This document shows positions 1 through 64,000 of a stretch of 64,000 bases of DNA, piece after piece. The notes under the pieces are model-generated. The model was not told the origin of the DNA. It ran no database searches and saw nothing but the letters and a program-made list of their open reading frames with translations. The position numbers and the translations under genes were made by a program. The stretch comes from Hyphomonas sp. (GTDB taxonomy: Bacteria; Pseudomonadota; Alphaproteobacteria; Caulobacterales; Hyphomonadaceae). The stretch is from assembly GCF_013823385.1 (NCBI RefSeq), contig NZ_PNMA01000021.1:1-64000 (forward strand), read 5' to 3'. Within the stretch, counting starts at the first letter, position 1. Each line of letters opens with the position of its first letter.

Positions 1-2
1 AG

Positions 3-644
3 CGCCATGGGGACATCGTTGCAGCCCTCCTGGCGAATGGCGCTGACCCGAACAAGGAAAACCAAAGCACCGGCAACTTCCCCCTGCTGATGACCGCGCA
101 GAATGGCCATCGGGAAATCGTGGCGGCCCTCTTGGCCAAAGGCGCTGACCCAAACAAGATTGACCAAAAAGACGGTATCTTCCCGCTGCTGATGGCCGCG
201 CAGCAGGGCCATGGGGACGTCGTGGCGGCCCTCCTGGCGAATGGCGCTGACCCGAACATGGAAAACGAAAGCACCGGCACCTTCCCGCTGCTGATGGCCT
301 CGCAAAATGGCCATGGGGACATCGTCACGGCCCTCCTGGCCAAAGGCGCAGATCCAAACAAGGAAAGCGAAAACAACGACTTTTTCCCCCTCATAGCCGC
401 TGCAGGAAATGGTCACGTACAATGTGTCGCCCATCTCATTGCCGGTGGCGCTAATATCCACCGCATTTGGAAAGAGGCCGGCCTCAACAGCCTGGAGCTC
501 TGCCTCGGCATGTTCGAGGAAGAAAACGAACCGGGATTCAAGCATGCCTGCTGGCGCGGGGCAAAGGCGCTTCTAGAGGCCGGCGCGACGAGACAGGACG
601 GAACCATCCCGGACCTGCCGCCAGAGCCTGCGCAAACCGGCTGA
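3..644 (+). CDS. Ankyrin-repeat protein, 5' end outside the window
   Basis: The frame is open to the left edge, so this is the C-terminal part of a longer protein; the first visible ATG (90) is internal. About five ankyrin repeats of 33-35 residues are visible, each with the signature GH.DIV.ALLA.GADPN followed by FPLL.A.QNGH. Ankyrin repeats are protein-protein interaction scaffolds, and nothing here indicates a catalytic domain. The first three or four repeats are nearly identical at DNA level with a period of about 102 bp, which points to recent internal duplication. The last repeat diverges and is followed by a 60-residue non-repeat tail. Target and localisation cannot be read from the visible part. 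Confidence 0.85.
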   Translation, partial: RHGDIVAALLANGADPNKENQSTGNFPLLMTAQNGHREIVAALLAKGADPNKIDQKDGIFPLLMAAQQGHGDVVAALLANGADPNMENESTGTFPLLMASQNGHGDIVTALLAKGADPNKESENNDFFPLIAAAGNGHVQCVAHLIAGGANIHRIWKEAGLNSLELCLGMFEEENEPGFKHACWRGAKALLEAGATRQDGTIPDLPPEPAQTG

Positions 645-734
645 CCCTCAGCGTCCAGCCCCCCCTCAACAGGGGCGCCCCTTCCCCGCAAAATTCCCCC
701 ACTCTGCGGGCAGTCACCTCCCCCTCCCCACAAC

Positions 735-830
735 GCAACGCCATCCCCTCCCCCGCACGCGGGGGGTCATGAGGATCAGCAATCGCCCTGCGATTGCCCG
801 AATGACGGGTGGAGACGTCCACCGCAAAAA
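735..830. repeat. GC-rich palindrome module R1
   Basis: A stem CCCCCGC/GCGGGGG (750-756 with 759-765) is followed by the inverted repeat CAATCGC/GCGATTG (780-786 with 790-796) and a GGGTGGAG tail. The same order, including the CAATCGC palindrome, recurs in module R2 near 5458-5525. It is a diverged member of the module family found at 5.4-9.0 kb. Confidence 0.6.
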
Positions 831-859
831 GATCCCTGAAAAATGTAAGAAATCCCAGT

Positions 860-953
860 AGGGTGCATTAAGGCCACAGGCCGCAATGCACCAACGCCGC
901 GCGCCTCAAGCGCTCAGCCCCGTAGGGTGGGTTAGCCGAAGGCGTAACCCACC
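860..953. repeat. Two adjacent REP-like palindromes (GTAGGGTG type)
   Basis: Both units begin GTAGGGTG. The first pairs GGTGCATTA (862-870) with CAATGCACC (884-892). The second pairs GGTGGGTTA (926-934) with TAACCCACC (945-953), and an inner GCC/GGC extends the stem around a GAA loop. Repeats of this GTAGGGTGGGTTA..TAACCCACC type are widespread in proteobacteria. They lie just beyond the stop codon of the phosphatase gene, so they would form hairpins in its 3' untranslated region. Confidence 0.65.
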
Positions 954-961
954 ATCCGCGC

Positions 962-1756
962 TCAGCGCTCGATCAACCGCCCACGGATTTCCGCCTGCAT
1001 CTTCTCGTCCACTTTCAGCGTGTCGACAAGATAGCCATCGATCGATCCGGCGCGCGCATTGATCGTCGCAAACGCCTTCTCCAGATAGCGCAGATGCACG
1101 CCCATGAACGGGCGGAACACTTCGGCCGGATATTCCTTGCCCAGCATATCGTTGAAATACGCCGCCGCTTCCGGCAGGCGCGCGGCCACGTCCACGGCCG
1201 TGTTCGTCAGGTCATAATCCTCGCGGATATCGGCCTCGCTCACGCCCAGGATATGATGCGTCAGCGCGCAGAGAATGCCCGTGCGGTCCTTGCCCGCCGC
1301 GCAGTTCACCAGCCCCGCCGCGTCCCCGTCCAGCGCCGCCAGATGGCCAAACCAGCCGGTGAACATCTCGGTATGATGCTCCTTGAACGGCGCAGCTTCG
1401 TAATATTCCACCATCCACTGGTCGGCGTCCTCCGCGCTCACCTCCATCCGGGAGAGAAAGCGGATATGCGGCGCGTCGGTCTCGCGCCCGCCATCATGGG
1501 TAATCGTCACCGGCGCGGCAAAGCGCGTCTTGAACTTCTCCCGCTCGTCCGGGCGGCGCAGGTCGGCCTGCACATGGATGCCCAGCGCGGCCATCTTCTG
1601 CAGTTCCGCCTCGGAGGCTTCGGCATGGTGGCCGGAGCGGTAGAGCCGCCCCATCTTCACCCGCCCGCCATAGCGGCTGTCATAGCCGCCAAAATCGCGG
1701 AAATTGCGGATGGTTTCAAACTTCAGGAGGCGGGGTTTTGTCGTCGTATCAGTCAT
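962..1756 (-). CDS. Tyrosine-protein phosphatase (DSP/PTP-like family)
   Basis: The 264-residue product carries the cysteine phosphatase P-loop CAAGKDRTG at about residues 150-158 (Cys nucleophile, Arg phosphate binder). It also has the N-terminal NFRDFGGYDSRYGG segment typical of the bacterial Tyr_phosphatase family related to PtpA/Lip-type phosphatases. Such enzymes hydrolyse phosphotyrosine or phosphoinositides. An upstream in-frame start at 1810 exists, but ATG 1756 gives the usual family N terminus. No signal peptide is seen, so it is probably cytoplasmic. It is a lone transcription unit, and its physiological substrate is unknown. Confidence 0.85.
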   Translation of the reverse strand: MTDTTTKPRLLKFETIRNFRDFGGYDSRYGGRVKMGRLYRSGHHAEASEAELQKMAALGIHVQADLRRPDEREKFKTRFAAPVTITHDGGRETDAPHIRFLSRMEVSAEDADQWMVEYYEAAPFKEHHTEMFTGWFGHLAALDGDAAGLVNCAAGKDRTGILCALTHHILGVSEADIREDYDLTNTAVDVAARLPEAAAYFNDMLGKEYPAEVFRPFMGVHLRYLEKAFATINARAGSIDGYLVDTLKVDEKMQAEIRGRLIER

Positions 1757-1841
1757 GCCTCGGGGGTAACCCGCACCCGCGCGCCCGTCCAGTGACAATC
1801 CTGTGTCCAACCCCGCTCACGCCGGGGCAAGCGCGCCTCTG

Positions 1842-2300
1842 TCAGGAGGCTTTCAAAACCGACCTGTTCGCAAGCTTCCAGCGCTCATCGAACTTCTGGC
1901 GGATGGCATTTATGCCATCAGTTCTGCCGGTAGAGGTGAAAGAAGCACCATACTCTTTTGCTATGGCCTTTACTTCCTGAGCTCTCGCGGTTTTGTCAGC
2001 GCTAAGGCGCGCAATCACCTCTTCAAACACCGGAAGATCAGTCCCGGCAGAACTCAGTTGGTCAGCATACTTGCGAACGAGTTGTTCCCTCAACGGTGTG
2101 GCAGGTTTTTTGGGGCTCTTCTTTGGCTTGGATAGCTGAAGCTGTCCTTCAAGCGCCTCCACCGTAAGGGCCGAATATTGTTCAAGAAAGTTGGCAGTCC
2201 CCGACAATGCAGAACGTGGCGCTCGGCTAGCAGCACCCGGGGTTACAGCTTCAATCCGCTTGAGGGCCGATATTATGTCTGCAACTTGAAGCTTATCCAT
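1842..2300 (-). CDS. Small basic protein paired with ParA-like ATPase, unknown function
   Basis: The 152-residue product matches no family I recognise. Its N terminus is predicted helical (KLQVADIISALKRIEAV). A Lys/Pro/Ser-rich linker (about residues 63-75) separates it from a helical, charged C-terminal half. The start at 2300 is chosen because GGAGG sits 7 bases upstream on the coding strand. The gene follows the ParA-like gene by 32 bases on the same strand and probably shares its transcript, so a role as the ATPase's partner or cargo adaptor is plausible. Base composition is visibly more AT-rich than the flanking genes, as in its partner, which suggests joint acquisition. Confidence 0.6.
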   Translation of the reverse strand: MDKLQVADIISALKRIEAVTPGAASRAPRSALSGTANFLEQYSALTVEALEGQLQLSKPKKSPKKPATPLREQLVRKYADQLSSAGTDLPVFEEVIARLSADKTARAQEVKAIAKEYGASFTSTGRTDGINAIRQKFDERWKLANRSVLKAS

Positions 2301-2332
2301 AGAACGCCTCCATATAGGCATATATTACCATA

Positions 2333-3451
2333 TCAGGGCCGATTCGGCGAAGACTTTAGCACATCAATTCTATCCAGGATTTGCCGGCTCAACGCATCGA
2401 AGGTAGTTCTTACCCACTCGCCATCCCGCCCCCTCAGCATATAGCCAAGCGTAGCGCCTTCAGGGCGCCCGATATCCTTCCTGTCAGGAACCAGTGTTTC
2501 AAACACAATCGGCTTGTCAGCGTGCGTCGCAATGGCACTTTGTACCTGCTCGAGATAACTGCCTTCGTTACCAACAGGCTGAGCACCTTCGGTCATATTG
2601 CAGACAACGCCGAGTATCGTAAACCTTGCACGGATTATCTTTTTGAAAGTCGCCAGATAATCCAGCATTTTCTGCACAGGACTAACCGCAAGAAACTGAA
2701 GCTTTGCAGGTATAAGCACGTAGTCACTTGCCTTGAGGGCATTTGCAGCAGCGAGACTCATCCTGGGCGGCGCATCCATAATGATATAGTCGTATCGCGT
2801 CTCGATTTCCAAGCTGGCCCGCTTCAGCCGCCTTAACAGTCGACTCCTGACATCATCCCCCGAAAGCCCCATCAGCCACCTGAGGAGTTCGTTATCCTCA
2901 GTCTCTGTTAATCCGTATTCGGCTGATATCAAGGCAACATTTGGAACATTGGTATTGGTTATGATCAGCTCTTCAAAAGCCCGAACAGGAAACTTTGAGT
3001 GCAGCCAGGTGGCAGCCAGGTTCTCACCCGTTGCATCGATCGTTGATCGGCGCAAAAGATCGGTCAACGATCCCTGATAGTCCAAATCAACCAACAGGAC
3101 CCGTTTCTCAAATTTTCCGGCCAACGATGCGGCAAGATTTGCCGCTATGGTGGTCTTTCCGACGCCACCCTTGAAATTCATCACGGTAATGACGGTAGGC
3201 CCGTTCAGGTTTTTCTGTTTCCTGCCATTCCCGAACGACCAGAATGGCTTTCGTGAAAGAACGAACCTGTACAATCTCAAGTGGCTCGGCAAGGCGCTGA
3301 TCGCCGCCCAAAGCCACTTGCAGCTGCCCCACACCATTTTTTCAGCCCAAACCCGAACGGGCTTAAACAGGGCAAGCAGCGCAGTGCCAAATGCAGTTGT
3401 CGCAACGCCCAGAAGGTTGGCATTTAGCCATTCAATCAACAAGCCCCACAC
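2333..3451 (-). CDS. Membrane-anchored ParA/MinD-like ATPase
   Basis: The 372-residue product has a deviant Walker A box FKGGVGKTT at about residues 93-101, the following NLAASLA helix, VLLVDLDYQGSLT (Walker A' and switch I) and YDYIIMDAPP (Walker B). This is a complete ParA/Soj/MinD-type ATPase. Unusually, about 85 residues precede it, including a hydrophobic stretch (LLGVATTAFGTALLALF) and a Trp-rich amphipathic segment, so it is probably tethered to the inner membrane. The start is GTG at 3451, supported by GAGGGG six bases upstream. No parB-like gene or parS-like site is visible; the only partner is the 152-residue protein downstream. Chromosome or plasmid partitioning is therefore unlikely, and cargo positioning is an inference. 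Confidence 0.8.
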   Translation of the reverse strand: MWGLLIEWLNANLLGVATTAFGTALLALFKPVRVWAEKMVWGSCKWLWAAISALPSHLRLYRFVLSRKPFWSFGNGRKQKNLNGPTVITVMNFKGGVGKTTIAANLAASLAGKFEKRVLLVDLDYQGSLTDLLRRSTIDATGENLAATWLHSKFPVRAFEELIITNTNVPNVALISAEYGLTETEDNELLRWLMGLSGDDVRSRLLRRLKRASLEIETRYDYIIMDAPPRMSLAAANALKASDYVLIPAKLQFLAVSPVQKMLDYLATFKKIIRARFTILGVVCNMTEGAQPVGNEGSYLEQVQSAIATHADKPIVFETLVPDRKDIGRPEGATLGYMLRGRDGEWVRTTFDALSRQILDRIDVLKSSPNRP

Positions 3452-3529
3452 TATAGTTCCCCTCTACCCGTCATACGGCAAAGAGAACTTAAAGTTGTTC
3501 AGAATGCAAGCGTCGTCCTTGGTATCCAG

Positions 3530-3934
3530 CTATTTCAGCGCAAACGCATGCGGCAACAGTTCCGCCAGCGTGTAGCGCGCCTCCGCCCCCTCCGGCGTGA
3601 AGCACAACACTTCCAGCGCGCCGTCCTCAGAAAACTCCGCCAGCACCTGCCGGCAGATGCCACACGGCGTGCCCGCGTCCGCCCCGTGCGTGGCCACCGC
3701 AATCGCCCGGAACGAGGTATGCCCCGCCGCCACCGCGCTGAACACCGCCGTGCGCTCGGCGCAGCAGGTGGCGCCATAGGTGGCGTTCTCCACATTGCAC
3801 CCGGCCACGATCTCGCCCGCAGAAGTCAGCAGCGCCGCCCCGACCCGATACTCCGAATACGGCACATACGCCCGCCCCTGCGCGGCAAGGGCTGCGGCCT
3901 TCAGGGCAGGCCAGTTGATGCCGCCCCCGCTCAC
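3530..3934 (-). CDS. cdd: Cytidine deaminase
   Basis: The 134-residue protein has the homotetrameric-type cytidine deaminase signature: substrate loop NVEN (residues 47-50), C-A-E with zinc ligand Cys58 and catalytic Glu60, and PCGIC giving zinc ligands Cys91 and Cys94. It converts cytidine or deoxycytidine to uridine or deoxyuridine in pyrimidine salvage. Its ATG overlaps the stop of the AMP nucleosidase gene by four bases (ATGA), so the two are translationally coupled in one nucleotide-salvage operon. The length is standard for the family. Confidence 0.95.
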   Translation of the reverse strand: MSGGGINWPALKAAALAAQGRAYVPYSEYRVGAALLTSAGEIVAGCNVENATYGATCCAERTAVFSAVAAGHTSFRAIAVATHGADAGTPCGICRQVLAEFSEDGALEVLCFTPEGAEARYTLAELLPHAFALK

Positions 3935-5391
3935 CGGAACGGCGGCTCGTCAAAGGCGCGCAGCTTGCGGCTGTGCAGCGCCGCGCCGCCGTCTTCGCTG
4001 AGGCGCTCCAGCGTTTCGATGCCGATGCGAATATGCTCGCCAATCGCCCGCTCATAGAAACGGTTGGCCGCGCCGGGCAGCTTGATCTCGCCATGCAGCG
4101 GCTTGTCGGAAACGCACAGCAGCGTCCCGTAGGGCACCCTGAGCCGAAAGCCATTGGCCGCAATCGTCGCGCTCTCCATGTCGATCGCCACAGCCCGGCT
4201 CTTGTTGAAGCGGCGGGCAGAGGCGGTAAACCGCAGCTCCCAGTTCCGGTCGTCCGTGGTCACCACCGTACCTGTGCGCAGGCGTTTTTTCAGCGCCTCG
4301 CCCTTTTCCCCGGTCACCTTCGCGGCCGCCTGCTGCAGCGCCACCTGAACCTCCGCAATCGGAGGAACCGGAATTTCTGGCGGCAGAACGGCGTCCAGTA
4401 CATGATCCTCGCGCATATAGGCATGCGCCAGCACATAATCCCCGATGGACTGGCTGTGCCGCAGGCCCCCGCAATGCCCCACCATCAGCCACACCTGCGG
4501 GCGCAGCACGGCGAGGTGATCGGTAATCGTCTTGGCGTTGGATGGCCCCACACCGATATTCACCAGCGTGATGCCTGCGCCATTCGCCGCGCGCAAATGA
4601 TAGGCCGGCATCTGGAACCGCCGCCAGGGCGAGCCGTCAATCGCCGCCCGGCTATGCTCGTCGGGATGGGAAATCTCCAGCCCTCCGGGTACGGAGAGCG
4701 AGGTATACCGCGTCTCCCCGCCGAGCTGCTCCAGCGCCCAGTCGCAGAAGGCGTCCACATAGCGGTGATAGTTCGTGAACAGCACATAATGCTGGAAATG
4801 CTCCACCGGCGTACCGGTATAATGCTGCAGGCGCTTCAGCGAGAAATCCACCCGCTGCGCATCGAAAAGCGCCAGCGGCCGCTCCTCGCCCGCCTCGAAC
4901 GGCTCCCCATCGGCCACCTCGTCGCCAATCAGCGTCAGCTTCGGCGAGGGAAACCAGCGCACCAGCTCGGCCGGGGCAATCTCTTCGAGGCCCGCCGCCT
5001 GCGAGGGGTCCCACACATACGCATACGGAATTTCAGAGGCAGACCGCTCGACATACACATCGACATCATAATCCCGCATCAGCGGGGTCAGCACTTCCAT
5101 CAGATAGTCGCGGAAGAATTCCGGCCGGGTGATGGTGGTGATATAGATGCCGGCCTCGGAGAATTTCCCGAAGGCGCGCGAAATCGGCGGCGGCGGCCCT
5201 TCGGGGTCATAAACGATCCGCAGCTGCGGATAGCAGAAGGCGCCCTCGTCCCGCAGACGCGGATCGGGCGGCGTGCCATCATGCAGGAAGGTGTTGAGGG
5301 CGTTGGAAAGGGCGTCAACCGCCTGCGCATAAAGCGCCTCGAGCGCTTCGATAACTGTTTCTGGTTTCGTGTGTTTTGACATGGCACCCAT
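3931..5391 (-). CDS. amn: AMP nucleosidase
   Basis: The 486-residue length and two-domain layout match AMP nucleosidase: an N-terminal regulatory domain (about 1-180) and a C-terminal nucleoside-phosphorylase-fold domain (about 230-470). The catalytic domain shows GVGPSNAKTITDH and VAIDMESATIAANGFR, the latter carrying the Met-Glu-Ser ribose-binding motif. The enzyme splits AMP into adenine and ribose 5-phosphate, adjusting the purine pool. ATG at 5391 and ATG at 5382 (MSKHTK) are both possible starts, and neither has a strong ribosome-binding site. It is the first gene of the amn-cdd operon. Upstream lies repeat-filled DNA. Confidence 0.93.
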   Translation of the reverse strand: MGAMSKHTKPETVIEALEALYAQAVDALSNALNTFLHDGTPPDPRLRDEGAFCYPQLRIVYDPEGPPPPISRAFGKFSEAGIYITTITRPEFFRDYLMEVLTPLMRDYDVDVYVERSASEIPYAYVWDPSQAAGLEEIAPAELVRWFPSPKLTLIGDEVADGEPFEAGEERPLALFDAQRVDFSLKRLQHYTGTPVEHFQHYVLFTNYHRYVDAFCDWALEQLGGETRYTSLSVPGGLEISHPDEHSRAAIDGSPWRRFQMPAYHLRAANGAGITLVNIGVGPSNAKTITDHLAVLRPQVWLMVGHCGGLRHSQSIGDYVLAHAYMREDHVLDAVLPPEIPVPPIAEVQVALQQAAAKVTGEKGEALKKRLRTGTVVTTDDRNWELRFTASARRFNKSRAVAIDMESATIAANGFRLRVPYGTLLCVSDKPLHGEIKLPGAANRFYERAIGEHIRIGIETLERLSEDGGAALHSRKLRAFDEPPFR

Positions 5392-5436
5392 TGGCGCGCG
5401 TTGCCGGAAAAGTCAACATGCGGCGCCTTTAAGCCC

Positions 5437-5545
5437 CCTCTCCAACAGCACAACACGTCCCCTCCCCCAGACTTGGGGGGCTGCGAGGATAAGCAATCGC
5501 ATTGCGATTGCCCGAGCAGCGGGTGGGGGACCTCTCCACAAAACC
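5437..5545. repeat. GC-rich palindrome module R2
   Basis: The module starts with CTCTCCAACAGCACAACACG, then the stem CCTCCCCCAG/CTTGGGGGG (5461-5480), then the palindrome CAATCGC/GCGATTG (5494-5500 with 5504-5510), and ends in GGGTGGGGGACCTCTCC. It shares its lead-in with modules R5 and R6 and its inner palindrome with R1. Confidence 0.75.
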
Positions 5546-5574
5546 GCTCCGCTCACCAAGCCGAAAGCCACCCC

Positions 5575-5700
5575 AACCCATCCCTCCCCATCGTCATGGG
5601 GAGGGGGCAGGTCGCCCTGCGCCGAAACGCAACCTCTCCCCAAACGCAACAGGTCCCCTCCCCATGACTATGGGGAGGGATAGGGTGGGGCATCTCTCCA
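5575..5700. repeat. GC-rich palindrome module R3
   Basis: Two perfect 10-bp stems CCCTCCCCAT/ATGGGGAGGG occur in tandem. The first is 5582-5591 with 5596-5605 and the second is 5656-5665 with 5670-5679. They are separated by a spacer containing AAACGCAACCTCTCCCCAAACGC and followed by TAGGGTGGGG. The two-palindrome layout is the family's standard form. Confidence 0.8.
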
Positions 5701-5731
5701 CAAACACCCCGCCGCAAACCAAGTCCCGCCC

Positions 5732-7045
5732 TCAAAGCACCCGCACTCGCGGCCCCTGCCCCTCGCCCATCAGCGCCCACAGCGCCCAGACCAGCGCGTC
5801 CACCCGGTCCGGAGAGCCCGCCGCCTCCGCCGTTCCAAACCGGCACATCTGATCCTCCAGCATGTCGAAATGCCCCGCATGGCTCACCCGCCCCTGCGCA
5901 TACATCGCCGCCACCGGCCCCGCCCGCCCCCGCTTGCCGAGCCGCGCGGTCACCAGCCGCACCGGCACCCCCGTCCCTGTCAGGCGCAGCATCTCGGCCA
6001 CCATGTCCCCGCCCTGGTTTGCCTCCGCCACGATACAGCTTGCCCCCGCCGCCGCCGCCAGCGCGGCCGCCCGCCCGGCCCACACATGCGGGGCGAGCCC
6101 CGGCGCCGAGGCGTCCCCCATCACATAGCCATGCCCGTCCTTCACGCCGGCCAGGATGATGCCGCACGCATCCGCCCCCGGCCTTGCCGAAATGCACGGG
6201 TCCACCGCCACGATACAGTCGTCCAGCATCACAGGCGGGGCCGCCACGCGCAGCGCGTCAATCTGTGAGCGGAGGAACAGCGCCCCTTCCGGATCATCAA
6301 TGAAATGCCCCTCCAGCTCCTGCCGCCCCATCGCCGTGCCGCCATAGGCCGCTGTCATCCAGCCGAGGAAACCGGGCGAGAGATTGGCCGCATTCTCCGC
6401 CGTCGCCGTCCGCGTCTCCACCGTGCCGGGGTCAGTCTTCAGCCTGCGGATCAGCGCCGTGGCGCGCGGCGTGGTCGTCACCATGGCCAGCGGGCAGGGG
6501 CCAAGCCGCAGGGCCAGCTGAAGATTGTCCCACACCGCCTCGCCCTTCCCCCAGGCGCCCGCCTCATCACACCAGGCAAGGTCAAATTGCGGCCCCCGCA
6601 GGCTCTCGGGGTCTTCGGCCGAAAAGGCATAGGCCACCGCGCCATTCTTCCATTCAAGCCGGTGGCGCGAAGGCTGCCACACCGGCCGGTCAATCTCCGA
6701 GGAGGTCGCCAGCAGGCCGCTCGGCCCCTCGATCATCACCTCGCGCACCGCCGCAAGGCTCTGCCCCACCAGCGCCACCCGGCGATACCCCGCCGCGAGC
6801 ACCGCCCAGCGCACCCATTCGGCCCCCGCCCGCGTCTTGCCTGCGCCACGGCCCCCCGAAAGCAACCATGTGCGCTGAAGGCCCAGCGGCGGCGCCTGCG
6901 TATCCCGGCGCTCGAGCAGGAAGGGAAACCGGTTCAAGAGATTTCGTTTCGACGGCGAAAGCCCCTCTTTCCCCATCGCCCTCAGGGCTTCCCAATGCCG
7001 CTTCTTCCAATGCGAGGTCCATGGCGACCAGCCTGTCGATTGCAT
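5732..7045 (-). CDS. Terminase large subunit, gene-transfer-agent type
   Basis: The 437-residue product has the terminase ATPase motifs: Walker A SGGRGAGKT (residues 63-71), TRAGAEWVRW, and Walker B WCDEAG (about 158-163). A C-terminal RNase H-like nuclease follows, with acidic residues in VAVDP, AEANQGGD and DRVDALVWAL. The segment ALVGQSLAAVREVMIEGPSG is characteristic of Rhodobacter/Caulobacter GTA gp2 terminases. These enzymes cut and pump DNA into capsids. ATG 6976 is an alternative start. No portal, capsid or tail gene is adjacent: downstream lie only repeats and amn. It may be a detached GTA gene or a remnant, but the frame is intact. Confidence 0.85.
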   Translation of the reverse strand: MQSTGWSPWTSHWKKRHWEALRAMGKEGLSPSKRNLLNRFPFLLERRDTQAPPLGLQRTWLLSGGRGAGKTRAGAEWVRWAVLAAGYRRVALVGQSLAAVREVMIEGPSGLLATSSEIDRPVWQPSRHRLEWKNGAVAYAFSAEDPESLRGPQFDLAWCDEAGAWGKGEAVWDNLQLALRLGPCPLAMVTTTPRATALIRRLKTDPGTVETRTATAENAANLSPGFLGWMTAAYGGTAMGRQELEGHFIDDPEGALFLRSQIDALRVAAPPVMLDDCIVAVDPCISARPGADACGIILAGVKDGHGYVMGDASAPGLAPHVWAGRAAALAAAAGASCIVAEANQGGDMVAEMLRLTGTGVPVRLVTARLGKRGRAGPVAAMYAQGRVSHAGHFDMLEDQMCRFGTAEAAGSPDRVDALVWALWALMGEGQGPRVRVL

Positions 7046-7427
7046 CTTCCTTATATTCCTCTTCCTGATATTCCGTCTTCTGACTATCCTGTTCCTTCTC
7101 CGCCGCCTGCATCACGCGCGCCGTCCCGGCCATCTTCTGATGCGTCACCACGGCCTCCTTCACCTCGCCGCCCGCCGCCAGCGCGTCGGCCACACAGTCC
7201 TGCTGCACCGCCACCAGCAGCCGCGCCATCTCGCCGCGCGCCTCCTCGCCCATCAGGTCAAACGCCGCCAGCCGCCGCCGGATCGTGCGCTCGCCCTCCC
7301 CGGTCAGCGCGGCAATCTCCGCCACCCGCCACCCCGCCAGCCACACCAGCCGCAACAGCCGCCGCTCCCGCCCACTCCCCGGCCGCAACCGGCGTTGGGG
7401 CTTCAATGTCATCAGATCCTTCATCAT
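6690..7427 (-). CDS. Putative terminase small subunit (GTA gp1-like), long overlap with the large subunit
   Basis: The N-terminal part is helix-turn-helix-like (WRVAEIAALTGEGERTIRRR, about residues 32-51). It is followed by helical and strongly charged segments (KEQDSQKTEYQEEEYKEDAIDRL). Position directly before the large terminase supports a small-subunit, DNA-recognition role. The frame runs 245 codons and overlaps the large-subunit frame by 356 bases. From about residue 165 onward the Gly/Ala-rich sequence looks like the terminase read in another frame, so the functional protein may end earlier or the native stop may have been lost. The two frames differ by +1. The family call is inferred from context and the HTH. 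Confidence 0.55.
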   Translation of the reverse strand: MMKDLMTLKPQRRLRPGSGRERRLLRLVWLAGWRVAEIAALTGEGERTIRRRLAAFDLMGEEARGEMARLLVAVQQDCVADALAAGGEVKEAVVTHQKMAGTARVMQAAEKEQDSQKTEYQEEEYKEDAIDRLVAMDLALEEAALGSPEGDGERGAFAVETKSLEPVSLPARAPGYAGAAAGPSAHMVAFGGPWRRQDAGGGRMGALGGARGGVSPGGAGGAEPCGGARGDDRGAERPAGDLLGD

Positions 7428-7740
7428 GGGGGCAATCTACATCCCCTCCGTACCCAGCCGGATTGGCAAGCCCAAACCGCCTGCGCGCGCGGGCAAAACA
7501 GCAGCGAAAACCCCGCCCGAACCCAGCCTATTTTTCCCGCCCCGCCCCACCCCACCCCATCCCTCCCCATAAATGGGGAGGGGGCCTGTCCCACCCCGCC
7601 GCAAACCAACCTCTCCAACCGCACACCCTGACCCCCTCCCCATTTATGGGGAGGGATGGGGTGGGGCCCCTCTCCGCTCTTTCCCAAAAACCCCAAAAAC
7701 CCCCCTTCCCAAACCCACCCGTTCCCTATATGTTCACCCC
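7428..7740. other. Gene-free stretch upstream of the terminase pair, holding module R4
   Basis: These 313 bases separate the divergently oriented terminase pair and DUF559 gene. Positions 7555-7680 are repeat module R4; 7440-7550 is C-rich and without a supported gene. TATA-like sequence near 7718 (CCCTATATG) precedes the DUF559 start by about 20 bases. Confidence 0.5.
7555..7680. repeat. GC-rich palindrome module R4
   Basis: Two perfect stems CCCTCCCCAT/ATGGGGAGGG are present: 7561-7570 with 7573-7582 and 7634-7643 with 7646-7655. They are separated by a 51-base spacer containing CAAACCAACCTCTCCAACCG and followed by GATGGGGTGGGG. The layout matches R3. Confidence 0.8.
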
Positions 7741-8271
7741 ATGCCAAACCCCCGCAAAATCCACCGCGCCCGCGAGCTGCGCCGCCACATGCCCCCGGCG
7801 GAAAAGGCGGTCTGGTGGCATCTGCGCAGCCCCCTGTTCAAACTCTGGCATTTCCGCCGCCAGGCCCCCTGCTGCCCCTGGTTTGCCGATTTCATCAGCC
7901 ACCGGATGAATCTCGTCCTCGAGATCGACGGCGACACCCACACCCCCGGACAGGACGCCGCCCGCGACGCCTGGTTCGCCGCGCGCGGCTATGAAACCCT
8001 CCGCATCCCGAATTCGGACGTGTACGACAATATCGACGGCGTGATGGAAACCATCCTGGCACGGCTGCGCTATATCGAGCAGACCCGGCTTCTGCCGGAC
8101 GCCGCCCCACCCCATAAATGGGGAGGGGGTCAGATCGTGCAGTTGGAAAGCATACCTATCCCCATGCACAACACGTCCCCTCCCCCAGACATGGGGGAGG
8201 GTCAGGGTGGGGGCGCCCTCCGCATGGCGCGACTTACGAAAATTCAGCTACCCAGATACCGCGAGACATAA
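7741..8271 (+). CDS. DUF559 endonuclease-like protein with repeat-derived C terminus
   Basis: Residues 1-115 are a DUF559 domain, a Vsr/very-short-patch-repair-like nuclease fold: RARELRRHMPPAEKAVWWHLR, then FADF (Asp50), LEIDGDTH (Glu61, Asp63, His67) and YETLRIPNSDV. Function is unproven for the family; DNA cleavage is inferred from the fold. From about residue 118 the frame reads through repeat module R5, giving a low-complexity tail (PPHKWGGGQ, PPPDMGEGQGGG) of about 55 residues that does not belong to the domain. The stop overlaps the 3' end of the convergent gene by 28 bases. No ribosome-binding site is visible before ATG 7741. Repeat modules R4 and R5 sit on each side. Confidence 0.75.
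   Translation: MPNPRKIHRARELRRHMPPAEKAVWWHLRSPLFKLWHFRRQAPCCPWFADFISHRMNLVLEIDGDTHTPGQDAARDAWFAARGYETLRIPNSDVYDNIDGVMETILARLRYIEQTRLLPDAAPPHKWGGGQIVQLESIPIPMHNTSPPPDMGEGQGGGALRMARLTKIQLPRYRET
8102..8222. repeat. GC-rich palindrome module R5, inside the DUF559 reading frame
   Basis: The first stem is CCCACCCCAT/ATGGGGAGGG with one A-A mismatch (8106-8115 with 8118-8127). The second is CCCTCCCCCA/TGGGGGAGGG (8178-8187 with 8192-8201). The spacer CAGTTGGAAAGCATACCTAT..CACAACACG and the tail TCAGGGTGGGGGCGCCCTCCGC are nearly the same as in R6. Confidence 0.8.
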
Positions 8272-8846
8272 TCCGGCACCGGCACACGAACACAGTTGGC
8301 GATCTCGCCTTCAATCCGGCCCGCATCCTGCGTTAACACGAGGCTCAACGGAAAAGTGTCCGAGGCGATCAGCAACTGGCGTCCCTGCGGATCGGTGAAC
8401 AGCAATCCAACAGCAACCTCCGCCGCATGCAGCATTTCTCCAGAAAGGCCGCACAAGCCTTCGCGCCTGCGCAACACGTCCAGATTCCACGCCGCAAAAG
8501 GCCACTCGGTCAGGTCTTCCGGCAAAGCGGTGGCATCGGTTTCTGGCACGGCACCCTCGGCACCGAAGGCTGCTTCCGCCAGCGCCCTTAGCTCATGGTC
8601 GCGTGCGCTGCCGCGAAACTTCCGCAAGGCGTCCACGAGATCACTCTGCCGCTCCACGCGGAGCGGGAACACTTCGAATTTCCAGGCAAGATCAACAGAC
8701 CTGCAGGAAACGCGCAGATATTGCCCATCCGACATTTGAAGCCAGACCGTGCTGTCCCGATCGCTCGCAAAGGCACGAATGCCGCTCTGCAGGCTAAGCA
8801 ATACATCGGCTCCGCAAGCCAGCTCGACGGACGCATGCTCAATCAT
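8244..8846 (-). CDS. Hypothetical protein, 200 residues
   Basis: I do not recognise a family. The sequence is soluble and acidic with no signal peptide or membrane segment. It contains alternating hydrophobic strands (VELACGADVLLSLQSG, TVWLQMSDGQYLRVS, RQLLIASDTFPLSLVLT), consistent with a beta-rich small protein. It is bracketed by repeat modules R5 and R6, and its 3' end overlaps the convergent DUF559 gene. No strong ribosome-binding site precedes ATG 8846. Codon use looks normal for the genome, so it is probably a real gene of unknown role. Confidence 0.6.
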   Translation of the reverse strand: MIEHASVELACGADVLLSLQSGIRAFASDRDSTVWLQMSDGQYLRVSCRSVDLAWKFEVFPLRVERQSDLVDALRKFRGSARDHELRALAEAAFGAEGAVPETDATALPEDLTEWPFAAWNLDVLRRREGLCGLSGEMLHAAEVAVGLLFTDPQGRQLLIASDTFPLSLVLTQDAGRIEGEIANCVRVPVPDYVSRYLGS

Positions 8847-8877
8847 GACGGCAGCTTAGCAGCCCCGCACACCAGCC

Positions 8878-9012
8878 CCAACCCCACCCCAGCCCTCCCC
8901 ATGAATGGGGAGGGGGTCAAGTTGCGCAGCTGGAAAGCAAACCTCTCCCCACGCACAACACATCCCCTCCCCCAGACATGGGGGAGGGTTAGGGTGGGGG
9001 CGCCCTCCGCAA
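8878..9012. repeat. GC-rich palindrome module R6
   Basis: Two perfect stems are present: CCCTCCCCAT/ATGGGGAGGG (8893-8902 with 8905-8914) and CCCTCCCCCA/TGGGGGAGGG (8965-8974 with 8979-8988). The spacer CAGCTGGAAAGCAAACCTCT and the tail TTAGGGTGGGGGCGCCCTCC match R5 closely. Confidence 0.8.
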
Positions 9013-9102
9013 AAACACCACCCCGCCCCCCAAAAAACAAACAATTGACACAACCCGCGCCAAATGATCCAACTCCCCCATAAAATCGCCGGGGAGGCAC
9101 GC

Positions 9103-10188
9103 ATGAAACTGTGGCATTGGGGCCTGATCGCGCTCGGCGCTCTCCTGCTCGCCCTGCTGGCCGCGCGGCAGGTCTTCGCCGTCCAGATCGGCGAGGCCGC
9201 CTTCCGCCGCGCCATCGCTGAAAATGTCGGGCAAGACCCCTCCGCCAGCCTCCCCGATGGCCTCCACCTCTATCTCTGCGGCAGCGGCTCGCCCCTGCCA
9301 GACCCCGCCCGCGCCGGGCCCTGTATCGGCGTTCTGGCGGGCGACCGGGCCTTCCTCTTCGATGTCGGCGGCGGCTCCATCCGGCGGCTCACGCGCATGG
9401 GTTTCCCCACAGGCCGCACCGAAAAACTCTATCTCAGCCATCTGCACTCGGACCATTTCGATGGCCTCGGCGAGCTCATGGTCGGCGCCTGGGTCGGCGG
9501 CAGCCGGTCAACGCCGCTGCCCGTTGCCGGCCCGCCGGGCGTTGCCGAAATCACCGATGGCTTCAACGCCGCCTACCGGATCGACAGCACCTATCGCATG
9601 GCCCATCATGGCCCCGCTGTTGCCAATCCGGCCGGTTATGGCCTTGCCCCGGAGGTGATCGATCTGCCCGCCGGCCCCGGCGCCCGCGCCGTGCTGCTGG
9701 ACGAGGGCGGCCTTCAGATCACCGCCTTCCTCGTCAACCATTCCCCGGTCGAGCCAGCCTATGGCTTCCGCATCGATTACAAGGGCCGCTCTGCCGTCAT
9801 CAGCGGCGATACGGTGTATTCGGACAATCTCGTCCGCGTGGCCGAAGGCGCCGACATCCTCTTCCACGAAGCGCTGAACCCGGAGATGGTCGCCGCCATG
9901 TCGCAGGCCGCCGGCGAGGCGGGCGCCGCCCCGCTGTCAAAGGTGTTTGCCGATATCCTCGACTATCACGCCTCCCCGGTGGACGCGGCCCGCGCCGCTG
10001 AAGCCGCCGGGGTGGAGCGTCTGGTGATCTACCATATCGTCCCGCCCCTGCCCTCGAAGCTGCTCTACCCCGTCTTCCTGAAGGGCACCGGCGCGGCCTA
10101 TGCCGGCAGGATCGATGTCGGCGAGGATGGCACGCTCTACTCCCTTCCCGCTGCGGGCGGGCTGGAACGGAAAACCGTGACGCGGTGA
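9103..10188 (+). CDS. Membrane-anchored metallo-beta-lactamase-fold hydrolase
   Basis: The 361-residue product starts with an uncleaved-type membrane anchor (WGLIALGALLLALLAARQV). It then has an MBL core with the zinc motif SHLHSDHFDG at about residues 110-119, VNHSPVEPAYGFRI, ISGDT (metal-bridging Asp) and a C-terminal VIYHIVPP His. The arrangement resembles RNase Z/arylsulfatase-like MBL enzymes. Start 9103 is chosen over an upstream ATG at 9064 because GGGGAGG precedes it by six bases and it gives a clean signal-anchor. The catalytic domain should face the periplasm. Substrate unknown; phosphodiester or sulfate ester hydrolysis is a family-based guess. Confidence 0.85.
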   Translation: MKLWHWGLIALGALLLALLAARQVFAVQIGEAAFRRAIAENVGQDPSASLPDGLHLYLCGSGSPLPDPARAGPCIGVLAGDRAFLFDVGGGSIRRLTRMGFPTGRTEKLYLSHLHSDHFDGLGELMVGAWVGGSRSTPLPVAGPPGVAEITDGFNAAYRIDSTYRMAHHGPAVANPAGYGLAPEVIDLPAGPGARAVLLDEGGLQITAFLVNHSPVEPAYGFRIDYKGRSAVISGDTVYSDNLVRVAEGADILFHEALNPEMVAAMSQAAGEAGAAPLSKVFADILDYHASPVDAARAAEAAGVERLVIYHIVPPLPSKLLYPVFLKGTGAAYAGRIDVGEDGTLYSLPAAGGLERKTVTR

Positions 10189-10220
10189 CGGCCCTGGGGC
10201 GGCGCGGGGGTGGCACGGGG

Positions 10221-10257
10221 CTGACCGGATTTGTCCGGATCTGTCCGGAACTGTCCT
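10221..10257. repeat. 10-bp-periodic TGTCCGGA repeat, copy A
   Basis: Four consecutive 10-base units (CTGACCGGAT, TTGTCCGGAT, CTGTCCGGAA, CTGTCCTCAA) lie in the intergenic space after the MBL hydrolase gene. The core TCCGGA is itself palindromic, and its 10-base spacing puts each copy on the same helix face. Related arrays occur at 42741-42820 and 51103-51140. Confidence 0.75.
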
Positions 10258-10322
10258 CAAAATGACACGTTACCCGCCCAGTTAAGGCGATACCGGACCG
10301 CCTGAAACATAAGGGAAATCAC

Positions 10323-10817
10323 ATGACCAGCCTCCGCCTCCTCGCCCTGGCCGCCGCCAGCGGAATTATCCTCGCCGCCTGCACCCCCGCTGCCGATCAG
10401 ACCACACCGGCGGCAGAGCCCCCGCCGGTTCCGGCTGCAGAAGACGATCTTGCCGTCGCCCCCGAAGCTGCCCCGGCCGCAGACTGCGCGGTTCTGGACT
10501 CGCGGGACTGGGAAGCCTGGATCGACCGGATGCCCGGCCCCGACGCCTCGCCCACCGTCCATGTCATCGGAAAAGTTGATGTCAGATCAGGGGGTTACAC
10601 CTTCACCTGGAACGTCGGCCCGATGGACCGCTCGATGACCCCGGCGCTCAATCTGGAGCTCATTCCGGTTGCCCCCACTGAGCCCGCCACGATGGCCATC
10701 GCCACCGAGGAGGTCCACTATACCGGCCCCCTCGCCGGCAGCAGCTACAGCCGCGTCACCATCACCTGCGGCGGCCAGACCCTCGGCGAAATCGCCGAGA
10801 TCACCGAGGCCCACTGA
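10323..10817 (+). CDS. Putative lipoprotein, unknown function
   Basis: The 164-residue product begins with a lipoprotein signal peptide ending in the lipobox ILAAC (Cys around residue 20). A Pro/Ala/Glu-rich linker to about residue 55 leads to a C-terminal domain of roughly 100 residues. That domain contains two Cys residues (DCAVLD and ITCGGQ) that could form a disulfide. AAGGGA precedes the ATG at a good distance. I do not recognise the domain. The protein is expected on the periplasmic face of a membrane. Downstream it is convergent with the Crp-family gene. Confidence 0.7.
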   Translation: MTSLRLLALAAASGIILAACTPAADQTTPAAEPPPVPAAEDDLAVAPEAAPAADCAVLDSRDWEAWIDRMPGPDASPTVHVIGKVDVRSGGYTFTWNVGPMDRSMTPALNLELIPVAPTEPATMAIATEEVHYTGPLAGSSYSRVTITCGGQTLGEIAEITEAH

Positions 10818-10843
10818 CCCTTCCGGCCCCAGGCCTCGCCGGC

Positions 10844-11584
10844 TCAGACCAGCGAGGCCTGCCCCGGCGCCGCCTCCCCCAGCGTGAACCCGCTCTCGCC
10901 ATGCAGCGCCAGCTGATTCAGCCGCGCGCGGTCGAGAATGTCGATCCGGCTGCGCGAGATGCGGATCATGTCCGCCTGTTCCAGATACTGCAGAAGACGG
11001 TTGGTCCACTGGCGGGAGGCCATGATCGACATGGCGATCTGATCCTGCGTCACCGGGCTGATGAAGGAGGAGTTCACCCGCCCGCCATGCGGCTCGCTCG
11101 TCAGGTCCAGCAGGCGCCGCGCCAGCCGCTGCAGCGGTGTAAAGGCAAGGCTTTCCACAACATGGGTATAGATCGCCCGGATCGACGCCATCTCCGGCAA
11201 TACGAACCGGCGGAAGTTCTCTGCGTCTGACAGGAACATCCGCTGCACCGCCGCCAGCGGCAGATGCAGCACCTCGCAAGTCTGGCTGGCAATCACCGAA
11301 AAGGTGTAGGGGCCCCCGTCAACGCAGGCGAGAAAGCCCGTCCAGTCGCCCGGCCGGTGCACCGCCACCAGGATGTCGAGCCCGGCCCGCGTTGTGCCGA
11401 TAATCTGGGCTTCCCCGCTCACCAGCCCGAAGATGCCGATGGGCGGATCCCCCTGCCGCGCGAGAGGCTTGCCCCGCCGCAACTTGTGCCGCGTGGAATT
11501 TTGAAGAACTTCTTCCTGCAACGCCTCCGGCAATGCCGAAAACCATCGGCCCCGCTGCAGGTCGAGCGATCTGTGTGTCTGCAT
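10844..11584 (-). CDS. Crp/Fnr-family transcriptional regulator
   Basis: The 246-residue protein has an N-terminal cyclic-nucleotide-binding-type beta barrel (about 20-140, with GEAQIIGTTRAGLDILVAVHRPGDWTG). It is followed by a long dimerisation helix and a C-terminal winged helix (about 165-225: ISPVTQDQIAMSIMASRQWTNRLLQYLEQ). No Fnr-type cysteine cluster is present, so it is unlikely to be an oxygen sensor. The canonical cAMP phosphate-binding RxS motif is also not obvious, leaving the ligand open. GGGGAGG lies upstream of the ATG. Targets are not evident; the divergent META-domain lipoprotein gene is a candidate. Confidence 0.85.
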   Translation of the reverse strand: MQTHRSLDLQRGRWFSALPEALQEEVLQNSTRHKLRRGKPLARQGDPPIGIFGLVSGEAQIIGTTRAGLDILVAVHRPGDWTGFLACVDGGPYTFSVIASQTCEVLHLPLAAVQRMFLSDAENFRRFVLPEMASIRAIYTHVVESLAFTPLQRLARRLLDLTSEPHGGRVNSSFISPVTQDQIAMSIMASRQWTNRLLQYLEQADMIRISRSRIDILDRARLNQLALHGESGFTLGEAAPGQASLV

Positions 11585-11815
11585 CGGCGATACCTCCCCA
11601 GTATGCGCCAGTCTGTTACCCTCAAGGGGAGATTAGCAGCTTCCACAGGCATGGAAACGGCCTTCCGCATCCGGCTGGGCGTATCGTAAGGTAAGATACC
11701 AATATGCCCGCCATAATGCGGCCTTGCTGATGCCATCCCATCCCGGGATCTGCCGCAGCGGCGGGCATGGGAAGCAAGCCGCAGCGCTGGCACATTGATC
11801 TGAAGGGAGGCCTGA

Positions 11816-13354
11816 ATGGCACAGAGAAAGTTTTACACCCGCGCGCTTATCCCGCTTTTTCTCATCGCGGCGGCGCCCGTGCTCAGCGCCTGTCAGACGC
11901 CGCCCGCCGCCCTGTCGCCCCAGGAGGCGGCCGCCGTGCTGACCGTCACCGGCTCTGCAACCTATCGGGAACGGATGGCCGCCCCGAAAGGCTCCGTCCT
12001 CAAGGTGGAGCTGTCCGACACCTCCCGCGCCGATGCCCCGGCCATCTCCCTCGCCGACTGGTCTGACAGCCTGGATGATGGCGGCGTGCCGAAAAAATTT
12101 ATTCTTCGCGTTAATGACCCCCTCGACCCGCGCTTCACCTACACCCTGCGCGCCACTGTCACCGGGCCGGACGGCAAACTTTTATGGGCCACTGATACCG
12201 TCCATCAGGTTGAGGCGGTCAGCGGCGCCGTAGACGCCGGAACGCTGGTGATGGTGAAAGTCGCCCCCGCGCCTGCGCCCGTGCCCCCTGCCCCGCCGCC
12301 GGAAGCGCCCGCCGCGCTGAAACTGACCGGCAAGGAGTACCGCGTGACCGCCATTGGCGGCCAGCCGGTCTCCGGCCAGCGCCCGATGACCGTCAAATTC
12401 GGCGAAGATGGCCGCGTCGGCGGCTTTGGCGGCTGCAACACCTATGGCGGCAGTTTCGGCGAAACGGACGGCAAGATCACCTTCGGAGACATCATCTCCA
12501 CCATGATGGCCTGCCTCGATCAGAGGGCCGGCGCGCAGGAAGGCGCGCTTTATGCTGCCCTCAAGGGCACGGCCACCTTTGCCCCCGGCGCAGACGGCAA
12601 GGTGGTGCTCACCGCCGGAAACGGCACGCAGATCGAACTCTCCCCAGCTGGCCTCAAGCCGCTGGCGGGCACACGCTGGCAGGTCGAGACAATGGGCGGC
12701 ACGGCGATCGTGGCGGGCAGCGAACCGCAGATCACCTTCACGCAAGACGGCCAGATCAACGGCACCACGGGCTGCAACCGCTTCTTCGGCGCCTATGTCC
12801 AGACCGGCGCGCAGATCGCCTTTTCCGGCGTCGGCATGACCAAGATGGCCTGCATGGCAGACGGCGTGATGGCGCAGGAATCCGCCTTCGGCGCGATCCT
12901 TTCGGGCAAGACCGAGGGCCGGATCGACGGCTTCGGAAACCTCGTCATTCGCGGGGAAAAAGGCATCTCCTTCACCGCCCGGCCTCTGCCGGCAGAGGGC
13001 GAAGGGATAGAGGGCGACCCCGCCGTGCTCGGCGGCGGCACCTGGACGGTGGAAGACCTCAACCGCGGCGGCGTGATCGACAATACCGTCCTTACCCTGA
13101 CCTTCACGGAAAACGGCAGGGTCACCGGCTCCACCGGCTGCAACAGCCTCTCGGGCAGCTACACCGCCACTGGCACCACGCTCACCTTCTCGCCGCTGGC
13201 GATGACGCGCCGGGCCTGCGTGGCACCAGCGCTGAACGCTCAGGAGGCAAAGTTCAGCAAAGCCCTGCAGGGCGAAATGGCCTGGCGCCTCACCGCCGAT
13301 GGCGCCCTCGAACTCACGCGCGAGGGCGGCCACCGCGTGCTGCTGCGGCAATAA
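11816..13354 (+). CDS. Lipoprotein with YbaY domain and three META (HslJ) domains
   Basis: The 512-residue protein has a lipobox signal peptide (APVLSAC, Cys near residue 26) and a YbaY-like beta-sandwich domain (about 40-140). An Ala/Pro linker is followed by three META/HslJ repeats at about 168-285, 290-395 and 405-510. Each META unit shows the GGCNTY or GCNRFFG motif and a TMMAC-type second cysteine. META domains occur in HslJ, a heat-induced envelope protein linked to novobiocin resistance in E. coli. A triple array fused to YbaY is larger than usual and suggests an envelope scaffold or stress role. GGGAGG precedes the ATG. Confidence 0.85.
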   Translation: MAQRKFYTRALIPLFLIAAAPVLSACQTPPAALSPQEAAAVLTVTGSATYRERMAAPKGSVLKVELSDTSRADAPAISLADWSDSLDDGGVPKKFILRVNDPLDPRFTYTLRATVTGPDGKLLWATDTVHQVEAVSGAVDAGTLVMVKVAPAPAPVPPAPPPEAPAALKLTGKEYRVTAIGGQPVSGQRPMTVKFGEDGRVGGFGGCNTYGGSFGETDGKITFGDIISTMMACLDQRAGAQEGALYAALKGTATFAPGADGKVVLTAGNGTQIELSPAGLKPLAGTRWQVETMGGTAIVAGSEPQITFTQDGQINGTTGCNRFFGAYVQTGAQIAFSGVGMTKMACMADGVMAQESAFGAILSGKTEGRIDGFGNLVIRGEKGISFTARPLPAEGEGIEGDPAVLGGGTWTVEDLNRGGVIDNTVLTLTFTENGRVTGSTGCNSLSGSYTATGTTLTFSPLAMTRRACVAPALNAQEAKFSKALQGEMAWRLTADGALELTREGGHRVLLRQ

Positions 13355-13375
13355 AACTGAGGGACAGGCGCGGCC

Positions 13376-15322
13376 TTATCCCCCGATCGGGCCGCCGCCA
13401 TTCCGTGTAATGACCATCACGCTGGGGCGCGGCGGCATGGCAGGCTGGAAGTCCGGCCAGCGCGTGCCCGGCGCCTCAAAGCTCGCCCCGTCGGTGTCGC
13501 CGGGATGCTGAACCGCCAGGAACAGCGCGTCGCCCGCTTCATTGAAACGCGGCCCGCACAGCTCTGCGCCCACGGGACAGCGGAAGAAATGCCGCCCGGT
13601 GCCGCGCCGCGCGCCGTCGGTTTCCAGCGCCCAGAGGCCATCGGCGGCGCCGGAATTCTCGTTGCCATCGGTGGAAACCCAGAGACGCCCCTGCGGGTCG
13701 ATGGCGCAGTTGTCGGGACTCGAAAACCAGCCATTCTCCGTGGTCAGAGGGTTCCACAGCGCGCCCACGGGCGCAACGGACGGGTCCCCGCAGCGCACCA
13801 GCATTTCCCAGCGCGAGGTTTCAGAGGTGAAATCCCCCTCCGGCTCGATGATCTCGATGATATGGCCAAACCGGTTTGAGGCGCGCGGGTTGGCTGCGTC
13901 CACCTGCGCGTCCGTGCGGCGGTCATTGTTGGTCAGCATCACATACACCCGGCCGGTCTTCGGATCGGGCTCAACGTCCTCCGGCCGGTCCATCGGCGTG
14001 GCGCCCAGAACATCAGCCGCGCGCCGCGTTTCAATCAGAACATCGGCCTGCGAAGCAAAGCCGTTTTCCTCCGTCAGCGGACCGGTTCCATGGACCAGCG
14101 GCAGCCACGCCACCGTCCCGTCAGCATCAAACCGCGCCACATACAGCGTGCCCTCGTCCAGAAGGTCCATATTCGCCGCCCGGTCTCCGGCCACGAATTT
14201 TCCTTTGGTCACAAACTTGTAGACATAATCAAAGCGCTGATCGTCGCCAGTATAGACCACAACCCGGCCATCGGGCGCGATCACGTTTTCGGCGCCCTCA
14301 TGCTTCACCCGGCCCAGCGCCGTACGCTTCTTCGGCATCGAGGACGGGTCCATCGGGTCCAGCTCGACGATCCAGCCAAAGCGGTTGGGCTCGTTGGGCT
14401 CCTTGCCTACATCATACCGGTCAAAGAAGCGGCCCCACTGATACCAGCCAGACGGCACGCCATAGCGCTTGTGGTTCTCCGCCTCGCGGTGGCCTTCCGG
14501 CAAGGTTCCGAGGAAGTTGCCGTTGAAGTTTTCCTCCGCCATCAGGAAGGTGCCCCAGGGCGTGATGCCGCCGGCGCAATTGTTCACGGTGCCGGAAACC
14601 AGCGTGCCGGTAGGGTCTTCCGTGGTCTGAAGGCGCGCGCTGCCCGCGGCCGGTCCGGTCATCCGCATCGGTGTCGTGTCTGCCGTGATCCGGCGGTTAT
14701 AGGGCGATCCGACCACCGGCTTCCAGGCGCCGTCTTCCTTGCGGATTTCCACGATCGTGCCGCCATGCGCGGCCATCTCGGTTTCGCACAGCGCCTGGGT
14801 CATCGAGGCCGGATAGCCCGCCGTCACGCCCGGCAGCATGATGTTGGTCGAGGTATATTCGTGATTGACGCACAGCAGCGCCCGCTCGGCGCCGCCGGCA
14901 TCTGCCTCCAGCGGCACCAGGCCGAGGAAGTCGTTATTGTAGCCAAACTGACGGCGCTGGGCCGCGGCGGTCTGGTTCATCGGGTCAAAGGCCGGGCTGT
15001 CGGCAAACAGCGGGTCACCCCAGCGGATCAGCAGATCCGCGCGGTAGCCCTCGGCCACATGATGGGTCTCGTCCATCCCGCGCATGATCTCGGCAAAGCG
15101 GAAAGCCGGCTCTGTGCCTGCCTCGGCAGGCGCTTCTGCCAGCGCCATCGCCCCCTCGCGCCCGGTGGCGCAGCCCACAAGCGCGAGGCCCGAAACCGCC
15201 CCCAGCCCGCCCAGAAAGCCGCGCCGCGACAGGCGCTCGCCGATCACATCGCCAATCGTGGCAGCGCCTGCGGCAATGCGGGGGTTTACGGTCTTGTTCT
15301 CGCTGTCGTCCATCATCGCCAT
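13376..15322 (-). CDS. PhoX-family (DUF839) phosphatase, Tat-exported
   Basis: The 648-residue protein belongs to the PhoX/DUF839 family: a beta-propeller with calcium- and iron-liganding segments such as CVNHEYTSTNIM, TPWGTFLMAEENFNGNF, GRVKHEGAEN and FSSPDNCAIDPQGRLWVSTDG. The N terminus has a twin-arginine signal SRRGFLGGLG followed by a hydrophobic stretch and a lipobox-like ALVGC. It should therefore be exported folded and perhaps lipidated. Start 15322 is chosen because AAGGAGG lies eight bases upstream; ATG 15349 is an alternative. PhoX enzymes hydrolyse phosphomonoesters under phosphate limitation. The gene stands alone, divergent from hscC. Confidence 0.88.
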   Translation of the reverse strand: MAMMDDSENKTVNPRIAAGAATIGDVIGERLSRRGFLGGLGAVSGLALVGCATGREGAMALAEAPAEAGTEPAFRFAEIMRGMDETHHVAEGYRADLLIRWGDPLFADSPAFDPMNQTAAAQRRQFGYNNDFLGLVPLEADAGGAERALLCVNHEYTSTNIMLPGVTAGYPASMTQALCETEMAAHGGTIVEIRKEDGAWKPVVGSPYNRRITADTTPMRMTGPAAGSARLQTTEDPTGTLVSGTVNNCAGGITPWGTFLMAEENFNGNFLGTLPEGHREAENHKRYGVPSGWYQWGRFFDRYDVGKEPNEPNRFGWIVELDPMDPSSMPKKRTALGRVKHEGAENVIAPDGRVVVYTGDDQRFDYVYKFVTKGKFVAGDRAANMDLLDEGTLYVARFDADGTVAWLPLVHGTGPLTEENGFASQADVLIETRRAADVLGATPMDRPEDVEPDPKTGRVYVMLTNNDRRTDAQVDAANPRASNRFGHIIEIIEPEGDFTSETSRWEMLVRCGDPSVAPVGALWNPLTTENGWFSSPDNCAIDPQGRLWVSTDGNENSGAADGLWALETDGARRGTGRHFFRCPVGAELCGPRFNEAGDALFLAVQHPGDTDGASFEAPGTRWPDFQPAMPPRPSVMVITRNGGGPIGG

Positions 15323-15468
15323 CGGGGCGGCCTCCTTCTTCTTCTGCATCTCCCCCCGCCATAGGGCAGTTTTGTAACAGAGGCATGGCACCGGCGTGAA
15401 AGGACGGCTGGACTGAGCCTGCGGACGCGCTAAGGGTGCAGAAGGCATTATCATGGGGGCAGCACCAT

Positions 15469-17178
15469 ATGTCCGGCAAGGCCATTATCGGCATCGACCT
15501 TGGCACAACCAATTCCCTTGTGGCGGTCTTCGAAGCTGATGGCCCAAAGCTGGTTCCCAATGCGCTGGGCGAGGTGATGACGCCTTCAGCGGTCGGCTAT
15601 GGTGATGATGGCGCCATGCTGGTGGGCCGCGCCGCCCGCGACCGGCTGCTGACCCATCCAGACCTCACCACCGCCCGCTTCAAGCGCTATATGGGCACCA
15701 ATCATGAGGTGAAGCTGGGCAAGAAATCCTTCCGCCCGGAAGAACTCTCCGCCCTGGTTCTCGGCAGCCTGCGGGCAGATGCCGAAGCCCATCTCGGCCA
15801 GAAGGTGGAAGAAGCCGTCATCTCCGTGCCCGCCTATTTCAACGACATCCAGCGCAAGGCCACCATCACGGCTGCCGAATTTGCCGGGCTGAAGGTCAAC
15901 CGCCTCGTCAACGAGCCGACGGCGGCCGCCCTCGCCTACGGCCTGCAGGACCGCGAAGCCGAATCGACCTTCCTCGTGGTCGATCTCGGCGGGGGCACAT
16001 TCGACGTGTCGATCCTGGAGATGTTCTCCGGCGTGATGGAAGTGCGCGCCTCTGCCGGCGACGCCTTCCTCGGCGGGGAGGATTTCACCGACGCGCTGGC
16101 CGCAGAACTCGGCCGCCAGCTTGGCATCCAGCCCAAGGATGTCAGCCGCGAGGAAGGCGCCCGCCTGCGCGCCCTCGCCAACCGGCTGAAACACCAGCTC
16201 TCGGAAAAGGCCGAGGCCACCGGCGACTACATCATCAAGGGCGAGGCCCGCCCTGTCTCCATCACGCGCGAGAAGTTTGACGAGATCACAGATGAGCTGC
16301 TGAAGCGGTTGCGCATGCCCATCCAGCGCGCCATTTCCGATGCGAGCCTGCGGGCCGACGACCTGCACCGCATCATCACCGTGGGCGGCGCCACCCGGAT
16401 GCAGGCCGTGCGCGGGCTGATCACGCGCCTGTTCAAGCGTTTCCCGGAACACTCGATCGATCCCGATCATGTTGTCGCCCTCGGCGCCGCGGTGCAGGCC
16501 GGGCTCGCCGCCCGCCATGCCGCGCTGGACGATGTGGTGATGACAGACGTGTGCCCCTTCACGCTCGGCTATGAAGTCTCCGTGCCGCTGGGGCCGAACC
16601 AGTGGGAGGCGGGCCATTTCTCGCCACTGATCGAACGCAATACGGTCGTGCCCGCCAGCCGCGCCAATGAAATCAGCCCGCTGGAACAGCACCAGCGCGA
16701 GATCAATCTGATGATCTATCAGGGCGAAAGCCCGTTCGTGCGCGATAATGTCCGCATCGGCCAACTGCGCGTGCCCCTGCCGGCAGACCTGAAGGCCGAC
16801 AAGACGGTGGAGGTGCGCTACACCTATGACACCTCCGGCATCCTGGAGGTGGAGGCCACGCCGGTGGCCACCAAGAAAACCCTCCGCCTCGTGATCGAAG
16901 GCACGCCCGGTACGCTGACCCGCGCCGAGATCGACAAGCGGCTCAAGGAACTTGCCGCACTGAAGATCCATCCCCGCGACGAGCAGGAAAACGCCGCCAT
17001 CATCGCCCGCCTGCGCGCGGCCTATGAAAACAGCCTGGGTGACCAGCGCCAGCATGTCGGCCACATCCTTGCCCAGTTCGAGGCGGTGCTGCACACCCAC
17101 GACAAGCGCCAGATCCAGGACGCCCGCGCCCAGATCGAGGAAATCCTGAGCCGCTTCGAGGGCGAGGATGTCTTCTGA
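15469..17178 (+). CDS. hscC: Hsp70-family chaperone HscC
   Basis: The 569-residue product has the Hsp70 ATPase signatures IGIDLGTTNSLVAV, VVDLGGGTFDVSI and IITVGGATRM. Its shortened substrate-binding domain begins after DVCPFTLGYEV. The length, the GDAFLGGEDFTDALA segment and the ALKIHPRDEQENA tail match HscC rather than DnaK. HscC is a specialised chaperone, in E. coli linked to sigma-70 inhibition. Start 15469 places the first conserved residues correctly and has a G-rich site upstream. The J-domain gene overlaps its 3' end by 11 bases, so the two form one operon, as hscC and its atypical J-proteins do in enterobacteria. Confidence 0.9.
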   Translation: MSGKAIIGIDLGTTNSLVAVFEADGPKLVPNALGEVMTPSAVGYGDDGAMLVGRAARDRLLTHPDLTTARFKRYMGTNHEVKLGKKSFRPEELSALVLGSLRADAEAHLGQKVEEAVISVPAYFNDIQRKATITAAEFAGLKVNRLVNEPTAAALAYGLQDREAESTFLVVDLGGGTFDVSILEMFSGVMEVRASAGDAFLGGEDFTDALAAELGRQLGIQPKDVSREEGARLRALANRLKHQLSEKAEATGDYIIKGEARPVSITREKFDEITDELLKRLRMPIQRAISDASLRADDLHRIITVGGATRMQAVRGLITRLFKRFPEHSIDPDHVVALGAAVQAGLAARHAALDDVVMTDVCPFTLGYEVSVPLGPNQWEAGHFSPLIERNTVVPASRANEISPLEQHQREINLMIYQGESPFVRDNVRIGQLRVPLPADLKADKTVEVRYTYDTSGILEVEATPVATKKTLRLVIEGTPGTLTRAEIDKRLKELAALKIHPRDEQENAAIIARLRAAYENSLGDQRQHVGHILAQFEAVLHTHDKRQIQDARAQIEEILSRFEGEDVF

Positions 17179-18058
17179 TCCCTTCAGCCTGCTCGGCCTC
17201 GACCGGAAAACCGCCACCGATGCCGACATCCGCAAGGCGTATGCGGAGCGCCTGAAGGTCACCCGGCCGGAGGATGACCGGGCGGCGTTCATGGCGCTGC
17301 GCGAAGCCTTCGAGCGCGCGCGGCAGGAGGCGCGGTGGCGGGCGGAATATCCGGGCGAGTATGAAGAATATGACGAGGACACAGAAGCTGAACCGGAGGC
17401 CCATCCTGCTCCGTCAGAGGGCGGACAAAGTGAAACGCTGACAGAACAGCCGGCGGATACGGACGCCCGCGCGCCCGCGCCGGCCATGAACACTGAAGAC
17501 GACCCCGACGCCGATTTCGATGAAGAGGAAGAAGAATACGTCCCCTCCGATTTTGACCGGCGCATCGACGCGGCCATGCAGAAGCTGCACGAGGCGCTGG
17601 TCTCTCCCTGGGGCCCGCCGTCCCGCGCCGATCTCGATGCCCTCTTCAATGCGCCCGACCTGGAAGGCATCGATGAATACCGCGCCCTGCAATGGCAGGT
17701 GCGCAACTATCTCTGCCATGCAACCGGCTATTACGCACAATCGGGAAATGTGCAGCTGCCGGCCTGGCTGACCCTGCGCGTGTTTGACGATCTCGACGCC
17801 CAATTCGGCTGGGTGCGCCAGCCCTCCAGCCACCCGGCCGAGCGGCACATGAACGCCTGGCTGCGCCGGGTGCGCGAGGCCGTCGACTGGCATGAAACAC
17901 CTCAGGAAGTGCGCAAGCAGCGCGAGCTTGATCGCCTTCTGGGCCGCACGCCGGAAAACCCCAAAGGCACATCAGATGGCAGCAATACCTGGCTGTTTAT
18001 CGGCGCAGGCATCCTGATTTTCGTGGTGCTGCGGGCGCTGACGGGCTTTGGTGGCTGA
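17168..18058 (+). CDS. Atypical J-domain membrane protein, HscC co-chaperone
   Basis: Residues 5-60 align with a J-domain (DPFSLLGLD, ADIRKAYAERLKVTRPEDD, FMALREAFERAR). The expected His-Pro-Asp triplet reads Arg-Pro-Glu, as seen in divergent DjlB/DjlC-type proteins. An acidic linker follows (about 62-120). A helical middle domain (about 125-255) precedes a C-terminal membrane segment (WLFIGAGILIFVVLRAL). It should be tail-anchored with the J-domain in the cytoplasm, recruiting HscC to the membrane. The gene overlaps hscC by 11 bases. The partnership follows from known HscC-DjlB/DjlC pairs plus the overlap. Confidence 0.82.
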   Translation: MSSDPFSLLGLDRKTATDADIRKAYAERLKVTRPEDDRAAFMALREAFERARQEARWRAEYPGEYEEYDEDTEAEPEAHPAPSEGGQSETLTEQPADTDARAPAPAMNTEDDPDADFDEEEEEYVPSDFDRRIDAAMQKLHEALVSPWGPPSRADLDALFNAPDLEGIDEYRALQWQVRNYLCHATGYYAQSGNVQLPAWLTLRVFDDLDAQFGWVRQPSSHPAERHMNAWLRRVREAVDWHETPQEVRKQRELDRLLGRTPENPKGTSDGSNTWLFIGAGILIFVVLRALTGFGG

Positions 18059-18163
18059 CGCGGGGTGACGGCTGTTAGCGGCTGAAATTCGCGGTTAGAT
18101 TTCCCGCATTGGACGAGAAATGACGGGCAGAGATCCCGCATCCGTACCTGGGAGGAACTGCAC

Positions 18164-19963
18164 ATGGCCGATGACGCCGCCCTTGATCTGGGATTTGACC
18201 CCAACCAGCTGCGCGAGCGGTATCGCGCCGAGCGCGACAAGCGCCTGCGCAAGGACGGGAATGAGCAATATGTGAATGTTGCCGGCCAGTTCGCCCATTA
18301 TCTGGAAGACCCGTATACGGAGCGGGTGGCGCGCGCGCCGGCGACAGATCATGTCGAGATCGCCGTGATCGGCGGGGGCTTTGGCGGGCTCCTGTCTGCG
18401 GCGCGGCTGCGCAAGGCGGGGTTCAAGGACATCCGCATGATCGAGAAAGGCGGAGACTTCGGCGGCACCTGGTACTGGAACCGCTATCCCGGCGCGGCCT
18501 GCGATATCGAGAGCTATATCTACCTGCCGCTTCTGGAAGAAACCGGCTACATGCCGAAGGAGAAATACACCAAGGCGCCGGAAATCCTCGAACACTCAGC
18601 GCGCATTGCCAAGCATTTCAATCTCTATGAAAACGCCCTCCTCGGCACCGGCATCACCGGCATGGAATGGGACGAGGACCGCAAGGCCTGGATCATCCTG
18701 ACCGACCGGGATGACCGCTTCACCGCGCAGTTCGTCATCATGTCGAACGGCCCGCTCAACCGGCCGAAGCTGCCCGGCATTCCGGGCGTGGAAAGCTTCA
18801 AGGGCCACAGCTTCCACACCAGTCGCTGGGATTATCAGTATACGGGCGGAGACAGCACGGGCGGCCTGACGAAGCTGAAAGACAAGGTGGTCGGCATCAT
18901 CGGCACCGGGGCAACCGCCGTGCAATGCGTGCCGCATCTGGCCGAAGGCGCCAAGCATCTCTACGTGTTCCAGCGCACGCCCTCTTCCATCGATGTGCGC
19001 AATGACCGGCCGACCGATCCGGACTGGGCGGGGAGCCTTCAGCCCGGCTGGCAGCGCCGCCGCATGGAGAATTTCAACACCCTCGTCTCCGGCGGCTACG
19101 AGCCTGAAGACCTGGTGCAGGATGGGTGGACGGACATTATCCGCAACATCCTCTTCATCGCCAGTTCCGGCGACAAGAAGGGTCTCTCGCCCGAACGCCT
19201 GGCAGAGCTCGCCGAGCTGGCGGATTTCAAGAAGATGGAACAGGTGCGCGCCCGCGTCGATGAGGTGATCAAGGACCCGGAAACCGCCGCCAAGCTGAAG
19301 CCCTGGTATCGCCAGTTCTGCAAGCGGCCCTGCTTCCACGACGCGTATCTCAATGCCTTCAACCGCCCGAATGTGACGCTGGTGGACACCGGCGGCCGGG
19401 GCGTTGAGCGGATCACGGAAGATTCGATTATTGTCGATGGCGTCGAATACAAGGTCGATTGCCTCGTCTATGCCACCGGCTTTGAAGTGGGCACGGATTA
19501 CACCCGCCGCGCGGGCTATGATCCTGTCGGCAAGGGCGGTGTGCATCTGAAAGATCATTGGGCTGACGGTATGCGCAGCCTGCATGGCCTCGCCGTCAAT
19601 GGCTTCCCCAACATGTTCCTGATGGGCCCCGGCCAGGCGGGCTTCACCGCCAACTATCCCCACCTTCTGGACGAGCAGGCCGAGCAGATCGCCTATATCC
19701 TCTCGGAAGTCTCCGCCCGGCAGGCCGGCACCTTCGAGGCGAGCCCCGAGGGCGAAGCCGCCTGGGTGCAGCAGATCGTCGAGAAGGCCGTGATGCGCCA
19801 GCAATTCCTGGAGGAATGCACGCCGGGCTATTACAACAATGAAGGCAAGCCGAGCGACCGCGCCGCGCAGAACAATTCCTATGGCGAAGGCCCCAACGCC
19901 TATTTCCGTATCCTGAAGGCCTGGCGGGAAAAAGGCGCGCTGGAAGGGCTGGAACTGAGCTAG
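18164..19963 (+). CDS. Flavin-dependent Baeyer-Villiger-type monooxygenase
   Basis: The 599-residue enzyme has two Rossmann motifs, FAD-binding GGGFGG (about residue 69) and NADPH-binding GTGATA (about 246). Between them lies the Baeyer-Villiger fingerprint FKGHSFHTSRWD (about 210). FGGTWYWNRYPGAACD is a further family hallmark. These soluble enzymes insert one oxygen atom from O2 next to a carbonyl, using NADPH. The length and the roughly 60-residue N-terminal extension resemble cyclohexanone/phenylacetone monooxygenase relatives. GGGAGG precedes the ATG. It is a single-gene unit, so the substrate (ketone, steroid or terpenoid) cannot be told from context. Confidence 0.9.
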   Translation: MADDAALDLGFDPNQLRERYRAERDKRLRKDGNEQYVNVAGQFAHYLEDPYTERVARAPATDHVEIAVIGGGFGGLLSAARLRKAGFKDIRMIEKGGDFGGTWYWNRYPGAACDIESYIYLPLLEETGYMPKEKYTKAPEILEHSARIAKHFNLYENALLGTGITGMEWDEDRKAWIILTDRDDRFTAQFVIMSNGPLNRPKLPGIPGVESFKGHSFHTSRWDYQYTGGDSTGGLTKLKDKVVGIIGTGATAVQCVPHLAEGAKHLYVFQRTPSSIDVRNDRPTDPDWAGSLQPGWQRRRMENFNTLVSGGYEPEDLVQDGWTDIIRNILFIASSGDKKGLSPERLAELAELADFKKMEQVRARVDEVIKDPETAAKLKPWYRQFCKRPCFHDAYLNAFNRPNVTLVDTGGRGVERITEDSIIVDGVEYKVDCLVYATGFEVGTDYTRRAGYDPVGKGGVHLKDHWADGMRSLHGLAVNGFPNMFLMGPGQAGFTANYPHLLDEQAEQIAYILSEVSARQAGTFEASPEGEAAWVQQIVEKAVMRQQFLEECTPGYYNNEGKPSDRAAQNNSYGEGPNAYFRILKAWREKGALEGLELS

Positions 19964-19966
19964 GCT

Positions 19967-21868
19967 CTATTCCTCCACCAGCGAAACCAGTAGGTCACCC
20001 TCCGCCACCTGCTGGCCCGCTGCCGCATGGACCGCCTCGATCACGCCGTCACGCGGCGCGGCGAGGGCGTGTTCCATCTTCATCGCTTCGAGCACTGCCA
20101 GCGTATCGCCGCGTGTCACCGCATCCCCTGCCTTCGCCGTCAGCGTCAGCACCTTGCCCGGCATCGGCGCCTTGACGGCATTGCCGCCCAGCGCCGCGTC
20201 CGCGTCCGCGCTGTATTCGGGGATGGTCACGAGGAACGTATCTCCCCCGCAGGTAACGGCGTAACGGCGAGGAGAAAGATCCGTCACCAGAGGGAATGGC
20301 ACATCCTCCGGCATCGGAATGCCCGCCTCCACCATCTCGGCCTCGCCATCGGCGGCCAGGATGACCGTGCGGCGCGGCGCGGCGTTGAGGCGGAAGCCAT
20401 CCCGGATCGACCAGGGCGACAGCCCCGGCGCTTCATCCAGCACAAGGCTGGCGACCGCATTCAGAGAGGCCTCCAGATGCTCCGGCGGCACCGCTGTCAG
20501 CGCGTCCATATTCTCGCCGATCCAGTTCACATGATGTGTGCCCGTCTGGAACTCTTCTGACAGCGCGCAGCGGCGCAGGAAGCCGGCATTCGACGGAACG
20601 CCCGCCAGTTGCGTATGCGCGAGCGTATCCGTCAGACGCTCAAGCGCCTCTTCCCGGTCCTCTCCGTACACGATCAGCTTGGCGATCATGGAATCGTAAT
20701 TGGACGGCACCCGGTCGCCGGTTTCAAAGCCGGTATCCCAGCGGATGATCTCGCCATCGGGCTCTTCCAGAAGGCCGAATTCCAGGATCACGCCTGCGCC
20801 GGGGCGGAAGCCTTCGGCCGGGTCTTCGGCGCAGATGCGCGCCTCGATGGCGTGGCCGTTAAGCTCGATCTCATCCTGCGCCAGCGGCAGCGTGCCGCCG
20901 GAGGCGACGATGAGTTGCCACTCCACCAGATCCTGCCCCGTCACCATCTCCGTGACCGGATGCTCCACCTGCAGCCGCGTGTTCATCTCCAGGAACCAGA
21001 ATGTATCGAGCGCCAGGGGCCTTGATCCGTCCACGATGAATTCCACCGTCCCGGCGCCCTGATAGCCAACCGCCCTGGCGAGCTTTACCGACGCCTCCGT
21101 CATCGCCTTGCGGACATCCTCGGGCATGTCCGGCGCGGGCGCTTCTTCGAGCACCTTCTGCCGCCGCCGCTGCAGTGAGCAATCGCGCTCGAACAGGTGG
21201 ACGACATTGCCATGCGCGTCGCCAAACACCTGCACCTCGATATGGCGCGGTTGCTGGACCAGCTTCTCCAGCATCACGCGGCCATCGCCAAAGGCGCTCT
21301 CGGCTTCGCGCACGGCGCTGACGAGTTCAGCTTCCAGCTCGGCCTCTTTCGACACCTGCCGGATGCCGCGCCCGCCGCCGCCGGCCACCGCCTTGATGAG
21401 CAGCGGATAGCCGATCTTCGCGGCGGCTTTCTTCAGTGTGCCGATATCCTGCGCCTCGCCGCGATAGCCAGGCAGCACGGGCACGCCGGCCTCCTCGGCA
21501 AGGCGCTTGGCCTCATCCTTCGGCCCCATCGCGCGGATGGCGGCCGCCGGCGGGCCAACCCAGATCAGCCCGGCGGCAACCACCGCCTCGGCAAAGGCCG
21601 CGTTCTCGGAGAGGAAGCCATAGCCCGGATGGATGGCGTCGGCGCCTGTATCTTTGGCGGCCGCGATGATGGCATCGCCGCGCAGATAGCTCTCAGGCGC
21701 GGGCGCAGGTCCGATACAGACAGCCTCATCGGCTTCGCGCACATGCTTGGCGGCGCGGTCAGCCTCGGAGAAGACGGCGACGGTCTCGATGCCGATCTCC
21801 CGGCAGGTGCGGAAAATCCGGGCAGCAATCTCGCCCCGGTTAGCGACGAGAAGTTTTGTAATGGTCAC
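19967..21868 (-). CDS. Methylcrotonyl-CoA carboxylase biotin-carrying (alpha) subunit
   Basis: The 633-residue protein contains a biotin carboxylase domain (about 1-450: KLLVANRGEIAARIFRT, GGGGRGIR ATP loop, EMNTRLQVEHPVTEM). It ends with a biotinyl domain carrying EAMKMEH near residue 600 (biotinyl-Lys). Such subunits carboxylate biotin for 3-methylcrotonyl-, acetyl- or propionyl-CoA carboxylases. The leucine-pathway genes nearby favour methylcrotonyl-CoA. The start is GTG 21868, with GGAG upstream, and it overlaps the stop of the preceding gene as GTGA. The carboxyltransferase partner is at 27370-28977, separated by unrelated genes rather than adjacent. Confidence 0.88.
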   Translation of the reverse strand: MTITKLLVANRGEIAARIFRTCREIGIETVAVFSEADRAAKHVREADEAVCIGPAPAPESYLRGDAIIAAAKDTGADAIHPGYGFLSENAAFAEAVVAAGLIWVGPPAAAIRAMGPKDEAKRLAEEAGVPVLPGYRGEAQDIGTLKKAAAKIGYPLLIKAVAGGGGRGIRQVSKEAELEAELVSAVREAESAFGDGRVMLEKLVQQPRHIEVQVFGDAHGNVVHLFERDCSLQRRRQKVLEEAPAPDMPEDVRKAMTEASVKLARAVGYQGAGTVEFIVDGSRPLALDTFWFLEMNTRLQVEHPVTEMVTGQDLVEWQLIVASGGTLPLAQDEIELNGHAIEARICAEDPAEGFRPGAGVILEFGLLEEPDGEIIRWDTGFETGDRVPSNYDSMIAKLIVYGEDREEALERLTDTLAHTQLAGVPSNAGFLRRCALSEEFQTGTHHVNWIGENMDALTAVPPEHLEASLNAVASLVLDEAPGLSPWSIRDGFRLNAAPRRTVILAADGEAEMVEAGIPMPEDVPFPLVTDLSPRRYAVTCGGDTFLVTIPEYSADADAALGGNAVKAPMPGKVLTLTAKAGDAVTRGDTLAVLEAMKMEHALAAPRDGVIEAVHAAAGQQVAEGDLLVSLVEE

Positions 21869-22215
21869 TTCCGTTTCTCCAACTGCGATAACATCGCATT
21901 TATTTCGGGCACAATTTGGCGCACAAAGTTTTCTGAAACCCAACTCGGGTCCCAATCTCGTTGAAGCGCGCGCCGGATGGCATCATGATAGCGCGGATAC
22001 TCCTTGAGCATCCAAACTGCCAGAATTTGATCTACAGTCCTTGCTTTGCTGCCATCAGGATATTGGCCTGTTATGATCATCACCAAGCGTGATACCCGCT
22101 CAAATTCTTTATCGGCAATTTCTCTTTGGCGGACGTCTAGCCATTTCATAAATGCAAAAAAGCCTGCGAGTATGGTGGCCAGCAACGGCAGTACTTTAAT
22201 TAGTTCCTCTAGCAT
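21865..22215 (-). CDS. Small single-pass membrane protein, unknown function
   Basis: The 116-residue product has one N-terminal membrane segment (VLPLLATILAGFFAFMKWL) followed by a charged, helical cytoplasmic domain. No known domain is recognised. Start 22215 is supported by a GGGGG stretch upstream and leaves a 20-base overlap with the DUF817 gene. Its stop overlaps the GTG start of the carboxylase gene. It thus sits as a translationally coupled middle gene between a membrane protein and a biotin carboxylase. Codon use is more AT-rich than either neighbour, which suggests later insertion into the operon. Confidence 0.65.
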   Translation of the reverse strand: MLEELIKVLPLLATILAGFFAFMKWLDVRQREIADKEFERVSRLVMIITGQYPDGSKARTVDQILAVWMLKEYPRYHDAIRRALQRDWDPSWVSENFVRQIVPEINAMLSQLEKRK

Positions 22216-23077
22216 CGCTGTTCCCCCGGCCCCGGTGCACGCTGGCAACCAGGACGAAACTGATGATCATCAGCAGATACCATGATCCGAGCTTCGATAA
22301 AGACACCATTTCCCAGCCATTTTCTTGCCCCGGATAGGCCCATGCGCGGGCAAATGTTCCAAGGTTCTCCGCAAACCAGATGAACACTGCCACCAGGAAA
22401 AAGCCGATCAGCAGCGGCATCGGCCTGTGGATTTCATCCGGCCGGAACCAGACCAGCGTGCGCAGATAGATCAGCGCCGTGGCGGCGAAGAGGCCGTAGC
22501 GGATGTCCACCGTCCAGTGATGGGCAAAAAAGTTCACATAGATCGCCAGCGCCAACAGCCCCTGCAGCCAGAGCGGGGGAAAGCGCGTGAAACGGAACTC
22601 GAAGATGCGCCAGACGCGCGCCAGATAGGAGCCAACCGCCGCATACATGAAGCCGGAAAACAGCGGCACCGCGCCAATCCGCAGGAAGCTCTCCTCAGGA
22701 TAGATCCAGCTGCCGGCGCTGGTCTTGAACAGCTCCACGATGGTGCCGACCACATGGAACACGAAGATCACCCGCGCCTCTTCCCATGTCTCCAGGCCGC
22801 TGAGCAACAGCCCCGCCTGCAGGACGACGGCCGCGATCACCAGGAAATCATAGCGCGAGAGCGCCGCGCCTTCGGGATAGAAGAAATGTGTCGCCAGCAG
22901 CAGTGCCAGCATCGCCCCGCCGAACAGGCACGCCCAGGCCTGCTTGATGCCGAAACTGACAAATTCGAAGACGCCCAGGCTCCATGGCCCCTTCACATAC
23001 CGGGCCCGCAGGCCCTCCCGCGCCGCATGAAGGCGGGCGCGAAGCCGCGCGGCATGGGAAGTTCCATCTGGGATCAT
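22196..23077 (-). CDS. DUF817 family integral membrane protein
   Basis: The 293-residue protein has about eight hydrophobic segments and the conserved DUF817 stretches FFYPEG, ETWEEARVIFVFHVVGT, FKTSAGSWIYPEE and PLFSGFMYAAVGSYLARVWR. The function of the family is unknown. Start 23077 is preferred over 23113 because GGGAG precedes it by five bases. It is the first gene of a coupled three-gene run leading into the carboxylase alpha subunit. Confidence 0.85.
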   Translation of the reverse strand: MIPDGTSHAARLRARLHAAREGLRARYVKGPWSLGVFEFVSFGIKQAWACLFGGAMLALLLATHFFYPEGAALSRYDFLVIAAVVLQAGLLLSGLETWEEARVIFVFHVVGTIVELFKTSAGSWIYPEESFLRIGAVPLFSGFMYAAVGSYLARVWRIFEFRFTRFPPLWLQGLLALAIYVNFFAHHWTVDIRYGLFAATALIYLRTLVWFRPDEIHRPMPLLIGFFLVAVFIWFAENLGTFARAWAYPGQENGWEMVSLSKLGSWYLLMIISFVLVASVHRGRGNSDARGTN

Positions 23078-23207
23078 GACAACTCCCTTCGCCGCCAACC
23101 GGGGCGGCAACATGGCCGGCGGGGTGCCGGACGGCGGTAAATTTCAGGCTTTGTGAGGCCCGCGCAATCGCGTAATGCTTAATCAGTCTGAAACCAAAGG
23201 GGACCCC

Positions 23208-23543
23208 ATGGCCTACAATTCCGGAACCGGGCTCGCCAGCCTGGCAGGCGTCATCGGCGGCGGCATCGGCGCTTATCTCGGCTATAATCAGGGCCTCGTC
23301 ACGGAAGGCATTTCGCCCGTCCAGGGCGCGCTGATCATGGGCGCCATCGGCCTCGTCGTCGGCAGTGCCGGCGCTTTCATTCTGAAATCGGTGATGCAGT
23401 TTATCGTCTACATCATCATGTTCGCGCTGCTGGCGTATATATTCCGAGGGCAGATAGAAGCATTAACCGGGGTCAATCCGGTCACGGCGGTAGAAGTCAC
23501 CCTGGGCAATTTCGGCCTCAATGTAGACCTCTCTCCGGACTGA
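23208..23543 (+). CDS. Small membrane protein, unknown function
   Basis: The 111-residue product has three hydrophobic segments: a Gly-rich one (LASLAGVIGGGIGAYLGY), ALIMGAIGLVVGSAGAFIL, and FIVYIIMFALLAYIF. A polar C-terminal tail follows. The glycine-zipper character of the first two suggests helix packing or oligomerisation in the inner membrane. Start 23208 has AAAGGGG upstream at a good distance, better than the earlier ATG at 23175. It is a single gene, convergent with the enoyl-CoA hydratase gene. No family was recognised. Confidence 0.7.
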   Translation: MAYNSGTGLASLAGVIGGGIGAYLGYNQGLVTEGISPVQGALIMGAIGLVVGSAGAFILKSVMQFIVYIIMFALLAYIFRGQIEALTGVNPVTAVEVTLGNFGLNVDLSPD

Positions 23544-23556
23544 CGCGGCCACCCCG

Positions 23557-24357
23557 TCAGCTTTTCCAGGAGGGCGTGCGCTTTTCAAGGAAAGCGGCAA
23601 TGCCCTCTTTCCCCTCTTCGGAAACACGGCGCGCGGCAATCCGCTTGGCGGTGGTGTGCATCAGGGCGTTGTCGATTTCCATGCCCGTCACATCCACTAC
23701 AAGGCGCTTGGCATCGGCCACCGCGCCCGGCGCCGCCGAGAAGACCAGCCGGGCGATATGCTCCTGCAGCTCGGCCATCTTCACGTCGTCTTCGGCCACA
23801 TAATGCACCAGGCCGATTTTCTCCGCATACGCCGCATCAAAACCATCGGCCGTGACAAACAGCGCCTTCGCCCAGCGCGGGCCGATGGCCTGCACCACGA
23901 AGGGGCTGATGGTGGCCGGGGTAAGGCCGAGGCGCACTTCGGAAAAACGGAACTGCGTGCCCGCCTTGGCAATCGCCACATCGCACGCCGCCACAAGGCC
24001 CGCGCCCCCGCCCATGGCCGCGCCATGCACCAGCGCCAGCGTCATCTGCGGCATCTCATAGAGGCGGCGCAGCATTTCAGCCAAACGGATGGCATCGGTC
24101 TCGTTATCCTCGCGCGAATGCAGCGCCGCGCGCTTCATCCAGTTGAGGTCTGCCCCGGCCGAAAATGAAGGCCCTTCGCCGCGCAGGATCATCATGCGAA
24201 TGCTCGGCTGTTCCGAGATCATCGTGAACACATCCGTCAGCTCGGCAATCAGCTCGGCATTGAAGGCATTGTGCACATCAGGCCGGTTCAGCGTGACGAC
24301 CGCCAGGCCCTCTTCCGTCGCTTCAAACCGGATCAGATCATATTCTGCGTCACGCAT
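23557..24357 (-). CDS. Enoyl-CoA hydratase/isomerase, probably methylglutaconyl-CoA hydratase
   Basis: The 266-residue crotonase-fold protein shows RPDVHNAFNAELIAEL, the oxyanion-hole segment GEGPSFSAGADLNWMKR, and HGAAMGGGAGLVAACDVAIA with FRFSEVRLGLTPATISPFV. The Asp-Leu-Asn-Trp-Met pattern and the company of carboxylase and isovaleryl-CoA dehydrogenase genes fit 3-methylglutaconyl-CoA hydratase (LiuC) in leucine degradation. That enzyme hydrates methylglutaconyl-CoA to HMG-CoA. AGGGA precedes the ATG. Other crotonase activities cannot be excluded by sequence reading. Confidence 0.82.
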   Translation of the reverse strand: MRDAEYDLIRFEATEEGLAVVTLNRPDVHNAFNAELIAELTDVFTMISEQPSIRMMILRGEGPSFSAGADLNWMKRAALHSREDNETDAIRLAEMLRRLYEMPQMTLALVHGAAMGGGAGLVAACDVAIAKAGTQFRFSEVRLGLTPATISPFVVQAIGPRWAKALFVTADGFDAAYAEKIGLVHYVAEDDVKMAELQEHIARLVFSAAPGAVADAKRLVVDVTGMEIDNALMHTTAKRIAARRVSEEGKEGIAAFLEKRTPSWKS

Positions 24358-24372
24358 GGGGTATTCCCTGTT

Positions 24373-25452
24373 TCAATTATCTTTGGCCACCCTGCGATAG
24401 TGGCTTGTCGGGCGCAAGGCGGGCTTCTCCACAAGGTGCCACAGCGCAAAGCTCACCGCGAGGGTCAGCGCTGTCGCAAGGGCGAGATAGGCAGCCAGCC
24501 CGAGGCTCGCCGCCAGCCCGGCTGCGGCGAGGGCCTGAAGGATCGGAAAATGGGTGATATAGAGGCCATAGCTGACATCCCCATACCGGGCGGCGTTGAG
24601 CTTCGGCCCCGGCGCCCAGGCGACCGCGCCAATGACGCCCGCCAGCGCGAAGGCCCTCAGCGGTTCGAGAAGCGGATAGAGAATGCTCGCCCCCAGCAGA
24701 GCCGTACCGCAGAGCGCCAGCGCCGCCCAGCGCCGCTGTATGCCGGGCGATGCCTTCCAAAGCGCGATACCCATGGCGAAAAAGGCCATCTGGCCGGGCA
24801 GCTGCCGCCCCAGCTCAGGCCCATACCCACCCGGCGCCAGCTGCGGCACATAATACGCCCAGGCCTCGCCCGCCGCATACAGTGCCAAGATCAGAACCCA
24901 CCAGAAGGCGCCAAATCTCTTCAGCACAAGGAGGATAACCGGCAAGGCGATATAGAACATCACTTCTATCTTCAGCGTCCACAGCGCCCCGTTCACTTCC
25001 GGAAACCGGTTCCCCTCGAACAGTCCCGGAAGCGTCGGCGAGAGGAAATTCAGGAAGACCAGATTGGCGCCGAGATAACTGCCTACGCCCTGAACATCCT
25101 GCGTCATCGCCAGGCTGATCACAGCCGGCACCAGGATCACCGCCGCATAGGCCGGATAGAGACGGCGGGCCCGCTTGCCGGCATAGTCGCGCAGGCTGGA
25201 GGAACGCTCAAGCGATCCGGCCACCAGCAGGCCAGAGACGATGAAAAACCCCTGGATCGACAGCTCGGCGAAATGGGAAAGGGCGCGCTCCAGCGGCCCG
25301 AAGGGCAGCGCCGCGCCTATGGCGACCCCATGATAGACAAAAACCCCGGCGGCGAAGGCCAGCCGGATCAAATCAAATCGGTTCGCCGTCTCTGGCATAT
25401 TCAACAAACTCTTGCGCAGCATACCGGCGGCGCAGGAGGCCGCTGCCCCCAT
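24373..25452 (-). CDS. Acyltransferase 3 family membrane protein
   Basis: The protein of up to 359 residues has about ten membrane segments and typical acyltransferase-3 features: RFDLIRLAFAAGVFVYH with the catalytic-type His early on, GFFIVSGLLVAGSLERS, YAGKRARRLYPAY, ALWTLKIEVMFYIALP, and YGDVSYGLYITHFPI. These inner-membrane enzymes transfer acyl groups to glycans or peptidoglycan-linked sugars. The start is uncertain: ATG 25452, 25422 and 25398 are all in frame and none has a strong ribosome-binding site; 25398 gives the usual family N terminus. It lies 15 bases before the hydratase gene, so cotranscription is likely although function is unrelated. Confidence 0.85.
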   Translation of the reverse strand: MGAAASCAAGMLRKSLLNMPETANRFDLIRLAFAAGVFVYHGVAIGAALPFGPLERALSHFAELSIQGFFIVSGLLVAGSLERSSSLRDYAGKRARRLYPAYAAVILVPAVISLAMTQDVQGVGSYLGANLVFLNFLSPTLPGLFEGNRFPEVNGALWTLKIEVMFYIALPVILLVLKRFGAFWWVLILALYAAGEAWAYYVPQLAPGGYGPELGRQLPGQMAFFAMGIALWKASPGIQRRWAALALCGTALLGASILYPLLEPLRAFALAGVIGAVAWAPGPKLNAARYGDVSYGLYITHFPILQALAAAGLAASLGLAAYLALATALTLAVSFALWHLVEKPALRPTSHYRRVAKDN

Positions 25453-25538
25453 CGACTTCAGACAATGGGAAATGTCCAGTGCCTGCCGGGAACAACCAGT
25501 GTTTTACTGGGGAGAATCTGCGCCCCGCCCACGCCGAA

Positions 25539-25564
25539 GGCCTGCCTCGCGGAGGAGGCAGGCC
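25539..25564. other. Perfect 10-bp stem-loop downstream of the EF-hand gene
   Basis: GGCCTGCCTC (25539-25548) pairs perfectly with GAGGCAGGCC (25555-25564) around a 6-base loop. It lies about 70 bases past the stop of the minus-strand EF-hand gene and lacks a T-tract on either side. A terminator is possible but not proven. Confidence 0.4.
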
Positions 25565-25635
25565 CTGTCATGACGCGGAAAGGTCATGCCTGGCCTGAAG
25601 ATCGAGACGGATGGGATCTTCAGACTGGTCCGGAG

Positions 25636-25926
25636 TTACCAGCTGGTATCGCCGGTGGTGTCGGTTTTCTCAGCCTTGCGCTCAGCCTTCATGGCTTCCC
25701 AGTCGGCTTCGGTGATCTGGCCATCCATGCCGGCGGCTTCTTCAAACTTCGCAGCAGCTTCAACTTCAGTGTATTTGCCATCAGCGGTCTTGTGAGCGAT
25801 GAACTCCGAAGCGCTGATCACGCCGTCGGCATTGGTGTCGACATCAGCAAATGTCGACTTTTCACCGGCATAGGCGCCCATGGCACCAACAAGAGCGGCA
25901 GCGGAAATCAGGGTTACGCGGATCAT
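25636..25926 (-). CDS. Secreted EF-hand protein
   Basis: The 96-residue protein has a Sec signal peptide (MIRVTLISAAALVGAMGAYAG). It contains one canonical EF-hand loop DTNADGVISASE (about residues 32-43) and a shortened second one (DGQITEADWE). This fits a periplasmic calcium-binding protein. Start 25926 has AAAGGAG eight bases upstream; a GTG three codons earlier is less likely. The composition is lower in GC than most neighbours, with Lys-rich segments. It is monocistronic; the binding partner is unknown. Confidence 0.8.
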   Translation of the reverse strand: MIRVTLISAAALVGAMGAYAGEKSTFADVDTNADGVISASEFIAHKTADGKYTEVEAAAKFEEAAGMDGQITEADWEAMKAERKAEKTDTTGDTSW

Positions 25927-26057
25927 GTGTTGCACTCCTTTGACTGACGCCGGGTTGGCCGGCGCCTTGTCTGAAGGACGCGTGAACGGGGATATCGATC
26001 CGTTAAAAGCCTGTCAGTCTCAAGGCCATTTTGTGGCAGGCTTAACACATGTGCGGC

Positions 26058-26645
26058 CTAGGCGGCCGAATGGCCCAGTTCCCACATCTGGCTTTTCCAG
26101 GCGTGAAAGCGTTCGGACGAGATATCGCCTGCCCCGCCCAGGATCGTATGGTGCACCGGGCGGAAGCCGGAAAGGCCGAGAATGCCACGTTCCAGCGCTT
26201 TCAGGCTGCCGGCATCCATGAGCACGCGGTAGACCGATCCCGGCATCCCCATGGTGATCACCACGCGCGCCGATTTGCCTGCCATCATCTTGCGCGGCCA
26301 GCTACCCTCCTTCTCCGGATCCGCCACGAAAAACCCGCCGCGCGCAGCCTGCTCGAAGAAAGAGCGCAGCTTTGACGGCATCCCGCCCAGCCAGAGCGGA
26401 AACAGGATGACAATATGATCGGCGGCCGTGATCTTCTGCCGCTCGCTCAGGATGGGCTCAGAAGGCGGGGTGCGGAAATCCTCGTTCTTTTCCAGATGCG
26501 GGATCTTCAGTTCCCAGATGTTGATCCGGGTCACATCATATCCTGCCGAAATGGCGCCTTCGGCATAGGAGTCCGCCAGCGCGCGGCAAAGGCGGGCCGG
26601 GTCTGGATCAGGATGTCCGTCGATGATGCAGATGGTCTGGGTCAT
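26058..26645 (-). CDS. NAD(P)H-quinone-reductase-like flavodoxin-fold protein
   Basis: The 195-residue protein fits the flavodoxin_2 family (NQO1/KefF-like). It has an N-terminal beta strand TICIIDGHPDPDPARL with the FMN/FAD-binding HP motif, then DHIVILFPLWLGGMPSKLRSFFEQ, the standard WW/LW.GGMP active-site loop, and GKSARVVITMGMPG. It likely catalyses NAD(P)H-dependent two-electron reduction of quinones or similar. Start 26645 is supported by AGAGGAGG upstream. It is transcribed divergently from the pyridoxamine-oxidase-like gene, a common pairing of redox-stress genes. Confidence 0.85.
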   Translation of the reverse strand: MTQTICIIDGHPDPDPARLCRALADSYAEGAISAGYDVTRINIWELKIPHLEKNEDFRTPPSEPILSERQKITAADHIVILFPLWLGGMPSKLRSFFEQAARGGFFVADPEKEGSWPRKMMAGKSARVVITMGMPGSVYRVLMDAGSLKALERGILGLSGFRPVHHTILGGAGDISSERFHAWKSQMWELGHSAA

Positions 26646-26812
26646 GACTGCGCCTCCTCTGGTCTCCATGGCTACCCTCAAAATCCGCGCAGGTTGATAG
26701 GTAGGTGTCCCTATACGGGTTTCCGGAGCCCGGCGCATTCGCCCCCGCCGCACGCCCAAGGGAACATGCGCCCCCGCTCCGCGTTGGGCTGGCAGACCCC
26801 AAGGAGAATGAC

Positions 26813-27307
26813 ATGGCCAATCTGAAAAAATTCGAACAGAACCCGCAGCGCCAGCTGCTGGAAGAGATCAAGGGCTCGCGTTGTGTCATGCTCGGCTCGC
26901 CCGAACACGATCAGCACATGCAGCCCATGGCGCCGCAGGTGGATGAAGAAGCCGGCATCATCTACTTCTATTCGGACAACACCAGCGAGCTTGGTCAAAC
27001 CGTGCTGAAATCGCCCGGCATCGTCCATATGTGCCACATCGACAGCGACTATCAGGCCTGCGTACGCGGTGAACTTCTTCCGCACCATGACAAAGCCACC
27101 ATCGAAAAATTCTGGGGGCCGATGGTCGACGCCTGGTATCCCGGTGGCATGGAAGACCCCAAACTCATGATGCTGAAATTCGTGCCGCATGACGCCGCCC
27201 TCTGGGCATCGGACAAGTCCGCCCTCGGCGTATTCTTCGAAGTCGCCAAGGCAAATATCAAGGACGAGCAGCCCGATCTCGGCAAGAGCAAGCACGTACA
27301 GCTCTGA
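26813..27307 (+). CDS. Pyridoxamine 5'-phosphate oxidase-like (general stress protein 26) family
   Basis: The 164-residue split-barrel protein shows the PPOX-like features SRCVMLGS, HMQPMAPQVDEEAGIIYFYSD, and the WGPMVDAWYPGG segment typical of general stress protein 26 relatives. Members bind FMN or a related flavin and are linked to stress. True PNPOx activity is unlikely because the substrate-binding residues of PdxH are not evident. AAGGAGAA precedes ATG 26813, which decides the start over an upstream ATG at 26705. It is divergent from the flavodoxin-fold reductase gene. Confidence 0.82.
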   Translation: MANLKKFEQNPQRQLLEEIKGSRCVMLGSPEHDQHMQPMAPQVDEEAGIIYFYSDNTSELGQTVLKSPGIVHMCHIDSDYQACVRGELLPHHDKATIEKFWGPMVDAWYPGGMEDPKLMMLKFVPHDAALWASDKSALGVFFEVAKANIKDEQPDLGKSKHVQL

Positions 27308-27337
27308 GCCCAGCAGACACCCGCCCCATCCCAAGCG

Positions 27338-27369
27338 CCCCTCCCGCAGCCATGCGGCGAGGGGTTTGC

Positions 27370-27370
<1 letters not shown>
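27338..27370. terminator. Probable bidirectional terminator between convergent genes
   Basis: CCCCTCCCGCA (27338-27348) pairs with TGCGGCGAGGGG (27353-27364, one bulged C) around GCCA and is followed by TTTGCTT. It sits just past the PPOX-like gene and at the end of the convergent carboxyltransferase gene. Confidence 0.5.
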
Positions 27371-28977
<1,607 letters not shown>

Positions 28978-29101
28978 GGGCCCTCCCTTACTTTTCGTTG
29001 CGGCAGGATTAACCGCCCGGCTTCCGGCTGTCACCCGTTGGTAAACTCTTTTGTGCTAGAGGTCTTGCAGCTCACCTCTCGAGGGATCAGGTAACACCGG
29101 C

Positions 29102-30880
29102 ATGTTCGGCCTCCTACGCAAGGAAATCACCCCCGATCTGAAGACGATCCCTCTTCTGAAGGACGTCTCCCAGCGGGCTATGCGCTCTGCCGGCAAGGAG
29201 GCCCGCTGGTTTGCCCTGCCCGCCGGCCAGCCCCTGTTCCTGGCGGGGGAACCGGCTGATTCCATCTATTTCGTGCTTTCCGGCGCGCTCGGCGCCTTCG
29301 GGGCGAAGGGCGAGTTCGTCGGCCATATCCGCCCCGGCGAGCCTGTCGGCGAGATGGCGCTGTTCCTCGGCGGAGTCGGGACCAATGGAGACGGCGAAGG
29401 CCATGACAAGCCCCATTCGGGCTCAGTCTATGCCCTGCGCGATTCTGAAGTCATCGCCCTGTCGCGGGCGGGCTGGAAGCTGCTGGTAAAGTCCGAGCCC
29501 GAACTGCTGGAAGGCATGATCCGCATCATCCTGCGCCGTCTTGGCCGGGGCGATCAGCGCACCGGAGAGGCCGCGCCGAAAGTCTACACCCTCCTCTCCA
29601 CCTCGCCGACCATCGACCTTGGCCTGCGCGCCCGCGCGCTGAAAACCGCCCTCGCCCGGTTCGGCAAACGCGCCGTGATCGTGGACGAGGCCCAGGGCAG
29701 TGAAAAACCCGCAGCCTTCTTCGACAATCTCGAAATCGAGTATGACGCCGTCATCCTGACCGCCGCCATCGGCGACACGCCCTGGTTCCGCCTGTCCACG
29801 CGCCAGGCAGACCGGATCTGGGTGCTCGCCCGCTCCGATGCGCGCCCGTCTACCCCGCTGATGCCGGAGGACACCTCCCCCGCCCAGCGCCTCAAACTGA
29901 TTGACGTGGTCCTGATCCATCCGGGCGCCGAGCGCCGCGCCTCCCGTCCGCAGGAATGGCTGCAGGCGGCCGGCGCCAAGCGCCTCTTCCACTGGCAGGG
30001 CGACAATGGCGCCGATGCCATGCGCCTGGCCCGCATCATGACGGGCCGCTCTGTCGGCCTTGTCCTCTCCGGCGGCGGCGCCCGCGCCTACAGCCATATC
30101 GGCGCCATCCGCGCCATCCGTGAACTGGGCATTCCGATCGACTTTGCCGGCGGGGCCTCCATGGGCGCCGTGGTCGCCGCCTGCGTGGCCATCGGCTGGA
30201 GCGACGAGGAGATCGACTGGCGCATCCGCAAGGCCTTCGTGGAAACCAATCCGCTGGGTGACTACACCCTGCCGGTGGTCGGCATGGTGAAGGGCAAGCG
30301 CGTCAACCAGCGCCTGCAGGAACATTTCGGCGAGATCGACATCGGCGATCTGCAGATCCCCTTCTTCGCCCTCTCCACCAACCTAACCGATGGCCAGGCC
30401 AAGCTGCACCGCTGCGGCCTGCTGCGCACGGCCCTGCGCGCCACCATCTCCCTGCCCGGCATCCTGCCGCCTCTGGTCGATGGGGAAGACATCCTTGTCG
30501 ACGGCGCCGTGCTCGACAATTTCCCGGTCGAACCGATGCGGGAACTGCACCAGGGCTTCGTCATCGGCTCGGATGTCTCGGCCATCCGCGATGGCCTGAA
30601 CCGGGAAGAATTCGTCCACCCCGAAAGCTTCTGGCAGTGGGTGTTCAAGCGCGGCTTCTCGTCTCCGCCCCCGATTGCCGGCCTCCTGATGCGCGCCGCC
30701 ACCATCCGCGACGACCGCCTCACCCCGCGCGACAAGGCCGACATCCTGATCCTGCCCGAACTGCCCGACATCGAATTGCGGGACTGGAAAGCCTATGACG
30801 CCTCCGTCGAGGCGGGCTACAAGGCGGCGATGGAGGCCCTGAAGGGCCACGAAATTCTCAACCTGTGCTGTCCTGCCTGA
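29102..30880 (+). CDS. Patatin-like phospholipase with cyclic-nucleotide-binding domain (NTE-like)
   Basis: The 592-residue protein has an N-terminal cNMP-binding-type barrel (about 20-150). A middle Rossmann-like domain (about 160-310) precedes a C-terminal patatin domain: SGGGARAYSHIGAI (oxyanion loop), GGASMGAVVAA (Ser nucleophile in GxSxG) and VDGAVLDNFP (catalytic Asp). The layout matches bacterial neuropathy-target-esterase homologues that deacylate (lyso)phospholipids. No signal peptide or membrane segment is seen, so membrane association would be peripheral. It is transcribed divergently from the carboxyltransferase gene and followed by the hybrid kinase 98 bases later. Confidence 0.88.
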   Translation: MFGLLRKEITPDLKTIPLLKDVSQRAMRSAGKEARWFALPAGQPLFLAGEPADSIYFVLSGALGAFGAKGEFVGHIRPGEPVGEMALFLGGVGTNGDGEGHDKPHSGSVYALRDSEVIALSRAGWKLLVKSEPELLEGMIRIILRRLGRGDQRTGEAAPKVYTLLSTSPTIDLGLRARALKTALARFGKRAVIVDEAQGSEKPAAFFDNLEIEYDAVILTAAIGDTPWFRLSTRQADRIWVLARSDARPSTPLMPEDTSPAQRLKLIDVVLIHPGAERRASRPQEWLQAAGAKRLFHWQGDNGADAMRLARIMTGRSVGLVLSGGGARAYSHIGAIRAIRELGIPIDFAGGASMGAVVAACVAIGWSDEEIDWRIRKAFVETNPLGDYTLPVVGMVKGKRVNQRLQEHFGEIDIGDLQIPFFALSTNLTDGQAKLHRCGLLRTALRATISLPGILPPLVDGEDILVDGAVLDNFPVEPMRELHQGFVIGSDVSAIRDGLNREEFVHPESFWQWVFKRGFSSPPPIAGLLMRAATIRDDRLTPRDKADILILPELPDIELRDWKAYDASVEAGYKAAMEALKGHEILNLCCPA

Positions 30881-30978
30881 GGCAAACAACGCGGCCCAAA
30901 AGCGTGAAATATCAACGCTCCGTTAAGCTTGTGGGCGGATCGTCCTCCAACAAAATGGATGGTTCAAGGATTCGCTCA

Positions 30979-32946
30979 ATGGATGCACGTCTGTTCGACC
31001 TGCTGCCAGTTGTCGTCTGTGAAATTGCTCCCGTGCGGGACGAGAATGGCGCAATCGTTGATCTGGAATGGATCGACGCCAACCGCCTCATGAACGAGTC
31101 GATCCTGCCCGGTGGCGGCAGCATCGTGGGCATGCGCGTCTTCGAGTTCGACCCCGCCTATCGGGAGTCGGAAATGTCGAAGAACGTCATCAAGGTCATC
31201 GAGACCGGCGAGCCGATCACCTACATGACAGGTCTGGGCCGGGCCGCGAAGATGCTCGGCAAGGTGATGAAAACCGTCATCACCCCGACGGAAAACGGCG
31301 CCCTCGCCTGCTCCCATGAAGTGACCGACCTCGCCGAGGAGCGCGACGCCGCACAGAAGCGTTTCGAACTCGCCCGCGCCGCCTGTGACTATGCCATCCA
31401 TGGCATCGTCATCACGGACCGCGTCAGCCGCATTCATTATGTCAACCGCGCCATCTGCGAACTGCTCGGCTATACCGAGGAAGAACTGCTCGGCAAGGAT
31501 GTCGGCATCCTGTTCGGCGTGAAGTCATTCGAGCCGCAGAAATCCCTTGGCAACAAGGTCGTCACCGACATCGAAAACGGCAAGCTGATCCGCCATGTGT
31601 CCGATGCCGAAGCCTTCACGCAGAGCGGCGAAAAGATCCGTGTCCAGGCCTCCACATCCAGCGCCCGTTGGGGCAGCGAAGATACGATGGTGTTCATCAC
31701 CTATATCCGCGATGTGCGCGAGGAACGCCGCCGGGCCCATGAGCTGCGCGATGCCCTCCACCGCGCCGAACAGGCCACGCGCCTCAAATCCGAATTCCTC
31801 GCCAATATGAGCCATGAGATCCGTACACCGCTGAACGGTGTTCTGGGCATGGCGCAGGTGCTCGCCCACAGCAAGCTGACCACCACACAGGCCGAACAGG
31901 TCGGGGTCATCCTCGACAGTGGCAACACGCTGATGGTGCTGCTGAACGACATTCTCGACCTCTCCAAGATCGAAGCCGGCCGGATGGACCTCTCCCCCGT
32001 GCCCGGCGATCTGCGCCACAAGCTCAGCGGCCTGTTCAAGCTGCACGAAGCCACCGCGCAGGAAAAAGGCATCACTATCCGCCTCTTCGTCGACCCCAGC
32101 GTACCCTCGCGCCTGATCTTCGATCCGGTGCGTGTGCGCCAATGTGTCGGCAATCTCATTTCCAACGCGGTGAAGTTCACCAGCGAAGGCGAAGTGATGG
32201 TCGTGGTCACGACCGAGCCGCAGGAAGAGGGCGCCCACCGCGTCGTCATCCACGTCTCCGATACCGGCGTCGGCATTGCGGCCGACAAGCTCGACCGCAT
32301 CTTTGAAAGCTTCGCCCAGGAAGACGGCTCCACCACCCGCAAGTTCGGCGGCACGGGCCTCGGCCTCTCGATCACCCGCCGCCTTGCCCGCATGATGGGC
32401 GGGGATGTCACCGCCGTCAGCCAGGTCGGCCGCGGGTCCGTCTTTACACTGAAATTCATGGCGCAGGCCTCCACCATGAGCGTCGGCGACACCACCAACA
32501 TGGTCCACATGCCCGTGCGCACCCCGCGCACCGGGCTGACGGGCTGCCGCGCGCTGGTGGTCGACGATAACGGCATCAACCGCCGCGTCGCCCGCTCCTT
32601 CCTGGAGTATTATGGCATCGTCATCCGCGAAGCCTGCGACGGCAATGAAGCCCTCGAGATCATGAACCGCGAAACCTTCGACATCGTGCTGATGGACATC
32701 CATATGCCGGGCCTCGATGGCGACGAAGCCCTGAAACGGCTGCGCACCTCGGGCAGCCTCAACCGCCTCGTGCCGGTCATCGCCCTGACCGCTGACTCGA
32801 TGCATGGCGACCGCGAGAAATACCTCTCCAAGGGCTTTGACGGCTATGTCTCCAAGCCGATCGATGAGCGCACGATGATCACTGTCATCAGCCAGATCCT
32901 TTCTGTCCCGGCGGAGGAGACAGAGGCGCTCCTGGCGGCAGGCTGA
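30979..32946 (+). CDS. Hybrid histidine kinase with PAS domains and receiver
   Basis: The 655-residue cytoplasmic kinase has a PAS-like domain (about 5-110) and a second PAS (about 125-245: RIHYVNRAICELLGYTEEELLGKD). HisKA carries the phospho-accepting His279 in MSHEIRTPLNG. HATPase_c has DTGVGIAADK and FGGTGLGLSI (about 428-480). A C-terminal receiver has VDDN (about 527) and the phospho-Asp in VLMDIHMPG (about 572). No membrane segment is present. Start 30979 has AAGGA eight bases upstream; ATG 30955 is an alternative. No response regulator or phosphotransfer gene adjoins it, so the output partner is unknown. Confidence 0.9.
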   Translation: MDARLFDLLPVVVCEIAPVRDENGAIVDLEWIDANRLMNESILPGGGSIVGMRVFEFDPAYRESEMSKNVIKVIETGEPITYMTGLGRAAKMLGKVMKTVITPTENGALACSHEVTDLAEERDAAQKRFELARAACDYAIHGIVITDRVSRIHYVNRAICELLGYTEEELLGKDVGILFGVKSFEPQKSLGNKVVTDIENGKLIRHVSDAEAFTQSGEKIRVQASTSSARWGSEDTMVFITYIRDVREERRRAHELRDALHRAEQATRLKSEFLANMSHEIRTPLNGVLGMAQVLAHSKLTTTQAEQVGVILDSGNTLMVLLNDILDLSKIEAGRMDLSPVPGDLRHKLSGLFKLHEATAQEKGITIRLFVDPSVPSRLIFDPVRVRQCVGNLISNAVKFTSEGEVMVVVTTEPQEEGAHRVVIHVSDTGVGIAADKLDRIFESFAQEDGSTTRKFGGTGLGLSITRRLARMMGGDVTAVSQVGRGSVFTLKFMAQASTMSVGDTTNMVHMPVRTPRTGLTGCRALVVDDNGINRRVARSFLEYYGIVIREACDGNEALEIMNRETFDIVLMDIHMPGLDGDEALKRLRTSGSLNRLVPVIALTADSMHGDREKYLSKGFDGYVSKPIDERTMITVISQILSVPAEETEALLAAG

Positions 32947-33050
32947 CGCTGCGGCGTGACGCGGCGTGACCCTGCCAAACGGCCCGCCCGTCCGTAGACG
33001 GCCAGACCAGCGCGCCTATACTCATCCCGGCAACACCCGGAGAGCAAGCC

Positions 33051-33539
33051 ATGGCCAAGCCGCTGAAAGTCCATAAATCCGTCGGCGAGGAATACCTCGC
33101 CACTGCCAAACAGGGCAGCGCGGTGCACCGCTATCCCTTCCCGCCGGAAATGGTCTGGAACGCCCTGCTCGATGCCGAGACATGGACACTCTGGCTGCCC
33201 ATCACAAAAGTTACCTGGACCAGCCCCAAACCCTGGGGCCCCGGCACCACCCGCACGGTCGAGATCGGCCCGCAAAAGGTGGAGGAAACCTTCTTCGCCT
33301 GGGAAGAAGGCCGCCGCATGGCCTTCCGGTTTGAGCGCTCCACCCTGCCCGTCTCCGCCGCTGTGGAGGATTACCGCATCGTGCCCGCCGAAGGCGGCTG
33401 CGAAATGCGCTGGTCCGGCAAGGCCAGCGCGCCGCTTTTCCTGGGCGGCGTCATCACCGGACAGCTCACCAAGGGCATCGTCGAAGGACAGCCCAAGCTG
33501 GAACAGATCATCGCCGCCAATCCGGACAAATACAAATAG
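33051..33539 (+). CDS. SRPBCC (START-like) family protein
   Basis: The 162-residue protein has the SRPBCC fold signature: an N-terminal strand, VWNALLDAETWTLWLP, the GPGTTRTVEIGP turn, WEEGRRMAFRFER and a long C-terminal helix. Members bind hydrophobic ligands or act as polyketide cyclase-like enzymes. GGAGAG precedes the ATG. It is convergent with the lipoprotein gene by only four bases. Ligand unknown. Confidence 0.8.
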   Translation: MAKPLKVHKSVGEEYLATAKQGSAVHRYPFPPEMVWNALLDAETWTLWLPITKVTWTSPKPWGPGTTRTVEIGPQKVEETFFAWEEGRRMAFRFERSTLPVSAAVEDYRIVPAEGGCEMRWSGKASAPLFLGGVITGQLTKGIVEGQPKLEQIIAANPDKYK

Positions 33540-33543
33540 GGCT

Positions 33544-34176
33544 TCAAGGCGCCGCCGCTGCCGGCCGCCGGTTACACTCCGGCGCGCCGTAAGCCTCCTT
33601 ATAGCTGCGCCCGAAACAGGCGATCAGCCCATCCAGCACGCCCAGATTTATGTCGCCATAGCCGGGCGCCACCTTGCCCGCCATCGTCTCGCGTGCCGCC
33701 ATAAGCGCCTGCAGATCACCGCGCAGGAAGGCTATGCTGCCGCGCACATACTCATCCCATCCAGAATGGCTCACCTCAGGCGTTTTCAGCGACTGCTCGA
33801 ACAGCGAAGCTGCGCCTGCCGCATCCCCCGCAAACGCCCTCAGCTGGCCCTCATGCCAGTAAAGAATGGACATCTCCCCGGTCTCACTCATCGGCCATTC
33901 CTCGCCATTCGGCAGGGTGATCATCACAGGCGCGCCCCTGGCACGCAGCGCCGCGTGATAGTCCCGGTAAAGATCAGCCGCCGCAAGCTCACACCCCGGC
34001 TTTGCCAAAACCGCCCGGATACCGTCTGCCCCCTGATCGAATTCCCAATAGTCCAGCGCCATCAACGCGGCGCGATCTGTCACACATTGGGGGTCTCCTT
34101 CGGCAATGGGTAGAGCCTCCGCCGGATGGGCGCAGCCCGCCAGCAGAAGGCCCAGAAATGCCGCCAGGTAGTTCAT
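33544..34176 (-). CDS. Putative lipoprotein, tetratricopeptide-like, unknown function
   Basis: The 210-residue product begins MNYLAAFLGLLLAGCAHP, a lipoprotein signal with Cys at about residue 15. The mature part is helical (ALMALDYWEFDQGADGIRAVL, YRDYHAAL, QLRAFAGDAAGAASLFEQSL, GSIAFLRGDLQALMAARETM), suggesting TPR-like repeats. A Cys pair (CELAA and LIACFG) may form a disulfide. Start 34176 has GGAGGGGG upstream; the longer frame back to 34410 is a shadow of the hydrolase gene. It follows the alpha/beta hydrolase gene by 25 bases and is likely cotranscribed with it and the acyl-CoA dehydrogenase gene. Confidence 0.7.
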   Translation of the reverse strand: MNYLAAFLGLLLAGCAHPAEALPIAEGDPQCVTDRAALMALDYWEFDQGADGIRAVLAKPGCELAAADLYRDYHAALRARGAPVMITLPNGEEWPMSETGEMSILYWHEGQLRAFAGDAAGAASLFEQSLKTPEVSHSGWDEYVRGSIAFLRGDLQALMAARETMAGKVAPGYGDINLGVLDGLIACFGRSYKEAYGAPECNRRPAAAAP

Positions 34177-34201
34177 CCCCGCCCCCTCCATGGCCGCCCC
34201 C

Positions 34202-35170
34202 TCATTCCCCGGCGGCCCCCGCCAGAAATTCCGGAATCGCCTCCCGCAGATCGCCATGATGGCCAAGCAGCAGATGCCCGCCGGTGTCGTAGCGGATGAA
34301 CTCCGCGCCGCTGATGCGCGCCGCAATCGTCTCGCTGATGGCCACAGGGTTGAGCCGGTCATCGGCCGCATGCACCACCAGCACCGGCGCGCGAATCGTT
34401 TCCAGATCATACGCCGCCTGCGGATCGACGGCGGCTATCTCGTTGCGCAGCCCTGCCAGCCTGCCGGACGCAGGCTGAAACCCTTCGACCAGCCGGCCAA
34501 CGAAACCGGTATCCTCCGGCGCCGCCTCCAGCAGCTCGGGCCGCGCATCGAAGGCAGATCGCAGCATGCCCGGCGCCAGCCGCTTCATCACCCAGAATCC
34601 AACATCGCTGCCCGCAATCGCGGTATAGACAGCCGCCGGAACAGGCCGCCCCTCCACATCACCGCCAAAGGGCGTAAACGGCGCAGGCGACAGCAGCACC
34701 ATAGCGCCCACTCGTTCGGGATGCCGCGCCGCCAGTTGCAGCGCCGGCGGCGCCCCGCCCGACATTGCCAGCACGTCCACCCGCTCAATCTTCAGCTCTG
34801 TCAGCAGGGCTGCCAACGCATCGGCCTGCGCCGCAGTCGAAGCATCCTCCGGCAACGGACTTCTCAGATACCCAAAGCGCGACACGGAAATCCAGCGACG
34901 CCCCGGCCCGCCCACGGCCTCTGCCAAGAGCAGCCCCTGATCAAACCCGCCGCCCGCGCCATGGATCACCAGCACCGGCGGCCCCTCGCCCCGGATGGCA
35001 TATTCCACCGCGCCCTGCGGCGTGCGCGCCAGCTCGCTCTGCCCGGCCAGCTCGCCGGCCCGCTCCATCGCCTCGGTCCGCGCCAGCGTCAGCGCCGCGC
35101 CCATCAGGACAACAAGAATGGCGGCGGCAATGCCCGCCACGCTGAACGCGCCAGGGCGCGCGCGCCTCAC
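34202..35170 (-). CDS. Alpha/beta hydrolase with N-terminal membrane anchor
   Basis: The 322-residue protein starts with a membrane segment ([20 protein letters not shown]). It continues into an alpha/beta-hydrolase core: [17 protein letters not shown] (oxyanion HGxGG), [12 protein letters not shown] (Ser nucleophile; the first position of the elbow is Ala rather than Gly), [10 protein letters not shown] (acid) and [10 protein letters not shown] (His). The active site should face the periplasm. Its ATG overlaps the stop of the isovaleryl-CoA dehydrogenase gene by four bases. Substrate unknown; the coupling to acyl-CoA metabolism may be only transcriptional. Confidence 0.85.
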
Positions 35171-36339
35171 GCCGTCTCCGAAAAGAGCTCCCGGCCGATC
35201 AGCCAGCGGCGGATCTCGCTGGTGCCCGCGCCGATCTCGTAGAGCTTGGCATCGCGCAGGAGGCGGCCGGTCGGGTATTCGTTGATATAGCCGTTCCCGC
35301 CAAGCAGCTGGATCGCGTCGAGCGCCAGCTTCGTTGCGGTTTCCGCCGCATACAGAATAGCGCCGGCCGCGTCCTTCCGCGCCGTCTCGCCCCGGTCACA
35401 CGCCTTGGCGACGGCATAGACATAAGCCTTGGCCGCATTCATCTGCACATACATGTCCGCCAGCTTGCCCTGCACCAGCTGGAACTCACCGATCGACTGG
35501 CCAAACTGTTTGCGATCGTGAATGTAGGGGATCACGACATCCAGGCACGCCTGCATGATGCCCGTCGGCCCGGCCGAGAGCACCGCGCGCTCATAGTCGA
35601 GCCCGCTCATCAGGATGCGCGCCCCGGCGCCCACCGGCCCCATCACATTCTCTTCGGGCACTTCGCAATCTTCAAACACCAGCTCACCGGTTTCCGAGCC
35701 GCGCATGCCCAGCTTGTCGAGCTTCTGCGCCACCGAAAATCCCTTGAAGCCGCGCTCGATCAGGAACGCCGTGATGCCCTTCGAGCCGCCATTGGGATCG
35801 GTCTTGGCATAGACCACCAGAGTGTCCGCATCCGGAGCATTGGTGATCCACATCTTGGTGCCGTTGAGCACATAGCGGTCACCCTTCTTGTCGGCGCGCA
35901 GCTTCATCGAGACGACATCCGATCCCGCCCCGCTCTCGCTCATCGCGAGGCTGCCGAGATGCTCGCCGGAGATCAGCTTGGGCAGGTAGCGGGCCTTCTG
36001 GCTGTCATTGCCCCAGCGGCGCAGCTGGTTGACGCAGAGGTTTGAGTGCGCCCCATAGGAGAGCCCCACCGAGGCCGAGGCGCGGGAGATTTCCTCCATC
36101 GCCACGACATGCTCGAGATAGCCAAGCCCAGTGCCGCCCCATTCCTCCTCCACCGTGATGCCGAGGAGGCCAAGCTCCCCCATCTTCGGCAGAAGGTCGC
36201 GCGGAAACTTGTCCGTCCGGTCGATTTCGGCGGCGCGCGGCGCGATTTCATTCTGGGCAAAGTTTTTCACGGTCTCGCGGATCATGTCCGCAGTTTCACC
36301 GAGATCGAAGTTCAGAGTGGGATATGTGTTCGTCAGCAT
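35167..36339 (-). CDS. Isovaleryl-CoA dehydrogenase
   Basis: The 390-residue acyl-CoA dehydrogenase shows [27 protein letters not shown] (FAD-binding), [19 protein letters not shown] and [16 protein letters not shown], where the Glu occupies the isovaleryl-type catalytic position on helix G. The C terminus reads [25 protein letters not shown]. It oxidises isovaleryl-CoA to 3-methylcrotonyl-CoA, the substrate of the carboxylase encoded nearby. AGGAAAGGG precedes the ATG. It is the first gene of a coupled run with the alpha/beta hydrolase and lipoprotein genes. Confidence 0.92.
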
Positions 36340-36378
36340 GGCCCTTTCCTAGCAAGGGCCTGCCCGCCTGTCACCGGT

Positions 36379-37698
36379 TCAGTCGTCCTGCGTCATCGCC
36401 CGGTAAAGGTAATACGTGGCCACCACGAACAGGAACCCGCCGCCCAGCGAGAGCAGCGGCCCCAGCCAGGTCTCGCCTTCATACAGCGCCGGCTCGGCGG
36501 CCATATCCACCAGCTCCCGCACGCCCAGCACCAGGCTCACCAGGCCGAGGCCCGACAGCAGCGCATACGGCACCCACCGGCCCAGCGCCTCGGCGCCGGT
36601 CCGGCGGGGCGCGCCGCCATTCTCTTCCAGCGCCCGCTGGATGCCATTCGGATCGATTTCCACAGGCGCCAGATCGTCGACGATCACGCCCTCCGCCGGG
36701 GGCAGCGGCGACTCCGGCGCGGGTGGCGGTGGCGGCGGAATGACGGGCGGCGGGCTCGCGGGCACCTCTGGCAGAGGCGCGGCAGGCGCAGGCCGCGCCG
36801 CGCGCCGCCGCTCGATGCCATCCGGCGGTCCTTTGACCACGCCGGGCGGCTGCGGCAGCGGCTCGTCCTCCGCCGGCCCTGCCAGATCGGCAATGGCACG
36901 GGTAATCTCTTCCACGCTCGGGCCTTCTTCGCCTGGCTCCAGCGGCCGGGTTGGCCGCGAGGGCGGTGGCAGCGGGCTCTCGCCCAGGATCCGCGCAATC
37001 CGCTCGCTCACCGCCCGCGCGGCGGCTTGCGGCCCGGACTGCGTTCCGCGCGCCCGCGCGGGCGCGCGCTCATCCTCTGCCCGCGCTTCGATGATCACGG
37101 CCCGCTCCGGCGGATGGGGGAAAGGCTGCCCACCATCTTCCGGTATCGGCCGGATCAGCGCGCCCGGCACCGCTGCCGGCCCGGAAGGATGTGTCAGGAA
37201 CAGCGAAATCTCCGCCGCCCGCCGGCGTACCAGCGCGTCGATGGTCTTCACCTCGCCGTTCACCCGCCCCCGGCGCCACAGCCACATGTCGGAGGCCGCT
37301 GCCAGCCGGTCGCCCTCATTGAGGTTTGACAGGACGCTGGACGACTGGAACGCCCCCGGCCCGATATTCCAGGCAAAGGACACCAGCGCGTCGAATTCAT
37401 TCTGGGTCAGCGGGGCGAGCACTTCATCCTGGATAAGCTGCTCGATGGGCGGCAGATCGAAATGGGCCAGCACCAGTTCGGCGTCCCTCGGGCTCACGGT
37501 CAGGCCAGGCCGCGCCGTGCGCGTGTGGCCATAGCCCACGATCCAGCGCCCATCCGGCAGCCGGCTGGCGCGCGGCCGGAAGCCCTCGAAGCCCTTGATC
37601 AGCCCGAGTCCTCTGGCAGATGTGCGAAGCGGACCACCCAAAGTCCGTTGCTCCCATTCTGGTACAACTGGCAAAATGCCTACAGGGGCGCCCTGCAA
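36379..37698 (-). CDS. GH24 lysozyme with Pro-rich linker and C-terminal membrane segments
   Basis: The N-terminal 165 residues are a phage-type lysozyme (GH24): LIKGFEGFRPRA with the catalytic Glu, VGYGHT, QNEFDALVSFAWNIGPGAF and MWLWRRGRVNGEVKTIDALVRRR. A Pro/Ala/Glu-rich linker (about 180-350) precedes two hydrophobic segments (YALLSGLGLVSLVLGV and LGPLLSLGGGFLFVVATYYL). No signal peptide is visible at the N terminus. No ATG is available: the frame opens at TTG 37698 and the true start is uncertain. It would cleave the peptidoglycan glycan chain. No holin or phage gene is nearby, so it is probably a cellular enzyme of prophage ancestry. Confidence 0.82.
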   Translation of the reverse strand: MQGAPVGILPVVPEWEQRTLGGPLRTSARGLGLIKGFEGFRPRASRLPDGRWIVGYGHTRTARPGLTVSPRDAELVLAHFDLPPIEQLIQDEVLAPLTQNEFDALVSFAWNIGPGAFQSSSVLSNLNEGDRLAAASDMWLWRRGRVNGEVKTIDALVRRRAAEISLFLTHPSGPAAVPGALIRPIPEDGGQPFPHPPERAVIIEARAEDERAPARARGTQSGPQAAARAVSERIARILGESPLPPPSRPTRPLEPGEEGPSVEEITRAIADLAGPAEDEPLPQPPGVVKGPPDGIERRRAARPAPAAPLPEVPASPPPVIPPPPPPAPESPLPPAEGVIVDDLAPVEIDPNGIQRALEENGGAPRRTGAEALGRWVPYALLSGLGLVSLVLGVRELVDMAAEPALYEGETWLGPLLSLGGGFLFVVATYYLYRAMTQDD

Positions 37699-37749
37699 AA
37701 GGCGCGCCTTTTCGCCTGAAAGGTGAGATTCGGCGTGATTATGGCCAAT

Positions 37750-39126
37750 TTACAGGAGGACGATGCTGGCAAGGCCCAGGAAGGTGAAGAAAGCCATCAC
37801 ATCCGTCGTGGTCAGCACGAAGACGGACGACGCCACCGCCGGATCTGCCCCCAACCGTTTCAGCGTCAGCGGCACCAGCGTCCCCGCCAGCCCCGACCAC
37901 AGGAAGGTGCCCAGCATCGCGGTGGCAATCACAATGCCCAGCTGCACGTCCCGGAACCAGATGAACGAGATCAGCCCGACACTGCTGCCGATCATCAACC
38001 CGTTGAAGATCGCCGTCAGCACTTCGCGCAGCACCGCCCGCCGGGCCGCGTCGCCTTCCAGCTGGCGGGTCGCAATGGCACGCACCGCCACGGCCAGCCC
38101 CTGGCTGCCGGCATTACCGGCAGTCGACGCCACAACCGGCATCAGGATGGCAAGGGCGACGATCTCCTCGATGGTCGCCTCGAACACCGAGATGACAGAC
38201 GCAGACACAAAGGCCGTGGCAAGGTTCACCCCCAGCCAGGGCAAGCGCGCGCGCACCGTATCGAACACGGTATCGGAGGAGTCCGCCGACGACACGTTGG
38301 ACAGCGCCAGCAGGTCTTCGGCATGTTCTTCCTGAATGACATCCACCATGTCATCCACGGTGATCATGCCCACCAGCCGCCCGGCACTATCGGTCACCGG
38401 CGCAGACGCCAGCGAGTATTTCTGGAAGCGGAACGCTACTTCTTCCTGGTCAAGGTCCGGCGTCAGGGTCGTCATGGGGTCATCCATGATGTCTTCCATC
38501 GCCGTCTCGCGCGGCTGGCGCAGCAGCGCGGCGAGCTGCACGATCCCCAGAAGCCGGTGCGCCGGGTCGATCACATAGATTTCGTAGAAGGTTTCGGGCA
38601 ATTCCTCGCCGCGCCCGCGGGCATAATCGATGGTCTCGCCCACGGTCCAGAATTCGGGCACCGCCACGAATTCGGTCTGCATCAGGCGCCCGGCCGACTC
38701 CTCCTCATAGGCAAGGCTGCGCTCCAGTTCGGCCCGGTCCACCGGCGCCAGGTCTTCCAGAATGCGCTCGCGGCGGTCTTCCTCAAGGTCCTCAAGGATG
38801 GTCGTCGCGTCATCGGAATCGAGTTCATCCAGCGCCTGCGCCACCGCCTCGTCGGGCAGCACGTCGACGGCGCCCTCACGATAGGCATCGCGCAGCTCGA
38901 TCAGGATTTCAGACGGCAGATCCTCGCCGAGCAGGCCCACGGCCTCCTCGAACGTGTCATAGGGCAGCGTTTCCAGCGCGTCGGCGGCGTCCGCCGGGTG
39001 CATCCGCTTGAGCGTGCGCGACAGCCAGCGCGTATCGCGCTCATCGATGGCATCGATGAGATCCTTGAGCAGCACGGGATCAAGCCCGTCAGACTCCTGC
39101 TGGGAAGGGACGCTGGTATCGGTCAT
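37750..39126 (-). CDS. mgtE: Magnesium transporter MgtE
   Basis: The 458-residue protein has the MgtE layout: N-terminal superhelical domain (about 25-135, with DAADALETLPYDTFEEAVGLLGEDLPSE), two CBS domains (about 140-270) and five membrane helices. Signature segments are RLPWLGVNLATAFVSA, LMPVVASTAGNAGSQ (selectivity region) and GSSVGLISFIW. It admits Mg2+ and is gated by Mg2+ binding to the cytoplasmic domains. The length is normal. It is monocistronic, just upstream of the lysozyme gene on the same strand. Confidence 0.93.
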   Translation of the reverse strand: MTDTSVPSQQESDGLDPVLLKDLIDAIDERDTRWLSRTLKRMHPADAADALETLPYDTFEEAVGLLGEDLPSEILIELRDAYREGAVDVLPDEAVAQALDELDSDDATTILEDLEEDRRERILEDLAPVDRAELERSLAYEEESAGRLMQTEFVAVPEFWTVGETIDYARGRGEELPETFYEIYVIDPAHRLLGIVQLAALLRQPRETAMEDIMDDPMTTLTPDLDQEEVAFRFQKYSLASAPVTDSAGRLVGMITVDDMVDVIQEEHAEDLLALSNVSSADSSDTVFDTVRARLPWLGVNLATAFVSASVISVFEATIEEIVALAILMPVVASTAGNAGSQGLAVAVRAIATRQLEGDAARRAVLREVLTAIFNGLMIGSSVGLISFIWFRDVQLGIVIATAMLGTFLWSGLAGTLVPLTLKRLGADPAVASSVFVLTTTDVMAFFTFLGLASIVLL

Positions 39127-39197
39127 TTGCGCCTGTCATGCCGGGGTTGGCGCTCCCCGGCAAGAGCAGGTGTGCTCAGAGGTGGTGTCGGACTGGT

Positions 39198-39899
39198 TCA
39201 AGGTCCTTCTGTCTGCAACGCTCGCTGCAAAGCGCGCACTGGCACCGTTAAATTGGTTTGGGATTTAAAGCATTGGAAGGTGATCTGCCTTTCCAGATGT
39301 GGAGGGTAGCCGCTCAAGCGAAAATCGCTGGCGACCGGTACACCGCTCGTGCAATCTTCTGGACAGGGATTTCGTACGTTTGCGCCGCTGGAGTACCAAT
39401 CGGTTGTCCAAATCCCGCAACTCCGCGAGAGTGGTAGACTGACTGAGCCCGTTTCTGTTGATTGGAATTTCCCGAAGCGGCCCTGCAATTCGGAATCCAG
39501 AAAAGAGCTCAATGTGCCCCCCATCTCTCCCCGGCTGAGCACATTAGCGGACACGGGGAAGTTGGCTATTTCGTCAGGCAATGCCCAGAATGCATCAATG
39601 ACGAGGGAGGGATTGATATCCCCTGCATCCCCTTCTCCTGGTGTGAACTCAGACAGTTCATAAGTTTCTTTGTCGGAGACAAAGAGCTGCGGGTTCAAAT
39701 GCGGCGGCACGATCAGAACGAATATACCCGCGACCAATATCATCGAGGATGCGGGCGCGCTCATCTCCCCGAGCCACGGAACCTTTGCCGAGAATCTTCC
39801 GGCAATTCCCATCTTGTTCAGAATGGCAAAGGCACCGACGATACAGAGGAACGCCCCCAGCCCGATACACGCCAGCGCGTAGTAGTCGCCCACAGTCAT
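39198..39899 (-). CDS. Membrane protein of unknown function, unusual composition
   Basis: The 233-residue product has two N-terminal membrane segments (YYALACIGLGAFLCIVGAFAI and APASSMILVAGIFVLIV). They are followed by an approximately 160-residue domain presumably in the periplasm, containing four to five Cys residues (CGIW, NPCPEDC, FQC) that could form disulfides. I recognise no family. GGGAGGG precedes the ATG. The gene is noticeably more AT-rich than its neighbours, with rarer codons, which suggests recent acquisition. It stands alone between mgtE and a monooxygenase gene. Confidence 0.65.
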   Translation of the reverse strand: MTVGDYYALACIGLGAFLCIVGAFAILNKMGIAGRFSAKVPWLGEMSAPASSMILVAGIFVLIVPPHLNPQLFVSDKETYELSEFTPGEGDAGDINPSLVIDAFWALPDEIANFPVSANVLSRGEMGGTLSSFLDSELQGRFGKFQSTETGSVSLPLSRSCGIWTTDWYSSGANVRNPCPEDCTSGVPVASDFRLSGYPPHLERQITFQCFKSQTNLTVPVRALQRALQTEGP

Positions 39900-39923
39900 A
39901 GCGTCCCTCCCACCGGAAGGATC

Positions 39924-39945
39924 ATTACCTTAAGTTAAAGGTAAT
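39924..39945. promoter_or_regulatory. Palindrome upstream of the orphan membrane-protein gene
   Basis: ATTACCTT (39924-39931) pairs with AAGGTAAT (39938-39945) around AAGTTA. It lies 25 bases upstream of the minus-strand start at 39899 in an AT-rich patch. Operator or promoter-overlapping site is an inference. Confidence 0.35.
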
Positions 39946-39999
39946 TTCTACTCTGAATCGATCAGGCTGGCCGGTCGCGGTTTCATCCCTGCACTGACT

Positions 40000-41502
40000 T
40001 CAACTGTAACGGAATTCTTCTCCGTCGAGGTCGATCTTGGGAAACTCGTCCTTCTCGCGCCAGTAGTCCTGCGTGTGCTGCCACTCGCGCGCGGTGCCGC
40101 GTTTCGGCATCAGATGCATCGAGCGGGTCAGATAGCCGGGGTTGAAGTTGTCACCGTCGATCCAGGGCAGGATTTCCATATTATGGTCCTGCGGCCGCAG
40201 GGCCACCTCCACCTGCTTCACCTTCTTCTCGTCCATATGCTTCAGCAGGCGGCAGACAAGATCGCCCATCATGTCCACCCGCAGCGTCCAGCTCGCCCGG
40301 AAATAGCCGAACACCCACACAAGGTTGGGCACGCCGGTAAACATCATCCCGCGATAGGTGATCGTGTCAGACCAGTTCACCGGCTTGCCGTCCACCTCGA
40401 ACGGAATGTTGCCCAGAACGGAAAGATCAAAGCCCGTCGCCGTGATGATGACATCCGCTTCCAGCTCCGTGCCGGATTTCAGCAGGATGCCCTTCTCGGT
40501 GAACCGGTCGATATGGTCGGTCACTACGCTCGCCTTGCCCGCCTTGATCCCTTCAAAAAGGTCCGCCTCCGGAACGAACGCGATGCGCTGCTGCCAGGGC
40601 CGGTAGGCCGGGGTGAAATGGCTCATGTCGAAGTCTTCCGGCAGGCACGCCTTCACCCCGTCCAGCAATTCCTGGCGCAGCGCTTCGGCGTCCTCGAAGG
40701 AGCGGCGGGTAAACTCGGCCTGATCGTGATTGTATTTCCGGCGCACGATCTCATGGATCCATGCCTCGTCCACGCCCAGCATCCGCAGCTCGTCGGCCAG
40801 CACGTTTTCATTCCGTGCCGGGATGAAATAGGTGGGCGAGCGCTGCAGCAGCGTCACATGCTCACACTGGCCCGCAATCGCCGGCACCACGGTCGCCGCC
40901 GTCGCGCCAGAGCCGATGCAGATCACCTTCTTGCCCGTCAGGTCCAGGTCTTCCGGCCAGGTCTGCGGGTGAATGATCTGCCCCTTGAAATCGGCCATGC
41001 CCGGCCATTCGGGCGTATAGCCCTGCGCGTGGTTGTAATAGCCCTGGCACATCCACAGGAAGTTTGCCGTGAAGGTCAGCACGTCCCCGGTCTCGAGATT
41101 CTCCGCCTTCACCGTCCACTTTTTCTTCGCGGTCGACCAGCTGGCCGAGCGGATCTTGTGGCGATAGCGGATATGCTGGGCCAGATCGTTCTCTTCGATC
41201 ACTTCCTGCATGTATTTCAGGATCTCTTCCCGGCTGGCAATCGGCGGGCCCACCCAGGGCTTGAAGCGGTAGCCGAAGGTATAAAGATCCGAGTCCGAAC
41301 GAATGCCGGGATAGCGGTGCATATGCCAGGTGCCGCCAAAGGTCTCATACGCTTCGAGCACCACGAACTTCTTCTTCGGCATCTGCGTTTTGAGATGGTA
41401 CGCCGCCCCGACGCCGGAAATCCCCGCGCCGACGATCAGCACATCGAAATGTTCGGTCTTAGCCTTGGGTTTGCGTTCTTTGACTGCCGCCGTATCCGCC
41501 AT
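40000..41502 (-). CDS. Flavin-containing monooxygenase, EthA-like Baeyer-Villiger type
   Basis: The 500-residue enzyme has an FAD-binding GAGISGVGAAYHL (about residue 25) and FGGTWHMHRYPGIRSDSD. The fingerprint FKGQIIHPQTWPED sits at about 170-183, followed by an NADPH-binding GSGATAATVVPA (about 192). The sequence closely follows the EthA/4-hydroxyacetophenone-type group. It is shorter than the other monooxygenase in the window and lacks its N-terminal extension. The reaction is NADPH- and O2-dependent oxygen insertion or heteroatom oxidation. GGGAGGAA precedes the ATG. It is monocistronic and the substrate is unknown. Confidence 0.9.
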   Translation of the reverse strand: MADTAAVKERKPKAKTEHFDVLIVGAGISGVGAAYHLKTQMPKKKFVVLEAYETFGGTWHMHRYPGIRSDSDLYTFGYRFKPWVGPPIASREEILKYMQEVIEENDLAQHIRYRHKIRSASWSTAKKKWTVKAENLETGDVLTFTANFLWMCQGYYNHAQGYTPEWPGMADFKGQIIHPQTWPEDLDLTGKKVICIGSGATAATVVPAIAGQCEHVTLLQRSPTYFIPARNENVLADELRMLGVDEAWIHEIVRRKYNHDQAEFTRRSFEDAEALRQELLDGVKACLPEDFDMSHFTPAYRPWQQRIAFVPEADLFEGIKAGKASVVTDHIDRFTEKGILLKSGTELEADVIITATGFDLSVLGNIPFEVDGKPVNWSDTITYRGMMFTGVPNLVWVFGYFRASWTLRVDMMGDLVCRLLKHMDEKKVKQVEVALRPQDHNMEILPWIDGDNFNPGYLTRSMHLMPKRGTAREWQHTQDYWREKDEFPKIDLDGEEFRYS

Positions 41503-41626
41503 GCATTCCTCCCTGGGCCCCGTCCACTTGCCGCGGAGCCATCAAATCACGTGCAAATTTTGCCCTGGGAGGAAGGCAGGTGAATACGTAATCGGCCCTA
41601 GATGACCCAGAGGCAAGCAAGCAAAA

Positions 41627-42973
41627 TCAACCGCTGGGCTGCTTCCGCCGCCGCCTCGGCAGAAGCGCCAGGCCGAGGCCCGCCGTCAGGAAAATCACCC
41701 CCACCGCCGCCATCAGCAGATAGTCCCGGTTGCGCGTGCCGATCGGCCGCAGGAATTCCCATTTGTGCAGCGTGTCGAAACTCCAGCCCTCGGCCTTCTG
41801 CAGCGCGCTCCTGCGCGGCGCCGCCGCCACCAGCCCCTCGCGCACATCCACAAACACCGGCCCGTCTGCGCCCTCCACCCGCATCACCGGCAGGCGCTTG
41901 TTGGCAAAGCTGTAGTCCCGGCCAAACCGCGTCACCAGAGACACCGCCGCCTCCGGCCCCGCCCCGGCAATCGCCCGTGCCCGGTCCGCGTCGGTATAGC
42001 CTTCCGCCTGCCCCTGATACGCAATGCCCCCGCCCGTCTCGATCCGCCAGAGCGGCTTGCCATCCGCCCCCGCCGTCGCCGTCAGCCCGTAGAGCGATCC
42101 CGCCCCCGGCCTTGGCGCTTCCAGTTCGGCCAGGCTGAACACCCCCGGCGGCGGCAGCGCCTGACCTGGCCCCATCGTCACCAGCAGGTGAAACATCCCC
42201 GACAGCGTGAACATGAGGATCAGCGGCAGCGCCGCCCAGGCCGCCAGCGTGTGCGCCTTGCGCAGGCCCCGCCCCTTCGCCTTCAGCAGCAGCGCCGCCC
42301 CGATCAGGCTCGTCGCGATCACGCTGAGGATCAGGCCTGCCAGCACCGCCACCCGCAACGGCTCGGCAAAGCTCAGGAACTTCAGCGTATGCACATTCTG
42401 GAACACAAAGAGCAGGGCCCGCCGCCGCCCATCGGTCACCGCCGCCAGCCGGTCGGCCCCGGTGTCGACATACACCGCCAGCCCCTCGGGCGTATCAAAC
42501 GCCACCCGCCACACCGGCAGCAGCCGGTTGATCTGCGGATACTCGGTGTTGAACCGGTCGATGATCTCCACGGACCGGACCCCCGCCTCCGGCAAGGCAG
42601 CATAGTGCCGGGCCAGGGCAATCGCATGGGCCTCCTCGGCCTCCGGGGCCGGATCTCCCGTGACGGCATCAGCCACCATCTTGCGCGCCACCTCAGGGTC
42701 GGTCGCCATCCAGTAGGGGCGTCCGCCAATGGTCACCAACCTGACCTGAACTGTCCGGATCTGTCCGGATTTGTCCAGGAACTGTCCGGGAATGTCCGGA
42801 AGTGTCCGGATTTGTCCGCCGCTGGGCGGGGTCTGCACGGCCGGGCGCGGCGCCGTCCAGCTCATCACAGGATGCAGAAAGCCGGTCAGCGCCCAGGCCA
42901 TCGCCACAAAGGCCGCCACCCAGCCAATCTGCCGGTGGCGCATCCGCGCCGTCGCCGGGCGCTTTGTTTTCAT
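41627..42973 (-). CDS. PepSY-domain membrane protein
   Basis: The 448-residue protein is a PepSY-TM type membrane protein. It has an N-terminal helix (IGWVAAFVAMAWALTGFLHPVMSW), a periplasmic PepSY region, a central pair of helices (VAVLAGLILSVIATSLIGAALLL and AAWAALPLILMFTLSGMFHLLV), a second PepSY-like region and a C-terminal helix (YLLMAAVGVIFLTAGLGLALL). Relatives accompany TonB-dependent iron uptake and are implicated in reductive or protease-inhibiting steps. Residues 51-77 are encoded by a 10-bp repeat array, read as SGGQIRTLPDIPGQF and DKSGQIRT. Start 42973 (MKTKRP) has only a weak ribosome-binding site. It is followed upstream by the DUF2946 gene. Confidence 0.8.
   Translation of the reverse strand: MKTKRPATARMRHRQIGWVAAFVAMAWALTGFLHPVMSWTAPRPAVQTPPSGGQIRTLPDIPGQFLDKSGQIRTVQVRLVTIGGRPYWMATDPEVARKMVADAVTGDPAPEAEEAHAIALARHYAALPEAGVRSVEIIDRFNTEYPQINRLLPVWRVAFDTPEGLAVYVDTGADRLAAVTDGRRRALLFVFQNVHTLKFLSFAEPLRVAVLAGLILSVIATSLIGAALLLKAKGRGLRKAHTLAAWAALPLILMFTLSGMFHLLVTMGPGQALPPPGVFSLAELEAPRPGAGSLYGLTATAGADGKPLWRIETGGGIAYQGQAEGYTDADRARAIAGAGPEAAVSLVTRFGRDYSFANKRLPVMRVEGADGPVFVDVREGLVAAAPRRSALQKAEGWSFDTLHKWEFLRPIGTRNRDYLLMAAVGVIFLTAGLGLALLPRRRRKQPSG
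42741..42820. repeat. 10-bp-periodic TGTCCGGA repeat, copy B (inside the PepSY gene)
   Basis: About eight units of 10-11 bases (for example CTGTCCGGAT twice, AGTGTCCGGA, TTTGTCCGCC) lie in frame within the PepSY coding sequence, between its first membrane helix and the periplasmic domain. One unit is 11 bases long, keeping the frame open. Confidence 0.8.
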
Positions 42974-43075
42974 TTCAGTTTTCACTTGGTTTGTCTCTGA
43001 AGTCAGGCCGCGCGCAGGCACGCGCGCAAGGTCTTGCTGCGCCGCCAGCGGGAGCGCGCGCAGCTGCGGATCAGC

Positions 43076-43495
43076 TCAGAGAAAAACCGGTGGCCCGGTC
43101 GGATAAGGCGGCGGCGCCGCCAGCCGGCTCGCCAGCTCAAACGCTGCCGGATGATGCAGCCCCGCCTGGCGGATCACCCGCAGCTGCTGCAGGTCCGGCA
43201 TGTCTACCGCCGGCACGGCGATCTGCGCCCCGGCGGCAAAAACGCAGGCCTTCGGCCCGTTCTGCGCGTCATCTGAGGGAGTGTCCTCGCCGGGCTCCAC
43301 ATAGTTTCCAGTGGCCAGGTCCAGCGTGCGGCTCACCACACCCTGCTCCGTGCAAAGCTCGATGCGGATCTGCCCGGAGGCGTCCTCCGCCAGCATGTAC
43401 CCCGCCGGCACCGCCACGCGCATGGCCACCGCCAGCACCAGCAGCATCCCCGCCAGTGCCCGCAATCCGCCCGAGAGAAACCCCATGCCGCGCAT
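43076..43495 (-). CDS. DUF2946-like small exported protein
   Basis: The 139-residue protein has an N-terminal hydrophobic segment (LRALAGMLLVLAVAMRVAVPAGYML). It has the Cys pair IELCTEQG and KACVFAAGA and a Pro-rich tail PPPYPTGPPVFL, all features of DUF2946 proteins found near copper- or TonB-related membrane genes. It probably is anchored in the inner membrane with a periplasmic tail. A conserved-looking 225-base leader without a gene precedes it (43496-43722). It is the upstream neighbour of the PepSY gene with a 102-base gap. Confidence 0.7.
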   Translation of the reverse strand: MRGMGFLSGGLRALAGMLLVLAVAMRVAVPAGYMLAEDASGQIRIELCTEQGVVSRTLDLATGNYVEPGEDTPSDDAQNGPKACVFAAGAQIAVPAVDMPDLQQLRVIRQAGLHHPAAFELASRLAAPPPYPTGPPVFL

Positions 43496-43722
43496 GGCGC
43501 CTGTCTCTCAGAGCCCGGCACCTGCGTCAAATCCGGGAATCGGAAACAGCCCCTGCGCGCTGAACTGACGCGCCCTTATCCCACCCCTCGCTGCGAAAAA
43601 CCTGCGGAGCCAAGGGTCCGAGAGAGGCGTCCCCCAAGCCCCGCAGAAGGCAGAGTGTCATCTGAAGCAGGCGTCAACTCGGGCCACGTGCGTCCCCCCG
43701 GACCTGTGGACCAGGATAAGGT

Positions 43723-44217
43723 CTAGGCAGCGCTGGGTTTTCCGTCTTCCCCCTGTTCGGGGGGAGGACCATGCGGCTCACCTGCAAATCCGCGCATCCG
43801 GTCCAGTTCCTCCGGCGCAAATGGGCGCCCCCGGCCAGGCCCGCATGTCAGCGCCACAGCCGCATTGGCCTTCCGCGCCCGCCTTGCCAGCGCCGCCACA
43901 AGCCCCAGAAAACTCCCCCGCCGGTGCTCCCGTGTGCCCCAGCGATGGCGCTCCACCCTGTTCCAGCCAAACCAGTAATCATCCGAGAAGCGATGCCAGG
44001 CACCCTCCGCCGTGCGAAGGATGCAGCGCGCCGTGCCCTGCCCCGCCGGCGGCAGGATCAGCTGCACACTGGCCACCTCGCTCAGGTTCAGCGCCCCGCT
44101 CTCCACGCCGCTGCGCCAGCGCAGCACATGCCCGTCCAGCCAACAGGCCCGGTCGCGGCTGAAGGGGCTTGACCGGAAAAGGTGCCCCAGACGGCTGTTT
44201 TCTCTCACATCGGTCAT
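43723..44217 (-). CDS. Hypothetical protein, 164 residues
   Basis: I recognise no family. The sequence has beta-rich segments (CWLDGHVLRWRSGVESGALNLSEVASVQLIL) and an aromatic/basic stretch (SDDYWFGWNRVERHRWGTREHRRGSF). The helix LGLVAALARRARKA is too short and charged to be a membrane anchor. The layout resembles small PH-like domain proteins, but this is a guess. AGGAAAG precedes the ATG. It is divergent from the LuxR-type regulator gene. Confidence 0.6.
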   Translation of the reverse strand: MTDVRENSRLGHLFRSSPFSRDRACWLDGHVLRWRSGVESGALNLSEVASVQLILPPAGQGTARCILRTAEGAWHRFSDDYWFGWNRVERHRWGTREHRRGSFLGLVAALARRARKANAAVALTCGPGRGRPFAPEELDRMRGFAGEPHGPPPEQGEDGKPSAA

Positions 44218-44387
44218 GCCCGGCTTTCCTGTTACCAGATGCCGGGAAATGCCACGCTTCGGCGGGAAATGTCCGCCCCCCTGTTCCGGTGGGTCGGCAA
44301 CGCGGCGTATTGAAGATAATATGACACTATCTCCTCAGCGCCCCATAACAGAACGAATGCCCCACACGGCGAGGAAAGGACGAACCC

Positions 44388-45029
44388 TTGAAAAGCCTCC
44401 TGATCCTTGAAGACGTTGCGGAGACCCGCACCTGGCTTTGCGAGATCGCGCGCGAGGCCTTTCCCGGCTGCTCCCTGCATGAGGAAGGCAGCGTGCGCGG
44501 CGGCATCACCGCCGCCACCGGGGCACGGTTTGACCTTGCGATGCTGGACCTGGGCCTCCCCGATGGTTCCGGCCTCGATGTGCTGCGCAAGGTGAAGCAG
44601 GAAAGCCCCGAGACGATCTGCGTGGTCACCACCGTCATGGGCGATGACGCCTGGATTGTCGGCGCGCTGTCTGCCGGGGCAAACGGTTATCTCCTCAAAG
44701 ACCAGCCGCAGGATACGCTGGTGCGTCAGCTTCGTCAGATTGCAGATGGGGTCCCGGCGCTGTCGCCGTCGATTGCCCGGCGCATCATGGATCATTTCCG
44801 CCTTACCGGCCCGGCCGCCCCCGATGATGATCTCACCGCCCGCGAGCGCGATGTGCTGGCCCTGATCGGGCGCGGCATGCGCAATGGCGAAGTCGCCCGC
44901 GCGCTGGACCTCAGCGAGAATACGGTGGCCAGCTATATCAAGGGCATCTACCGCAAGCTCGGCATATCCTCCCGCGCCGAAGCCTCCTGGCATGCCACCC
45001 GCATGGGCCTGACGACCGACCGGAGCTGA
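44388..45029 (+). CDS. NarL/LuxR-family response regulator
   Basis: The 213-residue regulator has a receiver domain (about 1-120: LLILEDVAETR, phospho-Asp in MLDLGLPDGSG, VTTVMGDD, Lys in YLLKD). A LuxR-type helix-turn-helix follows (about 145-205: LTARERDVLALIGRGMRNGEVARALDLSENTVASYIKGIYRKLG). The start codon is TTG at 44388, supported by GAGGAAAGGA upstream. The histidine kinase gene converges on it with only four bases between stop codons, so they probably form a two-component pair transcribed from opposite ends. Targets are unknown; the downstream TonB receptor gene is a candidate. Confidence 0.88.
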   Translation: MKSLLILEDVAETRTWLCEIAREAFPGCSLHEEGSVRGGITAATGARFDLAMLDLGLPDGSGLDVLRKVKQESPETICVVTTVMGDDAWIVGALSAGANGYLLKDQPQDTLVRQLRQIADGVPALSPSIARRIMDHFRLTGPAAPDDDLTARERDVLALIGRGMRNGEVARALDLSENTVASYIKGIYRKLGISSRAEASWHATRMGLTTDRS

Positions 45030-45033
45030 CTGC

Positions 45034-46908
45034 CTACTCCGCCACCATCTCGAACACCGGAATGCGCGCCGCCAGGCAAGTTCCCGTCTCGCTCTCCAGC
45101 GTCATTTCGCCCCCGAAGCTCTCCACACGGATCTTCATGTTGCCAAGGCCATTGCCCAGCGAGGCTGTCTGCGTGGGCAGGCCCTTGCCGTCATCGGCCA
45201 CCTTCAGGTGCAACCAGTCCGCATCCAGCCGGATCGTCACATCCACAGCGCGCGCCCCGGCATGCTTGATCGTGTTGCTCACTGCCTCGCGGATCAGCGC
45301 CCGCAGGGCGTGAACCTTCTGCCGCGAAAGCAGCGCGCCCGGCGCCGCCTGCAGCGTCCAGCCAAGCGTGATGCCATGCGGCTCCAGCCGGTCTGCCGTT
45401 TCTGCCCGCAGGTCGGCCAGCACATCTTCCATCGGTGCCTCGGCGCCCTGGGCATTGTTGATCACGTCGCGAATGTCGGTCAGCGTCTCGCGGATCATCG
45501 CGTCCTTGCGCCCGGTCTCGCGCGAGTGCAGCGCCCGCAGCAGCTGCGCGCCAATATTGTCATGAATGTCCCGCGCAATCCGCGCGCGTTCCTCCGAAAC
45601 GCCGCGGTCATAGGCGTTCCGGTTCTCCTCGGCATAGCGCATCAGCTTCACGATCTGCGCCGCCAGCGTCACATCCTTGGGCGAATAAAGCCCGCGCCCG
45701 CCATTCTTGTAGCGCAGGCTCAGGGGCGGAGAGTCGGCAACACCCGGCAACACCATCAGCGTGCCCTCATCCTCCACCCGCACGCGCGCCACTGCCTCTT
45801 CCACCGGCTTCACTTCCAGAGGCCCGAAAATGTCCCGCATCAGCTTGCGCCAGCGCCCGGCCCGCTCCTCACCGCTCGGGCGCAGCGCAATGTCGATCAC
45901 CGCGCGGAAAAGCTCGGCCTCATCCGGGCGTGCCTGCCCGGTCAGCTTGCGCCAGGCAAGGCTGCGCATCGGCAGATACACCGCCGCCGCCGCCAGCAGC
46001 GCCACGGAGAACGCCGCCCCCGGCTCGAAGGAAAGGATGCCGATCAGCGCCAGATCCAGCGCCAGCACCGCCAGCGCGGCCAGGAAGTGGAACATCAGCT
46101 GGAACGCCCAGCCGCCCAGCCCGAACACGCGGAACCGCATCAGCCCCACCGTCAGCGCCACATAGATCAGCAGGAAAAAGCCAAAGGCGATGTTCTCGTC
46201 CAGCAGCGGCGTAAACCCGAACGTATGCGGAAACGCCACGGTCGAGATAAACCCGCCCGCCCCCAGCACCACCGCCGCGCCCAGCCACAGCGCAATCGAG
46301 CGCTGCACCGGATCATCCCGCGTCGCAAAGATCTGCCAGCCCACGAGCGCGAAGATGCCCACCATCTCCCAGAAGGTGATCGGATGCACCAGCATGAAAT
46401 CCGGCGAGGGCCCGAACATCACCCAATAGGTCACCCCGCCAAAGCCCAGCACGGTGGCCGCCATCATCCAGCGCCAGCCCGGCAGCTTCACCGGATAGAT
46501 CATGAACAGGCACATCATCACGATGCCAAAGCCCGATGCGCCGATACAGTTGATGATCCCCGCCAGCAGATAGCCCGCATCACTCAGGGGCATCGCAAAC
46601 AGCCACACCACCGCCGCCGCCGAGAACATCAGCGTCGTCAGCCCGCTCACCGCAAAGAGGATCGCCGCAGGGTCTGCCGGCTTCAGCGCCCACACCCAGG
46701 CCGACACCATGCACGCGCCAAAGCCCACCAGCAGCGACACCCAGACCCCGGCCCCCACCGCGAAGGGGGATCGCCACTGCTGCACATGGTCACTCCAGCC
46801 GGTGGCCGGTTGCAGCGCCGCCACCGCCATCATCCCCGTCACCACCACCACCAGCACCGCCGGCACGGCAAACCGCACCAGCGGCGTATTCAGATCCTGC
46901 ACTCTCAT
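45034..46908 (-). CDS. Sensor histidine kinase of the NarX/DegS type (HisKA_3), multi-pass
   Basis: The 624-residue kinase has about ten N-terminal membrane helices (about 10-330, for example AVPAVLVVVVTGMMAVAAL). A linker of about 110 residues precedes a HisKA_3 domain with phospho-His in ERARIARDIHDNIGAQLLR (about residue 446). The HATPase domain has REAVSNTIKHAGA and VADDGKGLP..GNGLGNMKIRV. The kinase class matches NarL-type regulators, supporting pairing with the convergent gene. Start 46908 begins just before the first helix; the longer frame back to 47061 is Gly/Arg-rich and unlikely. The signal sensed is not evident. Confidence 0.87.
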   Translation of the reverse strand: MRVQDLNTPLVRFAVPAVLVVVVTGMMAVAALQPATGWSDHVQQWRSPFAVGAGVWVSLLVGFGACMVSAWVWALKPADPAAILFAVSGLTTLMFSAAAVVWLFAMPLSDAGYLLAGIINCIGASGFGIVMMCLFMIYPVKLPGWRWMMAATVLGFGGVTYWVMFGPSPDFMLVHPITFWEMVGIFALVGWQIFATRDDPVQRSIALWLGAAVVLGAGGFISTVAFPHTFGFTPLLDENIAFGFFLLIYVALTVGLMRFRVFGLGGWAFQLMFHFLAALAVLALDLALIGILSFEPGAAFSVALLAAAAVYLPMRSLAWRKLTGQARPDEAELFRAVIDIALRPSGEERAGRWRKLMRDIFGPLEVKPVEEAVARVRVEDEGTLMVLPGVADSPPLSLRYKNGGRGLYSPKDVTLAAQIVKLMRYAEENRNAYDRGVSEERARIARDIHDNIGAQLLRALHSRETGRKDAMIRETLTDIRDVINNAQGAEAPMEDVLADLRAETADRLEPHGITLGWTLQAAPGALLSRQKVHALRALIREAVSNTIKHAGARAVDVTIRLDADWLHLKVADDGKGLPTQTASLGNGLGNMKIRVESFGGEMTLESETGTCLAARIPVFEMVAE

Positions 46909-47163
46909 GCCTGGACGCGTCCCTCTTCCACCCCTGCCATAGAGGCTGCCCTGCTGCCGAAGTAAACCGCTCCCCCACCAGCCGATGCGCGCCTTGCCGT
47001 CTCCCCCCGGAACAGGGGGGCCTTCCGCGCGCGCCTCAGGCGAGTGTGAGGTCCCTGCCACACTATCACTTTCGATAGCTTGTATCCCGCCCCGCCTTAC
47101 GGGAACCGTGCAGCATTACAGAAGTCTGCCGCCCTCCCAGAGCAGACGTTGCGGAGGAAATCC

Positions 47164-49752
47164 ATGAAACGTCAAAAACCCTTTAGTCGTATTGTATTCG
47201 GCGGTGCCTCGGCGCTGGCGATCACCCTGTCGGCCCCTGCCCTTGCCCAGGAAGCCACGCCCGAGGCCGCGCCTCCGGCCGCTGCCCAGCCGGCAAGCTC
47301 GGACTCCGACCTGAAACTCGGCTCCATCACCGTCACGGCCACCCGCCGCGAAGAGTCCGCCCAGGACGTTCCGATGGCGATCCAGGCCTTCAGCGAAGAC
47401 ACGCTGAACCAGCTCAACATCAATTCGGTGGAAGACCTCACCACCGTCGTGCCCGGCTTCTCGGTATCCCAGTCCTATCAGGGCGTGCCGACCTACACGC
47501 TGCGCGGCATCGGCTTCAACACGATCAACCTCTCGGCCACCTCCACCGTCGGCACCTATGTCGATGAGGTCGCCTACCCCTACCCGTTCATGAACTCCGG
47601 CCCGGTGTTTGACGTTTCCCGCGTCGAAGTCCTGAAAGGCCCGCAGGGCACCCTCTTCGGCCGCAACACCACCGCCGGCCTGATCAACGTCGTCACCAAC
47701 AAGCCGGTCGACGAATTCCAGGCCATGGCGAAAGCCGAAATCGGCAATTACGACACCTGGAACCTCGAAGGCATGGTCAACCTGCCGATCTCCGAGACCG
47801 TCCAGGCCCGCTTTGCCATCCGCAGCGAGAACAGCGACAAGGGCTGGCAGCGCTCGATGTCCCGCCCGGATGAAGACCGCGGCACCGTCGACAAGCTCGG
47901 CTTCCGCGCGGCTCTCGCCCTTCAGCCGACGGACAAGCTGGACGTGAACCTCAGCTACAATGGCTGGATCAACAAGTCCGACACGATTGCCGCTCAGGGC
48001 ATCGGCCTCACCCCCAGCACCAACCCGACCTTCATCGTGCCGGGCACAACCGGCCCATCGGCCACTTCGGCCTTCAACGCGCCGGGCCTGATCGCCTTCC
48101 TCCAGAACAACCGCCCCAGCAGCTCCAGGGATGCGGACTGGGTGCCTTACAATGTCCGTGCAGCAACCATTGCCGGCGTTCCGGGTATGACGGATGACAA
48201 CAAGGAAGACTCCACCTTCCACGCCTTCCGGGCCGGCATCAACTACACCTTCGACAACGACCTGACGCTGGTCTCGCTCACCGGCTACAACAAGCTGGAG
48301 CGGGAAGCGATCCTCGACTTCTCCGGCGCGCCCTATCAGATCCTGAACCAGGATATCGATGGCGAAATCAAGTCGTTCAGCCAGGAACTGCGCCTTGAAG
48401 GCCAGACCGACCGCATCAACTGGCTCGTCGGCGCCTATTACGGCAAGGACGAGACGCTCGACACCAACCGCACGATGCTGCGCGATAACGCCAACTCGAA
48501 CTTCATTTCGACGGCGGCCTATCTCCTCACCGTCAACCCCGCCGCGCTCGGCTTTGATCCGGCCACTGTTGGTCCGCTCGTTGCCTTCGTGAACCGCGAT
48601 CCGGAAACCGGCCTGCCCTACACGGCCGCCGAACTGCTCAACTCGTTCCAGACCTACCGCGACAGCGGCGACTTTGAAACGACCACGCAGAGCATCTTCG
48701 CCAATATCGACTGGGAAATTTCGCCCGAATTCTCGCTCACCACGGGCCTGCGCTACACAGAAGACAAGCAGAACTATACCGGCTGCTCGGCAGACGTGAA
48801 CGGCTCCATGCAGCCCAACGTCAACGTGTTCAACCGCGTCTTCTTCACCGGCATCTACGGCCTTGCGGCTCCGCCGGCAGCGCTGCAGGAAAATGGCTGC
48901 AACACCTATGACGTTGCCTCCAACACCTTCGGTCCGGTCACCTCCAGCACCAAGGAAGATAATGTCAGCTGGCGGATCGTCGGCAACTGGACGCCGCGCG
49001 ACAACATGCTGCTGTTCGCCTCGGTCACCCAGGGCTACAAGTCGGCCTCCACGCCGGTGAACGCCGCCTCCAAATCAGAGCAGAACGCCCCGGCCACCCA
49101 GGAAGGCCTGCTGGCCTATGAAGTCGGCATGAAGGCCCAGTTCTTCAACCAGCGCCTCCAGGCCAACAGCTCGTTCTTCTTCTATGACTATGAAGACAAG
49201 CAGGTAGCCTCCTTCTTCCCGGACCCGATTTACCGCGCCCTCTCGCGTCTGCAGAACGTGCCCAAATCGGAAGCCTATGGTTTCGAGACGGAGCTGACCT
49301 GGCTCATCAACGAAAACCTCACCGCAATGGGCGGCCTCACGCTGCTGCAAACCGAGATCAAGGAATTCGACACCTCCGACAGCTTCGGTCTGCCGACCAG
49401 CCGCGCGGGCGATCCCTTCCTCTACAGCCCGGAGACGAGCCTCAGCCTGGCCCTGCTGTACAACCGTCCGGTTACGGATCGCTATGGCGTGCGCGGCTCG
49501 CTCAGCGGCCGCTGGCAGAGCGAGTCCACAGCCGGCGATCCGGATGATCCGCTCTATGACATCGACTCCTACGGCGTCCTCAATGGTTCGATAGGCCTCT
49601 ACACGCTGAACGATACCTGGGAATTCTCCATCTGGGGTCAGAACCTCACGGACGAGTATTACACCCAGCAGGTCACGACGAACGCCAACGTCGTCGTGCG
49701 CTATGGCAGCAAGCCGCGCACCTATGGCGCGGCCCTGACCTACCGCTTCTAA
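47164..49752 (+). CDS. TonB-dependent receptor
   Basis: The 862-residue outer-membrane protein has a signal peptide cleaved after ALAQ (about residue 29) and a TonB box LGSITVTATRRE. Its plug domain contains DVSRVEVLKGPQGTLFGRNTTAGLINVVT, and the 22-strand barrel ends in a terminal aromatic (YRF). It takes up large substrates using the proton-motive force. The subfamily is the broad Caulobacter/sphingomonad type lacking obvious siderophore specificity. GGAGGAA precedes the ATG. It is monocistronic with its own terminator, and divergent from the sensor kinase gene, which may regulate it. Confidence 0.92.
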   Translation: MKRQKPFSRIVFGGASALAITLSAPALAQEATPEAAPPAAAQPASSDSDLKLGSITVTATRREESAQDVPMAIQAFSEDTLNQLNINSVEDLTTVVPGFSVSQSYQGVPTYTLRGIGFNTINLSATSTVGTYVDEVAYPYPFMNSGPVFDVSRVEVLKGPQGTLFGRNTTAGLINVVTNKPVDEFQAMAKAEIGNYDTWNLEGMVNLPISETVQARFAIRSENSDKGWQRSMSRPDEDRGTVDKLGFRAALALQPTDKLDVNLSYNGWINKSDTIAAQGIGLTPSTNPTFIVPGTTGPSATSAFNAPGLIAFLQNNRPSSSRDADWVPYNVRAATIAGVPGMTDDNKEDSTFHAFRAGINYTFDNDLTLVSLTGYNKLEREAILDFSGAPYQILNQDIDGEIKSFSQELRLEGQTDRINWLVGAYYGKDETLDTNRTMLRDNANSNFISTAAYLLTVNPAALGFDPATVGPLVAFVNRDPETGLPYTAAELLNSFQTYRDSGDFETTTQSIFANIDWEISPEFSLTTGLRYTEDKQNYTGCSADVNGSMQPNVNVFNRVFFTGIYGLAAPPAALQENGCNTYDVASNTFGPVTSSTKEDNVSWRIVGNWTPRDNMLLFASVTQGYKSASTPVNAASKSEQNAPATQEGLLAYEVGMKAQFFNQRLQANSSFFFYDYEDKQVASFFPDPIYRALSRLQNVPKSEAYGFETELTWLINENLTAMGGLTLLQTEIKEFDTSDSFGLPTSRAGDPFLYSPETSLSLALLYNRPVTDRYGVRGSLSGRWQSESTAGDPDDPLYDIDSYGVLNGSIGLYTLNDTWEFSIWGQNLTDEYYTQQVTTNANVVVRYGSKPRTYGAALTYRF

Positions 49753-49769
49753 CGGGGTTTCTTCCTGTA

Positions 49770-49811
49770 AACCGGCCGCAGCTTCACACCGCTGCGGCCG
49801 GTTCTTTTTTT
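49770..49811 (+). terminator. Rho-independent terminator of the TonB receptor gene
   Basis: AACCGGCCGCAGC (49770-49782) pairs perfectly with GCTGCGGCCGGTT (49791-49803) around an 8-base loop and is followed by CTTTTTTTG. It begins 18 bases after the stop codon. Confidence 0.95.
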
Positions 49812-49834
49812 GTCTGCAGTCTGCGCCGGGGTCA

Positions 49835-51532
49835 TCAGCCTGCGGAAAGTGTCAGCTCGCCGGCCCGCCCGTCTTCGCCGCGCTCTGCGCGCGCCACCAC
49901 CAGGGTGCGTGCTTCAAAGTCGCGCGAGCGCACCGTGCTCATCCCGATATAGTCGGCCTGCGCGCGCTCCCGCGTCAGCGTCAGCAGCACGAAGCCCTTG
50001 TCCTTCACATTGGCAAAGCGCACGCCCCGGTTCTTCTCGGGGATGGCGCGCGCCGCGATCTCGAAGATGCGCGGATCGCTGGTGATATTCTCATATCCCC
50101 CCGGTGAGGTGATGCTGCCGGTGGCAAACTCAACGCCCGCCAACGCCCCGTCGCTCTGCCGGTAGAGGTCGCTTGCCCAGAACATATGGCTGTCCCCCGA
50201 CAGCACCACCAGATTGGCCTGCGCCGCGATGGCGCAGGAGAGCAGCCGCTCGCGCGCCGCCGGATACCCGTCCCAGGAATCCAGGTTCACCGGCAGGCCG
50301 AGCTTCGAGCGCTCCACCCAGCGGGCCGAATAGCCGCCCTTCTCGCGCACGGCCTCCAGAATGTCCTCCGGCAGGAGCGCGGTGTAGTCGGGTGTCCGCA
50401 TCGGCGCCATCACGGTCTGATTGCCCAGCACCTGCCAGGCCGTGCCGGCAGCGGCCGAGCGCTTCAGCTCGCCAGCCAGCCACGCTTCCTGCGGCGCCCC
50501 CAGCATCGTGCGGGCCGGGTCTGCCAGCGGCCCGGCCTCGAAGGCCTCCGGATCGCTCACCCCGCTGAGGCTCAGCGCCTCGCCCCGGCCCGTCAGCCGC
50601 GACTCGATCAGGATCAGCGAGGCGATCTCGCCAAACTCATAGGTCCGCGTCAGCGACCTGGCCGCCTCGCCGGGCGTTGGATCGCGCATCGGCATCCACT
50701 CGAAGTAGGCCTGCAGCGCCGCCTCGCAGCGCGCCGCCCAGCTCCCCTGCGTGTCTTCCTTGTGATTGGCCGCCCCGCCCATCCAGCTGTTGTTGGCCGT
50801 CTCGTGATCGTCCCAGATGGTGATGAACGCGGCGGCGGCATGGGCGGCCTGAAGGTCGGGGTCGCGCCGGTAGGCGGCAAAGCGTGCGCGGTAGTCCTCC
50901 AGCGTCACGGCGTCATGCGCGGGCTCGGCAAACCGCCCCAGCGCGCGGCCGGTCTCCCCGTCATACCCATCCGGCCCGTATTCGTAGATGTAGTCCCCCA
51001 GATGGATCACGGCGTCGATGCCGGGCGTCTCCGCGATGGTCCGGTAGGCGTTGTAGAAGCCGGAGCCGAAATTGGCGCAGGAGGCGACCGCCAGGTGCAC
51101 TTTCTGTCCGGATTTGTCCGGAAGTGTCCGGAATTGTCCAATGCCTGACACCGCCTGTCCGGCGCGGAAGCGGTAAAAGTAGCGATTGCCGGGCGCGAGT
51201 GATTCGACATCCACCTTCAGCGTGTAGTCCCGTGCTGTGGTCGCCAGCCCCGTTCCCTTGCGCACTATCCGGCGGAATCCGGTGTCTTCGGCCACCTCAA
51301 ATCCCACCGGAATCGCCGCCACATCCGGGTTGTAGGCCCGCGTCCAGATCACCATCGAGGTCGCCGTGGGGTCGCCGCTCGCCACGCCGGAGGTGAACAC
51401 TGCATCAATATCAGGCGCCTTCCGCGTCGCCGCGCAGCCGCCCAGAAGCGTAAACCCACCCCCCAGCCCCAGCAGCGCCTCGCGCCGGCTGATCCCTGTA
51501 TTGCTTCTGTTTTTTGTCGGGGTTTGTGTCAT
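49835..51532 (-). CDS. phoD: PhoD-family alkaline phosphatase, Tat-exported
   Basis: The 565-residue protein belongs to the PhoD family. It has SGDPTATSMVIWTRA, an N-terminal beta-sandwich domain, LGDYIYEYG (metal ligand Asp), TIWDDHETANNSW, and GDSHMFWASDL near the C terminus. The N terminus has twin-arginine SRREALLGLGG followed by a lipobox-like LLGGC. It is thus exported folded and possibly lipidated. It hydrolyses phosphomono- and diesters with calcium and iron. Residues about 131-144 (GIGQFRTLPDKSGQ) are encoded by a 10-bp repeat array. GGAG precedes the ATG. It is the second secreted phosphatase in the window. Confidence 0.9.
   Translation of the reverse strand: MTQTPTKNRSNTGISRREALLGLGGGFTLLGGCAATRKAPDIDAVFTSGVASGDPTATSMVIWTRAYNPDVAAIPVGFEVAEDTGFRRIVRKGTGLATTARDYTLKVDVESLAPGNRYFYRFRAGQAVSGIGQFRTLPDKSGQKVHLAVASCANFGSGFYNAYRTIAETPGIDAVIHLGDYIYEYGPDGYDGETGRALGRFAEPAHDAVTLEDYRARFAAYRRDPDLQAAHAAAAFITIWDDHETANNSWMGGAANHKEDTQGSWAARCEAALQAYFEWMPMRDPTPGEAARSLTRTYEFGEIASLILIESRLTGRGEALSLSGVSDPEAFEAGPLADPARTMLGAPQEAWLAGELKRSAAAGTAWQVLGNQTVMAPMRTPDYTALLPEDILEAVREKGGYSARWVERSKLGLPVNLDSWDGYPAARERLLSCAIAAQANLVVLSGDSHMFWASDLYRQSDGALAGVEFATGSITSPGGYENITSDPRIFEIAARAIPEKNRGVRFANVKDKGFVLLTLTRERAQADYIGMSTVRSRDFEARTLVVARAERGEDGRAGELTLSAG
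51103..51140. repeat. 10-bp-periodic TGTCCGGA repeat, copy C (inside phoD)
   Basis: Four units (TTTCTGTCCG, GATTTGTCCG, GAAGTGTCCG, GAATTGTCCA) occur in the coding sequence of phoD, on the junction between its beta-sandwich and catalytic domains. The encoded peptide GQFRTLPDKSGQ resembles that encoded by copy B. Confidence 0.75.
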
Positions 51533-51595
51533 CAGGTCGCTCCGGCGCGTGAGGTTTCAGGCAGCAGGCTGCAAGCCTTACACGGGATACGCAAC

Positions 51596-51621
51596 ACTGA
51601 GATGTTAGCTGATATGTTTGA
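51596..51621. promoter_or_regulatory. Operator-like element 1 of the Rut-like locus
   Basis: Half-elements ACTGAGATGT and ATATGTTTGA flank the spacer TAGCTG. The layout and core CTGAWATGTYWG recur at 52763-52788 and 59295-59320. It lies about 175 bases upstream of the GntR-family gene. Confidence 0.5.
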
Positions 51622-51796
51622 CTTTTGCCCCCTGTGCGCCAAGTTGCCATCAGGCGAAGTCTCTGCGCAGCAGCTAGGCATCTCCCCAGAATAAGACACG
51701 CCCAAACCGCTCAATTTGAGGATGGGCTTGCCACAACCAATGCGATAACAAAGCCTGCCAACATAAATAATGCGCAGGCACCAGGGAGCAGACGAC

Positions 51797-52510
51797 ATGG
51801 GCACACAAACAAAAACAAGGCCCAGGGAAGATATGGTTCCGTTTCACCAGCAGGGATTCAGCGACGTCCGCCACACTGAGGACTGGGCGCCGGACCTTCA
51901 GAAGTCGAAAGCGTATGAACAGATCCTGCTGGATATCATCCTCGGTGTCCTCCCCCCCAGCGCGCGGCTGGACGAACTCGGTCTCGCCAAACAATACAAT
52001 CTCGGCGTCGCCGGTGTGCGCGACGCGCTCGCCCGGCTGTCCCTGGAAGGCATGGTGCTGCGCCGCCCCCGTTCAGGCACCATCGTTGCCTCCATTGATG
52101 TGCAGGAAGTGCAGCAGGCCTACGAAGTCCGCTGCCTGCTGGAGCCCCAGGCCGCCTTCCTCGCCGCCCAGCACGCCTCCCGCGCCGAAATCGAGGAGAT
52201 CCTCACCGCCTTTGACGGCGCCGAGGCCGCCGCCAAGCGCCGGGATTTTCGCGCCATCATCGCCATGGACCAGAAATTCCACCGCGCCGTCGCCATTGCC
52301 AGCCACAATCTCAGCCTCGCGCGGATCGTCATCAACCTCCACAACAAGGCCGCCCGCTACTGGTACTACTCAATGACCACGCGGCCGGATGAAGACCGGC
52401 TGGAAGACATCGCCAACCACCGCATCGCCGCCAAAGCCATTGCCAAGGGCGATGGCTCGGCCGCCATGAAGGCGATGCTCGTGGTGATGGGCGACAAGAC
52501 CGCCGACTGA
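51797..52510 (+). CDS. GntR-family regulator, FCD subfamily
   Basis: The 237-residue protein has an N-terminal winged helix (about 30-100: AYEQILLDIILGVLPPSARLDELGLAKQYNLGVAGVRDALARLSLEGMVLRRPRSGTIVA in outline). A C-terminal all-helical FCD ligand domain (about 105-230) carries metal/ligand-type residues in YEVRCLLEPQAA, DQKFHRAV and ANHRIAAKAI. FCD regulators usually sense carboxylic acids or pathway intermediates and repress neighbouring catabolic genes. GGGAGC precedes ATG 51797. It heads the Rut-like catabolic locus, and an element shared by three promoters there is a plausible binding site. Confidence 0.88.
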   Translation: MGTQTKTRPREDMVPFHQQGFSDVRHTEDWAPDLQKSKAYEQILLDIILGVLPPSARLDELGLAKQYNLGVAGVRDALARLSLEGMVLRRPRSGTIVASIDVQEVQQAYEVRCLLEPQAAFLAAQHASRAEIEEILTAFDGAEAAAKRRDFRAIIAMDQKFHRAVAIASHNLSLARIVINLHNKAARYWYYSMTTRPDEDRLEDIANHRIAAKAIAKGDGSAAMKAMLVVMGDKTAD

Positions 52511-52762
52511 TCCTTCCGCAATTCGGGCGCCCGCCTGCAGAAACCGCACAGGTTTCGGGCAGTCACTTACTTGATTGATATCCAATCAGGTGAAGCGCTT
52601 TTGCCGTGCGCAGAGCATTGCCCTTTATAAGTATGTCTCCGGAGGGAGGCTTTGCGGGCTCCTGCAGCGCCGCCAGGCCTTGTGCTTTGCCGGAAACCAT
52701 AGTCCCGCAGATTGCTGCACCGCACGATTGCTGGGCGACGCCGCGCCGGACGTGCCGATATT

Positions 52763-52788
52763 TTGAACATGTTAACTGAAATGTTAGT
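52763..52788. promoter_or_regulatory. Operator-like element 2 of the Rut-like locus
   Basis: Half-elements TTGAACATGT and AAATGTTAGT flank spacer TAACTG, matching the elements at 51596 and 59295. An outer inverted repeat TTTGAAC/GTTCAAA encloses it. It lies about 90 bases before the TonB receptor start. Confidence 0.55.
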
Positions 52789-52834
52789 TCAAATATCAGA
52801 TGCGGCTGTTTTTCCGCCCCCGCCTCCCTGAACT

Positions 52835-52871
52835 GACCTCATAGCCAACCCGCCGCAGCCTATGAGGGGTC
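52835..52871 (+). promoter_or_regulatory. Hairpin covering the ribosome-binding site of the TonB receptor gene
   Basis: GACC plus TCATAG (52835-52844) can pair with CTATGA (52860-52865) and GGTC (52868-52871), with two bulged G. The Shine-Dalgarno GAGGGG (52864-52869) lies in the 3' arm, seven bases ahead of the ATG. Translation would be blocked while it is folded. Confidence 0.45.
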
Positions 52872-52877
52872 CAAGAC

Positions 52878-55271
52878 ATGCGAGCACTGTATTACCTGAC
52901 AAGCGTTCTGACTGCCATTGCCCTTGCCAACAGTGCCTGGGCTGAAGATGGACCTGCTCCGGCTACGGAGGATGTGGGCGACGAAACCGCTGTTCTCGAC
53001 ACGGTTGTCGTCGTCAGCGACCGTGTAGGTCTCCTGGAGAAATCCAATAGCGAAAGCGTCTTCGGCATGGGCAAGTCCCTCCTGGAAACGCCGCGCTCGG
53101 CCACGCTTGTCAGCGATCTGACGCTGGAACGCTATGGCATCGAGGAGGTCGACGACCTGATCGCCATCGCGCCGGGCACCTTCACCGGCAGCTATTACGG
53201 CGTCAAAGGCGCTGTGAACGCGCGCGGCACACTGGCAGAAAGCTATTTCAATGGCTTCAAGCGGATCGAGAACCGGGGCACCTATCCGACGCTTCTGGGC
53301 GCGGCGTCCCAGGTAGACATCGTCCGTGGACCGCCCACGCCCGCTTTCGGCCCCGGCAAGGTCGGCGGCCTGATCAACATCATTCCCAAAACTGGCCGCG
53401 CCAATGGCAGCGATGAAGTCACCGGCCAGGCTGAAGTCACCGTCGGTTCGTATGGAAAGTTCAATGCCAATGGCCAGGTCGGTATTCCTGTTGGCACGCG
53501 CGGCGGGGTCTATGGCTATGTCGAATACGAAGATTCAGACTCCTATTATAAAGGCATTTCCCCCGAACACCTGATGATCCAGCTGTCGGGCGAATATGAT
53601 GTCACCGACACGCTCACCGTCACCATGAGCGGCCAGTATTTCGACTCGGACGGCTACGTCCAGACGCCGGGCTGGAACCGTGTCACCCAGGATCTGATCG
53701 ACAACCAGACCTATATCACCGGCCGCAACACGACTGTCGTTGATACCGATGGAAACGGCCGGATCACGCCCGACGAGGCCGGCGGCAGCTTCGTGGTCGG
53801 CTATTTCGGCTTCACGCCTTCCGTCAATCCCCGCTTCCAGCTCACCGAAGGCGTCGGCACGGCAAAGCTCAGCCCCCGCACGGTTTTCATCTCGGACGCC
53901 GACTTCTCGAAGACGACGACCAACACGCTCTATTTCAAGGCCAAACAGGAAATCGGCGAGAGCGCGCTGAATGTCGAGCTGTTCTATGACGACATGGAAA
54001 ACCAGCGCTTCGTCAGCTACGGCTTCCCGGCCGATTATGACGCCTGGGCCGCAGAAGGCCGCATCAGCTATGACTTCTCCACCGGCACGGAAGACAGCTT
54101 CATCCGCTCCACCAACAAGGTCGGCTTCGGATATCGCCGCCAGGACGCGGTCAAGAAGGAAACCTACAACTCCGGCTACATCTCCCTTGACCGCCGCGAC
54201 ATCATCTATGGCGCCACACCCAACGACATCATGGATGATCCGTTCTCGGTAGAGCCCGGCAATATCGGTATCGGCTGGGACATGACCGTCGACTCCAGCT
54301 GGACCGACAAGAGCCTCTTTGGCCTCACCGACATCAGCTTCGGCAAACATGTGAACCTTCTGCTGGGCGGCCGCTATGACTGGTATGATGTCACCACCAT
54401 CGACACCGGCGCCCTCTGCTATTGCCCTGCCAACATTGAGTTCGATGCGACGCAGGAAGAGTTCAGCTACAGCGCAAGTCTCAGCCTGAACGCGCCCTTC
54501 GGCCTCTTCCCCTATGTCACCTATGCCGAAACCGCCGCCCTTGAAATTGGCCAGGCCGGTGACATCGCCCCCGGCCTTGTCAGCAGCAATCAGTGGATCT
54601 CCGACTCCGAGTTGACCGAGGCCGGCGTCAAGTTCGAGCTTCTGAACGGAACGCTCGTCGGCAGCCTCTCCGGCTACGAACAATCGCGCACCCGCCTCTC
54701 GATGTTCAACAATGTCGTCGCCACAGAGGCCAAGGGCATTGAGCTCGAAGCCCGCTGGCTCGCCACCGACAATCTCTCCTTCACCTTCGCCGGCAACACC
54801 CAGAAAACCACCGTAAAAGGCCCCGATGCCAGCTTCGGCTATGTCCCCGTCTGGGCCACCGGCCTCAACCCCATCGATGGCTATGGCGCAGCCTATGCCG
54901 TCTACAACCTAGCCACCTCGCCCATCGGCCAGCCCGGCGATTACGAATACCGCCTCGTCCCGCAAACCGTGGTCAGCCTCTTTGGCTCCTATGTGTCGGA
55001 CGCTTATGAGTGGGGCCAGTTCGGCGTCACCGGCGGCATCACCAGCGTCTCCGAAACCGCCGGCAAGCTGCGCGATCCGATCATCCTGCCAGCCTATGAA
55101 ACCGTAAACCTCTCTGCCTTCTATGCATTCGACGGCTATGAAGTCGCCTTCAATGTCGACAACGTCTTTGACGAACTCTACTTCCAGCCGGTTACCGACA
55201 GCTATTCCGATATGGCTGTCCTGCCGGGGCGCGGCCGGGAATACCGCGTCACCTTCAAGAAGAAGTTCTGA
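52878..55271 (+). CDS. TonB-dependent receptor of the Rut-like locus
   Basis: The 797-residue outer-membrane receptor has a signal peptide (cleaved near SAWAED), a TonB-box-like VLDTVVVVSDR, a plug domain (about 55-170, with VDIVRGPPTPAFGPGKVGGLINIIPK) and a beta barrel ending YRVTFKKKF. The N-terminal half is of siderophore-receptor type. Residues 289-300 (DTDGNGRITPDE) are a canonical EF-hand calcium loop in what should be a surface loop. It is the first gene of an operon with the RutB-like hydrolase, M20, flavin reductase and MFS genes. The operon context suggests it imports the locus's substrate, which should be too big for porins. Confidence 0.9.
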   Translation: MRALYYLTSVLTAIALANSAWAEDGPAPATEDVGDETAVLDTVVVVSDRVGLLEKSNSESVFGMGKSLLETPRSATLVSDLTLERYGIEEVDDLIAIAPGTFTGSYYGVKGAVNARGTLAESYFNGFKRIENRGTYPTLLGAASQVDIVRGPPTPAFGPGKVGGLINIIPKTGRANGSDEVTGQAEVTVGSYGKFNANGQVGIPVGTRGGVYGYVEYEDSDSYYKGISPEHLMIQLSGEYDVTDTLTVTMSGQYFDSDGYVQTPGWNRVTQDLIDNQTYITGRNTTVVDTDGNGRITPDEAGGSFVVGYFGFTPSVNPRFQLTEGVGTAKLSPRTVFISDADFSKTTTNTLYFKAKQEIGESALNVELFYDDMENQRFVSYGFPADYDAWAAEGRISYDFSTGTEDSFIRSTNKVGFGYRRQDAVKKETYNSGYISLDRRDIIYGATPNDIMDDPFSVEPGNIGIGWDMTVDSSWTDKSLFGLTDISFGKHVNLLLGGRYDWYDVTTIDTGALCYCPANIEFDATQEEFSYSASLSLNAPFGLFPYVTYAETAALEIGQAGDIAPGLVSSNQWISDSELTEAGVKFELLNGTLVGSLSGYEQSRTRLSMFNNVVATEAKGIELEARWLATDNLSFTFAGNTQKTTVKGPDASFGYVPVWATGLNPIDGYGAAYAVYNLATSPIGQPGDYEYRLVPQTVVSLFGSYVSDAYEWGQFGVTGGITSVSETAGKLRDPIILPAYETVNLSAFYAFDGYEVAFNVDNVFDELYFQPVTDSYSDMAVLPGRGREYRVTFKKKF

Positions 55272-55292
55272 GAACGGATAAATTGAGCTCCC

Positions 55293-55360
55293 TGCCGGGA
55301 ACCGGTCCTGCTGCCTCCCCCAATGCCCTCCCGCTGGGCTTGCAGGACCGGTACTCGGCA
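55293..55360 (+). other. Long intercistronic hairpin
   Basis: ACCGGTCCTGC (55301-55311) pairs perfectly with GCAGGACCGGT (55342-55352). After one A-A mismatch, TGCCGGG (55293-55299) pairs with CTCGGCA (55354-55360), one G-U included. That gives 18 pairs around a 30-base loop and no T-tract. It lies between the TonB receptor and the RutB-like gene, so partial termination, processing or stabilisation of the receptor mRNA is likely. Confidence 0.6.
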
Positions 55361-55393
55361 GAGGAGAAGAAAAGGGAGTGTTTGCGATGAGGA

Positions 55394-56044
55394 ATGCCTG
55401 TGAAACCGAAACCCGCCTATCCTGACACCCTCGCTGGCTGGATCGCGCCCGAACGCACGGCGGTCCTCGTGGTGGACATGCAGGTCGATTTCGCCTCGCC
55501 CGAGGGCGTGCTCGGCCAGGCGGGGCTGGACATGAGCGTCACTGCGCCCGCCGTCGGCGCTGCCACGCGGCTGGTGGATGCCGCCCGCGCCGCCGGCACG
55601 CCGGTGATCTTTGTGGGCCTGGCCACCACGCCCGCCACAGACTCCCCGGTCTGGGGCGAGTGGCGCCGCCGCCGCGACGGCGAAGACAGCGGCGGGGCGA
55701 TCTGCCGGGCCGGAGCGCCGGGCTCGGCTTTCGTCGGCCCGACGCCTCAGCCAGGCGAAACCGTCATCTGGAAACTGCGTTACAGTGGCTTCTTCGGCAC
55801 AAGCCTTGACGCCGCCCTGCGTGCCCGCGGCATTGATACCGTGATCGTCTGCGGCCTGACCACCGAATGCTGCGTCGATTGCAGCGTGCGCGACGCGTTC
55901 CATCTCGATTATTTCGTCTACGTGCCCACAGACGCCTGCGCGGCCTACGATCCCGGCATCCATGAAAGCGCGCTGCAATCGCTGGCACTGAACTGCGCCA
56001 CGCTCGTCTCCACTGACGAAATCTGCGCCGCCTGGGCCGAATAA
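55394..56044 (+). CDS. Isochorismatase-fold cysteine hydrolase, RutB-like
   Basis: The 216-residue protein has the cysteine-hydrolase triad: Asp in VLVVDMQVDFA (about residue 28), Lys in VIWKLRYSGFFGT (about 124) and Cys in GLTTECCVDCSVRDA (about 158). RYSGFFGTSLD and the RDAFHLDYF stretch resemble RutB, which hydrolyses the ureidoacrylate product of RutA; other relatives are N-carbamoylsarcosine and maleamate amidases. It would cleave an amide or carbamoyl bond in the opened ring. GAGGA lies close to the ATG. It is second in the operon, 19 bases before the first M20 gene. Confidence 0.82.
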   Translation: MPVKPKPAYPDTLAGWIAPERTAVLVVDMQVDFASPEGVLGQAGLDMSVTAPAVGAATRLVDAARAAGTPVIFVGLATTPATDSPVWGEWRRRRDGEDSGGAICRAGAPGSAFVGPTPQPGETVIWKLRYSGFFGTSLDAALRARGIDTVIVCGLTTECCVDCSVRDAFHLDYFVYVPTDACAAYDPGIHESALQSLALNCATLVSTDEICAAWAE

Positions 56045-56062
56045 AAACAAGAAAGTATCCCA

Positions 56063-57436
56063 ATGAGTAACGTGTTCCCGAATCTGCCAGAGGCGAACTA
56101 TCTCGTCACGGAGGAAGACGCCACTGCCCTCGCCGCCGCCATCGACAAGGAAGAGATGACCCGGGTGGCGCTGGAGCTGGGCAACATCCCCAGCCCCGCG
56201 CGCGGAGAGGCGCAGGCCGCCGAATATGTCTATCAGTGGATGGCAAAGGAAGGCTTCCGGCCCCGCAAGGTCGGCGCCACGCCCGAGCGCCCGAACATCA
56301 TCGCCACCTATGGCGGCAAGGGCGATGGAAAAAGCCTTCTCTACACGGCGCATCTGGATACCGAAAGCCCGACCTGGAACCCGGACGAAGACGCCTACAA
56401 ATTCCGGCCGGAAACCCTGGACGTGCGCGAATGGAACGAATGCTGGCTGGAAGACGGCGCCTTCCACGGCTTCCCCATCGCGAATGATCGCGGCCCCATG
56501 ACGTGCTTCCTCTTTGCGGCCAAGGCGCTGAAACAATGCGGCTTCGACCTTGCCGGCCGGCTCTATCTCACCGCTTCCCCCGGCGAAATCGGCCCCGAGC
56601 CGATTGAGGAAGCGCGCGGCATCGACTTCATGGGCAAGGATATCGGCACGCATTACGTGTTCAACCATGGCGGCGTCTCGCCCGATTATGCCATCGCCGC
56701 CGAAGGCTGCGATTATGGGCTCACCTGGGTCGGCTGCGGCTACGCCGTCTTCCGTATACGCCTCTACGGCGAGGCGATCTTCACGCCCCTCCTCACATCT
56801 CCGAAGAAAGCCGCCCAGCATCCCAACCCCATCTATCGCATGGGCGCGGCTATCCAGCCGATCCTTGACTGGAGCCTCAAATTCGAGGCCGAGAGCCGCT
56901 ACGAGACCGCAGGCGGCGCCGCCCATCCCAAGGCACAGATCTCCGCCGTGCGCGGCGGGGTGCCCCATGCCTTTGGTGCGGGCACGGAAGTCTGCGCGCT
57001 CTATCTGGAAGTCGGCCTCGCCCCCAATCAGGAAATCGGCGCCGTCCACCGCAGCCTGGAACAATACCTGCGCGCGGCAAAGATCGGCGAGTTCGATGTC
57101 GAACCCGTCGTCGTCCGCCATGGTTTCGAGGCCGATGCCGGCAAAGTCGCCCCGCTGGTCAGCGCGGTCGACGCCGCCACGCGCCTCACCCTGGGAAAAC
57201 CGGTCGAGCGCGCCGCGCCCGTCTATTCCAGCATGTGGCGCGATCATAACGTGTTCAACATGAACCGCGTGCCGGCCATCACCACAGGCTTCAAACGCTG
57301 GCGTCCGACCCCGGATGATCTGGCCAAAAGCGCGCTGATCTACGCCCTCACCGCTCTCGCCCTTTGCGGCAAGGCTGGCAGCGAGGCCAAGACAAAGCGC
57401 ACCAAGCCGGTCTATGGCGACAACCCGTTCGGCTGA
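56063..57436 (+). CDS. M20-family metallopeptidase/amidohydrolase, copy 1
   Basis: The 457-residue protein has all M20 metal and catalytic positions: His97 and Asp99 (TAHLDTES), Asp142 (ANDRGPM), Glu182-Glu183 (GPEPIEE), Glu214 (IAAEG) and a C-terminal His (SSMWRDHNVFN). M20 enzymes hydrolyse amide bonds of small N-acyl, N-carbamoyl or dipeptide substrates using one or two zinc ions. No signal peptide is present, so it acts in the cytoplasm. The C terminus ends VYGDNPFG. A paralogue lies at 61901-63265 in the same locus. The pair differs mainly in the region after HLDTE, probably the substrate pocket. Confidence 0.87.
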   Translation: MSNVFPNLPEANYLVTEEDATALAAAIDKEEMTRVALELGNIPSPARGEAQAAEYVYQWMAKEGFRPRKVGATPERPNIIATYGGKGDGKSLLYTAHLDTESPTWNPDEDAYKFRPETLDVREWNECWLEDGAFHGFPIANDRGPMTCFLFAAKALKQCGFDLAGRLYLTASPGEIGPEPIEEARGIDFMGKDIGTHYVFNHGGVSPDYAIAAEGCDYGLTWVGCGYAVFRIRLYGEAIFTPLLTSPKKAAQHPNPIYRMGAAIQPILDWSLKFEAESRYETAGGAAHPKAQISAVRGGVPHAFGAGTEVCALYLEVGLAPNQEIGAVHRSLEQYLRAAKIGEFDVEPVVVRHGFEADAGKVAPLVSAVDAATRLTLGKPVERAAPVYSSMWRDHNVFNMNRVPAITTGFKRWRPTPDDLAKSALIYALTALALCGKAGSEAKTKRTKPVYGDNPFG

Positions 57437-57451
57437 GAGGAGACGGCAGAC

Positions 57452-57964
57452 ATGTCCCACCCCATCGACGCATCCCTCTGGCGCGAAGCCATGGGCGGCT
57501 TCCTCACCGGCGTCACCGTCGTCACGACACTGAGCGGTGACCGGATCGCCGGCACCGCTGTCAACGCCTTCTCCGCCGTTTCGCAGGCCCCGCCCCTGCT
57601 GCTCGTCTGCCTCGACCGGTCAAGCCGCTCGCTGGAAGCCATCCGCAGCGCGGGCTTCTTCGCCGTCAACATCCTTTCCGAAACGCATATGGAAGTTGTG
57701 CGCCGCTTTTCCTCCAAGAGCGCGGAAGACCGCTTCCAGGGCGTCGCTCACGCCCCCGCGACCACCGGCGCGCCTATACTCGCAGGCTCCGTCGCCTGGT
57801 TCGATTGCGAGGTTCACGCCATCCATGAGGGCGGTGATCATGAGATCGTCGTCGGCCGTGTGCTGGAGCTCGGCTCCAACAAGGCCGCCGCGCCGCTCGC
57901 CTATCATCGCGGCAATATCTGGTGTCTCGATCCGCGCGAACCCGTTCCCGAAGGGCGCTCATGA
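57452..57964 (+). CDS. Flavin reductase, RutF-like
   Basis: The 170-residue split-barrel protein belongs to the flavin reductase (HpaC/RutF) family. It has FREAMGGFLTGVTVVTT-type start (WREAMGGFLTGVTVVTT), NAFSAVSQAPPLLLVCLDRSSRS, FFAVNIL, and a GDHEIVVGRVLE segment. It would supply reduced FMN from NAD(P)H to the RutA-like monooxygenase in the adjacent transcription unit. GAGAGGAGA precedes the ATG. Its stop overlaps the ATG of the MFS gene by four bases. No other flavin reductase is in the window, so it is the natural partner of the RutA-like enzyme. Confidence 0.88.
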   Translation: MSHPIDASLWREAMGGFLTGVTVVTTLSGDRIAGTAVNAFSAVSQAPPLLLVCLDRSSRSLEAIRSAGFFAVNILSETHMEVVRRFSSKSAEDRFQGVAHAPATTGAPILAGSVAWFDCEVHAIHEGGDHEIVVGRVLELGSNKAAAPLAYHRGNIWCLDPREPVPEGRS

Positions 57965-59226
57965 GCCCTCCCGAAAAAGGCGGCGCCCCCCACCTGACCG
58001 GCACGGCCGCGCTCGTTCGCGTCATGGCCGACACCGCCTATCGCAGCCTCTTCCTCGCCTCCACCGCCATGATGGCCAGCCAGTGGATGCAGCGCATCGC
58101 GCTCGGCTGGATCATGTGGGAACTGACGGGCTCAACCACCTGGCTCGGCCTCCTGGCCAGCGCCGAACTTCTCCCCGGCCTCTTCTTCGGCCCGCTTGGC
58201 GGCGTCCTGGCAGACCGGATGAACCGTAAGCGGATCGTCCTCCTCTGCCAGATGGCCGCGCTGCTGATCTCCGTCGCCACCGGTCTCGCCGTCTTCCTCG
58301 GCCTCTCCACGCCGCTGCTGCTGATGGCGCTCACAGCCGCCGGCGGCATCGCTGCCGCCCTCCAGGAATCCGCGCGCACGCTGCTGCTGCGCGACGCCAC
58401 CCCGCGTGACTGCCTGCCCACTGGCATGTCGATGACCGCCATCTCCGTCAACGTCACCCGCTTCCTCGGCCCGGCGCTCGCCGGTCCGCTCGTCATCTGG
58501 CCCGGTCCCGCCTCGATCTTCTGGATCAATGCCGCCGTCTCCCTCGTGATGATCGCCACGGTCCTCAGCCTGCGGCACCTCCACGCCTCCGGCACAGGCT
58601 TCCCCCCGCGCGAAGCCTTCCTCCGCCAGCTCTGGACCGGCATGAAGGCCGCCTCCAGCCACAGCGTCGTCACGCCGGTTCTCCTGATCTTCGCCGCCAC
58701 CGCCTTCCTCGTGCGCCCCGTCTACGAGCTGATGCCCGCCTTCGCAGACCGCCTCTTCGGCGGCAATGTGCAGGATTATTCCTACCTGATCATGGGCGTC
58801 GGCGCGGGCGCCGTCATCGGCGCGGTCATCGTCACGCTGAACGCGCCGGCCCGGCCCGCGATAATGTTCTTCTGGTCGTCGCTCGCCGCCTGCCTCTCGC
58901 TCATCGCCTTTTCGGCCACGCCGGGCATCCTCTCGGCCACGCTGGCCGCCACCATCCTCGGCTTCTTCATGTGTATCAGCGCGGCCACCTCCCAGCTGGT
59001 CATGGTTCTGGATACGGAGGAATCGGTTTCCGGCCGCGTGCTCAGCCTCTGGGGCGCGCTGATGCGCGGCGCCCCCGCCCTCGGCGCGCTGGCCACCGGC
59101 GCGGTACTGGACGGGATGGGATACCGCCTCCCCCTCGCCCTCTCCGGCCTCGCCGCCGCCCTGCTCACAGGCGCGGCCCTCGTCCTCTTCACCCGCAGCC
59201 CCGGCGCCCGGCCGGGCGCTGCCTGA
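57961..59226 (+). CDS. MFS transporter, DHA3/EntS-like
   Basis: The 421-residue carrier has about 12 hydrophobic segments and the motif GGVLADRMNRKRIVLL (cytoplasmic loop 2-3) typical of the major facilitator superfamily. The N-terminal MADTAYRSLFLASTAMMASQWMQ resembles drug or siderophore exporters of the DHA3 group. In this operon it could export a toxic product or, less typically, import a ring intermediate. The start overlaps the flavin reductase stop (ATGA), so translation is coupled. It is the last gene of the first operon. Confidence 0.85.
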   Translation: MSPPEKGGAPHLTGTAALVRVMADTAYRSLFLASTAMMASQWMQRIALGWIMWELTGSTTWLGLLASAELLPGLFFGPLGGVLADRMNRKRIVLLCQMAALLISVATGLAVFLGLSTPLLLMALTAAGGIAAALQESARTLLLRDATPRDCLPTGMSMTAISVNVTRFLGPALAGPLVIWPGPASIFWINAAVSLVMIATVLSLRHLHASGTGFPPREAFLRQLWTGMKAASSHSVVTPVLLIFAATAFLVRPVYELMPAFADRLFGGNVQDYSYLIMGVGAGAVIGAVIVTLNAPARPAIMFFWSSLAACLSLIAFSATPGILSATLAATILGFFMCISAATSQLVMVLDTEESVSGRVLSLWGALMRGAPALGALATGAVLDGMGYRLPLALSGLAAALLTGAALVLFTRSPGARPGAA

Positions 59227-59294
59227 TCCGGAGCGCCCGTCATGCCCGCCCGATGGTCAATTGATAGGCAACACCAACCATATCTGACGCAGTT

Positions 59295-59320
59295 TCTGAC
59301 ATTTTGTCTGAAATGTCAGA
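59295..59320. promoter_or_regulatory. Perfect palindromic operator-like element 3
   Basis: TCTGACATTT (59295-59304) and AAATGTCAGA (59311-59320) form a perfect 10-bp inverted repeat around TGTCTG. The same layout occurs in weaker form at 51596 and 52763. It lies 72 bases upstream of the second MFS gene and is the strongest candidate operator of the locus. Confidence 0.7.
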
Positions 59321-59391
59321 TTTCGAAACCCTGGCCCGCGATCTGCAACGCGGCCCCCGCTAAAAAGAATTGAAGCGCAAGAGAGAGACAG

Positions 59392-60768
59392 ATGCTGACT
59401 TCCGGAATCTTCAAATCCGTCCGCTCCGTGTCTCCGCTGGCCGGAGGCCATCTGGCAACGCTCAGCACGCTGGACCTGCTGATCAGCGCGGCCACCTTCT
59501 CTTCCCTCGGCATCGTCCTGCCCCATATGGTGTCAGAGCTTGAGTGGAGCTGGTCCCAGGCCGGCCTCGGCTTTACCATCCTCGGCGCGGCTTGCGGCGG
59601 CTCCTCCCTCCTGCCCACCCTGCTCATCCGCAAGTTCGGCGTCCGCCTCGCGCTCATCTGCGGCGCCCTGCTGATGGCGCTTGGCCTCTACACGATGAGT
59701 TCGGTGAGCAGCCTGCTGCAATATTTCGTCGCCGCGGCCATCTGCGGCGTCGCCTATCAGATGCTGGGCACCATCCCGTCCACCTTCGTCATCAGCCGCC
59801 ATTTCAAGAACCGCTCCACCGCGCTCGGCCTCTATTTCACCATCGGCGGCTTTGGAAACGTCTTCGGCCCTTGGATGGTCATGGCCGTCCTCTCGGTCGA
59901 AGGCCAGGTCTGGCGCGACTATTGGGTCTACCAGTCCCTCCTCCTCCTCGCCACAGGCATCGCCGGCGGCCTCATCATCGGCCTCGACAAACGCTTTGCT
60001 CAGCCTGCGGAGCGTGAACTCGAAGAACCGGCCATCGAGAAGAAGATCGAGCCTGCGCCCGCCCCCGGCACCACCTGCGAACCAGCCGCCGCCGCCAAGC
60101 CGTCCCGCGTCTACATCACGCCCGTCGACTGGGGCGTGAAGGAAGCCATGCGCACCCCGCAATACATGATCCTGGTGGCCGCCTATTTCGCAAATCTGAT
60201 GGCCCTGGTCACCGTCACCAGCCTCTCGGTCGGCCATCTCGTGGAGCGCGGCGTCTCGAATGAAACCGCGGGCGCCATGCTCAGCCTGGAGGCCTTCATC
60301 GCCGTGCTCACGCGCATCGGCGGCGGCTTCCTCGGCGAGCGGGTTGATCCGCGCTATCTGATGATCGTGTCCCTCGCCGCCACCTCCATCGGCTGCGCCG
60401 TGCTGGCCACGTCAAACTCCCATTCCATCCTGCTGATCTACGCCATCGGCACAGGCATCGGTTTCGGCCTCACGGCCCTCTCCTGCACCGTTCTGATGAT
60501 GAACTATTTCGGCCAGCGCCATAATCTGGAGCTTTTCTCCTCCATGTGCCTCGTCGGCGCGGCCTCTGCTCTCGGTCCAACGATTGGCGGTGTCATCCGT
60601 GATCTGACGGGAAACTTCATCCTGATGTTCCTGATCCTCTCTGCCGTGGCCGCCATCGTCTGGGTCGCCGTGGTGATGATGCGCGCGCCAAAGCGGGGCG
60701 AAAGCCCGGAAGCGGAGACCGCCGCCCCCGCCCTCGATACCCCGGCCATCGCCGAAAGAACCGCCTGA
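59392..60768 (+). CDS. MFS transporter, monocarboxylate/OFA-like
   Basis: The 458-residue carrier has 12 predicted helices with a long central cytoplasmic loop (about 200-245, Glu/Pro-rich). Features such as GLGFTILGAACGGSSLLPTLLIRKFG, GTIPSTFVISRHFKNRSTALGLYFTIGGFGNVFGP and GGGFLGERVDPRYLMI are typical of the monocarboxylate/oxalate-formate antiporter-like group of the MFS. It probably imports an acidic substrate or exchanges a carboxylate. GCGCAAGAGAGAG precedes the ATG. It heads the second operon (MFS, RutA-like enzyme, M20 copy 2), with operator element 3 upstream. Confidence 0.87.
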   Translation: MLTSGIFKSVRSVSPLAGGHLATLSTLDLLISAATFSSLGIVLPHMVSELEWSWSQAGLGFTILGAACGGSSLLPTLLIRKFGVRLALICGALLMALGLYTMSSVSSLLQYFVAAAICGVAYQMLGTIPSTFVISRHFKNRSTALGLYFTIGGFGNVFGPWMVMAVLSVEGQVWRDYWVYQSLLLLATGIAGGLIIGLDKRFAQPAERELEEPAIEKKIEPAPAPGTTCEPAAAAKPSRVYITPVDWGVKEAMRTPQYMILVAAYFANLMALVTVTSLSVGHLVERGVSNETAGAMLSLEAFIAVLTRIGGGFLGERVDPRYLMIVSLAATSIGCAVLATSNSHSILLIYAIGTGIGFGLTALSCTVLMMNYFGQRHNLELFSSMCLVGAASALGPTIGGVIRDLTGNFILMFLILSAVAAIVWVAVVMMRAPKRGESPEAETAAPALDTPAIAERTA

Positions 60769-60793
60769 AATCCAATACGTGGAGCGAAAAACC

Positions 60794-61867
60794 ATGTTGC
60801 CCAGTCACAAACTGTTCGGTGTCTTCCTGCCCATCGCCAATGGCGGGTGGATCATCTCGAAGAACACGCCCCCGCTCGACGGCCTCTACCAGACCAACCG
60901 GGAAGCGGCGATCATCGCGGATCGCATCGGCCTGGATTTCATCATGTCGATGTCGAAATTCCGCGGCTTTGGCGGCGAGACGAACCATTGGGCCACATCC
61001 ATGGAATCCATGACCATGATGGCCGGCCTCGCCGAGGTCACGAAGAATGTGAAGGTATGGGCCACCGTTCACGCCCTTCTTTCCAATCCCGGCGTCGTCG
61101 CCAAGATGGTCACCACGCTGGACCACATCTCCAATGGCCGCGCCGGCCTCAACATCGTCGCCGGCGCCTACCGCGAGGAATTCTCCCAGATGGGCGCCTG
61201 GGATGACACCCTCACCCATGCCGACCGTTATCAGCTTACGGAAGAATGGATCACCATCATCAAGCGCCTCTGGACCGAGCCGAGCGTCACCTTCAAGGGC
61301 CGCTTCTTTGATATGGAAGATTGCCAGTCCGATCCCAAACCTATCTCAAAGCCGCGTCCGGATCTCATCGCCGCCGGCCAATCCGATCGCGGTTTTGATT
61401 TCTCCACCTCCCATGCCGATGCCTGTTTCATCGGCGGGCGCAGCGTGGAGGAACGCCGGGGCTTCAGCAAGCGGGCCCGCGAGATCGCCGCTGAAAAAGG
61501 CAAGACCATCCGCGTCTGCTCCATGTGTACCGTCATCCATGACGACAGCGACGCCAAGGCTGAAGCCATGCTGCAACGCTTTGAAGATGGCAAGGATCTC
61601 GGCGCCATCATGGCCCAGATGAAAAGCTGGGGCCTCGCGCCAGACAGCCTCGCCGCTGCGGCCCGCAAGATGGGCGCCAGCCAGAACCACACCGTTGTCG
61701 GCTCGCCCGAAACCTGCCGCGAGAAGATCGAGGCCTATATTGAAGCCTGCGATCTTGATGGCGTCATGCTGATCTTCCCCGACTACAAGACCGGCCTCGA
61801 AATGTTCGGCAGCATCCTGCCCAAACTGCGCCAGACCTTTCCGGCAGCAAGCCACGAACCCGCATAA
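60794..61867 (+). CDS. Flavin-dependent monooxygenase, RutA-like (luciferase-like family)
   Basis: The 357-residue luciferase-like (class C) monooxygenase resembles RutA across its N-terminal half: GVFLPIANGGWIIS, LDFIMSMSKFRGFGGET and ESMTMMAGLAEVT parallel the RutA sequence known from E. coli. It also has NGRAGLNIVAGA and CAAGQSDRG-like IAAGQSDRGFDFS. RutA uses reduced FMN and O2 to cleave the N3-C4 amide bond of uracil. This protein is therefore likely to oxidatively open a cyclic amide, with the flavin reductase at 57452 as partner. Start 60794 has GGAG nine bases upstream. The uracil-binding details differ, so the substrate may too. Confidence 0.87.
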   Translation: MLPSHKLFGVFLPIANGGWIISKNTPPLDGLYQTNREAAIIADRIGLDFIMSMSKFRGFGGETNHWATSMESMTMMAGLAEVTKNVKVWATVHALLSNPGVVAKMVTTLDHISNGRAGLNIVAGAYREEFSQMGAWDDTLTHADRYQLTEEWITIIKRLWTEPSVTFKGRFFDMEDCQSDPKPISKPRPDLIAAGQSDRGFDFSTSHADACFIGGRSVEERRGFSKRAREIAAEKGKTIRVCSMCTVIHDDSDAKAEAMLQRFEDGKDLGAIMAQMKSWGLAPDSLAAAARKMGASQNHTVVGSPETCREKIEAYIEACDLDGVMLIFPDYKTGLEMFGSILPKLRQTFPAASHEPA

Positions 61868-61900
61868 TCAGACAACAGACTAACGGAGAGGGAACCCCTC

Positions 61901-63265
61901 ATGGCCGACGGACTGCTCGATACCGCGCTGGGCGCCGGGGTCTCCCCGGAAGACGTACAGGCAATTTCCGATGCCATAGACATCGAGGAGCTGAAAACGC
62001 TCATCCTCGACCTGGCAAACATCTACAGCCCGTCAACCGGCGAAGCGGAAGCCTCCGCCTTTGTCCATGACTGGATGGAGCGCGAGGGCTTCCGCCCGCT
62101 CAGCGTGGGCGCCGTACCCCACCGCCAGAATGTCATCGGCAGCTATGGCGGCAACGGGCCGGGAAAAAACCTTCTGTTCACGGCGCATCTGGATACCGAG
62201 AGCGAGCCTGCCGACCCCGTGATCCTCGCCAAGACAAGGCGGCCTGAAAGCGTGAAAAACCGCGAATGGCGCGAATGCTGGCTGGAAGATGGCAAGTTCT
62301 ATGGCTATGCTGTCGCCAATGATCGCGGCCCCATGTCCTGCATGCTGATGGCCGCCAAGGCGCTCAGAAAGGCCGGCTACGATCTCGCCGGCCGCATGTA
62401 TCTCACCGCCTGCCCCGGCGAATGCGGCCCCGAGCCCATCGAGGAACATGGCGGCATCGACCATATGGGCAAGGAAATCGGCGCCCACTACATGTTCCAT
62501 CATGGCGGCGTCGCGCCCGATTTTGCCATCGCCGCCGAGGGCACCGATTTCGGCGTCACCTGGCTCGGCTGCGGCAGCGCAATGTTCCGTATACGCCTCT
62601 ACGGACAGTCCATCTTTCGTCCGCTCCTGAACGCGCCCAGGGCCACCGCTGATCATCCCAGCTCCATCTACCATCTCGGGCCCGTCATCGAAGCGCTCCA
62701 CGCCTGGTCGCTCGAATACGAAGCCGGCAACGTCTACCGCGCCAGGGGCGGCACCTCCATCCCCAAGGCTACGATCAGCTGCGTCCAGGCCGGCTCCCCC
62801 CATAGCGGGGGAACCGAAATCGCCGCCCTCTATGTCTGCTGCGATCTTACGCCAAAGCAGAAGGCTGCCCAGGTATTGCACGAGCTGGAAGCGGTGATGC
62901 GTTCCCTGCCGGGCATCGAGTTCGAGGTAGAGCCTGTCAATGTCAGCCATGGCTACGAGGCCGATGACGCCGAAGTCGCGCCGCTGGTGGCCGGCGTCGA
63001 CGCCGCCGTCCAGTCCGTACTCGGACAGCCCGTTGAAATCGCCAAGCCGGTCTATTCCAGCATGTGGCGCGACCATAACGTGTTCAACATGCACCGCGTC
63101 CCCGCCATCACATTCGGCCCGGTCCGCTGGCGCCCTTCGCCGGAAGATTTCTTCAAATGCACGCTGATGTATGCCCTCACCGCCCTGTCCATCTGCGGCC
63201 GCGCTGAGGGGGACGTGCACCGGCGCGCGGGCAAGACCGTCTATGGCGACAATCCCTTCGGTTAG
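61901..63265 (+). CDS. M20-family metallopeptidase/amidohydrolase, copy 2
   Basis: The 454-residue paralogue of the protein encoded at 56063 retains His96/Asp98 (TAHLDTE), Asp141 (ANDRGPM), Glu181-Glu182 (GPEPIEE), Glu213 (IAAEG) and the SSMWRDHNVFNMHR His, and it ends VYGDNPFG. It is collinear with copy 1 over its full length. The loop after HLDTE (SEPADPVILAKTRRPESV) and the CPGECG segment differ, suggesting different substrate specificity or a heteromer. GGAGAGGG precedes the ATG. It closes the second operon, 34 bases after the RutA-like gene, and its stop overlaps the convergent TetR gene by four bases. Confidence 0.87.
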   Translation: MADGLLDTALGAGVSPEDVQAISDAIDIEELKTLILDLANIYSPSTGEAEASAFVHDWMEREGFRPLSVGAVPHRQNVIGSYGGNGPGKNLLFTAHLDTESEPADPVILAKTRRPESVKNREWRECWLEDGKFYGYAVANDRGPMSCMLMAAKALRKAGYDLAGRMYLTACPGECGPEPIEEHGGIDHMGKEIGAHYMFHHGGVAPDFAIAAEGTDFGVTWLGCGSAMFRIRLYGQSIFRPLLNAPRATADHPSSIYHLGPVIEALHAWSLEYEAGNVYRARGGTSIPKATISCVQAGSPHSGGTEIAALYVCCDLTPKQKAAQVLHELEAVMRSLPGIEFEVEPVNVSHGYEADDAEVAPLVAGVDAAVQSVLGQPVEIAKPVYSSMWRDHNVFNMHRVPAITFGPVRWRPSPEDFFKCTLMYALTALSICGRAEGDVHRRAGKTVYGDNPFG

Positions 63266-63894
63266 GCCGCAGCGCCGGGCTGTCGATCATCGAGCGCCAG
63301 ATACTTCATCAGCATATCCTGGAAAACCTGCTTCATTTCTTCAATATAGGCAGGATCGCGGGAGACACTTTCGATATACACGCCCCTGTAGAACGCCGCC
63401 ATCACGGCGATCACCACACCGGGCACCCGCAGCCCGGAAAGCTCCGGAAAGAATTCATCATAGCCCGTGATGACTTCTTCAATGCGGGTCTTCGCAGAGC
63501 GCTTGTAGAGCGCCAGCAATTCCTTGTCCGATCGCAGGGCAACGATCAGCTCGAACATGATCGGAAAGATCTCCTGGAACTCGCCCCACAGCACATCCAG
63601 GCGCCCGCGCAGATCCAGATCCGTCTTGCCCTCAAAGGCGCGGTGAACCTTCTCATAGCGCCAGTGTACAAAATGTTGGATGGCAGATGAAGTCAGCTCG
63701 ATCTTGCTGGAATAGTGATGGGTAATCGCGCCCCTGGAAACGCCTGCCGCATCAGCAATGTCCTGCAGCGATACACCGATATATCCCCGCTCCCCGATAC
63801 AGCGCAGCGTTGCATCCAGAACTTTGCGCTGCATGCTTTCGCTGCGGTCTTTCTGGGATCTTCTTTCGCGCTTTTCAGGCTTTTGGTCCGCCAT
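63262..63894 (-). CDS. TetR-family regulator
   Basis: The 210-residue protein has a TetR-type N-terminal helix-turn-helix (about 15-65: QRKVLDATLRCIGERGYIGVSLQDIADAAGVSRGAITHHYSSK in outline) and a helical ligand-binding C-terminal part. GGAGA precedes the ATG. The stop overlaps the M20 copy 2 stop by four bases in convergent orientation, which ties it physically to the locus. A nested inverted repeat just upstream of its start (63902-63943) is a likely autoregulatory operator. Its inducer may be a pathway metabolite. Confidence 0.87.
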   Translation of the reverse strand: MADQKPEKRERRSQKDRSESMQRKVLDATLRCIGERGYIGVSLQDIADAAGVSRGAITHHYSSKIELTSSAIQHFVHWRYEKVHRAFEGKTDLDLRGRLDVLWGEFQEIFPIMFELIVALRSDKELLALYKRSAKTRIEEVITGYDEFFPELSGLRVPGVVIAVMAAFYRGVYIESVSRDPAYIEEMKQVFQDMLMKYLALDDRQPGAAA

Positions 63895-63901
63895 CGGATT
63901 A

Positions 63902-63943
63902 TCTCCGGATGAGAGTTGGAGTTAAATCCAAGTGATCCGGAGA
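63902..63943. promoter_or_regulatory. Nested palindrome upstream of the TetR gene
   Basis: Outer arms TCTCCGGAT (63902-63910) and ATCCGGAGA (63935-63943) and inner arms TTGGA (63916-63920) and TCCAA (63927-63931) are almost concentric. The distance of 8 bases to the TetR start and the two-arm symmetry fit an autoregulatory operator. Confidence 0.55.
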
Positions 63944-64000
63944 ACCGGCTTGGTCACTCAGGGAATCTACGTAACATTATAGAAGTGGCGCGCGAAATTT

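Follow-up and report, generated by a model that had tools for sequence, protein, structure and literature searches.

A compact Rut-like locus of Hyphomonas with relatives of 5-nitroanthranilate aminohydrolase, possibly directed at fused pyrimidinedione rings

In the Rut pathway of E. coli (RutA-RutG) a two-component FMN monooxygenase and the hydrolase RutB are encoded in one operon. 5-Nitroanthranilate aminohydrolase (5NAA-A) hydrolyses an aromatic amine. In the lumichrome breakdown of Nocardioides simplex, described in 2025, LumH, LumI and LumM perform ring opening, ureide hydrolysis and imidamide hydrolysis; LumH is an 80-kDa hydrolase, and the families of LumI and LumM are unnamed in the main text (PMC12746152).

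The locus analyzed here lies in the marine bacterium Hyphomonas sp. (contig NZ_PNMA01000021.1); the whole stretch of DNA that was analyzed, 64,000 nucleotides, is referred to as the window. Ten genes with open frames occupy positions 51797-63894, in the order GntR regulator, TonB-dependent receptor, RutB-like hydrolase (ISO), first M20 enzyme (M20a), flavin reductase, MFS1, MFS2, RutA-like monooxygenase of the bacterial-luciferase family (LLM), second M20 enzyme (M20b) and TetR regulator (Table 1). The genes listed in an earlier note on this DNA were found in place with open frames, and profile scores (Pfam, NCBIfam) bore out the family assignment of nine of the ten, M20a excepted. The locus shares with the Rut pathway a two-component FMN monooxygenase and a RutB-like hydrolase in one operon, but has M20 enzymes, a TonB receptor and MFS carriers, and is without RutC, RutD, RutE and RutG. 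The earlier note had remarked on the missing rutC, rutD, rutE and rutG; indeed, profile scores assign no gene of the ten to any of these. A plain Rut operon was ruled out by the profile scores, which stay below the cut-offs, and by the separate clade of LLM. A promoter and terminator scan of the sequence gave fewer sites than the mean of shuffles.

Table 1 Features of the Hyphomonas locus (positions in the window)
Feature	Position	Strand	Evidence
GntR/FCD-family regulator	51797..52510	+	FCD 85 bits, GntR 44 bits
TonB-dependent receptor	52878..55271	+	Pfam plug and barrel
ISO, isochorismatase-fold, RutB/biuret-hydrolase-like	55394..56044	+	PF00857 152 bits
M20a, 5NAA-A relative	56063..57436	+	AlphaFold2 model and Foldseek
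Flavin reductase	57452..57964	+	PF01613 138 bits
MFS1, EntS/H+-antiporter-like	57961..59226	+	MFS_3 132 bits
Palindrome TCTGACATTTTGTCTGAAATGTCAGA, ahead of MFS2	59295..59320		Core pattern once in window, 0/100 shuffles
MFS2, monocarboxylate/oxalate-formate-like	59392..60768	+	MFS_1 104 bits
LLM, RutA-like two-component FMN monooxygenase	60794..61867	+	RutA profile 270 bits, PDB RutA E 2.5e-59
M20b, second 5NAA-A relative	61901..63265	+	PDB sequence matches
TetR-family regulator, convergent with operon	63262..63894	-	TetR_N 53 bits

Judged by its sequence, LLM is not RutA but a member of a separate clade of 70 sequences next to RutA in the tree. Its RutA score (TIGR03612) stays under the curated cut-off of 498.3, which no protein of the genome reached in a genome-wide profile search, and it is 36 % identical to Klebsiella RutA. 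The ATG at 60794 is its likelier start. Alkanesulfonate, SfnG and NtaA/DmoA-type monooxygenases were ruled out, as LLM scores far lower there than to RutA; the clustering with a well-characterised non-Rut family that the earlier note had envisaged was not found. The RutA O2-site residues T105, N134, V136 and F224 are kept in all 70 rows of the LLM clade, the window's LLM included, T105 itself being variable on the RutA side (Ser in 10 of 20 rows). The fifth O2-site position, L65, is Met in 70/70 LLM-clade rows, again including the window, and Leu in 18 of 20 RutA-side rows. W139, which borders the uracil side at the substrate-side cavity, is conserved in 20/20 RutA-side rows and replaced by Ala (34 rows, among them the window) or Ser (36 rows) in the LLM clade. 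Because Ser at 139 also occurs in 4/4 rows of a RidA-type sister clade (see below), loss of this tryptophan is no proof of a fused ring.

ISO (216 amino acids) is 36 % identical to Klebsiella RutB. It scores 118 bits to the RutB profile (TIGR03614, cut-off 378) and 105 bits to BiuH, likewise below cut-off, and is a putative ureide hydrolase by sequence. An ISO homologue is present in 71/71 LLM-bearing loci; the strict pattern of the RutB-like motif K.RYS.F matches 25 of 73 (two counted twice). The reductase, termed RutF-like in the earlier note, is a flavin reductase, but HsaB (158 bits) and FerA (133 bits) score above RutF (TIGR03615, 87 bits, cut-off 255), all three remaining under cut-off. 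It would supply FMNH2 to LLM.

The earlier note had given the M20 enzymes a role in ordinary amide trimming. Instead, they are relatives of 5NAA-A (PDB 5k8m-p), the nearest solved relative of M20b by sequence and of M20a by fold. At a threshold of 0.001, 5NAA-A was the sole PDB sequence match of M20b (E 1.5e-73), which also passes PF01546 (28.4 bits, Pfam cut-off 24.6). M20a (457 amino acids) passed no Pfam model at 0.001, yet is 58 % identical to M20b. Foldseek with its AlphaFold2 model (mean pLDDT 83.9) placed 5NAA-A at all of ranks 1-12 (best E 1.1e-43, 34 % identity), the next protein following at E 3e-25 and 17 % identity. Both enzymes stay under the NCBIfam peptidase M20/ArgE-DapE cut-offs, and they fall apart in the tree. 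Residues H97, D142, E214 and H395 of M20a are invariant across 30 rows. D142 and H395, both also present in M20b, are replaced by C and T at the aligned metal-site positions of 5NAA-A, and R289 of 5NAA-A aligns with Gly in M20b. More distant M20s (L115-L118, ~30 % identical) have annotated neighbours that are unrelated.

The ten-gene order recurs in genome G015 (L076) and in H. polymorpha (L005 = L121). Genome G022 (L004 = L078) holds nine of the ten genes, TetR being unmatched, and Euryhalocaulis (L006) holds eight in unchanged order. The order is therefore kept in Hyphomonas relatives, a point on which the earlier note had made its reading depend. The M20 as bait retrieved 59 loci, 58 of which had LLM and ISO alongside; with LLM as bait a close LLM was found in 5 of 385 genomes of the class, with ISO adjacent in all five and a close M20 in three. 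As L004/L078 and L005/L121 are two genomes counted twice, the 75 core loci amount to 73 distinct ones. The 71 distinct LLM loci divide into clade A (33, the window included) and clade B (38).

RidA/RutC and RutD were found by tblastn in none of the 75 core loci (73 distinct), within the fetched stretches. The sister LLM clade consists of RidA-type RutA-like clusters (Pantoea, Rhizobium, Cupriavidus, Paracoccaceae plasmids), which differ in having their own Rid-family genes, in all four loci (L071, L072, L124, L125), and ABC transporters. A 5NAA-A-like M20 at ≥30 % identity is absent from them; two weak M20 matches are at 22-23 %. Since RidA/RutC is absent from the core loci and the M20s are related to 5NAA-A, the latter probably take the role of RutC, deaminating an aromatic amine or amidine, which would favour a fused ring over a hydantoin, a barbiturate or a ring linked to a peptide. 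The data support a ring-opening module related to Rut that has moved away from uracil, one Rut step having apparently been taken over by another type of hydrolase. The suggestion in the earlier note that Rut genes were rebuilt for another cyclic amide holds to this extent, but the rings it proposed fit poorly with 5NAA-A-type M20s and the absence of RidA.

The best score of the TonB receptor is to the siderophore-receptor subfamily TIGR01783 (96 bits, cut-off 224); a relative is present in 25/33 clade A loci and in 0/38 clade B loci. MFS2, probably an importer, has relatives in 30/33 clade A and 27/38 clade B loci. MFS1 (TIGR00900 128 bits and EntS 113 bits, below cut-off) is probably an exporter with relatives in 4/71 loci; ATG 57961 was taken as its likelier start because of the 4-bp overlap with the reductase gene. 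The palindrome is a possible operator; a search with its core pattern found it in L076 and not in L004, L005, L006, L078 and L121. The GntR/FCD regulator is also found in the other three compact Hyphomonas loci.

The locus in the window is of a compact type that lacks the later steps. Extended relatives also carry Rieske, LigB, amidase (FmdA), TauD and ribokinase genes: among the 71 distinct LLM loci Rieske occurs in 38, FmdA in 37, ribokinase in 33 and LigB in 32. Such a set would be needed for a compound with a benzenoid ring, a chain derived from ribose and an amide resembling oxamide. Ribokinase is nearly confined to clade B (32/38 versus 1/33 in clade A). Family c15 is an AraC regulator and family c8 an AraC-FmdA fusion. 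A LigB search in Hyphomonas did not separate the compact from the extended form, compact genomes having a 39-44 % match outside the cluster and extended genomes a 33-40 % match inside it.

From these families we infer a substrate, a set of reactions and their order. The compact module is tentatively proposed, with a little less than even confidence, to open the pyrimidinedione of a fused-ring compound whose adjoining ring is electron-poor and either aromatic or heteroaromatic; a compound of the flavin type (lumichrome, riboflavin) is the most likely. The TonB receptor and MFS2 would bring the compound in, and LLM, receiving FMNH2 from the reductase, would cut the N3-C4 amide in RutA fashion to an ortho-ureido carboxylate. 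ISO would convert the ureide to NH3 and CO2, giving an ortho-amino or amidino carboxylate, whose amine or amidine C-N bond an M20 enzyme would then hydrolyse to C=O/C-OH and NH3. This would be the step of RutC on an amine not readily hydrolysed by itself. In the window MFS1 probably exports the product, so the module would harvest nitrogen, while extended relatives would process it further with TauD, Rieske, LigB and FmdA.

Several observations count against this reading: Met at position 65 throughout the LLM clade; the genomes of L112/L113, where LLM and ISO are present and no M20 was found at E 1e-40; a flavin reductase within reach in 1/38 clade B loci; the single ribokinase in clade A; and the absence of any later-step family within reach in seven clade B and fourteen clade A loci (two genomes counted twice). 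Urea is made by Pseudomonas RF, unlike the RutB-like ISO, which would yield none. A TRZ/ATZ/5'-deoxyadenosine-deaminase-like amidohydrolase, present in 9/71 loci and adjoining ISO in L120, would suit a pterin. Flavin is the leading candidate and a pteridine its main rival: lumazine, or a pterin first deaminated, would pass through LLM, ISO and M20 by identical chemistry to a hydroxypyrazine carboxylate. It is nevertheless rather unlikely, because the deaminase is limited to those nine loci, none in clade A, and because the extended loci hold an extradiol enzyme (LigB) and a Rieske oxygenase, which better suit a benzenoid ring.

The earlier note's monocyclic substrate (a modified pyrimidine, a hydantoin-, barbiturate- or amide-linked ring, with the M20s as ordinary amidases) would agree with the nearness of LLM to RutA and with the sister clade, in which thiaminase genes (L072, L125) and an annotated pyrimidine deformylase (L125) provide monocyclic-pyrimidine contexts. 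However, opening a monocyclic ring would yield an enamine, a Rid-type substrate, and Rid-family genes occur in 4/4 sister-clade loci versus 0/73 distinct core loci, whose M20s are of the 5NAA-A type; we regard this reading as quite improbable. Two-component LLM enzymes also open pyridine rings (TgnAB). A trigonelline- or pyridine-like ring opened by LLM, M20 and FmdA then serving as deformylases and ISO as an amidase of the maleamate type, would account for the FmdA amidases of extended loci, but is highly improbable given that the best scores of ISO are to RutB and BiuH, two enzymes that act on bonds of the ureide type, and LLM groups beside RutA. Breakdown of an iron chelator, with LLM, ISO and M20 cutting its amides, was suggested by the siderophore-like receptor and EntS-like MFS1; it is very hard to reconcile with TIGR01783 and EntS scores far under cut-off, the rarity of MFS1 relatives and the lack of this receptor in clade B.

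If the preferred reading is true, the locus provides a gene-level handle on flavin or pteridine breakdown in Gram-negative bacteria and a testable rule, namely that the enzyme following RutB-type hydrolysis (Rid or 5NAA-A-type M20) tells a single from a fused ring. It would also suggest a function for M20 genes such as those of three plasmid records, two of which label the product 'hypothetical protein' and the third 'peptidase M20'. A wider claim is doubtful, namely that Gram-negatives break down flavins by a second route, an oxidative one, with a flavin-dependent enzyme opening the flavin C-ring, that the extended clusters hold genes resembling those of the lost Pseudomonas RF pathway, and that the M20 clade comprises heteroaryl-amidine hydrolases replacing RutC.

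The earlier note knew of no described pathway of this composition. No paper describing the gene combination was found in an open-access literature search, but the first three proposed steps closely parallel LumH-LumI-LumM (PMC12746152). The likeness lies in step logic and in size, the lengths of ISO and M20a fitting LumI and LumM. Counterparts of LumKL, LumJ and LumU were not recognised among the annotated conserved neighbour families, nor was a P450, TPP decarboxylase or xanthine-oxidase family. A Rieske and an extradiol-type enzyme are common to the Lum pathway and the extended relatives of the locus, whereas the ring is opened by the hydrolase LumH in the former and would be opened by a flavin monooxygenase in the latter.

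Ten open frames occupy positions 51797-63894, and their profile scores matched the gene families that had been assigned to them in the earlier note. On the 3' flank follow bioD-, bioF- and bioA-like frames (named by eye). The two genes on the 5' side (see table) also adjoin the related locus L121, with 91% identity for the PhoD-like protein and 97% for the TonB receptor, which in L121 is incomplete and runs off the end of the stretch compared. The palindrome in front of MFS2, one of the two carriers, is a possible TetR or GntR operator. It occurs in L076 too; the same pattern was without match in L078 and L121.

Features around and within the locus
Feature	Position	Strand	Remark
Additional TonB receptor	47080-49752	+	close 5' of locus
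PhoD-like phosphatase	49835-51532	-	named by eye; 5' flank of locus
Palindrome	59295-59320		5' of MFS2

The RutA-like two-component FMN monooxygenase (LLM) scores 270 bits against the RutA profile, for which the cut-off is 498, and lower against other families (SfnG 175, NtaA/DmoA 141 bits); the flavin reductase is closer to HsaB/FerA than to RutF. In a midpoint-rooted tree of 94 rows the window's LLM falls within a 70-row clade (support 100/97), which four RidA-type LLMs join at 100/100, separate from a 20-row RutA side, with long branches flagged by the program at the joins of these groups. In RutA, O2 is described as held by T105 and N134 in a pocket lined by L65, V136 and F224, with W139 and E292 bordering the substrate side (PMC10005588, PMC7662398). 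Throughout the 70-row clade T105, N134, V136 and F224 are invariant and position 65 is M; position 139 is A in 34 rows and S in 36, and position 292 is variable. The RutA-side rows show W139 (20/20), L65 (18/20) and either T or S at 105 (10/20 each), and S139 is also present in all four RidA-type rows. Because four of these positions are invariant and W139 is replaced by A or S, the oxygen site looks mostly retained and the substrate side opened, as judged from aligned residues.

The two M20 enzymes point to 5-nitroanthranilate aminohydrolase (5NAA-A). It was the sole PDB match of M20b by sequence (threshold 0.001) and took Foldseek ranks 1-12 with the M20a structure model (mean pLDDT 83.9; E 1.1e-43 to 5.6e-41), the first other protein appearing at E 3e-25. 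H97, D142, E214 and H395 of M20a, which we take to be the M20 metal positions, are unchanged across 30 aligned rows. 5NAA-A has C and T at the D and H positions of M20b, and its R289 lies opposite G; by these replacements M20a and M20b are to be regarded as relatives of 5NAA-A, not members. They share 58% identity and fall in separate parts of the M20 tree, in which deeper forks are poorly supported. Since both occur in the four compact Hyphomonas genomes (those whose locus is without later-step genes) and in Euryhalocaulis L006, the pair is, on this distribution, not a recent tandem copy.

RutC is described as deaminating 3-aminoacrylate, an enamine also able to deaminate spontaneously (PMC8113886). 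Neither RidA/RutC nor RutD was found in any of 75 core loci (73 distinct) by tblastn, for which five sequences of the former and two of the latter served as queries; sister-clade LLM loci carry Rid-family genes in four of four. An M20 is present in 63 of the 71 distinct LLM-bearing loci (73 minus L045 and L119, which lack LLM). Four of the other eight are extended Hyphomonas loci with an M20 ~15 kb upstream, L120 has it on a different contig, L070 is without one within reach, and the genomes of L112 and L113 have none at E 1e-40. That RidA's place is taken by M20 enzymes whose relative hydrolyses an arylamine is consistent with an aromatic amine or amidine as the product to be deaminated, and hence with an LLM substrate in which pyrimidinedione and aromatic ring are fused.

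L112 and L113, from one genus, have the order GntR-MFS-LLM-ISO-TonB (ISO being the RutB-like hydrolase), M20 and reductase being absent nearby; in L112 a metallophosphatase frame comes next after the module. A second RutA-like LLM group with S139, on Rhizobium, Pantoea and Paracoccaceae plasmids (L072, L124, L125), is accompanied by Rid proteins and BMP/purine-binding-type ABC transporters, with thiaminase II in L072 and L125 and an annotated pyrimidine deformylase in L125; this group possibly serves thiamin-pyrimidine breakdown. Cupriavidus pENH92 (L071) carries a RutA-like LLM, RidA, a Rieske/VanB pair and formaldehyde dehydrogenase, with ribA/ribBA nearby, and could be involved in N-methylated pyrimidine breakdown.

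When genome contigs were scanned with M20b as query, 59 loci were recovered, a sample selected by M20, including Hyphomonas, Caulobacter, Phenylobacterium, sphingomonads, Alteromonas, Nitrospirillum and Paraburkholderia. Of these loci, 58 have homologues of both LLM and ISO within reach; the exception, L045, has a mere 757 bases ahead of its M20 match. A close LLM (E below 1e-100) was found in 5 of 385 class genomes (at most five candidates scored per genome), adjoined by ISO in all five, and a close M20 in three, once on a different contig. The system is rare, as an M20 match at E 1e-30 occurs in 2/398 phylum genomes and 8/37 Hyphomonas genomes, the window's own included each time. Plasmids of P. 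graminis and A. baumannii carry MFS-LLM-ISO-M20-reductase, and a Kozakia plasmid the extended gene set. The A. baumannii plasmid p2DB053 (L067), typed as mobilizable, has its minimal five-gene module flanked by insertion-sequence genes.

Neighbour families in 71 distinct loci, 33 of clade A (holding the window) and 38 of clade B; counts are lower bounds at analyst-chosen identity thresholds, most loci spanning ~10 kb each side and some less
Family	Clade A	Clade B
Rieske	12/33	26/38
FmdA	11/33	26/38
LigB	10/33	22/38
VOC	11/33	28/38
TauD c2	21/33	26/38
Ribokinase	1/33	32/38
Deaminase	0/33	9/38
Flavin reductase	28/33	1/38

An AraC-FmdA fusion protein had a match covering 85% or more of its length in 33/38 clade-B loci. 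At L057:11436-13811 (~790 aa) it joins an AraC/FeaR-type regulator to an FmdA/AmdA amidase domain, the Pfam evidence for this make-up being from the L057 protein only; the regulator may use the amidase domain as its sensor. FmdA is absent at E 1e-20 from the four compact Hyphomonas genomes, of which three hold no more than a 33% Rieske paralogue and the fourth none, whereas in the four extended genomes both genes lie within the cluster (69-79% identity). The window's compact form therefore probably ends after the M20 step. LigB did not separate compact from extended Hyphomonas genomes.

A parallel is offered by lumichrome (Lum) breakdown, which has been reconstituted: once LumU has oxidised a methyl group, LumH opens the pyrimidine, LumI takes off the urea and LumM hydrolyses the imidamide; the enzymes that follow are LumKL, LumJ and two dioxygenases, one Rieske and one extradiol (Sinha et al. 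2025, PMC12746152). It is drawn from the described reactions, the main text assigning LumI and LumM no families. Against taking it to mean a flavin substrate stand the lack of any recognised LumKL-, LumJ- or LumU-like family among annotated neighbours, the urea yielded by Pseudomonas RF, the paucity of reductases in clade B, the near absence of ribokinase from the window's own clade and the deaminases in nine loci. With a fused pyrimidinedione-aromatic substrate, the window's system would differ from Lum in that ring opening would be oxidative.
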